DNA from: Acetobacteraceae bacterium
Lineage (GTDB): Bacteria; Pseudomonadota; Alphaproteobacteria; Acetobacterales; Acetobacteraceae
Assembly: GCA_020848935.1 (NCBI GenBank)
Contig: JADLHF010000101.1
Coordinates: 1-38,455, forward strand
Reading direction: 5' to 3'
Length of the DNA: 38,455 nucleotides
In this document: positions 1 through 38,455 of the stretch, piece after piece
Numbering within the stretch: position 1 is the first letter of the stretch
Layout of the letters: every line of letters begins with the position of its first letter
Notes under the pieces: generated by a model
Told to the model about the DNA's origin: nothing
The model's database searches: none
What the model saw: only the letters and a program-made list of their open reading frames with translations
Made by a program: the position numbers and the translations under genes

Positions 1-113
1 ACGGCCCGATGGCCTACATGTACCAGACCGTGCGCCCGATCGCCGTGCGCAAGGAGGTGAAGGGCTTCGCCATCACGCCGTTCAACGTGGCCTACGACAC
101 CGCCGGCAAGTAG
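1..113 (+). CDS. Family 5 solute-binding protein of transporter A, C-terminal end only
   Basis: Only the last 36 codons are in the window; the frame runs from base 3 to a TAG at 111-113. The tail reads GPMAYMYQTVRPIAVRKEVK and ends in PFNVAYDTAGK. This resembles the C-terminus of DppA/OppA-type periplasmic binding proteins (SBP family 5), where a late strand carries an 'avrk.vkGf...p.....y' pattern. Permease B follows after 3 bases, and the downstream order B-C-D-F matches the two complete transporters further along, where an SBP gene comes first. It would capture the substrate of transporter A in the periplasm. The identity rests mainly on context, because the fragment is short. Confidence 0.75.
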   Translation, partial: GPMAYMYQTVRPIAVRKEVKGFAITPFNVAYDTAGK

Positions 114-116
114 CCG

Positions 117-1187
117 GTGGCCGCACGCGACACGACGGCGGCACCGAAAGCGGCGGACGCGGGACTCGCGCCCGCCGCGCGGTGGCTGAAGCTGGCGGGG
201 CGGCAGGTCGGCTCGGTGCTGGTCACCCTGCTCGGCCTGCTGGCGCTGACCTTCTTCATGGGCCGGATGCTGCCGATCGACCCGGTGATTGCCATCATCG
301 GCGAACAGGCGGAGCAATCGACCTATGACATGGTCTATGCCCAGCTTGGCCTGGACAAGCCGCTGTACGTGCAGTTCGCGCTGTTCATCCGCGACATGAT
401 GACCGGCGAGTTCGGCAATGCGCTGTTCACCGGCAACCGGGTGGCCGACGACCTGCGGCGCGTGTTTCCGGCCACCATCGAACTGGCGAGCGTGTCGATC
501 ATCATCGGTATCGGCCTGGGCGTGCCGTTCGGCATGCTGGCCGCGGTGTATCGCGGCAGCATGCTGGACCATGTGGCGCGCTTCATCGGCCTGCTGGGGT
601 ATTCCAGCCCGAACTTCTGGCTGGGGCTGATGGGGCTGATCCTGTTCTACGCCACGCTGGGCTGGGTGGGCGGCCCGGGCCGGCTGGACGTGATGTTCCT
701 GGACATGGTCCCGTCGCGTACCGGCCTGATCCTGGTCGACTCGCTGCTGGCCGGCGAGCCCGATGTGTTCTGGGACGCGTTCAGCCATATCGTGCTGCCG
801 GCCTCGATCCTGGGCTATTCCTCGATGGCCTATATCAGCCGCATGACGCGCAGCTTCATGCTGGAACAGCTGGGCCAGGAATACATCGTGGCGGCACGGG
901 TGAAGGGCATGTCGCGCTGGCAGGTGGTGTGGCGCCATGCCTTCCGCAACATCCTGGTGCAGCTGGTCACCGTGATCGCGCTGGCCTACGCCTTCCTGCT
1001 GGAGGGCGCGGTGCTGACGGAGACGGTGTTCGCCTGGCCGGGGTTCGGGCGCTACCTCACCTCGGGCCTGCTGGCCGGGGACATGAACGCGGTGCTGGCC
1101 TGCGTGCTGATCATCGGCATCATCTTTGTCGGGCTGAACCTGTTCAGCGACCTGTTGTACCGCATGCTGGACCCGCGCACCCGATGA
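117..1187 (+). CDS. Opp/Dpp-type ABC transporter permease B, system A
   Basis: A 356-residue inner-membrane permease of the binding-protein-dependent family, first of two transmembrane subunits of a peptide/amide importer. The first helix (about residues 32-55) runs into LPIDPV, and the conserved cytoplasmic EAA-like loop EYIVAARVKGMSRWQVVWRH lies near residue 255. The C-terminus MLDPRTR is typical of the DppB group. A stretch between helices (GPGRLDV, then TGLILVDSLLAGE) is shared with permease B at 14044-15117 but not with the one at 28167-29114, so A and B form a subfamily. The start is a GTG 3 bases after the SBP stop; the ribosome-binding site is poor, suggesting translational coupling. 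The stop overlaps the next ATG (ATGA). Confidence 0.93.
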   Translation: MAARDTTAAPKAADAGLAPAARWLKLAGRQVGSVLVTLLGLLALTFFMGRMLPIDPVIAIIGEQAEQSTYDMVYAQLGLDKPLYVQFALFIRDMMTGEFGNALFTGNRVADDLRRVFPATIELASVSIIIGIGLGVPFGMLAAVYRGSMLDHVARFIGLLGYSSPNFWLGLMGLILFYATLGWVGGPGRLDVMFLDMVPSRTGLILVDSLLAGEPDVFWDAFSHIVLPASILGYSSMAYISRMTRSFMLEQLGQEYIVAARVKGMSRWQVVWRHAFRNILVQLVTVIALAYAFLLEGAVLTETVFAWPGFGRYLTSGLLAGDMNAVLACVLIIGIIFVGLNLFSDLLYRMLDPRTR

Positions 1188-2092
1188 GCGATGCATCTCC
1201 CACCCTGCGGGCCTGGCTGACCGCCGAGGTCACCACGTCGGCGCGCCAGGCGCGCATCCAGAGCTTCTACTATGGGTGGCTGCGGCTGCGGGCCAATCCG
1301 CTGGCGTTGATCGGGTTGCTGATCCTGCTGGGGCTGGTGGTGGTGGCGATCTGCGCGCCGCTGATCGCCCCGGTGGGGCCGAACGACCAGGACCTGATGC
1401 GGCGGCTGGCCCCGCCCAGCGGGGTGCACTGGTTCGGCACCGACGAGTTGGGCCGCGACGTGTTCGCCCGCGTGGTGTACGGCTCGCGCATCACGCTGTA
1501 TATCAGCTTCCTGGTGGCCATCATCGCCGCCCCGATCGGGCTGGCGGTGGGCACCACCGCCGGGTATTTCGGCGGCTGGACCGATACCGTGCTGATGCGC
1601 ATCAACGACATCTTCCTGTCCTTTCCCGGGCTGATCCTGGCGCTGGGATTCGTGGCGGCACTGGGATCGGGGATAGAGAACGCGGTGATTGCCATCGCAC
1701 TGACCGCCTGGCCGCCGATTGCCCGGCTGGCGCGGGCCGAGACCCTGACCATTCGGGCATCCGACTACATCGCCGCGGTGCGCATCCAGGGTGCCTCGTC
1801 GGCGCGCATCATCCTGCGCCATATCGTGCCGATGTGCGTGCCCTCGGTGGTGGTGCGGATCACGCTGAACATGGCCGGCATCATCCTGACCGCGGCCGGG
1901 CTGGGCTTCCTGGGCCTGGGTGCGCAGCCGCCGCTGCCGGAATGGGGGGCGATGCTGTCCACCGGGCGGCAATACATGCTGGGCGCCTGGTGGATCGCCG
2001 CCATGCCGGGGCTGGCGATCCTGCTCACCTCGCTCGCCTTCAACCTGTTCGGCGACGGGTTGCGCGACGTGCTGGACCCGCGCTCGGAATGA
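1184..2092 (+). CDS. Opp/Dpp-type ABC transporter permease C, system A
   Basis: A 302-residue inner-membrane permease, partner of the preceding gene. It begins MSDASPTLRAWLTAEV, with an N-terminal cytoplasmic segment, a first helix near residues 42-65, then the DppC hallmark HWFGTDELGRDVFARVVYGS. The EAA loop is around DYIAAVRIQGASSARIILRH, and the C-terminal block [14 protein letters not shown] is the standard end of the family. The open frame extends further upstream, but the ATG at 1184 overlaps the stop of permease B by four bases and matches the family start. It overlaps the next ATPase gene in the same way (ATGA at 2089-2092), so the genes form one tightly coupled operon. Confidence 0.95.
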   Translation: MSDASPTLRAWLTAEVTTSARQARIQSFYYGWLRLRANPLALIGLLILLGLVVVAICAPLIAPVGPNDQDLMRRLAPPSGVHWFGTDELGRDVFARVVYGSRITLYISFLVAIIAAPIGLAVGTTAGYFGGWTDTVLMRINDIFLSFPGLILALGFVAALGSGIENAVIAIALTAWPPIARLARAETLTIRASDYIAAVRIQGASSARIILRHIVPMCVPSVVVRITLNMAGIILTAAGLGFLGLGAQPPLPEWGAMLSTGRQYMLGAWWIAAMPGLAILLTSLAFNLFGDGLRDVLDPRSE

Positions 2093-2931
2093 CCGAAACC
2101 CCTCAGCTCCAGGTCGAAGACCTGCATGTTCGCTTCCGCACCCCGCAGCGCATCGTGCATGCCGTGCGCGGCGTGACGTTCCAGGTCGGCCGGGAAAAGG
2201 TGGGCATCGTCGGCGAATCCGGCTCGGGCAAGTCGCAGACCGGGCGCGCCATCCTGAAGCTCACGCCGCCGAACGGCACCGTCACCGCCAAGCGGCTGCA
2301 ATTCCAGGAACTGGACATCGCCGCGGCCAGCGAGCGGGCCATGCTGAAGGTGCGCGGCCGCCGCATCTCGATGATCATGCAGGACCCCAAGCATGCGCTG
2401 GACCCGGTGATGCGCGTCGGCGCGCAGATTGCCGAGGCGATCCCGGCTGACCAGAAGCTATCCGCCGCCGAGCGGCGCGAACGCGTGATGGCGATGCTGG
2501 AGGCGGTGCATATCCGCAATCCCGCCCGCGTGCACGAACTGTACCCGCACGAGGTGTCCGGCGGCATGGGGCAGCGGGTGATGATCGCGATGATGCTGAT
2601 GGCCGAGCCTGACCTGCTGATTGCCGACGAGCCGACCTCGGCGCTGGACGTGACCGTGCGGATGCAGGTGCTGGCGATCCTGGACGACCTGGTGACGCGG
2701 CGCGGGCTGGGCCTGATCTTCATCAGCCATGATCTCAACCTGGTGGCCACGTTCTGCGACCGCGTGCTGATCATGTATGCCGGGCGGATCGTGGAGGAGT
2801 GTGCCGCCGCCGAACTGGCCGACGCGAAGCATCCCTATACCAGGGGGCTGCTGGCCTCGCTGCCGCGCATCGGCTCGCGCCACCAGAAGCTGGCGGTGCT
2901 GAACCGTGATCCGGCCTGGCTGGATGGGTGA
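2089..2931 (+). CDS. Opp/Dpp-type ABC transporter ATPase D, system A (short form)
   Basis: A 280-residue cytoplasmic ATPase that powers import. Walker A GESGSGKS is at residues 42-49, the Q-loop at Q98, signature VSGGMGQR at 156-163, Walker B LLIADEP at 176-182 and the H-loop at H214. Family members usually run 320-340 residues and end in a tail with four cysteines; this one stops about 30 residues after the HPYTRGLL motif, with no cysteine in the tail. The same short tail, ending in DPAWLD, and the same SGGMGQR signature occur in the ATPase at 12244-13110. The start ATG overlaps the permease stop; the following ATPase gene overlaps its end. Confidence 0.94.
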   Translation: MTETPQLQVEDLHVRFRTPQRIVHAVRGVTFQVGREKVGIVGESGSGKSQTGRAILKLTPPNGTVTAKRLQFQELDIAAASERAMLKVRGRRISMIMQDPKHALDPVMRVGAQIAEAIPADQKLSAAERRERVMAMLEAVHIRNPARVHELYPHEVSGGMGQRVMIAMMLMAEPDLLIADEPTSALDVTVRMQVLAILDDLVTRRGLGLIFISHDLNLVATFCDRVLIMYAGRIVEECAAAELADAKHPYTRGLLASLPRIGSRHQKLAVLNRDPAWLDG

Positions 2932-3721
2932 CACGGCGATGATCTCGGTGAACAACCTGCGCGTCAGCTTCGGCAGCGGCGCCAACGCGGTGCAGGCGGT
3001 GGACGGCGTGTCATTTTCCGTCGGCCAGGGCGAGACCTATGGGCTGGTCGGCGAGTCCGGCTGCGGCAAGTCCACCATCCTGCGCGCGCTGTGCGGGTTG
3101 AACCCGAACTGGTCCGGCGATGTGGTCATCGGCGGCGAGACGATGCTGCCGCTGCGCACCCGCAGCTTCTATCGCCGCGTGCAGATGGTGTTCCAGGACC
3201 CGTATGGCTCGCTGCATCCGCGCCACACCGTCAACACCACGCTGTCCGAGCCGCTGGCGATCCATGGCATGGGTGATGCCGATGCGCGCATTGCCCGCGT
3301 GCTGGTGGAGGTGGGGCTGGGCCCGGCGTTTCGCTACCGCTACCCGCACCAGCTTTCCGGCGGGCAGCGGCAGCGGCTGGCGATTGCCCGCGCGCTGATC
3401 CTGGAGCCGCAGGTGCTGCTGCTGGACGAGCCGACCTCGGCGCTGGATGTCTCGGTGCAGGCGGAAATCCTCAACCTGCTGGTGGACCTGCGCGCGCGGC
3501 TGGGGCTGACCTGCATCCTGGTCAGCCACGACCTGGCCGTGGTGGCGCATATGTGCGACCGGCTTGCGGTGATGAACGCCGGGCGGGTGATGGAGGAACT
3601 GCCGGTGGCGGCGCTGGAGGATGACAGCGCGAGCCATCCCTACACGAGGCAACTGCTCGCTGCGAGCTTGGGGTATGACCGGCGGCTGGCGACGGGGGCG
3701 GTGGAGGATATCGACGGGTAG
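2924..3721 (+). CDS. Opp/Dpp-type ABC transporter ATPase F, system A (short form)
   Basis: A 265-residue second ATPase subunit. It has Walker A GESGCGKS (43-50), the VFQDPYGSLHPRHTV block typical of OppF/DppF, signature LSGGQRQR, Walker B LLLDEPTSALD and H-loop VSHDLAVV. Like its partner it lacks the C-terminal cysteine cluster and ends soon after HPYTRQLLAA. I chose the ATG at 2924, which overlaps the D gene by eight bases (ATGGGTGA), the same overlap seen between permeases B and C of system C; an ATG at 2939 is possible. The TAG stop runs directly into repeat unit GGAAGAC, so the operon probably ends there. Confidence 0.93.
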   Translation: MGDTAMISVNNLRVSFGSGANAVQAVDGVSFSVGQGETYGLVGESGCGKSTILRALCGLNPNWSGDVVIGGETMLPLRTRSFYRRVQMVFQDPYGSLHPRHTVNTTLSEPLAIHGMGDADARIARVLVEVGLGPAFRYRYPHQLSGGQRQRLAIARALILEPQVLLLDEPTSALDVSVQAEILNLLVDLRARLGLTCILVSHDLAVVAHMCDRLAVMNAGRVMEELPVAALEDDSASHPYTRQLLAASLGYDRRLATGAVEDIDG

Positions 3722-3849
3722 GAAGACTTCTTTTTGTGAACAAAAAGAAGCAAAAAAACTTCACTCATGGCTCCGCGGGCAGTGGTAGACGCCGTGACCA
3801 ATGGATAAAGTTTTTTTGTTTCTTTTTGTTCACAAAAAGAAAGCGCTTC
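3721..3849. repeat. Paired A/T-rich hairpin repeat, locus 1 (convergent gene ends)
   Basis: Two inverted copies of a roughly 45-base unit fill the gap between convergent genes. Left unit: GGAAGA, hairpin 3727-3750 (stem CTTCTTTTTG/CAAAAAGAAG, loop TGAA), then CAAAAAAACTTCACTCATGG. Right unit, inverted: ATGGATAAAGTTTTTTTG, hairpin 3819-3842 (TTTCTTTTTG/CAAAAAGAAA, loop TTCA), then GCGCTTCC. The left GGAAG touches the TAG of the ATPase F gene; the right one touches the TAA of the M20 gene. A bidirectional transcription terminator is the obvious role, though no clean T-tract directly follows each hairpin. Confidence 0.9.
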
Positions 3850-3850
3850 C

Positions 3851-5266
3851 TTACCTCTTCTGAATATTCGGCATCACCCCATCGGGGATCGGACAGACAT
3901 AGGGCGTCGCCGCCGTCCGCGCCGCATGGTCGGCTTTGGCGGCGGCGAGCAGGGCGGGGTTGCGGATGGCTTCGGCGGCCGTGGCGGCCATCACCTTGGC
4001 GACGTGGACCATGCCTTTCTTGGCCAGCGGCGACTTGCCTTGGGCGGTCATCTGCCAGGAGTGGAACGGCGTGCCGATGGCAACCGTGGCGCCGTCGGCC
4101 TGGACCAGCGGCACTTTCCAGCTGACATCGCCGACATCGGTGGAACCGAGCATGGGCGCGCCGGTCTGGCCGAGCGGGTTGATGGCGTCGGCCAGCGGCT
4201 GGTCGGCGCGGAATGGCACGCCGTGGCGGCGATAGGGGTAGCTTATGTCGTCGGGCGACAGGGTGGCGCGGATCTGCTCGGCGAAGATGCGGTCGGTGGC
4301 GTCGAAGGGGGGCGGGCCGAGGCGTTCGAACTCGGCGTGCATCGCCTTTTCCAGCGGCGTATTGGCCATCAGGTTGGAGACCGCGGAGATCACCTGTTCG
4401 GTGACCGTGGTTTCGGTCATCAGGGCGGCACCCTGGGCGATCTTGCGCACGCGGTCGTTGAGCTGCCGCATCTCGGCGAGGTCGCGGGCGCGGACGGCGT
4501 AGCGGATTTTGGCGGTGCCCTGGACCACGTTCGGCGCGATGCCGCCGGTGTCGAGATAGGCGTAGTGGATGCGGGCGTCGCTGGGCATGTGCTCGCGCAT
4601 GTAGTTCACGCCGACGTTCATCAGTTCCACGGCATCAAGGGCGCTGCGGCCGAGGTGCGGCGAGGCGGCGGCGTGGCTGGGCCGGCCGGTGAAGGTGAAG
4701 TCGATGCGGGTATTGGCCAGCGAGAGCGCGTCGTTCACGCCGGCGAAGGGCATGGAGTGCCAGGTGATGGCCATGTCCACGTCGTCGAAGCAGCCTTCGC
4801 GCACCATGAACGTCTTGGCGGCGCCACCTTCCTCGGCCGGGCAGCCGTAGTAGCGCACGCGGCCCTTGATGCCCTGGGCGGCCAGCCAGTCCTTCACCGC
4901 GGTGGCGGCGAGCAGCGCGCCGGAGCCGAGCAGGTTGTGGCCGCAGCCATGGCCCATGCCGTCGCCGGGCAGCGGGGTGGGGGTGACGGCGCCGGCTTCC
5001 TGGGACAGGCCGGGCAGGGCGTCGTACTCGCCGAGGATGGCGATGATTGGGCCGTCCTCGCCGGCTTCGCCCATGATGGCGGTGGGGATGCCGGCCAGGT
5101 TCTCGGTGATGCGGAAGCCCTGGCGTTCGAGTTCGGCCTTGTGCTCGGCGACCGAGCGGTACTCGGTGTAGGCGATCTCCGGCATGTCGAAGACGCGATC
5201 GCTCAGTGCCTCGAACGCCTCGCGCTTGGCATCGACGAGTTGCCAGATGATGTCGGAGTTCTGCAT
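3851..5266 (-). CDS. abgB: M20 family amidohydrolase, AbgB (p-aminobenzoyl-glutamate hydrolase) type
   Basis: A 471-residue zinc-type amidohydrolase, close in length and layout to E. coli AbgB, which with AbgA cleaves p-aminobenzoyl-glutamate. Shared blocks include LLGEYDALPGLSQ-like, GHGCGHNLLG, YGCPAEEGG, KTFMVREG, SPHLGRSALDAV, GGIAPNVVQ, ALMTETTV and STDVGDVSWK. Predicted metal and catalytic residues of the M20D group are C108, H110, E145/E146, H170 and H402. The start ATG at 5266 has AAGGAAG five bases upstream. No AbgA or AbgT partner is nearby; instead a peptide/amide importer operon lies convergent to it and a CMD-like gene lies upstream on the same strand. Substrate could be another N-acyl amino acid or amide. 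Confidence 0.9.
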   Translation of the reverse strand: MQNSDIIWQLVDAKREAFEALSDRVFDMPEIAYTEYRSVAEHKAELERQGFRITENLAGIPTAIMGEAGEDGPIIAILGEYDALPGLSQEAGAVTPTPLPGDGMGHGCGHNLLGSGALLAATAVKDWLAAQGIKGRVRYYGCPAEEGGAAKTFMVREGCFDDVDMAITWHSMPFAGVNDALSLANTRIDFTFTGRPSHAAASPHLGRSALDAVELMNVGVNYMREHMPSDARIHYAYLDTGGIAPNVVQGTAKIRYAVRARDLAEMRQLNDRVRKIAQGAALMTETTVTEQVISAVSNLMANTPLEKAMHAEFERLGPPPFDATDRIFAEQIRATLSPDDISYPYRRHGVPFRADQPLADAINPLGQTGAPMLGSTDVGDVSWKVPLVQADGATVAIGTPFHSWQMTAQGKSPLAKKGMVHVAKVMAATAAEAIRNPALLAAAKADHAARTAATPYVCPIPDGVMPNIQKR

Positions 5267-5282
5267 CGTATCTTCCTTAGGT

Positions 5283-5359
5283 CATGAAAGTTTTTTGGTT
5301 TTTTTTCAAAAAAGAACAGCGCTTCTTTTTGAAAAAAGAAGCAAAAACTTTCATTCATT
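5283..5359. repeat. A/T-rich hairpin repeat, locus 2 (reversed order, between co-directional genes)
   Basis: Two units in the opposite arrangement to the other pairs: the ATGAAAG/CTTTCAT tails face outward and the hairpins abut in the middle. First hairpin about 5298-5317 (imperfect, GTTTTTTTTC.. to ..AAAGAAC); second hairpin 5321-5342 (GCTTCTTTTT/AAAAAGAAGC around GA). The outward tails ATGAAAGTTTTT and AAAAACTTTCAT are themselves complementary, so the whole locus can fold as one long interrupted stem. It separates the CMD-like gene from the M20 gene, both on the minus strand. The last two codons and TGA stop of the CMD-like gene (5351-5359) are built from the repeat's ATTCATTCAT motif. Confidence 0.85.
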
Positions 5360-5902
5360 GGGCAGGGGCCAGCGGGTCAGGTAGGGTTGGTATTCCGGTT
5401 CCACGTCCACTTGCATGGTGGCGAGGAAGCGGACCACGGCGCAGTAGAACGCGATGGTGATCACCAGGTCGGTCAGGTGCTCGGTGCTGAAGTAACCCTT
5501 GAGTTCACCGAAGGTCGCTTCGCTGGCGGCACCCTGGGCGGTGATTTCGCGGGCGGCGCGCAGCACGCAGCGTTCCACCGGGCCGAGGGGGGTGGGCTTG
5601 GCGCTGGTGTCGTCGATCAGGGCCTGGATGTCGGCATCGGAGACGCCGAAATCATGGCCGATCTTGACGTGGTGGGACCATTCGTAGGGCGAGCGGGCCA
5701 GCCAGCCGACCTGCAGGATGGCCAGTTCGCGCAGCCGGCCGTCCAGGGTGGATTTGTTGCGGATATAGCCGCCGAGGGTGGAGAATGCCCTGGTGGCGCC
5801 GGGGCTGTGGGTCATCAGCCGGAACAGCGCGATGTCGCGGGCCAGGAGGTTCCGGTCTTCGGGGGCCAGGTCGGCCTGGGTCAGGTAGGGCAGGCGGGCC
5901 AT
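5351..5902 (-). CDS. Carboxymuconolactone decarboxylase (CMD/AhpD-like) family protein
   Basis: A 183-residue all-helical protein. The block RLRELAILQVGWLARSPYEWSHHVKIG matches the CMD family core, with the EW.HH stretch, and the C-terminal part contains a YCAVVRFLAT helix. There is no CxxC, so it is not an AhpD-type peroxidase partner. The start ATG at 5902 has AAGGAG seven bases upstream; an upstream in-frame ATG at 5947 lacks this. It is divergent from an alpha/beta hydrolase (38-base gap) and lies upstream of the M20 gene on the same strand. True 4-carboxymuconolactone decarboxylases act in protocatechuate breakdown, but many family members have other roles, so the exact reaction is unknown. 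Confidence 0.87.
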   Translation of the reverse strand: MARLPYLTQADLAPEDRNLLARDIALFRLMTHSPGATRAFSTLGGYIRNKSTLDGRLRELAILQVGWLARSPYEWSHHVKIGHDFGVSDADIQALIDDTSAKPTPLGPVERCVLRAAREITAQGAASEATFGELKGYFSTEHLTDLVITIAFYCAVVRFLATMQVDVEPEYQPYLTRWPLPNE

Positions 5903-5939
5903 GCGGGCGCTCCTTGCGGCGGATGGGCGGGAGCATAGA

Positions 5940-6851
5940 ATGGACATCCAGGCTGCACCAACTGCTGGCGGAGTGTTCGTGGACGGAAACCGGATTGCCC
6001 ATGCGCCCTATGTGAGCGAACCCGTGCCGGAACTGGCGGAGTCCGCCACCATACTGCGCACGCCGTGCGGCGACGGCAGCATGGTCTGGCGGCGCTGGGG
6101 CAGGGGCTCGCCGCTGGTGCTGCTGCATGGCGGCACCGGCTCGTGGCGGCACTGGGCGGGAAATATCGCCGAATTGTCGCGCCACTATCAGGTGTTTGCC
6201 GCCGATGCGCCGGGGCTGGGCGATTCCGACATGATGCACGAGACGCCGGACATCACGCCGGAGAGCGTCAGCGCCATCGTGGCGGATGGCCTGTCCCGCG
6301 TGCTGCCGGAGGGGGCGCGGTTCGACATCATCGGCTTTTCCTTCGGTGCCATGGTGGCAACGCACGTGGCCGCGATGCACGGGCCGCGGGCGCGGTCGCT
6401 GACCATTGTCGGGCCGGCGGCGCTGGGCTTCTCGCGCCCGGCGGTTCCGCTGGAGAAGGTGCGCAACAAGCAGGGGGCGGCGCGCTACGAGGCGAACCGG
6501 AAGAACCTTGGCATGTTCATGTACGCCGATCCCGGCCGCATCACCGAACAGGCGGTGGCGATCCAGGACTGGAACACGGTGCATGCCCGCTTCAAGAGCA
6601 AGGGGTTTGCCGGCTCCACCTCGCTGCGTGATGCCGCCGGGCGGGCGACGGCGCGGCTGACGGCGGTGTGGGGCGATGGCGATGTCACCGCGTTTCCCTC
6701 GATCGGCGCGCGCATGGAGTCGCTGCGCACCACGCGGCCGGACGCCGAGCTGCGGGTGATCGAGGGGGCCGGGCATTGGGTGGCCTATGAGGCGGCGGAG
6801 GCGTTCACGGCCCTGGCGCTGGAGATCCTGGGCGACGCCGAAGGGACGTGA
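5940..6851 (+). CDS. Alpha/beta fold hydrolase
   Basis: A 303-residue cytoplasmic alpha/beta hydrolase. It has the oxyanion-hole motif LLHGGTGSW (about 61-69), nucleophile elbow GFSFG with S134, acid candidates D246/D248 in VWGDGDVT and catalytic H279 in GAGHWVAYE. A full triad is therefore visible, unlike the second alpha/beta protein at 7530-8324. I chose the ATG at 5940, which follows GGGAG with a 6-base spacer; an in-frame ATG at 5901 would overlap the divergent CMD start. It is followed one base later by a DUF1194 gene. Family members hydrolyse esters, lactones, epoxides or C-C bonds; the substrate cannot be read from the sequence. Confidence 0.88.
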   Translation: MDIQAAPTAGGVFVDGNRIAHAPYVSEPVPELAESATILRTPCGDGSMVWRRWGRGSPLVLLHGGTGSWRHWAGNIAELSRHYQVFAADAPGLGDSDMMHETPDITPESVSAIVADGLSRVLPEGARFDIIGFSFGAMVATHVAAMHGPRARSLTIVGPAALGFSRPAVPLEKVRNKQGAARYEANRKNLGMFMYADPGRITEQAVAIQDWNTVHARFKSKGFAGSTSLRDAAGRATARLTAVWGDGDVTAFPSIGARMESLRTTRPDAELRVIEGAGHWVAYEAAEAFTALALEILGDAEGT

Positions 6852-6852
6852 C

Positions 6853-7731
6853 ATGTGGCGGCGTGGCCTGATCGGTCTCGCCGCCGTGCTGCTGTTGGGT
6901 GCGCCGGCGCGCGCCGCGACGGCGGTGGATCTGCTTCTGGTGCTGGCGGTCGATGCCTCCAGCAGCGTGACCGAAGAACGGTTCCACCTTCAGCGCCAGG
7001 GCTATGCCGAGGCCTTCCGCACCCCAAGCCTGCACCAGTCGTTGCGCGCGGGCTCGGCCGGCGCGGTGGCGGTGACCGTGTTCCAGTGGACCGGGCCGTG
7101 GATGCAGGCGGAGACGGTGCCATGGACGCGGCTGTCCGGCGCCGCCGAGGCGATCGAATTCGCCCGCCAGCTGGAGTCGGCACCCCGCATGCTGTTCGAC
7201 GGCGGCACCTCGATCAGCGGGGCGATCGATCATGGCATGCGGCTGTTGGCGCTGGCGCCGTTCAACGCCGGCCGCCGGGTGATCGACATTTCCGGTGACG
7301 GCATCAACAATCACGGATTTCCGGCCGAAAATGCCCGCGACAAGGCGGTTGCCGCAGGGGTCGTGATCAACGGCCTGCCGATCCTGGCGGTGGAGGGGAA
7401 ACTTGACGACTACTATCTCAAGAACGTCATCGGCGGGCGGGGCAGCTTCATGATCCCGGTGGCGAGTTTCGAGGAATTCGGCCCGGCGGTGCTGCGCAAG
7501 CTGGTCAGCGAAATTGCCGGCGTCGCGCCTCAGAGGTTCAGCGTGGCGAGGAATCCGTTGATGGCGTCGGCCACCAGCGCCGGGGTCTGCACCGCCATGA
7601 AGTGGCCGCTGTCCAGCGCCTGGAACCTGGCGCCGGGGATGGCCTGCGCGATCGGCGCCACCAGTGCCGGCGGGCGCAGCTTGTCATGGATGCCGGCCAG
7701 CAACAGCGTGGGGCAGGCGATCCGACCGTAG
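6853..7731 (+). CDS. DUF1194 / von Willebrand factor A domain secreted protein
   Basis: A 292-residue open frame with a Sec signal peptide (LLLGAPARA, cleavage near residue 21) and a VWA domain of the DUF1194 type. The MIDAS metal site is intact: D34-x-S36-x-S38 (VDASSSV), T119 in DGGTSIS, and ISGDGINN near 147-153. The recognisable domain ends at about residue 223 (KLVSEIAG). The frame then has no stop and runs 202 bases into the convergent gene at 7530-8324, adding about 66 low-complexity residues that look like antisense readthrough. The natural stop may have been lost, or the tail may be cleaved or unused. Role: probably metal-dependent binding in the periplasm; function unknown. Confidence 0.8.
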   Translation: MWRRGLIGLAAVLLLGAPARAATAVDLLLVLAVDASSSVTEERFHLQRQGYAEAFRTPSLHQSLRAGSAGAVAVTVFQWTGPWMQAETVPWTRLSGAAEAIEFARQLESAPRMLFDGGTSISGAIDHGMRLLALAPFNAGRRVIDISGDGINNHGFPAENARDKAVAAGVVINGLPILAVEGKLDDYYLKNVIGGRGSFMIPVASFEEFGPAVLRKLVSEIAGVAPQRFSVARNPLMASATSAGVCTAMKWPLSSAWNLAPGMACAIGATSAGGRSLSWMPASNSVGQAIRP

Positions 7732-8324
7732 GAAGGGGCGAGGTCGGTGTCGGCCAGCATGCGGTAGATCGCGGCGTAGCTGTGCGGGTCGTTGGCGATC
7801 CAGCGGGCGCGGAATTCCCGAAAGTGCTCGGCGTTGTGGCGCACCTCGGGCGGGTAGGAGTTGGCGAAGCTTTCCTCCACCACCGCGGCCATGCCGGATT
7901 TCTCCGTGGAGTCGGCCCGCGCCAGGGTGGCCGCGCGACGTTCGGCGGAAACGCCGGTGGCCGGGCCCATGGCGATCAGCGCCGCCGTGCGCGCGGGGTG
8001 GCGCAGCGCGAAGGTCATGGCGATGCCGCCGCCCACCGCGCAGCCGGCGATGGCCACGGGGCCGGCGATGCCGGCCGCATCCAGCAGGGCGGCGATGTCG
8101 TCGGCCATCAGGGCCATCGTTGGCGTGGCGGCGAGTTTTTCCGACTGGCCGGCCCCGCGCGTGTCGTAGCGCAGCACGCGACGATTGGCCGACAGCGCCG
8201 GCAGCACGTGATCCCAGCTATCCAGCGTGCCGCCCATTTCGTGCACCAGCACCAGCGTGGACGGGCCGGCGCCGGTGACCTCGTAGCGCAGTGCCGTGCC
8301 GTTCACCTCGATCCATTGCTTCAT
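7530..8324 (-). CDS. Alpha/beta fold protein, PcaD-like, without a serine nucleophile
   Basis: A 264-residue protein resembling 3-oxoadipate enol-lactonase (PcaD) and related alpha/beta hydrolases: LVHEMGGTLDSWD oxyanion region, RYDTRGAGQSEK, acid D214 in AGIHDKLRPP and H241 in DSGHFMAV. The nucleophile elbow reads AGCAVGGG, so the third position of GxSxG is alanine (A96), with a cysteine one residue earlier (C95). It may use a different mechanism, as some alpha/beta enzymes do, or be non-hydrolytic. The ATG at 8324 lies one base after the CoA-transferase B stop, so the three genes are one operon. Its 3' end overlaps the DUF1194 frame on the other strand by 202 bases. Confidence 0.85.
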   Translation of the reverse strand: MKQWIEVNGTALRYEVTGAGPSTLVLVHEMGGTLDSWDHVLPALSANRRVLRYDTRGAGQSEKLAATPTMALMADDIAALLDAAGIAGPVAIAGCAVGGGIAMTFALRHPARTAALIAMGPATGVSAERRAATLARADSTEKSGMAAVVEESFANSYPPEVRHNAEHFREFRARWIANDPHSYAAIYRMLADTDLAPSYGRIACPTLLLAGIHDKLRPPALVAPIAQAIPGARFQALDSGHFMAVQTPALVADAINGFLATLNL

Positions 8325-8325
8325 G

Positions 8326-9012
8326 TCAGATTTCCGGCAGGGCGATGGCAGGGGCGGCGAGGTCGCTGCAATCGGGGGCGAATGCCAGCTTCGCGCCGGT
8401 GCGCGCCTGCAACGCATCGCGGGAGATGCCCGGCAGGATCTGGTGCACCAGGAAACCCTCGGGCTCGACCGAGATCACGGCGATGTCGGTATAGATGCGC
8501 TTGACGCAGTGCACCGCGGTCAGCGGCAGGGTGCAGCGTTCCAGCAGGCGCGGCGCGCCCTTGCGGGTATTGTGCTCCATCAGCACCCACACCGCCTGCG
8601 CGCTCGCGGCGAGGTCCATGGCGCCGCCGACCAGCGGACCCTTGTCCGGGATGCGGTTGTCCCAGTTGGCGAGGTCGCCGTTGGCCGCCACCTCGAAGGC
8701 GCCGAGGATGGTGACGTCGATGTGCCCGCCGCGGATCATGGCGAAGCTGGCGGCCGAATCGATGATGGTGGAGCCGGCGCGCAGGGTGACGCGGCGGCTG
8801 CCGGCATCCACCAGGTCGGGGTCGGCGGCATTGGCCGAGGCGAGCGGGCCGACGCCGATGATGCCGTTCTCCGACTGTATCACCACGTCGAAATCATGCG
8901 CCACGTAGTCGGACACGTTGACCGGCATGCCGAGGCCGAGATTGACCACCATGCCGTCGGCGATGTCCTGGGCGGCGCGCCACGCCATCTGCAGGCGGTT
9001 GAGCGGCTTCAT
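8326..9012 (-). CDS. CoA transferase, beta subunit (PcaJ/ScoB/AtoA-like)
   Basis: A 228-residue subunit B of a class I 3-oxoacid CoA transferase. The catalytic glutamate that forms the CoA thioester is E48 in the SENGIIGVG motif. The GLGMPVNVSDYV N-terminal strand and GGHIDVTILGAFEV block are family features. Together with subunit A it would transfer CoA between succinyl-CoA or acetyl-CoA and a 3-oxo acid such as 3-oxoadipate or acetoacetate in the cytoplasm. Its ATG overlaps the stop of subunit A by four bases. The PcaD-like gene next to it hints at a beta-ketoadipate-like route, but the other pca genes are absent. Confidence 0.92.
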   Translation of the reverse strand: MKPLNRLQMAWRAAQDIADGMVVNLGLGMPVNVSDYVAHDFDVVIQSENGIIGVGPLASANAADPDLVDAGSRRVTLRAGSTIIDSAASFAMIRGGHIDVTILGAFEVAANGDLANWDNRIPDKGPLVGGAMDLAASAQAVWVLMEHNTRKGAPRLLERCTLPLTAVHCVKRIYTDIAVISVEPEGFLVHQILPGISRDALQARTGAKLAFAPDCSDLAAPAIALPEI

Positions 9013-9689
9013 GCCCGCACGTCCGCAACGAAGATGCGATCGACAAAGACGCCGGACAATTGCACCTGCGCCGAGGGGATCGGGGTGTCGCTGAATCCGC
9101 GTACCTCGGCCACCGCCAGCTTCGCGGCCGTGGCCATGGCGGGGCCGAAATTCTGCTGCGCGTGGCGAAAGGTGAGGTTGCCCCAGCGATCCGCCGTATC
9201 GGCACGGATCAGCGCGACATCGCCCGCGATGGCCTGTTCCAGTACGTAGTCGCGCGCGCCGAAGCGGCGGGTCTCCTTGCCGGCGGCAAGGTCGGTGCCG
9301 AACCCTGTGGGGGTGAAATAGGCCGGGATCCCCGCCCCGGCGGCGCGGATGCTTTCCACGAAGGTGCCCTGCGGCAGGACTTCCAGTTCGATTTTTCCAT
9401 CCTTGTAAAGCTGCTCGAACGCCGACAGCCCGCTCTTGTCGTGGCCGCGGGCGGCGGAGCAGATCACCTTGCGGACCATGCCGGCCTCGATCAGTTCGTG
9501 GGTGTTGGCCAGGCGGTGGGTGGCGGAGTTCACCACCAGGGTCAGGTTGCGCGGGCCGAGGTCGCGCAAGGCGGCGACCAGCTGGTTGGCAAACCCGGAG
9601 CCGGCGAAGCCAGACAGCATGATGGTCGCACCATCCGATATTCCAGCCACGGCTTCGTCGGCCGTCGCCCTGCGCTTTTCGATCGCCAC
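9009..9689 (-). CDS. CoA transferase, alpha subunit (PcaI/ScoA/AtoD-like)
   Basis: A 226-residue subunit A, first gene of the operon. The glycine-rich CoA-binding loop is GATIMLSGFAGSGFANQLV (about 20-38), followed by the LEVLPQGTFVESIRAAGAGI and GTDLAAGKE blocks typical of 3-oxoacid CoA transferases. The start is a GTG at 9689 preceded by AAGGGGGAA with a short spacer. It is divergent from the glutathione-transferase-like gene, with 82 bases between the starts that must hold promoters in both directions. Pairing with a catalytic B subunit and a PcaD-like protein suggests catabolism of an aromatic or keto acid; the exact acid is not determinable. Confidence 0.92.
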   Translation of the reverse strand: MAIEKRRATADEAVAGISDGATIMLSGFAGSGFANQLVAALRDLGPRNLTLVVNSATHRLANTHELIEAGMVRKVICSAARGHDKSGLSAFEQLYKDGKIELEVLPQGTFVESIRAAGAGIPAYFTPTGFGTDLAAGKETRRFGARDYVLEQAIAGDVALIRADTADRWGNLTFRHAQQNFGPAMATAAKLAVAEVRGFSDTPIPSAQVQLSGVFVDRIFVADVRA

Positions 9690-9771
9690 GCGCGTTCCCC
9701 CTTGTCGCTCGGTCGGACTCTAGGCGACACGGTGGAGCGATGCCAACATGCGGGGATCGGGAGGATACCGC

Positions 9772-10401
9772 ATGAGCGACACTGGCCGGATGGTTCTGCA
9801 CTGGTCGCCGCGCTCGCCCTATGTGCGCAAGGTGGTCGTCGCCGCGCATGAGCTGGGGTTGCAGGACCGCATTTCGCTGGTGCGCACGATGGTGGGCGGG
9901 ACCACGCCGCATCCGGCGCTGATGCGGGAGAATCCGTTGGGCAAGATTCCAACGCTGGTGCTGGCGGACGGGACGATCATCTACGACTCGCCGGTGGTTT
10001 GCGAATATCTCGACCGGCTGGCCGGCGGATCGCTGTTCCCCACCGACTGGGCGGCGCGGCTGGTGGCGCTGCGCTGGCAGGCGCTGGGCAGCGGCATGCT
10101 GGACATCGCGCTGCTGCGGCTGGGCGAGCGCGGGCGGGCGGAGGCGATCCGCTCGGCCCCGCACGAGGCGCTGTGGCATGGCAAGATCGTGTGCTGCCTG
10201 GATGCGCTGGAAGCCGAGGCGGCGACGTTGGCCGCGACGCCATTCAACATCGGCCATATCGCCATCGGGGTGGCGCTCGGCTATCTCGATTTCCGTTTTG
10301 CAGCCGAGGCATGGCAGCAGGGCCGGCCACAACTCGCCGCCTGGCAGGCAACATTCAATGCGCGGCCGTCGGTGGCCGCCAACATGCCGCAGGAGGGCTG
10401 A
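9772..10401 (+). CDS. Glutathione S-transferase family protein
   Basis: A 209-residue protein with the N-terminal thioredoxin-fold GST domain: HWSPRSPYVRKV at residues 10-21, offering serine as the likely catalytic residue, NPLGKIPTLVL with the cis-proline, and the glutathione gamma-glutamyl contact DS in IIYDSPVVCEYLD. The helical C-terminal domain covers roughly residues 90-205. The ATG at 9772 has GGGAGG seven bases upstream, so the upstream in-frame ATG at 9748 is unlikely. A metallo-beta-lactamase-fold gene follows three bases after the stop. Such GSTs often act in stress defence or in degradation steps such as isomerisation. Confidence 0.9.
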   Translation: MSDTGRMVLHWSPRSPYVRKVVVAAHELGLQDRISLVRTMVGGTTPHPALMRENPLGKIPTLVLADGTIIYDSPVVCEYLDRLAGGSLFPTDWAARLVALRWQALGSGMLDIALLRLGERGRAEAIRSAPHEALWHGKIVCCLDALEAEAATLAATPFNIGHIAIGVALGYLDFRFAAEAWQQGRPQLAAWQATFNARPSVAANMPQEG

Positions 10402-10404
10402 GCC

Positions 10405-11295
10405 GTGCTGCAATCACGCATGATCGGCGACGCGAGGGTCACCCGCGTGCTGGAATACACTGGCCCCACCCATGCGCCGGAGTTCCTGTTCCCCGAAGTC
10501 CCCAAGGTGGAGCGCGACGCCGGCATCGCCGCCCAACTGGGCTGGCTGGCACCGCACCACTACGTGCCGGCGATGGACCGCTTCGTGGTGACCATCCAGG
10601 CCTGGCTGGTGCATGCCGGCGGCAACGTCATCCTGATCGATACCGGCGTGGGCAACTTCAAGACCCGTGCGGCGCCGCGGATGAACAACCTCAATACCCT
10701 GTTCCTGCCGTGGCTGGAGGCGGCCGGGGCGGGGCCGGAGCAGGTGACCCATGTGGTGCACACCCACCTGCACACCGACCATGTCGGCAACAATACCGTG
10801 CTGCAGGACGGGCGCTGGGTGCCGACCTTTCCCAATGCGCGCTACCTGATGCCGAAGCCGGAATTCGACCACTGGAAGGCGGATTTCGACCGTGGCGAGG
10901 TGGTCCAGGCCGGGTCGTTCGCCGATTCCGTGATGCCGGTGGTGGAGGCCGGGCTGGTCGATTTCTATGACGGTGGCAAGGAACTCGCCGGATGCCTGAT
11001 GCCCGAGCCGGTGTTCGGCCATGCGCCGGGCATGTTCTCGCTGCGGCTGCGGTCCAAGGGCGAGGAGGGGATGTTCTCCACCGACACGATGCACTCGCCA
11101 ATCCAGGTGGCCAATCCGCACTGGAACGACCGCTACGTGCTGGATGCCGGCATGGCGCGCGAGGCGCGGGCGCGAACGCTGAAGAACGCCTGCGAGCGCG
11201 GGGCGCTGATCATGCCGTTCCATTTCGGCACGCCGCATTGCGGCTTCGTGCGGCGCCAGGGCGAGGGGTATGCGTTCGAGGCGGCTGGCTGGTAG
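10405..11295 (+). CDS. MBL-fold metallohydrolase
   Basis: A 296-residue metallo-beta-lactamase-fold enzyme. The zinc motif HxHxDH is H121-L-H123-T-D125-H126 within HTHLHTDHVGNN; further ligand candidates are the His in VFGHAPGMFS, the Asp in FSTDTMHSP and the His in MPFHFGTPH. It lacks a signal peptide. The start is a GTG at 10405 with AGGAGG eight bases upstream, inside the end of the GST gene. Family members of this shape include quorum-quenching lactonases, thioesterase-like hydrolases and other esterases. Pairing with a GST suggests detoxification or catabolism, but the substrate is unknown. Confidence 0.9.
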   Translation: MLQSRMIGDARVTRVLEYTGPTHAPEFLFPEVPKVERDAGIAAQLGWLAPHHYVPAMDRFVVTIQAWLVHAGGNVILIDTGVGNFKTRAAPRMNNLNTLFLPWLEAAGAGPEQVTHVVHTHLHTDHVGNNTVLQDGRWVPTFPNARYLMPKPEFDHWKADFDRGEVVQAGSFADSVMPVVEAGLVDFYDGGKELAGCLMPEPVFGHAPGMFSLRLRSKGEEGMFSTDTMHSPIQVANPHWNDRYVLDAGMAREARARTLKNACERGALIMPFHFGTPHCGFVRRQGEGYAFEAAGW

Positions 11296-11307
11296 GGGGA
11301 AGTGTAA

Positions 11308-11435
11308 GGGAAGGTCTTCTTTTTCTGAAGAAAAAGAAGCAAAAAGACTTTATTCATTGGAGTGTGAAGCCAGCGCCAAAGACAAATGAATAAAAGTTTT
11401 TTGGTTCTTTTTTTCAAAAAAGAACATTCTTCCTG
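11308..11435. repeat. Paired A/T-rich hairpin repeat, locus 3 (convergent gene ends)
   Basis: Left unit: GGGAAGGT, hairpin 11316-11339 (stem CTTCTTTTTC/GAAAAAGAAG, loop TGAA), tail GCAAAAAGACTTTATTCATT. Right unit, inverted: ATGAATAAAAGTTTTTTG, hairpin 11404-11425 (GTTCTTTTTT/AAAAAAGAAC), then ATTCTTCC. The two tails are complementary across a spacer of about 25 bases, and GGAAG can pair with CTTCC outside both hairpins. The locus separates the MBL-fold gene (ends 11295) and the ATPase F gene of system B (ends 11453), so it is placed as a shared bidirectional terminator. Confidence 0.9.
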
Positions 11436-11452
11436 CCTTGCTGGCGTCTGCC

Positions 11453-12247
11453 CTAACCCCGGATCGGCACCGCATCCAGCAGGTCCAGCTCGCCGCCGCT
11501 GGAATCGAGGCCCTTGTTCGAGCGCAGCAGTTGCCGGGTATAGGGGTTGTTCACATCGCCGGCGGCCAGGGCATCGGCGGTGGTGGTTTCCACGATCTCG
11601 CCGCCGTTCATCACCGCGATGCGGTCGCACAGATGGGCGATCACGGCGAGGTCGTGGCTGACCATCAGCATGGTCAGGCCGTGCTCGCGCCGCAGCCGGC
11701 TGAGCAGGTTGAGGATTTCCGCCTGCACCGACACGTCCAGCGCCGAGGTCGGCTCGTCCAGCAGCAGGATGCGGGGCTCCAGGATCAGCGCGCGGGCTAT
11801 CGCGACGCGCTGGCGCTGGCCGCCGGAGAGCTGGTGCGGATAGCGGAAGCGGTGGGTGGGGCCCAAGCCCACCTCGTCCAGCGCCGCGGCCACGCGACGG
11901 TCGGCGTTGCCCAGCTTGTGGATTGCCACCGGCATCGACAGCGTCTGGTCCACCGTCTGGTTCGGGTGCAGGGAGCCGTAGGGGTCCTGGAAGACCATCT
12001 GCACCATCTTGCGTTGCGCGGTGGTGCGGCGGCGCGTCATGGTCTGGCCGTCCAGCACAACCTTTCCCTCGGCATGGGCGATCAGGCCGGCGACGGCGCG
12101 CAGCACGGTCGATTTGCCGGAGCCGGATTCGCCGACCAGCCCGAAGGCGTCGCCCTGGGCCACCGACAGCGACACGTCGCGGGCGGCATCGAAGCGCCTG
12201 GCGCCGCGGCCGTAGCTGACCGTCACCTGTTCCAGCACGATGCTCAC
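11453..12247 (-). CDS. Opp/Dpp-type ABC transporter ATPase F, system B (short form)
   Basis: A 264-residue ATPase, last gene of operon B. It has Walker A GESGSGKS (39-46), the VFQDPYGSLHPNQTV block, signature LSGGQRQR, Walker B LLLDEPTSALD and H-loop VSHDLAVI. As in the ATPase F of system A, the C-terminal cysteine cluster found in canonical members is missing; the protein ends soon after NPYTRQLLRS. The start is a GTG that overlaps the preceding TGA (GTGA, 12244-12247). The open frame continues upstream, but that part is antisense or out-of-frame sequence of the other genes. Confidence 0.93.
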   Translation of the reverse strand: MSIVLEQVTVSYGRGARRFDAARDVSLSVAQGDAFGLVGESGSGKSTVLRAVAGLIAHAEGKVVLDGQTMTRRRTTAQRKMVQMVFQDPYGSLHPNQTVDQTLSMPVAIHKLGNADRRVAAALDEVGLGPTHRFRYPHQLSGGQRQRVAIARALILEPRILLLDEPTSALDVSVQAEILNLLSRLRREHGLTMLMVSHDLAVIAHLCDRIAVMNGGEIVETTTADALAAGDVNNPYTRQLLRSNKGLDSSGGELDLLDAVPIRG

Positions 12248-13110
12248 GCGCGGGTTTCCATCGGTGCGGCGATGTCGTCCAGCCAGGCGGGGTCGCGCTG
12301 CAACTGCGGCAGTTCCGCGCGCCGCTGGCCGAGTTCCGGCAGGGCGGCGAGCAGGCCGCGGGTATAGGGATGCTGCGCCTCGGCCAGGCGGCCGGAATCG
12401 CAGACTTCCATGATCTGGCCGGCGTACATCACCAGCACCCGGTCGCAGAACGCGGAGACGAGGTGCAGGTTGTGGCTGATCAGGATCAGCCCCATGCCGC
12501 GCTCGCGCACCAGCTGGTCCATGATCGACAGCACCTGGCTCTGCACGGTGACATCCAGGGCCGAGGTCGGCTCGTCGGCAATCAGCAGCTCGGGCCCGGC
12601 GATCAGCATCATGGCGATCATGATGCGCTGGCCCATGCCGCCGGAGACCTGGTGCGGGTACATGCCGTAGACCCGCTCGGGATCGCGGATATGGACCGCC
12701 TCCAGCATCTCCAGCGCCGCGGCCCGGGCCGCGGCCTTGCTGCTGGCCATGTGGGTGCGGTGGGTCTCGGCGATCTGGCGCCCGACCGTCATCACCGGGT
12801 CGAGCGAATATTTCGGGTCCTGCAGCACCATGGCGATGCGCCGGCCGCGCAGCTTGCGCATGCCGCGTTCGGACAGGCTGCGCAGGTCGGTGTCGCCCAG
12901 GCTGAGCTCGTCGGATTCGATCCGTCCGGGGTGCTGGATCAGCCGCATGATGGCCCGCCCGGTGGTGGACTTGCCCGAGCCGGATTCGCCGACGATGCCC
13001 AGCCGCTCGCGCCCCAGGCTGAACGACACGCCGCGCACGGCGCGGAAATCGCCGTCGTCGCCGGGATAGGTCACCGACAGGTTGCGCACGCGCAGCAGGG
13101 TGTCGCTCAT
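12244..13110 (-). CDS. Opp/Dpp-type ABC transporter ATPase D, system B (short form)
   Basis: A 288-residue ATPase with Walker A GESGSGKS (41-48), Q-loop LQDPKYSLDP, signature VSGGMGQR, Walker B LLIADEPTSALD and H-loop ISHNLHLV (asparagine where Asp is usual after the His). It matches the system A protein block by block, including the ending DPAWLD, and likewise lacks the four-cysteine tail. The ATG at 13110 overlaps the permease C stop by four bases. Together with the F subunit it energises import of the substrate bound by the SBP at 15146-16747. Confidence 0.94.
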   Translation of the reverse strand: MSDTLLRVRNLSVTYPGDDGDFRAVRGVSFSLGRERLGIVGESGSGKSTTGRAIMRLIQHPGRIESDELSLGDTDLRSLSERGMRKLRGRRIAMVLQDPKYSLDPVMTVGRQIAETHRTHMASSKAAARAAALEMLEAVHIRDPERVYGMYPHQVSGGMGQRIMIAMMLIAGPELLIADEPTSALDVTVQSQVLSIMDQLVRERGMGLILISHNLHLVSAFCDRVLVMYAGQIMEVCDSGRLAEAQHPYTRGLLAALPELGQRRAELPQLQRDPAWLDDIAAPMETRA

Positions 13111-14033
13111 CCCCGCCCGCCCGCGACATCGCGCAGCCCGTCGCCGAGCAGGTTGAAGCCCAGCGAGGTGACGAAGATCGCCAGGCCCGGGATGGTGGCC
13201 ACCCACCACTGGTCCAGCAGCACATTGCGCCCGGTCGAGACCATCGCCCCCCATTCCGCCGCGGGCGGCTGCGCGCCGAGGCCGAGGAAGCCGAGGCCGG
13301 CCGCGGTCAGGATGATGCCGGCCATGTCGAGCGTCAGGCGGATGATCACGCTGGACAGGCAGAGCGGCACGATCTGGGTGGCGATGATGCGCAGGTGCGA
13401 GGCCCCCTGCATCTCGGCGGCCTGGATGAACTCGGCCTGGCGCCGCGTCAGCGTCTCGGCGCGCGCGAGGCGGGCATAGGGCGGCCAGGCGGTCAGCGAG
13501 ATGGCGATCACCGCATTCTCGATCCCCGGTCCCAGGGCGGCGGCGAAGGCCAGCGCCAGCACCAGGCGGGGGAAGGCGAGGAAGATGTCGGTCAGCCGCA
13601 TCAGCACGGTGTCGATCCAGCCGGCGAAATACCCGGCGGGCAGGCCGATCAGAAGTCCGACCGGCACCACGATCAGGCTGACCAGCGTCACGATGGTCAG
13701 CGTCACCCGCGAGCCGAACACCACGCGGGCGTAGATGTCGCGGCCCAGCTCGTCGGTGCCGAACAGATGCGCCCAGGACGACGGCTGCAGCCGGTCCTCC
13801 AGCACCTGGTGCACGGCGGCATCGGCCGAGGCCAGCAGCGGCGCGAACAAGGCCATCAGCACCAGGGCAACCACGATCGCCAGCCCGACCAGCGCCAGCG
13901 GATTGCGCCGGAAGGCGAGCCAGCCACGAAACCAGCGGCCCAGCCGCGCCTGGCCCCGGCTGGCCGGCGCGGGTTCCAGCAGCCAGGCGCGCAGGGTGTC
14001 GGGCGCCGGGGCGATGGACGGGCGCGCACTCAC
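13107..14033 (-). CDS. Opp/Dpp-type ABC transporter permease C, system B
   Basis: A 308-residue inner-membrane permease. A long cytoplasmic N-terminus leads to FRRNPLALVGLAIVVALV; then come HLFGTDELGRDIYARVVFGS, the EAA loop near EFIQAAEMQGASHLRIIATQ, and LGFLGLGAQPPAAEWGAM, shared almost exactly with the system A protein. The C-terminus [15 protein letters not shown] departs from the usual DVLDPR ending. The start is a GTG at 14033, ten bases after the permease B stop, with a weak GGTGAG upstream. It is the second transmembrane subunit of importer B. Confidence 0.93.
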   Translation of the reverse strand: MSARPSIAPAPDTLRAWLLEPAPASRGQARLGRWFRGWLAFRRNPLALVGLAIVVALVLMALFAPLLASADAAVHQVLEDRLQPSSWAHLFGTDELGRDIYARVVFGSRVTLTIVTLVSLIVVPVGLLIGLPAGYFAGWIDTVLMRLTDIFLAFPRLVLALAFAAALGPGIENAVIAISLTAWPPYARLARAETLTRRQAEFIQAAEMQGASHLRIIATQIVPLCLSSVIIRLTLDMAGIILTAAGLGFLGLGAQPPAAEWGAMVSTGRNVLLDQWWVATIPGLAIFVTSLGFNLLGDGLRDVAGGRG

Positions 14034-14043
14034 CGGCGCACGC

Positions 14044-15117
14044 TCACCAACGGTCCCGCGCGCGCGGATCGACCAGCGGATAGACCAGGTCGGACAGCAT
14101 GTTCAGCCCGATATAGACCACGCCCACCAGGATGGTGCCGCCGAGCACGGCATTGAGGTCGGCATTGAACAGCGAGTTCTTCATGTACAGCCCCAACCCC
14201 GGCCAGGCGAATACGGTTTCGGTCAGCACCGCGCCCTCCAGCAGGCTGCCGAAGGTCAGCGCGATGACGGTGACCAGCTGCACCCAGACATTGCCCAGCG
14301 CGTGCACCCACACCACCCGCCACGGCGACAGGCCCTTGGCCAGGGTGGCCAGCACGTATTCCTGGTTCAACTGGGCCAGCATGAAGCTGCGGGTCATGCG
14401 CGCGACATAGGCCAGGCTGAGATAGCCGAGCAGCGAGGCCGGCAGCACCAGGTGCCAGAACGCGTTCCAGAACACCTCCACCTCGCCGGCGATCAGGCTG
14501 TCCACCGTGATGAGGCCGGTGATGGTCGGCACGATGTCGTCGTACGACACGTCCAGCCGGCCCGGCCCCTCCACCCAGCCCAGCTTGGCGTAGAACAGCA
14601 GCAGCCCGACCAGGCCGAGCCAGAACACGGGCATGGAATAGCCGAGCAGGGAGACGAAGCGGATCACCTGGTCCTGCCAGCGATCGCGATGGGTGGCGGC
14701 AAACACGCCCAGCGGCACACCCACCACCACGCCGATGATCAGCGCCAGCACCGACAGCTCCAGCGTGGCCGGGAACACGTGCAACAAATCGTCCAGCACG
14801 GGGTGCGAGGTGATCACCGAGGTGCCGAACTCGCCGTGCAGCACCTTCATCAGGTAGCGCCAGTATTGCACGGGGATCGGCAGGTCGAGGCCGATCTCGG
14901 CGCGCACCTGGGCGTAGGTCTCGGCCGAGGCCTTGTCGCCGACGATCGCCAGCACCGGGTCGATCGGCATGACGCGGCCGATCACGAAGGTGACGCAAGT
15001 CAGGCCGAGAAAGGTCAGCAGCACGGAGAACACCACCCCGGCCACGCGTCGTACGGGCCCGGCGAACCGCCGGACCCGCCCACGCGCCGCCGGGGTTGCT
15101 GTCGTGGCAGCGCTCAC
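14044..15117 (-). CDS. Opp/Dpp-type ABC transporter permease B, system B
   Basis: A 357-residue inner-membrane permease, longer than canonical DppB (about 315). It shares with system A the motif MPIDPV after helix 1, FPATLEL, LLGYSMPVFWLGLVGLLLFY, the inserted GPGRLDV...TGLITVDSLIAGE segment, and an EAA loop around EYVLATLAKGLSPWRVVWVH. A proline- and arginine-rich cytoplasmic N-terminus precedes helix 1. The start is a GTG at 15117 with GCGGAG eight bases upstream, 28 bases after the SBP stop. High similarity and identical gene order indicate that A and B came from one ancestral operon. Confidence 0.93.
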   Translation of the reverse strand: MSAATTATPAARGRVRRFAGPVRRVAGVVFSVLLTFLGLTCVTFVIGRVMPIDPVLAIVGDKASAETYAQVRAEIGLDLPIPVQYWRYLMKVLHGEFGTSVITSHPVLDDLLHVFPATLELSVLALIIGVVVGVPLGVFAATHRDRWQDQVIRFVSLLGYSMPVFWLGLVGLLLFYAKLGWVEGPGRLDVSYDDIVPTITGLITVDSLIAGEVEVFWNAFWHLVLPASLLGYLSLAYVARMTRSFMLAQLNQEYVLATLAKGLSPWRVVWVHALGNVWVQLVTVIALTFGSLLEGAVLTETVFAWPGLGLYMKNSLFNADLNAVLGGTILVGVVYIGLNMLSDLVYPLVDPRARDRW

Positions 15118-15145
15118 GACAGCCGCTCCGCCCCGGCGTTTCGGC

Positions 15146-16747
15146 TCATGCCTTGGTGATCGTGCGGTAGAAGTAGTTGTCCTCGATGATCCCCGGCTTG
15201 TAGCCGTGCACGTTGGCGCGCGAGGCAACCACCGCGTTGGGCTGGAACAGGATGATGAACGGGCCGGTATCGGTGACGATCCGCTGCAGGTCCTCGTACA
15301 TCGCAATCCGCTTGGCGGTGTCCACCTCCCTGGACGCCGCCTTGGTCTTGGCGGTGACCGCGGGTTCGAACCAGTGGTTGCGCCACGCCAGCGGCCGGGT
15401 CTTGGGCGAGTCCGAATTGTCGTCGTTGTGGGCGAAGGTGTCGGCGTTGCTGTGCGGGTCCAGGTAGTCCGGCGTCCAGCTCATGATCACCATCTGGTGC
15501 TTGCGGGTGCGGTAGCCGCCCAGCACCTGTTTCAATTCGGCCGAGACGATGTCCACCTTGATCCCGCCCTGGCCCATGGTCTGCTGAACCGACTGGCCGA
15601 TCTCCGCGAATGGCGAGGTGTTCGGCACGTCGAAGCGGATCTCGAAGCCGTCGGGGTAGCCGGCCTCGGCCAGCAGCGCCTTGGCCTTCGCGGGGTCGAG
15701 CTTATAGGGATTATAGGGAATTGCGCCCATCAGGCCAATCGGCAGGAAGGTCTGCTGCACGTTGAAGCGGCCCTTGAGGAAGGTGTTGGCCATGCCCTGG
15801 TAGTCCACCAGGTATTTCATCGCCAGCCGCACCTTGGGGTTCTTCAGCCGCTCGTCGGAGCAGTTCAGGCCGATATACCAGGTCCCGGAATAGGGGAAGG
15901 ATTCGACGCGGACGGCCTTGTTGCTCATCAGCGGGGTGATCTGGTCGGGCTGCAGGCTCATCGCCATGTCCACGTCGCCCTTCTCCAGCAACAGGCGCTG
16001 GGTGGCCGGCTCCGCCACGTTGCGGACGATGACCCGCTTCATCTTCGGCGCACCCAGGCGGTAGGTCGGATTGGCCTCCAGGGTCAGCGACTCGCCGGCC
16101 TTCCACGACACCATGCGAAAGGCGCCCGACGCGGCGGAGTTGGACTTGAGCCACCCATTGCCCAGGTCGCCGTCCTTCTCGTGCGCCAGCGCCGCCTTCT
16201 TCTCAACCACCGAGGCGGCCAGCGTGCTCATCAGGTTCAGCACCAGCGACGGTGCGAAATCCTCGGTGATGGTGAACACCAGCGTGCCGGCATCGGGCGC
16301 GGTGATCAGTGTCCGGGCATTGTCCTTCGTCCAGCCGAGCTGGGTGAACAGGAAGGCCGGCGTCTTGTTCATCAGCACCACGCGCTGCAGCGAGAATGCC
16401 ATGTCCTCGGCGGTCACCGGCGCGCCGCTCTGGAACTTCAGCCCCGGCCGCAGCTTGAAGGTATAGGTCTTGGCGTCGGGCGAGACCGTCCAGCTCTGCG
16501 CCACCCCGCCCACCAGCTTGGACATGTCCTCCGCCTCGTAGCGCACCAGCCGGTCATAGACCCGCGACATCAGGATCTGGGAGGCGATCTCGTAGCACTC
16601 GCCGGGGTCGCAGGTGATGATGTCGGTGATCTGGTTGGCGATCACCAGCGTGTCCTTCGGCGTTGCCGCCAGGGCCGCGGGACTGATTGTCGCCAGCGGC
16701 GACAGCGCAGCGGCGCCCAGCGCCTGGCGGCGGGTGAACTTCAGCAT
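15146..16747 (-). CDS. Family 5 ABC transporter solute-binding protein, system B, Tat signal
   Basis: A 533-residue periplasmic binding protein (DppA/OppA, SBP family 5). The N-terminus MLKFTRRQALGAAALSP has twin arginines R6-R7 followed by a hydrophobic stretch and ALAA, a Tat-type signal with cleavage near residue 28. Family features include YDRLVRYE, FKLRPGLKFQSGAPVTAEDM and YNPYKLDPAKAKALLAEAGY. The ATG at 16747 follows GGGGAGA with a 6-base spacer; the longer upstream frame lacks one. It heads operon B. Tat export implies folding before export, but I see no cofactor motif. Substrate unknown; peptides, glutathione-like or amide compounds are plausible. Confidence 0.94.
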   Translation of the reverse strand: MLKFTRRQALGAAALSPLATISPAALAATPKDTLVIANQITDIITCDPGECYEIASQILMSRVYDRLVRYEAEDMSKLVGGVAQSWTVSPDAKTYTFKLRPGLKFQSGAPVTAEDMAFSLQRVVLMNKTPAFLFTQLGWTKDNARTLITAPDAGTLVFTITEDFAPSLVLNLMSTLAASVVEKKAALAHEKDGDLGNGWLKSNSAASGAFRMVSWKAGESLTLEANPTYRLGAPKMKRVIVRNVAEPATQRLLLEKGDVDMAMSLQPDQITPLMSNKAVRVESFPYSGTWYIGLNCSDERLKNPKVRLAMKYLVDYQGMANTFLKGRFNVQQTFLPIGLMGAIPYNPYKLDPAKAKALLAEAGYPDGFEIRFDVPNTSPFAEIGQSVQQTMGQGGIKVDIVSAELKQVLGGYRTRKHQMVIMSWTPDYLDPHSNADTFAHNDDNSDSPKTRPLAWRNHWFEPAVTAKTKAASREVDTAKRIAMYEDLQRIVTDTGPFIILFQPNAVVASRANVHGYKPGIIEDNYFYRTITKA

Positions 16748-16870
16748 GTCCGATCTCCCCTTTGCGGCCCGTGGCCCTTCGTTGGCGCAATTAGGCACCT
16801 GTGCTGCGCGGCGTGCAAGTCGGTTATTCAACCGTTTCGTTGCGTGCTGTTGCGACTGGCTGAGCCTTCG

Positions 16871-18781
16871 TCAATCCGCGGCGCCGGCGCGGATCTCGGC
16901 CACCAGTTGGCGCAATGCCGCCGGCACGAACGGCTTCTCCAGCACCGGCCGGCCGGAGTGGCGGACCACCGCCTCGCTCGCCGAGCCCAGCGTGTCGCCG
17001 GTCACGAAGCCCAGCCGGCGGCACAGATGCGGGCGATGCGTGTGCAACCACTCGTACACCGCCGCCCCGTCCACCCCCGGCATGCGCAGGTCGCACAGGA
17101 TCAGTTCATAGTCGCGCTCGGCCAAGTATTTCAGCGCGGCCTCGCCATTGTCCACCACGTCGCAGTCATAGCCCTGGCGATCCAGCATATCGGCCAGCAG
17201 GGCGGCGATCTCGCCCTCGTCGTCCAGCACCAGGGCCGGCAGCCGCCCGAACGCCGCCGGTGCTGCCACGGCTTGCGTCGCCACCACGTCCACGTTGCCA
17301 CGCCGCGGCAGGCGGATGACGAAGCAGGCGCCGCCCCAGGCCGATTCCTCCAGCGTCAGCGTGCCGCCATGCACCTCCACGATGCCGCGCGACACCGCCA
17401 GCCCGATGCCCATGCCGATCCCCGCCGGCTTGGTGGTGAAGAACGGATCGAAGATCTGCCCGCGCAACGCTGCCGGCACGCCGGGTCCGTTATCGGCTAC
17501 CGCGATGCGCACGAAATCGCCCTCCAGCATGGCGGACACGCGCACCAGCCGCGGCTGCGGCCGTGCCTCCAGCACCTGGCGGGCGTTGACCAGCAGGTTG
17601 CTCAGCACCTGGTTGAACTGGTCGTGGTCACACGGAATGTCCGGCAGGTCGTCCGGGATGTCGCGCTCCACCGTCACCCCGCTGCCGCGCAGGCTATAGG
17701 CCAGCAGCTCCAGCGCGGTCTGCACCGCCATGGAAACCGACATCGGCTTGACCTGGCTGCGGTTCTGCCGCGCCAGCGCCAGGAAGCTGCGCACGATCCG
17801 CCCGCAGCGCTCGGCGGCGGCCTGGATGCGGTCGGTACGCCCGATCAGCGCGGGCGCCAGGTCCCTTGCCTCCTCGCCCAGCATCATCGCGTTGCCGATC
17901 ACGATCGACAGCGGATTGTTCAACTCGTGCGCCACCCCGGCCAGCAGCGAGCCGAAGGCGGCCATCTTCTCGTTCTCATGCAGCACTTCGCGCTGGCGGC
18001 GGATCTCGGCCTCCGCCACCCGCACCGCGCTGAGGTCGCGCAGATAGGCGGTGAACAGCCGGCGCGACGGCAGGCGCACCTCACCCACCGCCAGCTCGGC
18101 CGGGAAGCGCGTGCCGTCGGACCGCACCACCTCGGTCTCGATCCGGGTGCCGACCCATTCCGGCGTACCGGCCGGTGCCGCCCAGCCCGCCTTCCCGTCA
18201 TCGCGCAAGGCCGCCAGGTCGATCAGCGTACCCACCGGCCGGCCGATCGCCGCCTCCCGTGCCAGGCCCAGGCAGCGTTCGGCCGACGGGTTGAATTCCA
18301 CCACCCGTCCGCCTTCATCGAACACGATGATGCAGTCCAGCGCGGCGGCGGTGATGGCGGCATATTGCGCCTCGTTGGCCTTCACCTCGGTCAGGTCGCG
18401 GCTGTAGCCCACCACGCCCACCACCGCGCCATCGGCGTTGCGGAACGGGTAATAGGTGCGGTGCACGTAGCGCTCGCCTTCCAGGTAGCCGAGCCAGCCT
18501 TCCCAGACGCCGACCTCGCCGGCCAGCGCGCGCTCGAACAGCGCGCGGTGGATCGGGTCGGGCCGCATCCGGGCATAGGTCTCCTCGCCGATCACCTCGC
18601 GGATCGTCCGCCCCAGGATCCGCTCCGGCGGCTGGCGCAGATCGGCCCAATAGGCGGCGTTGACGTAGCAGTGCCGCCCCTCGCGATCGACCAGCGCCAG
18701 CCGCGCGGGAATCGTGTCCAGCATGGTGCGCAGGTCGGTGTCGGTGAGGGTCAGCGTGCCGTTGTCACCCCTGCTGGTCAT
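16871..18781 (-). CDS. Hybrid sensor histidine kinase: PAS-PAS-HisKA-HATPase-REC
   Basis: A 636-residue soluble hybrid kinase with no predicted membrane helix. PAS 1 spans about 15-130 and PAS 2 about 140-255. The H-box AGVAHELNNPLS places the phospho-accepting His at 285. The ATPase domain has N399 in SNLLVNARQ, G1 VADNGPGVP (428-436), F-box FDPFFTTKP and G2 GMGIGLAVSRG. A C-terminal receiver (about 514-634) has acidic residues D520-D521 and phospho-acceptor D564 in LCDLRMPG. There is no output or DNA-binding domain and no response regulator nearby. It starts 21 bases after the molybdoenzyme stop, with GGTGGGG upstream, and is probably cotranscribed with it. The PAS ligand or cofactor is unknown. 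Confidence 0.93.
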   Translation of the reverse strand: MTSRGDNGTLTLTDTDLRTMLDTIPARLALVDREGRHCYVNAAYWADLRQPPERILGRTIREVIGEETYARMRPDPIHRALFERALAGEVGVWEGWLGYLEGERYVHRTYYPFRNADGAVVGVVGYSRDLTEVKANEAQYAAITAAALDCIIVFDEGGRVVEFNPSAERCLGLAREAAIGRPVGTLIDLAALRDDGKAGWAAPAGTPEWVGTRIETEVVRSDGTRFPAELAVGEVRLPSRRLFTAYLRDLSAVRVAEAEIRRQREVLHENEKMAAFGSLLAGVAHELNNPLSIVIGNAMMLGEEARDLAPALIGRTDRIQAAAERCGRIVRSFLALARQNRSQVKPMSVSMAVQTALELLAYSLRGSGVTVERDIPDDLPDIPCDHDQFNQVLSNLLVNARQVLEARPQPRLVRVSAMLEGDFVRIAVADNGPGVPAALRGQIFDPFFTTKPAGIGMGIGLAVSRGIVEVHGGTLTLEESAWGGACFVIRLPRRGNVDVVATQAVAAPAAFGRLPALVLDDEGEIAALLADMLDRQGYDCDVVDNGEAALKYLAERDYELILCDLRMPGVDGAAVYEWLHTHRPHLCRRLGFVTGDTLGSASEAVVRHSGRPVLEKPFVPAALRQLVAEIRAGAAD

Positions 18782-18802
18782 GCCTGGCACCCCACCGCCA
18801 CG

Positions 18803-21094
18803 TCACCGAACCGAAGCGAACTCCGGCAGGGCATGCGCGCTCACCGCCGGCACCGGGCCGTCCAGCCGCTGCACCTCCACCAGGCAGGTCTGCGCCGTGC
18901 AGCCCTGCGACAGCCCGGACGCCCCGGCGTCGCGCGTGAGGGCGTTCGGGTTGCCATGCTTCTCCAGCCCGGTCTGCCAATCATAATCGTACCACGCCCC
19001 GGTCGAAAGTCGCGCCACGCCGGGCATGATGGCGGCGGACACGATCGCGCCGGCCAGGCAGCGGCCGCGGGCGTTGAACACCTCCACCACATCGCCATCG
19101 GCAATGCCGCGCGCCGCGGCGTCCTCGGGGTTCAGGTATACCGGCTCGCGTCCGGCCACCTTGGCCGCGATACTGTGCGGGCTGGCATCCAACTGGCTGT
19201 GCAGCCGCCGCGCCGGCTGGTCGGACAGCAGGTGCAGCGGATACTCTCCGGGTGCCCCCAGCCACTCCGTTGGCTCGAACCAGGTGGGGTGGCCGGGGCA
19301 GTCGGCCAGCGCGAAGCCGGCAATCCGCTCAGAGAAAATCTGGATCTTTCCCGATTCGGTGTTCAGCATGTTGGCCGCCGGGTCGCGCCGGTAGGCCTCC
19401 AGCATCACGATCGGCTTGGCGTGGGCTTCGAGGTTGATCATCCCCTCGTCCCAGAACGTCGCGAAATCCGGCAGCGCGATGCCGATGCCCTCGGCGCGCT
19501 TGTGCAGCACGCCGTACAGGTGCTCCACCCAGCCCATCTCGTCGCGCCCTTCGGTGAAGACTTCGCGCGCGCCCATGCGTTCGGCCAGCGCGGAGAAGAT
19601 GGCGTAGTCGTTGCGCGCCTCGCCGGCCGGCGGCACCACGCGGCGCATCGCCACCACCACGCCCTCATGGCTGCCGAAGCCGATGTCGTCGCGTTCCAGC
19701 GTGGTGGTCACCGGCAGCACCACATCGGCGAACTTCGCCGTGCTGGTCCAGTACGGTTCGTGAACGATGATGCTCGCGGGTTTCTGCCACGCACGCGCCA
19801 GCCGGGCGAGGTCCTGGTGATGGTGGAACGGATTGCCGCCCGCCCAGTAGATCAGCTCAATGTCCGGGTAGGTGTGAACGCCGCCGTTGTAACGGAACTC
19901 CGCGCCGGGATTGAGCAGCATGTCGGCAATCCGCGCCACCGGGATGAAGCTGCGCACCTTGTTGGTGCCCTGCGGCAGCGACGGGCCGGAGAGGCGGGTG
20001 TGCGGGCTGCCCATCCGGTTGGTCGGCCCATAGCCCAGCGCGAACCCGCCGCCCGGCAGCCCCACCTGGCCCAGCATGCAGCCCAGCACCACCGTCATCC
20101 AAAACGGCTGCTCGCCGTGGGAGGCACGCTGCAACGACCAGGCAGCGTTGATCATCGTCCGCGTGCCCGCCATCTCGCGCGCCAGCGCGACAATGCGCGC
20201 TTCCGGCACGCCGGTGATGGCGCTGGCCCATGCCGCCGTCTTCGCCACCCCGTCCGACGCCCCGGTCAGGTAGGGCTCGAATTCCTCGTACCCCGAACAG
20301 CAGCGCGCCAGGAAATCCCGATCCACCGTGCCATCCACCACCCATTGCCGCGCCAGTGCCAGCATCAGCGCGGTGTCGGTATTGGGCCGGATCGGGATCC
20401 ACTCCACGTCGCCGCCGGTCTCCAGGTTGTCGTTGACCGGGCTGACATTGACGAACCGCACCCCGGAAGCGGCCATCGCCCGCAACCCCGCCGGGTGCTG
20501 GTGCTGCCCCACCCCGCCCTGGCTGATCTGTGCGTTCTTCAGCGGCACGCCGCCGAAGGCCACGAACAGCTTCGTGTGTTCCGCCATCACATCCCAGCTG
20601 GTCCCCTGGTTCCAGCTCTCATCGATCGGCATCAGCACATGCGGCAGCAGCACCCGCCCGGCGCCCAGCGAGTAACTGTCGTTGTGCCGCACATAGCCGC
20701 CGATGGAATTGAGGAACCGGTGCACCTGGCTGTTGGCATGATGGAACCGCCCGGCACTGGCCCAGCCATAGGAGCCACCGAAGATCGCCTCGTTGCCATG
20801 CGCCGCCTTCACCCGCGCAAGCTCCGCCGCCACCAGGTCGAGGGCGGTGTTCCAGTCCACCTCGACGAACGGCTCCCGCCCGCGCAACTCCGGCGCACTG
20901 CCCGGCCCGCGCTCCAGCCACGACCGCCGCACCGACGGCCGGCGCACCCGCACCCGGTCCAGCTCCGGCGAGAGCATGTGCAGCCCGATATCGCAGGGAT
21001 CAGGATCGCGCTCCCAATGCCGCAGCACCGGCGCGCCGTCGCTGCCCTGCTCCACGCGATAGGTGCCCCAATGTGCCTGGGTGTAGTGCGTCAT
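18803..21094 (-). CDS. bisC: Molybdopterin oxidoreductase, BisC-like (DMSO reductase family)
   Basis: A 763-residue bis-MGD molybdoenzyme of the DorA/TorA/BisC branch. It opens MTHYTQAHWGTY like BisC and has no Tat or Sec signal, so it should be cytoplasmic. It lacks an N-terminal Fe-S cysteine motif. The molybdenum ligand serine of this branch is S113 in GGSYGWASAGRFHH. Other blocks are ESWNQGTSWD, YWAGGNPFHHHQD and a C-terminal molybdopterin dinucleotide-binding domain with GDVVEVFNARG. Known relatives reduce biotin sulfoxide, methionine sulfoxide or other S/N-oxides. The ATG at 21094 follows GGGGA. No electron donor or maturation gene is adjacent; the next gene is a hybrid kinase. Confidence 0.9.
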   Translation of the reverse strand: MTHYTQAHWGTYRVEQGSDGAPVLRHWERDPDPCDIGLHMLSPELDRVRVRRPSVRRSWLERGPGSAPELRGREPFVEVDWNTALDLVAAELARVKAAHGNEAIFGGSYGWASAGRFHHANSQVHRFLNSIGGYVRHNDSYSLGAGRVLLPHVLMPIDESWNQGTSWDVMAEHTKLFVAFGGVPLKNAQISQGGVGQHQHPAGLRAMAASGVRFVNVSPVNDNLETGGDVEWIPIRPNTDTALMLALARQWVVDGTVDRDFLARCCSGYEEFEPYLTGASDGVAKTAAWASAITGVPEARIVALAREMAGTRTMINAAWSLQRASHGEQPFWMTVVLGCMLGQVGLPGGGFALGYGPTNRMGSPHTRLSGPSLPQGTNKVRSFIPVARIADMLLNPGAEFRYNGGVHTYPDIELIYWAGGNPFHHHQDLARLARAWQKPASIIVHEPYWTSTAKFADVVLPVTTTLERDDIGFGSHEGVVVAMRRVVPPAGEARNDYAIFSALAERMGAREVFTEGRDEMGWVEHLYGVLHKRAEGIGIALPDFATFWDEGMINLEAHAKPIVMLEAYRRDPAANMLNTESGKIQIFSERIAGFALADCPGHPTWFEPTEWLGAPGEYPLHLLSDQPARRLHSQLDASPHSIAAKVAGREPVYLNPEDAAARGIADGDVVEVFNARGRCLAGAIVSAAIMPGVARLSTGAWYDYDWQTGLEKHGNPNALTRDAGASGLSQGCTAQTCLVEVQRLDGPVPAVSAHALPEFASVR

Positions 21095-21129
21095 CGTTGG
21101 AATCCCCCAAAGACAAGCGACAGCAAGAA

Positions 21130-21249
21130 AGACTCTTCTTTTTCTGAAGAAAAAGAAGCAAAAAGACTTTCATTCATTCGCTGGATCGCCTGCCGGAGTC
21201 CCATGAATGAAAGTTTTTTGGTTCCTTTTTTCAAAAAAGAACACGCTTC
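21130..21249. repeat. Paired A/T-rich hairpin repeat, locus 4 (between co-directional genes)
   Basis: Left unit: hairpin 21135-21158 (CTTCTTTTTC/GAAAAAGAAG, loop TGAA), then GCAAAAAGACTTTCATTCAT. Right unit, inverted: ATGAATGAAAGTTTTTTG, hairpin 21221-21242 (GTTCCTTTTT/AAAAAAGAAC, one mismatch), then ACGCTTCC. The tails are complementary over about 18 bases. The right unit abuts the TAG of the enoyl-CoA hydratase-like gene (TAG-GAAGCG on the minus strand). The left unit faces no gene end and lies 36 bases upstream of the BisC-like start, so it falls in that gene's promoter region. Confidence 0.9.
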
Positions 21250-21987
21250 CTATCTCCCGGTAAACCGCGGCTTGCGCTTCTCCTTATAGGCAGCCACCCC
21301 TTCCTTGAGGTCGCTGCTGCCGCGCACCTTGGCCAGCTGGTTGCTTGTTGCCACCATCCGCTCCACCGGGCCCGCCGGCATGATGATGTCGTTGACGAAG
21401 TGCTTCAGCGTCGCGATCACCAGCGGCGCGGAATTCACCAGTTCCTCGGCCATGGCGATGGCCTCGGCCTCGTGGCCGCCATTCTCGGTCACCCGGTTGA
21501 TGAAGCCCACGTCATAGGCCCGCTGCGCGCCGATCTTGGTGCCCAGCAGCATCACCTCCATTGCCATCTTGTGCGGCATGCGGGTGACCAGCGATGAGAT
21601 CATGCCGCCGGTCAGCCCCAGCTTGGCCTCGGGGTAGTAGAAGATCGTGTCCTTCGTGGACACGATCATGTCGCACATCATCGCCATCACGATCGCGCCG
21701 CCGACGCACCAGCCGCTGGTCGCCGCGATCAGCGGCTTCAGCGTCTTGAAGCCCACGGTGGGAATGCAGCGCCACAGCTCCGGCAAATCGGTGACATCCG
21801 CGCCGGAGGAGAACGATTTCAGCCCCACCGCCGACAGCACCGCCACGCGCTGGTCCGACGCGTCGAATTCCTGGAACGCCTGCTGGATGCCCTCGGCCAC
21901 GCCCTTGCTGATGGCGTTCATCTTGTCGGGCCGGTTGATCCGGATGACCGAGACCTTGCCGATCAATTCGGTGGTGACGACAGACAT
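21250..21987 (-). CDS. Enoyl-CoA hydratase/isomerase family protein (crotonase fold)
   Basis: A 245-residue crotonase-fold protein. The oxyanion-hole strands are SSGADVTDL (60-68) and GWCVGGAI (92-99). The second catalytic glutamate of enoyl-CoA hydratase is present (E120 in YYPEAKLGL), but the position of the first (E144 of rat mitochondrial hydratase, followed by LAMMCD) is V100 here. It may therefore be an isomerase, hydrolase or other crotonase rather than a simple hydratase. The ATG at 21987 has AAGGAAG five bases upstream. It is divergent from the RidA gene. Confidence 0.9.
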   Translation of the reverse strand: MSVVTTELIGKVSVIRINRPDKMNAISKGVAEGIQQAFQEFDASDQRVAVLSAVGLKSFSSGADVTDLPELWRCIPTVGFKTLKPLIAATSGWCVGGAIVMAMMCDMIVSTKDTIFYYPEAKLGLTGGMISSLVTRMPHKMAMEVMLLGTKIGAQRAYDVGFINRVTENGGHEAEAIAMAEELVNSAPLVIATLKHFVNDIIMPAGPVERMVATSNQLAKVRGSSDLKEGVAAYKEKRKPRFTGR

Positions 21988-22105
21988 GGGCGCTTCCTTC
22001 GCTGCTTCGATCCGCCAAAGTATCCACCCCTGCGGCAATGTCGAGGGTCCGTTGCCTGCGCCGCCGGCCTTCCATACTCTCGTGCCATCAGAGCAGGGCA
22101 GAAAC

Positions 22106-22567
22106 ATGGGCCACGAAGCACGCCTCCGCGAACTCGGCATCGAGCTGCCGCCCGCCAAGCCGCCACTCTACAGCTACGTCCCCGTCGTAGTCGAAGGCGG
22201 CCTGGCATGGGTGTCCGGCCAGCTCCCCTGGGTCGGCGACACCCTGGTCGCCACCGGCAAGCTGGGCGCCGACGTCGATGTCGCCACCGGCCAGGCCTGC
22301 GCCCGCGCCTGCATCCTCTCGGGCCTCTCCGCCCTGCGCGCGGCCCTGGGCTCGCTCGACCGGGTGAAACGCATGGTCAAGGTAGTCGGCTTCGTCGCCT
22401 CCGACCCCGGCTTCACCGACCAGGCAATGGTCGTGGACGGCGCCTCCAAACTCCTCGGCGAAATCTTCGGCGAGGCCGGCCGCCATGCCCGCTCGGCCGT
22501 CGGCATGGCGGTGCTGCCGCGCAATACGCCCGTGGAGGTGGAGTTTGTGGTCGCGGTGCAAGGTTAA
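22106..22567 (+). CDS. RidA/YjgF family protein
   Basis: A 153-residue protein of the Rid superfamily, whose best known members deaminate reactive enamines and imines released by PLP enzymes. It starts MGHEARLRELGIELP and contains LAWVSGQLPWVG, a central RVKRMVKVVGFVAS strand and the C-terminal signature VLPRNTPVEVEFVV, with the arginine (in PRN) that binds the carboxylate in RidA. At 153 residues it is longer than RidA (about 128) and belongs to the longer YjgF-like subgroup. A long open frame extends upstream, but ATG 22106 matches the family start. It is divergent from the crotonase gene. Confidence 0.9.
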   Translation: MGHEARLRELGIELPPAKPPLYSYVPVVVEGGLAWVSGQLPWVGDTLVATGKLGADVDVATGQACARACILSGLSALRAALGSLDRVKRMVKVVGFVASDPGFTDQAMVVDGASKLLGEIFGEAGRHARSAVGMAVLPRNTPVEVEFVVAVQG

Positions 22568-22579
22568 AGAAAGAAAGTA

Positions 22580-22697
22580 GTTCTTTTTTGGAAAAAAGAA
22601 CCAAAAAACTTCTATCCCTTCGCGCTGGATCGACGACACGGCAAATGGATAATAGTTTTTTTGCTTCTTTTTCTTCAGAAAAAGAAGTCCTTCCTTC
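22580..22697. repeat. Paired A/T-rich hairpin repeat, locus 5 (convergent gene ends)
   Basis: Left unit: hairpin 22580-22601 (GTTCTTTTTT/AAAAAAGAAC around GG), tail CAAAAAACTTCTATCC. Right unit, inverted: ATGGATAATAGTTTTTTTG, hairpin 22664-22687 (CTTCTTTTTC/GAAAAAGAAG, loop TTCA), then TCCTTCCTTC. Here the GTTC-type hairpin is on the left and the CTTC-type on the right, the reverse of loci 3, 4 and 6. The right end touches the TAG of the frameshifted amidase; the left unit begins about 12 bases after the RidA TAA. Confidence 0.9.
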
Positions 22698-24108
22698 CTA
22701 CGCCATCACCCCCGCATACCGCGCCGGAAACCCCAGCAGCGCCTCGATCCCCAGGCACGCCTCCAGGATCGCCCGCTCGGCAAAGCGCGGCCCCACCACC
22801 TGCAACCCCACCGGCAGCCCCGACGACGACAGCCCCACCGGGATCGACGCCGCCGGGTGCCCGGTCAGGTTGAACGGCAGAGTATAGGGCACCCCGTCGT
22901 CCCACCGGTCATAGCCCTGGCTGTGATAGGCAATGTCGGCCAGCGGCGCCACATGCGGGGTGACCGGGGTCAGCAGCAGATGGTGGGTTTGGAACAGCGC
23001 GGCCACCCGGTTGTGCAGTCGCGGGCGCGCCACCTGGGCGGCGTTCACCCGGTCCACGCCGATCGCCAGCCCCTGCTTCGCCAGGGCCAGCCAGCCGGGA
23101 TCGGTTTCCTCCCAGCGGTCCTCCGGGATCGCGCGCAACCGGTTGGCAAAGCCAGCCAGCCAGCCAGAAATCGGTGAACACGGGCTTCAGCGGGTCGATC
23201 ACCGGCCCCACCGATTCCACCGCCGCCCCGGCTCGCCGCAGCACCGCCAGCGCCGGCGCCAGCACCGCCATCACCTCGGCATCGGGCTTCGCACCCCCCA
23301 GGTCCGGCGACCAGGCGAAGCGCACGCCACTCACCTTCGGCGCCAGGTCCGCCAGCCATCCGGAACGCGGTGGCGGAATCGAATACCAGTCCCGCTCATC
23401 CGGCCGCGCCATCACCGCAAGCGTGGTCGCGGCGTCCTGCACCGTGCGGGTGATCGGCCCACCGGCCACCACGGTGGCGAAGGGGCTCTCCAGCGGATGA
23501 TGCGGCACCCGCCCGAAGCTCGGCTTGATCCCGAACGCGCCGCAGAACGCCGCCGGAATGCGGATCGACCCGCCGCCGTCATTGCCGAACGCGATGGTGC
23601 CGATCCCCGCCACCACCGCCGCCGCCGCGCCCCCGGAGGAACCGCCGGAGGAATGGGCCGGCTGCCACGGGTTGCGCGTCGCCGCCCCGCGCAGAGAGGA
23701 ATCGGTGATCCCCTTCCAGCCGAATTCCGGCGTCGTGGTCTTGCCCAGGAACACCGCGCCCGCCTCGCGCAACCGCGCCACCACCGGCGCATCCGCCGCC
23801 GCCGCCGCCGCCGGCGTGGTGGTGGAGCCCGAGCGCGTCGGGAACCCCATCAGATCGACATTGTCCTTGATCGTCGCCGGCGCCCCGTCGAGTTTCCCCA
23901 GCGCCGCCCCCGACCGCCAGCGCGCCTCACTCGCCCGCGCCGCCGCCAGCGCCCCGGCCTCATCGACGATCTGGAAGGCGTTCAGCACCGGTTCCAGCTT
24001 CGCCAGCCGCGCCAAATGCGCCCGCGCCACCTCCACCGGCGACAGCGTGCCCTTCTGGTACCGCCCGGACAACTCGTCCAGCGACATCAGCAACACGTTA
24101 TCGGCCAT
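22698..24108 (-). pseudogene. Amidase signature family protein, frameshifted at a CCAG tandem repeat
   Basis: Two frames together make an amidase of about 468 residues. The first (from ATG 24108, GGGAGG upstream) holds the whole catalytic set: K81, the Ser pair S157/S158 in GGSSGG and nucleophile S181 in GNDGGGSIRIPAAFCG. It leaves the family frame near residue 318 (FTDFWLAG). The C-terminal third continues in another frame, with FANRLRAIPEDRWEE and TPVTPHVAPLADIA, to TAG at 22698. The break lies in four copies of CCAG (23152-23167); one copy fewer restores one continuous frame. As written, the product would be about 399 residues with a wrong tail, ending at 22909. Sequencing error, recent decay or slippage-based switching are all possible. 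Confidence 0.85.
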
Positions 24109-24210
24109 TGCGATTTTCCTCCCGCGCGGTTCAATGGCCGCAGTGTGCTGCGTGGGCGGCATTTGGGCAAAGCGCCCGCCGCGCCAGCGCCAATCGGGAG
24201 AGTGACAGGC

Positions 24211-25110
24211 ATGAGCGAACGCATCGGCTTCATCGGGCTGGGGAACATGGGGCGGCCGATGGCCGGCCAACTGGTCGCCAAGGGATTCGCCACATCGGTC
24301 TTCGACCTGTCCGAAGCCCCCATGGAAATCCTGCGCCAGAAAGGCGCCACACGCGCTGCCGGCATCCCCGCCGTCATCGCCAACAGCGACGTCATCGTCA
24401 CCATGCTGCCGAACACACCGGATGTTCAGGGCGTGGTCCTCGGCGAAGGCGGCCTGCTCGCCACCGGCCGGCCCGGCATGCTGCATATCGACATGAGCAC
24501 CATCGACCCGCTGGCCAGCAAGGCCATGGCTGCCGCCCTGGCGGAAAAGGGCATCGGCTGGGTCGATGCCGGCGTCGGGCGCTCGCCGGCCCATGCCGAT
24601 CGCGGTGAAAGCAGCTTCATGGTCGGCGCCACCGACGCCGACCTCGCCCGCGCCCGCCCGGTGCTGGCGGCGATGGGCAACGCCATCATCCATTGCGGCG
24701 GCCCCGGCGCGGGGATCTCGATGAAGATCGTGCTGAACTTCATGTCGATGGCCACCTGCCAGATCACCGCAGAAACCCTGGCCCTGGGCACCAAGCTCGG
24801 CCTGAAGATGACCGACATGAACGCCGTGATCTCCGCCGGCCTCGCCTGCAACGAACACTTCCGCCAATACTGGCCCACCAAGGTGCTGGCCGGCGACACC
24901 ACCCCGGGTTTCGCCATCGACCTGGCCTTCAAGGACCTCTCGATCGCCGTGGCCACCGCCGCGGCCGCCGGCGTGCCGGTCATCACCGGCTCGGCCGCGC
25001 GCGAGGCCATGGGCATCGCCCGCTCCGTCCACGGCCTCGGCAAGGAAGACATCACCGCCGTGCTCGTCGCCGCATCCCGCAACGCCGGCGTGCAGACGCC
25101 ACGGCTCTAA
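24211..25110 (+). CDS. NAD(P)-dependent beta-hydroxyacid dehydrogenase, YihU-like
   Basis: A 299-residue dehydrogenase of the 3-hydroxyisobutyrate/6-phosphogluconate superfamily. The Rossmann motif GLGNMG is at residues 9-14, the DMSTIDP block near 94-100, substrate loop DAGVGRSPAHADRGE (119-133) and catalytic K172 in GAGISMKIVLN. By blocks it is closest to E. coli YihU (sulfolactaldehyde reductase): both have VGR followed by a short polar loop, W-P-x-K-V-L-x-G-D, and F-x-IDLA-x-KDL. The VGR loop is not sufficient to assign sulfolactaldehyde. The ATG at 24211 follows GGGAGAG with an 8-base spacer. It is divergent from the broken amidase. Confidence 0.9.
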   Translation: MSERIGFIGLGNMGRPMAGQLVAKGFATSVFDLSEAPMEILRQKGATRAAGIPAVIANSDVIVTMLPNTPDVQGVVLGEGGLLATGRPGMLHIDMSTIDPLASKAMAAALAEKGIGWVDAGVGRSPAHADRGESSFMVGATDADLARARPVLAAMGNAIIHCGGPGAGISMKIVLNFMSMATCQITAETLALGTKLGLKMTDMNAVISAGLACNEHFRQYWPTKVLAGDTTPGFAIDLAFKDLSIAVATAAAAGVPVITGSAAREAMGIARSVHGLGKEDITAVLVAASRNAGVQTPRL

Positions 25111-25122
25111 TTCGAAAGGGCA

Positions 25123-25144
25123 GGGGGCCTCATCCGCGGCCCCC
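25123..25144 (+). terminator. GC-rich hairpin after the YihU-like gene
   Basis: Thirteen bases after the TAA at 25110 there is a 7-bp stem GGGGGCC/GGCCCCC with an 8-base loop. It is not followed by a T-tract, so it is a possible RNA 3'-end stabiliser or weak terminator upstream of the A/T-rich repeat pair. Confidence 0.45.
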
Positions 25145-25183
25145 CCCACGCCCGATGCCGACGGGGCTCAGGCGAAGGCAGGG

Positions 25184-25321
25184 AAGGAAGTCTTCTTTTT
25201 CTGAAGAAAAAGAAGCAAAAAGACTTTCATGAACTGCTTCTCAGGCCGCCGTTAAGCACGACAATCTCCAATAGATAGAAGTTTTTTGGTTCTTTTTTTC
25301 AAAAAAGAACCGCTTTCTTCG
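25184..25321. repeat. Paired A/T-rich hairpin repeat, locus 6 (convergent gene ends)
   Basis: Left unit: GGAAGGAAGT, hairpin 25192-25215 (CTTCTTTTTC/GAAAAAGAAG, loop TGAA), tail GCAAAAAGACTTTCATGAA. Right unit, inverted: AATAGATAGAAGTTTTTTGG, hairpin 25289-25310 (GTTCTTTTTT/AAAAAAGAAC), then CGCTTTCTTC up to the TGA of the ATPase F gene of system C. The left unit starts about 75 bases after the dehydrogenase stop. The inner tails match less well here than at locus 4. Confidence 0.9.
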
Positions 25322-26284
25322 TCAATACAAATGACACGCCACCGCATGACCCTCCCCGCTCGCCCGCGGCGCCGGGCGTTCGATGCGGCAGATGTCCATC
25401 ACCTTCGGGCAGCGCGGGGCGAATGAGCAGCCTGGTGGTGGGTTCAGGACGCTCGGCACCTCGCCGCCGATCGCCGCACTGCGCACCCGGTCCGGGTCCG
25501 GCCGCGGCACCGCTTCCAGCAGCGCCTGGGTATAGGGATGCTTGGGCGTGGCATACAGCACCGTCTTCGGCGCATGCTCCACCAGGGCACCCGCGTACAT
25601 CACCGCCACCTCGGTGGCGATCGAGCGCACCACGGCCAGGTCATGGGCAATGAACAGGTAGGACAGGCCCAGCTTCTCCTGCAGGTCGAGCAACAGGTTG
25701 ATGATCTGCGCCTGCATCGACACGTCCAGCGCCGAGACCGGCTCGTCGCAGACCACGAATTCCGGCCGCAGCGCCAGGGCGCGGGCGATGCCGATGCGCT
25801 GGCGCTGCCCGCCGGAGAACTCATGCGGAAATCGCTCGGCCACCGCGCGCGGCAGGCCGACGGTTTCCAGCAATTCCGACACCCGGTCGGTGCGATCGCC
25901 GCGCGACCAGCCGCCGGCGATGTCGATCGGCTCGGCGATGCAGTCGCCCACCCGCATGCGCGGATTGAGCGAGCCGTGCGGGTCCTGGAACACGAACTGC
26001 ATCTTGCTGCGCACCTTGGCCAGGGCGCGCCGCCCATCCTTGCCGGTGATCGTCTCGCCGAACAGCTCGATCTCGCCCGAGGTCGCCGGGATCAGCCCCA
26101 CCAGCAGCCGCCCGGTGGTCGATTTGCCCGAGCCGGATTCGCCCACCAGTCCCAGCGTGGTGCCGGCATTGATATCGAATTCAATATGGTTCACCGCGCG
26201 CAGCACGGCCGGCGGTCCGCCGCGCCCGCGCGTCACCTGGAACTCCTTGACCAGGTCGCGCACCCGCACGATCGGCGCGTTCAT
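25322..26284 (-). CDS. Opp/Dpp-type ABC transporter ATPase F, system C
   Basis: A 320-residue canonical DppF/OppF-type ATPase, with Walker A GESGSGKS, the VFQDPHGSLNPRMRV block, signature FSGGQRQR, Walker B VVCDEPVSALD and H-loop IAHDLAVV. After HPYTQALLEAVP the tail has four cysteines, C286, C292, C299 and C317 (spacing CX5CX6CX17C), with the family signature GCSFAPRCP; such a tail is reported to hold a [4Fe-4S] cluster in some peptide transporters. The ATPases of systems A and B lack it. The ATG at 26284 overlaps the D gene stop by four bases. Confidence 0.95.
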   Translation of the reverse strand: MNAPIVRVRDLVKEFQVTRGRGGPPAVLRAVNHIEFDINAGTTLGLVGESGSGKSTTGRLLVGLIPATSGEIELFGETITGKDGRRALAKVRSKMQFVFQDPHGSLNPRMRVGDCIAEPIDIAGGWSRGDRTDRVSELLETVGLPRAVAERFPHEFSGGQRQRIGIARALALRPEFVVCDEPVSALDVSMQAQIINLLLDLQEKLGLSYLFIAHDLAVVRSIATEVAVMYAGALVEHAPKTVLYATPKHPYTQALLEAVPRPDPDRVRSAAIGGEVPSVLNPPPGCSFAPRCPKVMDICRIERPAPRASGEGHAVACHLY

Positions 26285-27291
26285 GCCACCCGCTCCACGG
26301 CCAGGGCCGCCACCCGTGGCGGGCAGCGCGCCTCCCGCTCCGGCCCGGCGGCCAGCAGCTCCGGCGCCTCGCGCCGGCACGTCTCCTCCACGATCGGGCA
26401 TCGCGGGCTGTAGCGGCAGCCCGGGATCACCGCCGTCGGATCGGGGATCGAGCCGGGGATGGCCGGCAGGCGGCGCACATCGACATCCAGCTTCGGAATC
26501 GCCGCCAGCAGCCCGTCGGTATAAGGATGCACCGGCCGGCGGAACAGCGCCGATACCGGCGAGGTCTCCACCACCCGCCCGGCATACATCACCATCACCC
26601 GGCGGGCGAACTCGGCGATCACCCCCATGTCATGGGTGATCAGGATCACCGACATGCCAAGCTCGGTCTGCAAGTCGCGCAACAGGTCGAGAATCTGCGC
26701 CTGGATCGTCACGTCCAGCGCCGTCGTCGGCTCGTCGGCAATCAGCAGCTTCGGGCGGCAGGCGATGGCGATGGCGATCATCACCCGCTGGCGCATCCCG
26801 CCCGACAGGCGGTGCGGATACTCGTCCACCCGTCGTGCCGCATCGGGGATGCGCACCAGCTCCAGCAGCTCCACCGCGCGGCGGCGCGCGGTGGCCTGGT
26901 CAAGCCCCTGGTGCAGCCGCAGCGACTCGCCGATCTGGTCGGCGATGGTCAGCACCGGGTTCAGCGACGACATCGGGTCCTGGAAGATCATCGCGATCTC
27001 GCCACCCCGGATTGTCCGCATCTCCCGCGTGGACAGGCCCAGCATGTCGCGCCCGCCATACATGATCCGCCCGGTCGGCATGCGCGTGGTCGCCGCGGCG
27101 TGCAGCCGCAGGATCGACAGCGCGGTGACGCTCTTGCCCGACCCGCTCTCGCCGACGATCCCCAGCGCCTCGCCCTCTCCCACGGCCAGGCTCACCCGGT
27201 CCACCGCGGTCATCCAGCCTTCGTCGGTGCGGAACCGCACGGTGAGGTCGTCCACCGCCAGCAATGGCGTGGTGTTGTCCGCGGCAGCCAT
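26281..27291 (-). CDS. Opp/Dpp-type ABC transporter ATPase D, system C
   Basis: A 336-residue canonical DppD/OppD-type ATPase. It has Walker A GESGSGKS (47-54), Q-loop FQDPMSSLNPVLT, signature LSGGMRQR, Walker B LLIADEPTTALD and H-loop ITHDMGVI. The C-terminal tail has C292, C298, C305 and C323, with exactly the same CX5CX6CX17C spacing as its partner F and the motif GCRYSPRCP. The ATG at 27291 is one base after the permease C stop. It energises importer C. Confidence 0.95.
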   Translation of the reverse strand: MAAADNTTPLLAVDDLTVRFRTDEGWMTAVDRVSLAVGEGEALGIVGESGSGKSVTALSILRLHAAATTRMPTGRIMYGGRDMLGLSTREMRTIRGGEIAMIFQDPMSSLNPVLTIADQIGESLRLHQGLDQATARRRAVELLELVRIPDAARRVDEYPHRLSGGMRQRVMIAIAIACRPKLLIADEPTTALDVTIQAQILDLLRDLQTELGMSVILITHDMGVIAEFARRVMVMYAGRVVETSPVSALFRRPVHPYTDGLLAAIPKLDVDVRRLPAIPGSIPDPTAVIPGCRYSPRCPIVEETCRREAPELLAAGPEREARCPPRVAALAVERVA

Positions 27292-27292
27292 C

Positions 27293-28174
27293 TCAGCTCT
27301 CCACCTTCAGCCGCGGGTCCAGCACGTCGCGCAGCCCGTCGCCCAGCAGGTTCATCCCCAGCGCCGCCAGGCTGATCGCAAAGCCCGGGAACAGCATGAT
27401 CCACCATGCCTGCACCGCGTACGACCGCCCCTCGGCAATGATATTGCCCCATGACGGCGCCGGCGGCGGCGGTCCGATGCCCAGGAACGACAGCGCCGCC
27501 TCGGCCAGGATGGCATAGGCGAACACGAAGGTGGACTGCACCAGCAATGGCCCCGCCGCGTTCGGCAGCAGATGGCGGAACATGATCCGCACCGAGGAGG
27601 CGCCGGAAACCTGCGCCGCCTCGATGAACTCCAACTCGCGCGTCACCAGCGCCGAGGAGCGCACGATGCGCGCCGTGCGCGGGATATAGGCCACCGCCAG
27701 CGCAATGATCACGCTGTGCGTCTGCGGCCCCAGCGCGGCACCCAGCCCGATCGCCAGCAGGATCGCCGGGGCGGCCATCAGCGCGTCCATCACCCGCATC
27801 AGCGGCGAATCCAGTTGGCGATACTGCGCGCTCAGCACCCCGATCGCCGCCCCGAACACGCCGGACAGCACCGCCACCGACAGCCCGATCCACAGTGACA
27901 GTTGCGCGCCGTACAGCGTGCGCGTCAGCAGGTCGCGGCCGAACTGGTCGGTGCCGAACAGGAACGCGCCCTGCGGCGGGCGGAAGCGGGCGCGGAACCG
28001 CATCCCGTCGGGATCGATGCCGGTCAGCGGGGCCGCCAACGCGGCCACCACCATCACGGCCACCACGATGAAGCCGATCATGAAGCTGCGATGGTGCAGC
28101 AGCTTGCGCAGCACCCGAAAGCGCCGGCGGGCGGCGATCGCCTCGCCGGATGCCAGTAGGACAGCCTCACCCAT
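27293..28174 (-). CDS. Opp/Dpp-type ABC transporter permease C, system C
   Basis: A 293-residue inner-membrane permease: first helix near [17 protein letters not shown], then [23 protein letters not shown] loop around [39 protein letters not shown] and C-terminal [17 protein letters not shown] chose the ATG at 28174, which overlaps the permease B stop by eight bases (ATGGGTGA), over the longer upstream frame. The DppC hallmark blocks are closer to canonical dipeptide transporters than to systems A and B. Confidence 0.95.
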
Positions 28175-29114
28175 AACGCACCCGCGGATCAACCAAGGTG
28201 TAGATGATGTCAACCAGGATGTTGATCACCACGAAGGCGAAGCCGAACAGCAGCATGGTGCCCTGCACCAGCGGGTAATCCCGGTTCATGATCCCCTGCA
28301 CGATCAGCCGCCCGATCCCCGGCAGCGCGAACACCTGTTCGATGACCACCGAGCCGCCGATCAACAGGCTCAGCGTGATGCCCAGCACGGTCACCACGGG
28401 GATCAGCGTATTGCGGAACGCGTGCTTGGCCAGCGTGGTCCACTCGTCCACCCCCTTGGCCCGCGCGGTACGGATGAAATCCTGGTCCAGCACATCCAGC
28501 ATCGCCGAGCGCGTGATGCGCGCCAGGAAGCCGATCTGGAACAGCGCGAGCACCACCGCCGGCTGGATCAGCGAGGCCAGCCACGCCACCAGCCCCGTCT
28601 CGTCCAGCGGCGCATAGCCGGATGGCGGGAACCATCCCAGATGCACGCTGAAGAACAGCACCGACAGCAGCCCCACCCAGAACCCCGGCAGCGACACGCC
28701 CAGCAAGGCCACCACCATCACGGAGGCATCGATCCAGGAACTGCGCCAATACGCTGCCACCACCCCCAACAGGATGCCCGCCGGCAGGGTGATGACCAGC
28801 GACACCAGCGACAGCGACAGCGTCACCGGCAGGCGCTCCACCACAGCGCTGACCACCGACTGCTTCAGCATCAGCGACTCGCCGAAATTCCCCACCGCCA
28901 GGTGGGAGAACCATTCCAGCAGCTGCACCAGGATCGGCCGGTTCAACCCCAGCTGCTCGCGGATCACCTCCACCGCCTCCGCCGAGGCTTCGGGCCCCGC
29001 GATCGCCAGTGCCGGATCGCCCGGCAGCAGGTGCATCAGCATGAACACCATCACGGCGAAGATCAGCAGCACCGGCACCGCCTGTGACAGGCGCATCAGA
29101 ATCCCGCGATACAT
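28167..29114 (-). CDS. Opp/Dpp-type ABC transporter permease B, system C
   Basis: A 315-residue DppB-type permease of standard length. Helix 1 is followed by [12 protein letters not shown], then [25 protein letters not shown], an EAA loop around [20 protein letters not shown] and the ending VDPRVRYG. It lacks the GPGRLDV insertion of systems A and B. The ATG at 29114 has AAGGAG five bases upstream and lies 30 bases after the SBP stop. Confidence 0.95.
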
Positions 29115-29144
29115 CGCATCTCCTTGGTCATTCCCGCAGCCCCT

Positions 29145-30704
29145 TCAGTTGACCCAGGTGTTCCAGAACCGCTGGAAGAAATACGGCGCCATGCCGTGCA
29201 GCCGCGTATTGTAGGCACGTACCGCGCCGAGATCGGCCACCTTGATGAAATACGCCTCACCCAAAACCAGCGTTTCGATCCGCCGCCACGCCGCCTGACG
29301 CGGCGCGAATTCCGGCGAGGCGAGCAGCCGGCGATAGGCATCGTCCAGCCCGGCGAGGTCGCGGATGTGCGGATCGGCATAGATCTGCGCCCGCCATTGC
29401 TGCGGCCCCATCAGCGGCTGGGTGCAGAACCCGGCGCTGGTCACGTTCCAGTTGCCGGTGCCGCGGCGCAGGCTGGTCAGGTTGGTCAGCCAGTCCACCA
29501 CCTGCACCTCGGTGTTCATGCCCGCCTCGCGCAACTGCCCCGCCAGCACCAGGATGGCATCGCGCATGTAGCTGTAGGTGGCGTTGGTCTGCAGGATCAG
29601 CTTCTCGCCCTTGTAGCCGGCCTGGCGCAGCAGCGCACGGGCCTCGTCCAGATTGCGCCGGTCGTAGAATGCCTCGGCCCCGTCCCCGGTGTGGTAGGGG
29701 CTGCCGGGATAGACCAGCGACGCGTTGCGCCGCGCCGGCTGGCCGGAGGCCGCGATGATGTCGTCCACGTTCACCGCCGCCTGGATCGCCTGACGGATCA
29801 GCCGCTGCGCCGTCAGCCCGTTGCCGGCGTGGGTGACGAACAGCAGCTGGCAGTACGGGAACACCCGCAGCGTCGCCAGGTCGTCGCGCCCACCCAGCCG
29901 GCTGGCGAAATCCGGCGGCAGGTTCGCCACCGCGTCGGCCGTCCCGCCCTGCAGCGCCGCCAGCCGCGCGGCGGGCTCGGCGACGAAATCATAGCGCACC
30001 GTGTCGAGATAGGCGGTCTTGCGCCCCGCCAGCCCGTCCGGCCCGGCCGCCGAGCGGTCGGCCACGTAGTCGGGATTGCGTCGCAGCACCAGGTGGCTGT
30101 CCTTGTCCCAGCTTTCCAGCATGAACGGCCCGGTGCCCACCACATCCACCTCGCGCCCCGGCCGCTCCTGCTGGTCGGCCGGCACGATGGCCAGCGGATA
30201 GGTCGGCGATTTCAGCATGTCCAGGAACATCGCATTGCTGCTGGCCAGCCGCACCACGAATGTCCGGGCATCCGGCACATCGTAGCCGACCACGTCCTCC
30301 AGCAGCGCCACATTGGTGCTGACCCGGGCGTAACGCTCGAACGAGGCCAGAACGTCCGCCGAGGTCAGCGTCGCGCCGGTGCTGAAGCGCAGCCCGGGGC
30401 GCAACGTGAAGCGGAAGCGCCGCGCCGCGTCGCCCACCTGCACCGTGGCGGCCAGCATCGGGCGGGCATTGTAGCTCTCGTCCATTGCCACCAGCGTCTC
30501 GAACACATGGTGGATCACCTCCAGCGCCACCAGCGACCCCGCCACGTGCGGGTCCAGCGCGCCGGGTCCGCCCGCGGCGGCATAGGTGATCGCCCCGCCC
30601 CGCGCCGGGTCCCCGGCCTTGCCTCCCGCCGCGCCCAACGCCGGTTGCGCAAGCATGGCCGCAAGGGCGACCGTCAAGCCCGCCCGTTCCAGCCACCCCG
30701 CCAT
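29145..30704 (-). CDS. Family 5 ABC transporter solute-binding protein, system C
   Basis: A 519-residue periplasmic binding protein. It has a Sec signal (MAGWLERAGLTVALAAMLAQ, cleavage near ALG-A at 24), then ALDPHVAGS, FETLVAMDESYNARPMLA, FRFTLRPGLRFSTGATLTSADV and ARALLRQAGYKGEKL, the usual SBP family 5 landmarks. The ATG at 30704 follows CAGGAGAG with an 8-base spacer. It heads operon C and is divergent from the amidase pair at 30891, with 186 bases between the starts. An importer plus two amidases sharing a promoter region suggests an amide-type substrate; this is inference. Confidence 0.94.
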   Translation of the reverse strand: MAGWLERAGLTVALAAMLAQPALGAAGGKAGDPARGGAITYAAAGGPGALDPHVAGSLVALEVIHHVFETLVAMDESYNARPMLAATVQVGDAARRFRFTLRPGLRFSTGATLTSADVLASFERYARVSTNVALLEDVVGYDVPDARTFVVRLASSNAMFLDMLKSPTYPLAIVPADQQERPGREVDVVGTGPFMLESWDKDSHLVLRRNPDYVADRSAAGPDGLAGRKTAYLDTVRYDFVAEPAARLAALQGGTADAVANLPPDFASRLGGRDDLATLRVFPYCQLLFVTHAGNGLTAQRLIRQAIQAAVNVDDIIAASGQPARRNASLVYPGSPYHTGDGAEAFYDRRNLDEARALLRQAGYKGEKLILQTNATYSYMRDAILVLAGQLREAGMNTEVQVVDWLTNLTSLRRGTGNWNVTSAGFCTQPLMGPQQWRAQIYADPHIRDLAGLDDAYRRLLASPEFAPRQAAWRRIETLVLGEAYFIKVADLGAVRAYNTRLHGMAPYFFQRFWNTWVN

Positions 30705-30890
30705 GCCTCGAACTCTCCTGCTGCGCCGCGCGCGCCGACCACTGGCCGGGCGCAAAGGTGGCCGCGCGGCGCCACGGTGTCAATCGAGGGGGGACGGAAA
30801 AATCACCAGCATTTGACACCAAGCTAGCTGAGGTCACAGGCTTTGCCCGGCGACGCCCCGGCACATCGGCGCCGCGAGGGAGGGACTGCA
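30705..30890. promoter_or_regulatory. Divergent intergenic region, operon C / amidases
   Basis: This 186-base gap between two divergent start codons must contain the promoters of transporter operon C (minus strand) and the amidase pair (plus strand). Its middle (about 30775-30835) is clearly more A/T-rich than the flanks. I see ribosome-binding sites at both edges, but no convincing -35/-10 pair and no strong operator palindrome. Confidence 0.5.
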
Positions 30891-32381
30891 ATGGCGCAGC
30901 AATTGGCGATGGCTTGGTCCGAGTGGGCGCGCCACGACGCGGTGGCGCTGGCCGCCCTGGTCCGCAGCGGCGCGGCAACTCCCCGCGCCCTGGCCGCCCA
31001 GGCCGCCGCCGCGGCCGAACGCCTCAACCCCGCACTTGCCGCCGTGCTGGAAATCTTCGCCGATGTGCGCGCCAACCCCAACACCGACGGCCCGGCCCGC
31101 GACGGCGGGCTGTACGGCGTGCCGATGCTGCTGAAGGACCTCGGCTCCGGCCTCAAGGGCCGCACCCAGCAGGGCGGCTCGAAGCTCACCCGCAGCTACG
31201 TGGTGCCCGAAACCGACCCGACGATCGCCAACTTCCTCGCCGCCGGCCTGGTGCCGCTCGGCCGCTCCACCACCCCGGAATTCGGCCTCACCTTCGACAC
31301 CGCGACGGATATCGACGCGCTGCGCGTCACCCGCAACCCGTGGAACCCGGCCCACACCCCCGGCGGTTCCTCCGGCGGTTCGGCCGCCGCGGTCGCCGCC
31401 GGCATCGTGCCGGTCGCCATGTCCGGCGACGGCGGCGGCTCCACCCGCATCCCCGCCGCCTTCTGCGGCCTGATCGGGCTCAAGGCCTCGCGCGGCCGCG
31501 TCCCGCGCCCGCATTTCCAAAGCGAATACATGGTCCGCTTCAGCGCCGACGGCGTGCTCACCCGCACCGTGCGCGACACCGCCGCCGTGTACGAAACCCT
31601 CACCCACGTGCCCAAGGGCGGCAGCTTCATCGCCATGGGTCCGCCCCAGCGCTCCTACCTCACCGCGGTCGAAAGCGACCCCGCCCGCCTGCGCATCGGC
31701 CTCACCACCGGAATGTGGGGCCGTGCCACCGCCACCGACCCGATCGTCGCCGACCGCATCCGCGCCGTCGGCCGCGCCATGGAAGCCCTCGGCCACACGG
31801 TCGAGGAAGTCGCCGACAACGACATCTGCGACTGGGAAATCCTCTGGCGCGCCTACACCACCGCCTGGGTCGGCAACACCGTCGGGCTGGCCGACCGCGC
31901 CCGCGCCCTGGGGATCGAGCCGCAGAACCTCGCCTCCCACCTCACGCCCATGACCTACCGCCACTACCTCGCCGCCCAGCGCTACGGCGCCGCCGACATC
32001 CTGCGCATGATGGCCGACAACAACACCGTCACCCGCCAGTTCGGCCGGGTGATGGAGCGCTACGACCTCCTCCTCACCCCCACCCTGGCCATCCGCGTGC
32101 CCGAGGCCAATGGTCCCTATTCCCTATTGCGCGACGAAGACCTCGACACCTGGGTCGCCCGGCTGAGCGACGCCTGCCGCTACACCATGCCCGGCAACGA
32201 AACCGGCCTGCCCGGCATCTCGGTCCCCACCGGGCTGGACCCCGCCGGCCTGCCGATCGGCGCCCAGTTCTACGCCAGCTGGGGCGAGGAAGCGCTGCTG
32301 ATGCAGGTCGCCGCCCAGCTCGAACGCGCCCACCCCGCCTGGTTCAACCAGACCCCGCCCATCCACGTCACCAACGCCTGA
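30891..32381 (+). CDS. Amidase (amidase signature family)
   Basis: A 496-residue amidase with the Ser-cisSer-Lys triad: K82 in LLKDLG, Ser pair S160/S161 in GGSSGGS and nucleophile S184 in SGDGGGSTRIPAAFCG. The C-terminal part has LLLTPTLAIRVP and the family closing strand GISVPTGLDPAGLPIG. It has no signal peptide, so it acts in the cytoplasm, hydrolysing an amide to acid and ammonia. The ATG at 30891 follows GGGAGG with a 7-base spacer. It precedes a second amidase by 11 bases and is divergent from transporter operon C. Confidence 0.93.
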   Translation: MAQQLAMAWSEWARHDAVALAALVRSGAATPRALAAQAAAAAERLNPALAAVLEIFADVRANPNTDGPARDGGLYGVPMLLKDLGSGLKGRTQQGGSKLTRSYVVPETDPTIANFLAAGLVPLGRSTTPEFGLTFDTATDIDALRVTRNPWNPAHTPGGSSGGSAAAVAAGIVPVAMSGDGGGSTRIPAAFCGLIGLKASRGRVPRPHFQSEYMVRFSADGVLTRTVRDTAAVYETLTHVPKGGSFIAMGPPQRSYLTAVESDPARLRIGLTTGMWGRATATDPIVADRIRAVGRAMEALGHTVEEVADNDICDWEILWRAYTTAWVGNTVGLADRARALGIEPQNLASHLTPMTYRHYLAAQRYGAADILRMMADNNTVTRQFGRVMERYDLLLTPTLAIRVPEANGPYSLLRDEDLDTWVARLSDACRYTMPGNETGLPGISVPTGLDPAGLPIGAQFYASWGEEALLMQVAAQLERAHPAWFNQTPPIHVTNA

Positions 32382-32392
32382 AGGCGCCCCCC

Positions 32393-33907
32393 ATGACCGA
32401 ACCCTGTGACCTCACCGCCGTCGAGGCCCGCCGCCAGATCGGCGCCCGCCAGCTCTCCCCGGTGGAACTGCTCGCCAGTTGCCGCGCCCGCATCGATGCC
32501 GTGAACCACGCGGTCAAGGCCGTCACCGACACCATCTGGCCGCGCGCGCTGAAGGAGGCGAAGGCAGCGGAGGCCGCCGTCATGCGCGGCGACGACCTGC
32601 CGCCCCTGCACGGCGTGCCGCTCGGGGTGAAGGACCTCGACGACGCCGAGGGCCTGATCAACAGCTACGGCTCCAGGATCTTCGCCCGGAACCGCTCGAA
32701 ATCCGACGACCCGATGGTCGCCGCCTGCCGCGCCGCCGGCGCCATCGTCGTGGCCAAGACCAACGTCCCGGAATTCGGCGCCGGCGCCAATTCCAACAAC
32801 CCGGTCTATGGCCCCTCCGGCAATCCCTTCGACCCCACCCGCATCCCCGGCGGCTCCTCCGGCGGCTCGGCCGTGGCGCTGGCCACCGGCATGCTGCCGA
32901 TCTGCACGGGCTCGGACGGCGGCGGCTCGCTGCGCATCCCCGCGGCCTTCTGCGGCGTCGTCGGCTTCCGCCCCTCGCCCGGCCTGGTCCCCACCGACCG
33001 CCGCGGCCAGGGCTGGAACATGATTCCAACACTCGGCCCGATGGGGCGCACCGTCGCCGACACCTGCCTGCTGCTCTCCGCCCAGGCCGGCTTCAATCCC
33101 ATGGACCCGCTCTCCCGCCCGATCGACCCCGCCAGCTTCCGCAACCCGACGCCACGCGACCCCACCACCCTGCGCGTCGCCTATACCGAGGACTGGGGCA
33201 TCTGCCCGGTGGACAGCCGGATCGGCAAGACCTTCCAGGACCGCATCGCCCGCCTCAAGCCGATGTTCCGCCGCTGCGACCCCGTTACCCCCGACATGGG
33301 CCGCGCCCACGAGGCCTTCGGCATCCTGCGCGCCACCGGCATGCTGCACAGCCAGCGCGCCAACTACACCGACCCCAAGAAGCGCGCCCTGCTCGGCCCC
33401 AACATGATCGCCAACTACGAGGAAGGCCTCGCCTACACCGCCGCCGACGTCGCCTGGGCCCAGGCCGAACAGACCCGCATCTACCGCGCGGTCCAGCGCG
33501 TCTTCGCCGAATACGACCTGATCCTGTCGCCCACCCTGGCCATCCCGCCCTTCAAGTGGAGCCAGCTCTACCAGAACGAAATCAACGGCCAGCGCCTGCC
33601 CACCTACTACCGCTGGTTCTCGCTCACCTACATGATCTCGCTCACCGGCAACCCCAGCCTGTCCCTGCCCATGGGCCTGGAACCCAGCGGCACCCCCTTC
33701 GGCATGATGATCACCGGCCCCGCCGCCCAGGACCGCGAAACCCTGCGCGCCGCGCTGGGCATCGAACAAGCCAACGCCGCCGATCCGAACCTGTGCCGCC
33801 CGCTGCCGGACCTCGCCAAACTCGCCAAGGCCCCGAAGATCACCGACGAGTACAACGTCACCACCCCGCCGCTCGACCCGCGGCCCTGGGCGGGGATTCC
33901 GGCATAG
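32393..33907 (+). CDS. Amidase (amidase signature family)
   Basis: A 504-residue amidase, second gene of the pair and clearly different from the first. Triad: K80 in LGVKDLDD, S155/S156 in GGSSGGS and S179 in GSDGGGSLRIPAAFCG. Blocks NVPEFGAGANSNNPVYGPSGN and SLTGNPSLSLPMGLEPSGTP are typical of the family. The ATG at 32393 is 11 bases after the upstream stop, with AAGGCG upstream. Two amidases in tandem probably differ in substrate or act in sequence. The gene ends 14 bases before the first stem of the GC-rich four-hairpin element. Confidence 0.93.
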   Translation: MTEPCDLTAVEARRQIGARQLSPVELLASCRARIDAVNHAVKAVTDTIWPRALKEAKAAEAAVMRGDDLPPLHGVPLGVKDLDDAEGLINSYGSRIFARNRSKSDDPMVAACRAAGAIVVAKTNVPEFGAGANSNNPVYGPSGNPFDPTRIPGGSSGGSAVALATGMLPICTGSDGGGSLRIPAAFCGVVGFRPSPGLVPTDRRGQGWNMIPTLGPMGRTVADTCLLLSAQAGFNPMDPLSRPIDPASFRNPTPRDPTTLRVAYTEDWGICPVDSRIGKTFQDRIARLKPMFRRCDPVTPDMGRAHEAFGILRATGMLHSQRANYTDPKKRALLGPNMIANYEEGLAYTAADVAWAQAEQTRIYRAVQRVFAEYDLILSPTLAIPPFKWSQLYQNEINGQRLPTYYRWFSLTYMISLTGNPSLSLPMGLEPSGTPFGMMITGPAAQDRETLRAALGIEQANAADPNLCRPLPDLAKLAKAPKITDEYNVTTPPLDPRPWAGIPA

Positions 33908-34042
33908 GCAAGAAAAAAGGCCAGGGGCGTTGCCCCTGGACCCCACCAAGGGCAAAGCCCTTGGAACCCTATACTTAAGAAATGGGGTCTGGGGGCCTCT
34001 GCCCCCAGCGGGTCCAGGGCAGCGCCCTGGCCTTGACTTACC
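33908..34042. repeat. GC-rich four-hairpin element between convergent genes
   Basis: Four perfect hairpins lie in a row: 33921-33939 (CCAGGGGC/GCCCCTGG), 33946-33964 (CCAAGGGC/GCCCTTGG), 33989-34008 (CTGGGGGC/GCCCCCAG) and 34014-34030 (CCAGGGC/GCCCTGG). The first two, with GGCCAGGGGC...GGACCCC, and the last two read on the other strand, GGCCAGGGC...GGACCC, are inverted copies of one unit around an A/T-rich centre (ATACTTAAGAAAT). It lies between the convergent amidase and DEAD-box helicase genes and probably ends transcription from both sides. It is a different family from the A/T-rich repeats. Confidence 0.9.
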
Positions 34043-35194
34043 CTAGGCCGCCCGCGCGCGCCCCGCCGAAGTCGGCAGCGCCATCACCGGCACCTTGGTG
34101 CGGATCAGCTTCTCGATATCCCGCAGGAACGCTCGCTCATCCGGCGCGCAGAAGCTGATCGCCATGCCATCCTTGCCCGCCCGCGCGGTGCGCCCGATCC
34201 GATGCACATAGCTTTCCGGCACGTTCGGCAGGTCGAAGTTGATCACATGCTTCACCCCGTCCACATCGATGCCGCGCGCCGCGATATCGGTCGCCACCAG
34301 CACCCGCGCCTCGCCCGACTTGAACGACGCCAGCGCCCGCTCGCGCTGCCCCTGGCTCTTGTTGCCGTGGATCGCCGCCGCCGGCAGCCCGCTTTCCTCC
34401 AGGTGGCGCACCACCCGGTCGGCACCATGCTTGGTGCGCGTGAACACCAGCGTCCGCCCATCCGCCGGCCCGCTCAGCAGCCCGAACAGCGCGTGCCGCT
34501 TCTGCGCCTGGTCGGCGAAGATCACCGCCTGCTCCACCCGCTCCACCGTCGTCGCCACCGGCGCGACGGCCACATGCGCGGGGTCCTTCAGCATCCCGCC
34601 CGCCAGCTTGCCGATCTCGCCGGGCATGGTGGCCGAGAAGAACAGCGTCTGCCGCCGCGCCGGAATCGTCGCCACGATCTTCTTGATCGGCACGATGAAG
34701 CCGAGGTCAAGCATGTGGTCGGCCTCGTCCAGCACCAGGATCTCGGTGTGGTCCAGCCGTACGGCGCGATCCTGCATATGGTCCAGCAGCCGCCCCGGTG
34801 TCGCCACCAGCACGTCCACCCCACGCTCCATCGCCCGCACCTGCTTGCCCTTCGGCACGCCGCCGAACATCACGGTCACGCGGCAGCCGATATTGGCGCC
34901 ATAGGCCCGGAAGCTGTCGGCAATCTGGCTCGCCAGCTCGCGCGTCGGCGACAGCACCAGCACCCGGCAGCCACCACGCGGCGGCTGCTTCCGGTCGGCC
35001 GCCAGCCGCTGCAGGATCGGCAGCGCGAACGCCGCCGTCTTGCCGGTGCCGGTCTGGGCAATGCCCTGCACGTCGCGCCCCGCCAGCACGAACGGAATCG
35101 CCTGCACCTGGATCGGCGTCGGCGCGGTATAGCCTTCGGTGGCCAGCGCGCGCAGCAGCGCAGGCTCCAGCCCGAGTTGTTCAAATGTTGTCAT
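34043..35194 (-). CDS. DEAD-box ATP-dependent RNA helicase, RhlE-like
   Basis: A 383-residue RNA helicase with the full motif set: Q-motif FEQLGL...PTPIQ, motif I AQTGTGKT (46-53), PTREL, TPGR, DEAD (156-159), SAT (187-189), VFTRTKHGAD, ATDIAARGIDVDGV and HRIGRTARAG. The C-terminal tail after the core is only about 20 residues, much shorter than in many RhlE proteins, which carry long basic tails. It would remodel RNA or ribosome assembly intermediates. The ATG at 35194 has TAATGAC-like sequence rather than a strong ribosome-binding site upstream. A gene-free stretch of about 300 bases precedes it. Confidence 0.94.
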   Translation of the reverse strand: MTTFEQLGLEPALLRALATEGYTAPTPIQVQAIPFVLAGRDVQGIAQTGTGKTAAFALPILQRLAADRKQPPRGGCRVLVLSPTRELASQIADSFRAYGANIGCRVTVMFGGVPKGKQVRAMERGVDVLVATPGRLLDHMQDRAVRLDHTEILVLDEADHMLDLGFIVPIKKIVATIPARRQTLFFSATMPGEIGKLAGGMLKDPAHVAVAPVATTVERVEQAVIFADQAQKRHALFGLLSGPADGRTLVFTRTKHGADRVVRHLEESGLPAAAIHGNKSQGQRERALASFKSGEARVLVATDIAARGIDVDGVKHVINFDLPNVPESYVHRIGRTARAGKDGMAISFCAPDERAFLRDIEKLIRTKVPVMALPTSAGRARAA

Positions 35195-35497
35195 TAGGTC
35201 ATCACTTTCGGATCGGCCGCGCCATCGGGCAGCGGCCGTTAGCTACAAGGCGCAGGCGCGAATACGCATACGCGCGGCAAATCGGACCGCGAACCGGCGC
35301 AATATGGGGAATGGAACGGGCTACCGAGTGGTGCGTCGGCCTGCATGCCCGCCCGACAAAGTTACGTCGGAATTCGGCAATGGGGCCACCCCTTCACAAC
35401 CGAAGGGTGAAACACAGGCTGGCAGCGCACGGAACAAACTCAAGGCGCGCCCTCACTGTCTAATGGTGCGCCGCAGCAATGTCAAGAAAATAAGCCG
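35195..35497. other. Gene-free stretch upstream of the helicase and downstream of sugE
   Basis: About 303 bases between the helicase start and the sugE stop, both minus-strand genes. The open frames here are short and lack start sites, and I recognise no RNA family. A weak hairpin (CACCCCTTC/GAAGGGTG, about 35387-35409, one bulge) lies in the middle. Base composition is less GC-biased than in the neighbouring genes, as expected for a promoter and 5' leader. DEAD-box genes often have long regulated leaders, so part of it may be transcribed. Confidence 0.5.
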
Positions 35498-35815
35498 TCA
35501 CCCCGCCAGCTTCAGCGTCACCACCCCGCCCAGGATCATCGCCACCCCGAAAAACCGCCCCATCGTCGCCGGATCGCCGAACCACATCACCCCCACCGCA
35601 AACGTCCCCGCCGCCCCGATCCCCGTCCACACCGCATACGCCGTCCCCAGCGCGATCTCCCGCTGCGCCAGGTACAGGAACAGCCCGGACAACCCCATCG
35701 CCACCACCGCCCCGCCCCATCCCAGCACCCCACGCCCCGGCGCCTGCGCCAGCTTCAACCCCAGCGGCCAGCCGATCTCGAACAGCCCCGCCAGAACCAG
35801 AAACCCCCACGCCAT
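35498..35815 (-). CDS. sugE: Small multidrug resistance family exporter, SugE/Gdx type
   Basis: A 105-residue, four-helix inner-membrane protein of the SMR family. It aligns with E. coli SugE through the start MAWGFLVLAGLFEIGWPLGL, with the essential E13 in helix 1, the GTAYAVWTGIGA segment and the final LKL. SugE/Gdx proteins export guanidinium in exchange for protons as antiparallel dimers. The ATG at 35815 has GGGGCGG upstream. No ykkC-type guanidine riboswitch is evident in the 69 bases to the divergent tarD start; instead there is a palindrome at 35848-35867 that could serve both genes. Confidence 0.93.
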   Translation of the reverse strand: MAWGFLVLAGLFEIGWPLGLKLAQAPGRGVLGWGGAVVAMGLSGLFLYLAQREIALGTAYAVWTGIGAAGTFAVGVMWFGDPATMGRFFGVAMILGGVVTLKLAG

Positions 35816-35847
35816 CGCACCGCCCCTGTTGCCTCGCCGCCGCCACT

Positions 35848-35867
35848 GGACAATCAATGCATTGTCC
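35848..35867. promoter_or_regulatory. Inverted repeat GGACAAT-N6-ATTGTCC between sugE and tarD
   Basis: A perfect 7+7 bp inverted repeat with a 6-base spacer lies 32 bases from the sugE ATG and 17 bases from the tarD ATG. A second 10-bp palindrome CAATG/CATTG (35855-35864) overlaps it. Size and position fit the operator of a dimeric repressor, for example of the GntR family, which often regulates sugar-acid dehydratases. No regulator gene is in the window. Confidence 0.6.
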
Positions 35868-35884
35868 CAAGCCCGGAACCCGCC

Positions 35885-37048
35885 ATGCGCATCACCGAAA
35901 TCCGCGAGATCACCCGCCCGATCTCCTCGCCCATCCGCAACGCCTATATCGACTTCACCAAGATGACCGCCAGCCTGGTCGCCGTCGTCACCGACGTGAT
36001 GCGCGACGGCAAGCCCGTCATCGGCTACGGCTTCAACTCCAACGGCCGCTACGGCCAGGGCGGCCTCATCCGCGAACGTTTTTCCGCGCGCATCACCGAA
36101 GCCCCGCCCGCCACCCTGCTGAACGACGAAGGCACCAACCTCGACCCCGACCGCGTCTGGGCCGCCATGATGACCAACGAAAAGCCCGGCGGCCACGGCG
36201 ACCGCTCGGTGGCCGTCGGCACCATCGACATGGCCGTCTGGGACGCCACCGCCAAGATCGCCGGCAAACCCCTCTTCCGCCTCCTCGCCGAACGCCACGG
36301 CATCCAGGCCGACCCCAAGGTTTTCGTCTACGCCGCCGGCGGCTACTACTACCCCGGCAAGGACACCGCCGCCCTGCGCTCCGAGATGCGCTCCTACCTC
36401 GATCGCGGCTACACCGTCGTCAAAATGAAGATCGGCGGCACCAGCCTCGCCGAAGACCGCGCCCGCATCGAAGCCGTCCTCGCCGAACTCGACGGCAAAG
36501 CCCGCCTCGCCGTCGACGCCAACGGCCGCTTCAACCTCGAAACCGCCATCGCCTACGCCAGGATGCTCGCCCCGTACAACCTCTTCTGGTACGAAGAAGC
36601 CGGCGACCCGCTCGACTACCACCTCCAATCCGCCCTGGCCGAATTCTACCCCAACCCCATGGCCACCGGCGAAAACCTCTTCAGCCACCAGGACGCCCGC
36701 AACCTCCTGCGCTACGGCGGTATGCGCCCCGACCGCGACTGGCTGCAATTCGACTGCGCGCTGAGCTACGGCCTCTGCGAATTCCAGCGCACGCTTCAGG
36801 TCATGCGCGACATGGGCTGGTCCTGGCGCCGCCTCATCCCCCATGGCGGCCACCAGATGTCCCTGATGATCGCCGCCGGCCTCGGCCTCGGCGGCAACGA
36901 ATCCTACCCCGACCTCTTCCAGCCCTATGGCGGCTTCCCCGATGGCATCAGGGTCGAAAACGGCCACGTCACCCTGCCGGAACTGCCTGGCATCGGGTTC
37001 GAGGCCAAGGCCGATCTCTATTCCCAGATGAAAGACCTTGCAGTTTAG
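35885..37048 (+). CDS. tarD: D-tartrate dehydratase (enolase superfamily)
   Basis: A 387-residue enolase-superfamily enzyme nearly identical in layout to Bradyrhizobium TarD, which dehydrates D-tartrate to oxaloacetate. Landmark blocks are ITRPISSPIRNAYIDFTKMT, FNSNGRYGQGGLIRERF, YAAGGYYYPGK and GGNESYPDLFQPYGGFPDG. Predicted active-site residues, shifted by two from Bradyrhizobium numbering, are all present: general base K182 in VVKMKIGG, Mg ligands D211, E237 and E263, and H320 in IPHGGHQM. The protein is cytoplasmic. No tartrate transporter is adjacent. The TAG stop continues directly into repeat unit GAAGACTC, and a VOC gene follows. Confidence 0.94.
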   Translation: MRITEIREITRPISSPIRNAYIDFTKMTASLVAVVTDVMRDGKPVIGYGFNSNGRYGQGGLIRERFSARITEAPPATLLNDEGTNLDPDRVWAAMMTNEKPGGHGDRSVAVGTIDMAVWDATAKIAGKPLFRLLAERHGIQADPKVFVYAAGGYYYPGKDTAALRSEMRSYLDRGYTVVKMKIGGTSLAEDRARIEAVLAELDGKARLAVDANGRFNLETAIAYARMLAPYNLFWYEEAGDPLDYHLQSALAEFYPNPMATGENLFSHQDARNLLRYGGMRPDRDWLQFDCALSYGLCEFQRTLQVMRDMGWSWRRLIPHGGHQMSLMIAAGLGLGGNESYPDLFQPYGGFPDGIRVENGHVTLPELPGIGFEAKADLYSQMKDLAV

Positions 37049-37099
37049 GAAGACTCTTCTTTTTGTGAACAAAAAGAAGCAAAAAAACTTTATTCAACA
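37046..37099. repeat. Single A/T-rich hairpin repeat, locus 7
   Basis: The only unpaired unit: TAGGAAGACT from the tarD stop, hairpin 37056-37079 (CTTCTTTTTG/CAAAAAGAAG, loop TGAA), tail CAAAAAAACTTTATTCAA. The stem shows the same G/C version of the loop-closing pair as locus 1. It lies between two plus-strand genes; the VOC start is 31 bases further on, so it may separate or attenuate the two. Confidence 0.88.
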
Positions 37100-37130
37100 A
37101 GGCAGGATGATCGGGAAAGGGAGAAATGAC

Positions 37131-37547
37131 ATGCCGGGGTACATCACCGTGGGCGCCAACGACCTGCAGCGCTCCGGGCGTTTCTACACCGCCATCCTGA
37201 CCCCGCTCGGCTACACGAAGGAGGAATCGGCGCACGGCATCGCGTTCACCGCGCCCGATGTGCCGGGCTGGGCAAGCGGCCCGGGCGCCGTCTACGTGAA
37301 GAAACCGTTCGACGGAAACCCCGCCACCGCCGGCAACGGCGCCATGACCGCCTTCGAGGCCACGACACAGAAATTGGTCCGTGCCATCCACGCCGCGGGC
37401 CTCGCGGCCGGCGGCTCCGACGAAGGCGCCCCCGGCTTCCGCCCCGACTACAGCGCCAATTTCTACGTCGCCTATCTCCGCGACCCCCAAGGCAACAAGC
37501 TCGCAATCTTCTGCGCCAACCCGGCGGAGGGAATCCGGCCCCGTTGA
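37131..37547 (+). CDS. VOC (glyoxalase/bleomycin-resistance/dioxygenase) family protein
   Basis: A 138-residue protein with the vicinal oxygen chelate fold: first beta-alpha-beta module ITVGANDLQRSGRFYTAILTP, and the closing strands FYVAYLRDPQGNKLAIFC, where the DPxGNK-x-x pattern is typical. Such single-domain proteins bind a divalent metal and dimerise; substrates vary widely. The ATG at 37131 follows AAAGGGAG with a 7-base spacer. The frame is open upstream into the A/T-rich repeat, but that extension is repeat-encoded and has no better start. It lies downstream of tarD across the repeat. Confidence 0.9.
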   Translation: MPGYITVGANDLQRSGRFYTAILTPLGYTKEESAHGIAFTAPDVPGWASGPGAVYVKKPFDGNPATAGNGAMTAFEATTQKLVRAIHAAGLAAGGSDEGAPGFRPDYSANFYVAYLRDPQGNKLAIFCANPAEGIRPR

Positions 37548-37594
37548 ACGAATGACGCTTTCCGCTTCATTCCGCTCTCAAGCCGCGGCAACCG

Positions 37595-38107
37595 TTACGG
37601 CTTCGCGGCGGTCCAGGCGGCATAATCGGCCGGGGTCACCTGCGGCAAAGCCTTGACGAACGCGGCGATCTTCCAAAGCTCGTCATCCGTCACCCCGATC
37701 GCCCCGAAGCTCGGCATGCCGGTCATGCGGATGCCGTTCTTCACCACCCAGAACACCTCGCGCGGCGCCAACTCGGGTCCAACCTCGTTCAGGTCCGGCG
37801 GGCTGGGGTTCAGCCCCTCGGAAAACTTCGCCCATTCCACCCCCGGCCCGCCATGGCAATTGGCGCAGCCCCGCGCCGCAAACGCCGCCGCCCCCTGCTG
37901 CACCATCTCCGGGCCGCCGAACCCCGCCGGTGGCCGATCGGTGGCATGATGGTCGATCGACGCCGTCCGCACCCGCACCAGTGCGGCCGCGACCGGTGCC
38001 GGGTCCGTCTCGGTGGCCGCGATGTTGTAGAATCCGCCGAAGAAGAACACCCCGGCCGCGATCCCGACCGCGATGGCAAGAAAGCCGATGACCCCCAGCA
38101 GCCGCAT
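37595..38107 (-). CDS. Membrane-anchored class I cytochrome c
   Basis: A 170-residue cytochrome c. An N-terminal hydrophobic segment (about residues 4-27) is probably an uncleaved anchor, followed by YNIAATETDPAPVAAALVRV. The single haem motif is C81-ANC-H85 in RGCANCHGGPG, and M131 in GMPSFG is the likely axial ligand. A periplasmic electron carrier is implied; the redox partner is not in the window. I chose the ATG at 38107 because GGAGG lies five bases upstream; ATGs at 38119 and further out are possible. It is divergent from the partial oxidoreductase gene. Confidence 0.9.
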   Translation of the reverse strand: MRLLGVIGFLAIAVGIAAGVFFFGGFYNIAATETDPAPVAAALVRVRTASIDHHATDRPPAGFGGPEMVQQGAAAFAARGCANCHGGPGVEWAKFSEGLNPSPPDLNEVGPELAPREVFWVVKNGIRMTGMPSFGAIGVTDDELWKIAAFVKALPQVTPADYAAWTAAKP

Positions 38108-38274
38108 CCGCCCCTCCATTGAGTCCGCCAACCCGACCATCCTGCGCACCCCCGGCGCGGCGGCGCAAGAATCCAACGCATTGGCGACACGCCGCCCTGA
38201 ATTACCCGCACCACCCGTGCTACCCGCGCCCAGGAAGACCGTCTAAAACGCCATCGCCCCGCAGGAGCCCAGCA

Positions 38275-38455
38275 ATGCCCAACCGCTACCGCACCGGCGT
38301 CATCGGCTTCGCCCACATGCACGTCAACGAGCTGGTTGACCGCCTCGCCGCCACCGGCCGCTGCGACTTCACCGCCATCGCCGACACCATCCCCGCCACC
38401 CCCACCCTCACAACCGTCGAGGGCAGCCGCCGCGCCAACCTCGCCCGCACCCTGA
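38275..38455 (+). CDS. Probable Gfo/Idh/MocA-type oxidoreductase, N-terminal part
   Basis: The first 60 codons of a gene that runs off the window. MPNRYRTGVIGFAHMHVNEL suggests a Rossmann-like first strand followed by a His-rich turn, as in Gfo/Idh/MocA-type NAD(P)-dependent oxidoreductases that have H-x-H after the first strand in place of a full GxGxxG. The ATG at 38275 follows AGGAG with a 7-base spacer, and the frame stays open to the end. It is divergent from the cytochrome c gene with a 167-base gap. The family call is tentative because so little is visible. Confidence 0.6.
   Translation, partial: MPNRYRTGVIGFAHMHVNELVDRLAATGRCDFTAIADTIPATPTLTTVEGSRRANLARTL

Follow-up and report, generated by a model that had tools for sequence, protein, structure and literature searches.

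A soluble hybrid histidine kinase gene beside a BisC-like molybdoenzyme gene in an importer block conserved in an Acetobacteraceae genus

The window analysed here, a 38,455-nucleotide stretch of DNA from an Acetobacteraceae bacterium, carries a same-strand block in which an enoyl-CoA hydratase gene is followed by genes for a BisC-like molybdoenzyme (the reductase), a soluble hybrid histidine kinase and a five-gene family-5 (dipeptide-type) ABC importer (Table 1). The order reductase, kinase, solute-binding protein (SBP) and permease is kept in all nine genomes of the genus. Our preferred reading, to which we assign a probability of about 0.4, is that the block is an eight-gene operon through which an oxidised compound would be imported, reduced and monitored by a cytosolic kinase with an unlinked output. 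The first-pass annotation had described the reductase–kinase pair, which is real, but its view of the setting was incomplete as it had overlooked the importer downstream and the hydratase upstream.

Table 1. Features of the block and of the interspersed repeat in the window. Gene starts taken from the gene caller used for the loci are approximate.
Feature	Coordinates	Strand	Basis or remark
BisC-like molybdopterin S/N-oxide reductase, 763 aa	18803..21094	-	TIGR00509, PF00384, PF01568; 1eu1/1dmr alignment
Soluble hybrid kinase, PAS-PAS-HisKA-HATPase-REC, 636 aa from ATG	16871..18781	-	Pfam; H285, D564
Reductase–kinase gap, 21 bases	18782..18802	-	Kinase ATG start
Enoyl-CoA hydratase/isomerase family gene, upstream of reductase	21250..21987	-	PF00378
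Hydratase–reductase gap, 155 bases	21095..21249		Occupied by interspersed AT-rich repeat
Family-5 SBP of importer	15146..16747	-	PF00496; gene call
Importer permease, B type	14044..15045	-	PF00528, PF19300; gene call
Importer permease, C type	13107..14033	-	PF00528, PF12911
Importer ATPase, D type	12244..13110	-	Gene call; genus counterparts 82-86% identical
Importer ATPase, F type	11453..12247	-	Gene call; genus counterparts 87-89% identical
Interspersed AT-rich repeat	3712-3849, 5284-5361, 11310-11434, 21095-21249, 22580-22687, 25169-25315, 37047-37096

The reductase and the kinase

Like BisC and MtsZ, the reductase belongs to the same enzyme family over its full length, with residues 7–757 matching positions 2–767 of the 772-position bisC_fam profile TIGR00509. 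Unlike BisC, it falls below the curated cut-off of this profile (945 bits against 1017.55 in a profile search), and ‘BisC-like’ is therefore the right wording. Both of its molybdopterin domains are recognised by Pfam, and it can be aligned over its length with the solved DMSO and TMAO reductases (1eu1, 1dmr), an alignment in which the SYGW motif and the serine expected at the metal site are present; we take this serine to be the molybdenum ligand and assume for it and for the motif their usual roles. No signal peptide or hydrophobic leader was found at the N-terminus (MTHYTQAHWGTYRVE...), and the enzyme is predicted to be cytoplasmic and to carry out the S-oxide reduction of the BisC subfamily. 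A paralogue with 51% identity is encoded elsewhere in the genome with no kinase adjoining it. A 2118-residue frame on the plus strand across the reductase–kinase region looks like a GC-rich shadow ORF.

The kinase frame can also start at a GTG (16871-18790, minus strand), giving a 639-residue form in which Pfam places PAS_4 at 24–137, PAS at 142–252, HisKA at 282–342, HATPase_c at 388–497 and Response_reg at 520–630, and finds no output domain. The numbering of the receiver aspartate D564 and the 21-base spacing to the reductase gene are counted from the ATG start, with which the spacing given by the first-pass annotation is borne out. Its account of the kinase as two PAS domains, a transmitter with H285 and a receiver with D564 likewise agrees with Pfam and with a residue check: the histidine, the NLLVNA box, the aspartate and glycine of DxG and a glycine of the G2 box are kept in 9/9 copies of the genus, as are the acidic pair, the aspartate, the threonine and the lysine of the receiver. 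This receiver threonine is replaced by serine in the loci L122 and L124. The kinase reaches a maximum 19-residue Kyte–Doolittle mean of 1.27 and therefore has no membrane span, and a profile search among the called genes of the window found no other kinase, receiver or OmpR-type DNA-binding domain, in keeping with the earlier description of a kinase devoid of a membrane span, a DNA-binding domain and a nearby regulator. The structure model of the kinase, built from four sequences, was of poor quality (mean pLDDT 49.3).

The two genes are adjacent on the same strand in 9/9 genomes of the genus, and the pair is thus conserved beyond the strain in which it was noticed. The gaps between them measure 21, 198, −4, 39, 39, 39, 39, 39 and 479 bases, a spacing which suggests that the two are cotranscribed; the two long gaps (G006 and G003) contain copies of the interspersed repeat. 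In G003, which has the 479-base gap, the N-terminal part of the kinase, about 79 residues, is encoded in a different frame (L041:12497-14412), perhaps through an assembly error or damage. Across seven genome pairs with dS of about 0.18–0.87, dN/dS (Nei–Gojobori, own script) is 0.10–0.26 for the kinase and 0.047–0.233 for the reductase; the pair is under purifying selection in the genus. Both proteins are monophyletic within the genus (support 100/100 for the kinase and 100/99 for the reductase), and in both trees G003 and G006 split from the remaining members. The other seven members form a well-supported group in the reductase tree (100/100) and a weakly supported one in the kinase tree (85/53).

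The surrounding block

The hydratase gene lies upstream in eight of the nine genus genomes, the ninth contig beginning at the reductase, and the whole importer is present in eight, with the ninth interrupted by a contig end. The kinase–SBP gap is 84–184 bases in seven genomes and 10 bases in two, and could hold a second promoter. Promoter-like matches (1 against a shuffle mean of 0.5) and terminator-like matches (2 against 2.4) show no clear excess. Beyond the importer, the window genes at 3851–11295 have no counterpart above 50% identity in the fetched loci of the genus, and the border on the importer side is therefore sharp. An amidase-like gene upstream of the block is common to the genus loci.

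Matches to the SBP (E up to 1e-100) occur in 108 of 347 family genomes. In 14 of 16 SBP loci outside the genus, permeases and ATPases with 69–89% identity follow the SBP; the other two are a short contig and a locus with other genes (L249). Neither the reductase nor a close kinase match was found in the span read of these 16 loci. G180 has a 71% identical hydratase immediately ahead of the importer, at a distance of 311 bases. Other genera thus have the importer without the pair, and one of them has the hydratase with the importer. In the simplest reading, the reductase and kinase genes probably entered a pre-existing hydratase–importer operon in the ancestor of the genus; their loss in the other genera is a possible alternative.

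As to the identity of the hydratase, we considered the crotonase-like gene that precedes the reductase in Belnapia and G011 (own profile) as its equivalent and rejected it, for it was absent from the BLAST matches to the hydratase of the window at E 1e-20. The name of DmdD, of the DMSP pathway, was absent among the 37 solved crotonases listed, which does not settle the identity of the hydratase.

Two further, similar ABC importer clusters lie in the window, one at 117-3721 with 57–64% matches to the genus importer and one at 25322-30704 with a family-5 SBP profile match. An AT-rich, self-complementary intergenic repeat of about 120 bases occupies seven places in the 38 kb. It has at least 51 matches genome-wide, with 40 of 529 first-look candidates scored, takes up different operon gaps in different genomes, and flanks the reductase gene in G003 and G006.

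Relatives of the two proteins elsewhere

Reductase matches (E up to 1e-60) were found in 26 of 60 relatives. Eighty reductase loci came from named genomes; three belong to the genus (contigs of G002, G003 and G007) and eight had no usable gene call, leaving 69. A kinase adjoins the reductase relative in one of these, L091 of a marine Rhodospirillaceae bin, and no kinase or receiver recurs among the neighbours in the 69 loci. The L091 kinase is of another type, with PAS repeats, a GAF domain and no receiver, and its gene follows that of a 52% identical reductase after 114 bases (L091:9974-15313). Neighbours on the same strand within 150 bases stand upstream in 43 loci and downstream in 33, and are diverse: among the first 25 Pfam families listed, the upstream neighbours include beta-eliminating lyase (7), NMT1 (5) and Peripla_BP_6 (4), and the downstream ones DAO (4). 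The BisC-like gene lies within a family-5 ABC operon in Kineosporia (L110) and in a Mesorhizobium bin (L118), with an SBP only 23–25% like that of the window. The closest outside reductase (L042, 73%) is 174 bases from a contig end and hence has no readable downstream neighbour.

Kinase matches (E up to 1e-90) are present in 27 of 347 family genomes, nine of the genus and 18 others, the best of the latter being 54% identical; in the class, 9 of 385 genomes have one at E up to 1e-100, own genome included. Outside the orthologous group we read 31 loci, made up of the 21 matches of the 18 family genomes, a paralogue in G008, G057 and eight of nine further class matches. An OmpR-type regulator is the next same-strand gene in 16 of them (14 upstream, two downstream), and all six upstream regulators given to Pfam contain Trans_reg_C. 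In four more loci (L120, L121, L135 and L197), a receiver protein of other make-up is the next gene or the next but one. No BisC-like gene was found at the 31 loci, several of which are short contigs. The run L199:7525-15092, from a distant branch of the kinase, joins an OmpR regulator, a PAS-kinase-REC protein and a family-5 importer.

In both known genomes of another genus, g59, MsrP (profile scores of 403 and 400 bits, cut-off 207) is followed after 71 and 60 bases by a kinase with 53% identity. As both cases belong to one genus, they count as one event. MsrP was present in 14/14 genomes tested, and in five further genomes read no kinase stands beside it. The comparison of MsrP neighbours was made after the fact. 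Assuming some 5000 genes in each genome and around five lineages of the kinase clade outside the genus (our own estimate, made with no tool), one given single-copy neighbour would be met by chance in about one case in a thousand and one or other of several sulfoxide reductases in about one in two hundred, figures that were reckoned after looking and are suggestive only. The kinase tree places the genus with g118 and g82 at weak support (85/60) and g59 in a neighbouring group with g68, g25 and g60, which makes it look as if the BisC and MsrP settings arose separately. More widely, some kinase relatives at 53–54% identity have MsrP as a neighbour, others an OmpR regulator or a flavin monooxygenase-like gene, and others lack all three. 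The flavin monooxygenase-like gene, in L121:7064-10837, is followed by the kinase relative at 123 bases.

MsrP and the BisC-like enzyme come from unrelated families. According to the available parts of PMC12096835 and PMC5122715, MsrP, like BisC, is a sulfoxide reductase that uses molybdenum. The link of the kinase to sulfoxide reduction gains support from the presence of MsrP beside its relatives in one genus. A broader reading, in which the soluble PAS-PAS hybrid kinases of one small clade are devoted to molybdenum methionine-sulfoxide reductases and report the cytosolic methionine-sulfoxide state, placing sulfoxide uptake and reduction under a signalling system of their own in the cytosol, appears distinctly unlikely to us; the enzyme would then be drawn from either of the two families, cytoplasmic and BisC-like in one genus and the periplasmic MsrP in another.

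Sensor kinases tied to enzymes of the DMSO-reductase family are known from TorS-TorT-TorR with torCAD, in which TorS is a hybrid, and from DorS-DorR with dorCDA. TorS is membrane-bound and has a periplasmic sensor part and partner and a local regulator, whereas the kinase described here has neither a membrane span, at its hydropathy maximum, nor a local regulator. As far as the sections of PMC12096835 and PMC8550376 at hand go, a histidine kinase is also coupled to a molybdenum methionine-sulfoxide reductase in Escherichia coli (HprSR, MsrPQ) and in its uropathogenic strains (OrhKR, an MsrPQ homologue). These are kinase–regulator pairs that control a periplasmic enzyme, in contrast to the soluble hybrid kinase without a partner, the cytoplasmic BisC-like enzyme and the importer found here. 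The accessible portions of PMC12096835 and PMC5122715 make no mention of an adjacent hybrid kinase for BisC or MtsZ, and a soluble hybrid kinase in a bisC-type operon appears in none of the titles and abstracts of the literature searched.

Signal, output and competing readings

Among solved structures, the second PAS domain is most like FixL, and a ranking for the whole kinase puts ZraS first and FixL fusions second; the first PAS domain has a weak solved relative in the PAS of BvgS (E 9e-5). Redox sensing, suggested by the first-pass annotation, finds no footing in either of two forms. The histidine of FixL, presumably its haem ligand, aligns with an aspartate (alignment with 1d06), which speaks against FixL-type haem sensing, and no PAS cysteine is common to the 20 aligned kinases, which speaks against thiol sensing across the clade. 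Cys150 is kept in 9/9 genus copies and, outside the genus, in L120, L123 and L195 only. The kinase also differs from FixL in having no adjoining partner regulator, and from OmpR-type two-component pairs in that no OmpR-type regulator adjoins it among the called genes of the window. No OmpR-type partner emerged elsewhere in its genome either: of the four regulators of this type that match at E up to 1e-30, three adjoin kinases of their own and the fourth follows pst-phoU. By these gene settings, the kinase looks like an orphan.

In the eight-gene reading, the dipeptide-type importer would take up a small oxidised compound and the BisC-like enzyme would reduce the imported S-oxide (or N-oxide) in the cytoplasm. 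Made from the same transcript, the soluble kinase would use its PAS domains to sense the substrate, the product or a metabolite linked to them, autophosphorylate at H285 and pass the phosphate to D564 of its own receiver. As an OmpR-type partner is found in about half of its relatives and not here, the signal would be passed on by an unlinked protein. Importers of family 5 accept many substrates; the likeliest one here would be free methionine sulfoxide or peptides that contain it. The kinetics of MtsZ suggest that methionine sulfoxide is its natural substrate (PMC12096835, PMC5122715, available parts). The importer strengthens the link to uptake, and the kinase may serve either the reductase or the importer. 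The earlier proposal that sensing is tied to the reductase gains support from the MsrP neighbour in g59, but, as the pair lies within a larger importer operon, the kinase may respond to the imported compound and may act on the importer.

That the kinase serves the importer, controlling peptide or amino-acid uptake, with the reductase as a passenger of the operon, we consider somewhat unlikely. The SBP gene does follow the kinase immediately in 9/9 genus genomes, a 41% identical relative in G353 lies in a run of OmpR regulator, PAS-kinase-REC protein, SBP, two permeases and two ATPases, and in G035 a 1063-residue kinase stands 291 bases after the same importer; yet 15 of the 16 outside SBP loci have no kinase beside the importer, and the kinase relatives at 53–54% identity do not adjoin it. 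Neutral juxtaposition, in which the kinase lost the partner it had in an OmpR-type system and came to lie between two unrelated genes, would fit the OmpR-type regulators beside 16 of the 31 outside kinases, the occurrence of importer and hydratase without the pair, and the fact that some upstream synteny is also common to the genus, so that shared order alone is not special. It is very unlikely given that the gene order has been kept over the dS range above with dN/dS well below 1 and that the catalytic residues checked are intact in 9/9 copies.

A further reading, unlikely in our judgement, is that the kinase feeds a general phosphorelay, for example a stand-alone Hpt with a sigma-54-type regulator, and that its position in the operon matters for its expression level alone. 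As to a distant phosphotransfer protein, to which the first-pass annotation would have the kinase signal, a stand-alone Hpt-sized frame of 111–174 residues is present in 9/9 genus genomes, but it is unlinked to the operon and is a candidate phosphate acceptor for the kinase and no more. G007 has a second, weaker frame of 75 residues. In G000, the Hpt is flanked by a STAS protein and a receiver-containing sigma-54 activator (L271:9172-11872), and three further genomes have Hpt neighbours of similar lengths in the same order, the neighbours having been read in four of the nine genomes and given to Pfam in one. We take this arrangement to resemble LuxU-LuxO. Against the phosphorelay stands a Cache-PAS hybrid kinase on the contig of the Hpt, which is a nearer candidate donor.

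As a conserved kinase of a BisC-like operon with relatives that adjoin MsrP, the protein offers a testable entry to the sensing of methionine oxidation in the cytosol. With the importer in the block, the substrate could be named through the ligand of the SBP. The SBP of the window is 57–58% identical to those of its eight genus mates and 75% identical to that of G022, and the SBPs of the seven mates compared are 84–98% alike. It therefore looks as if this SBP was swapped without its neighbours, and it may bind another ligand than the SBPs of the other members of the genus.
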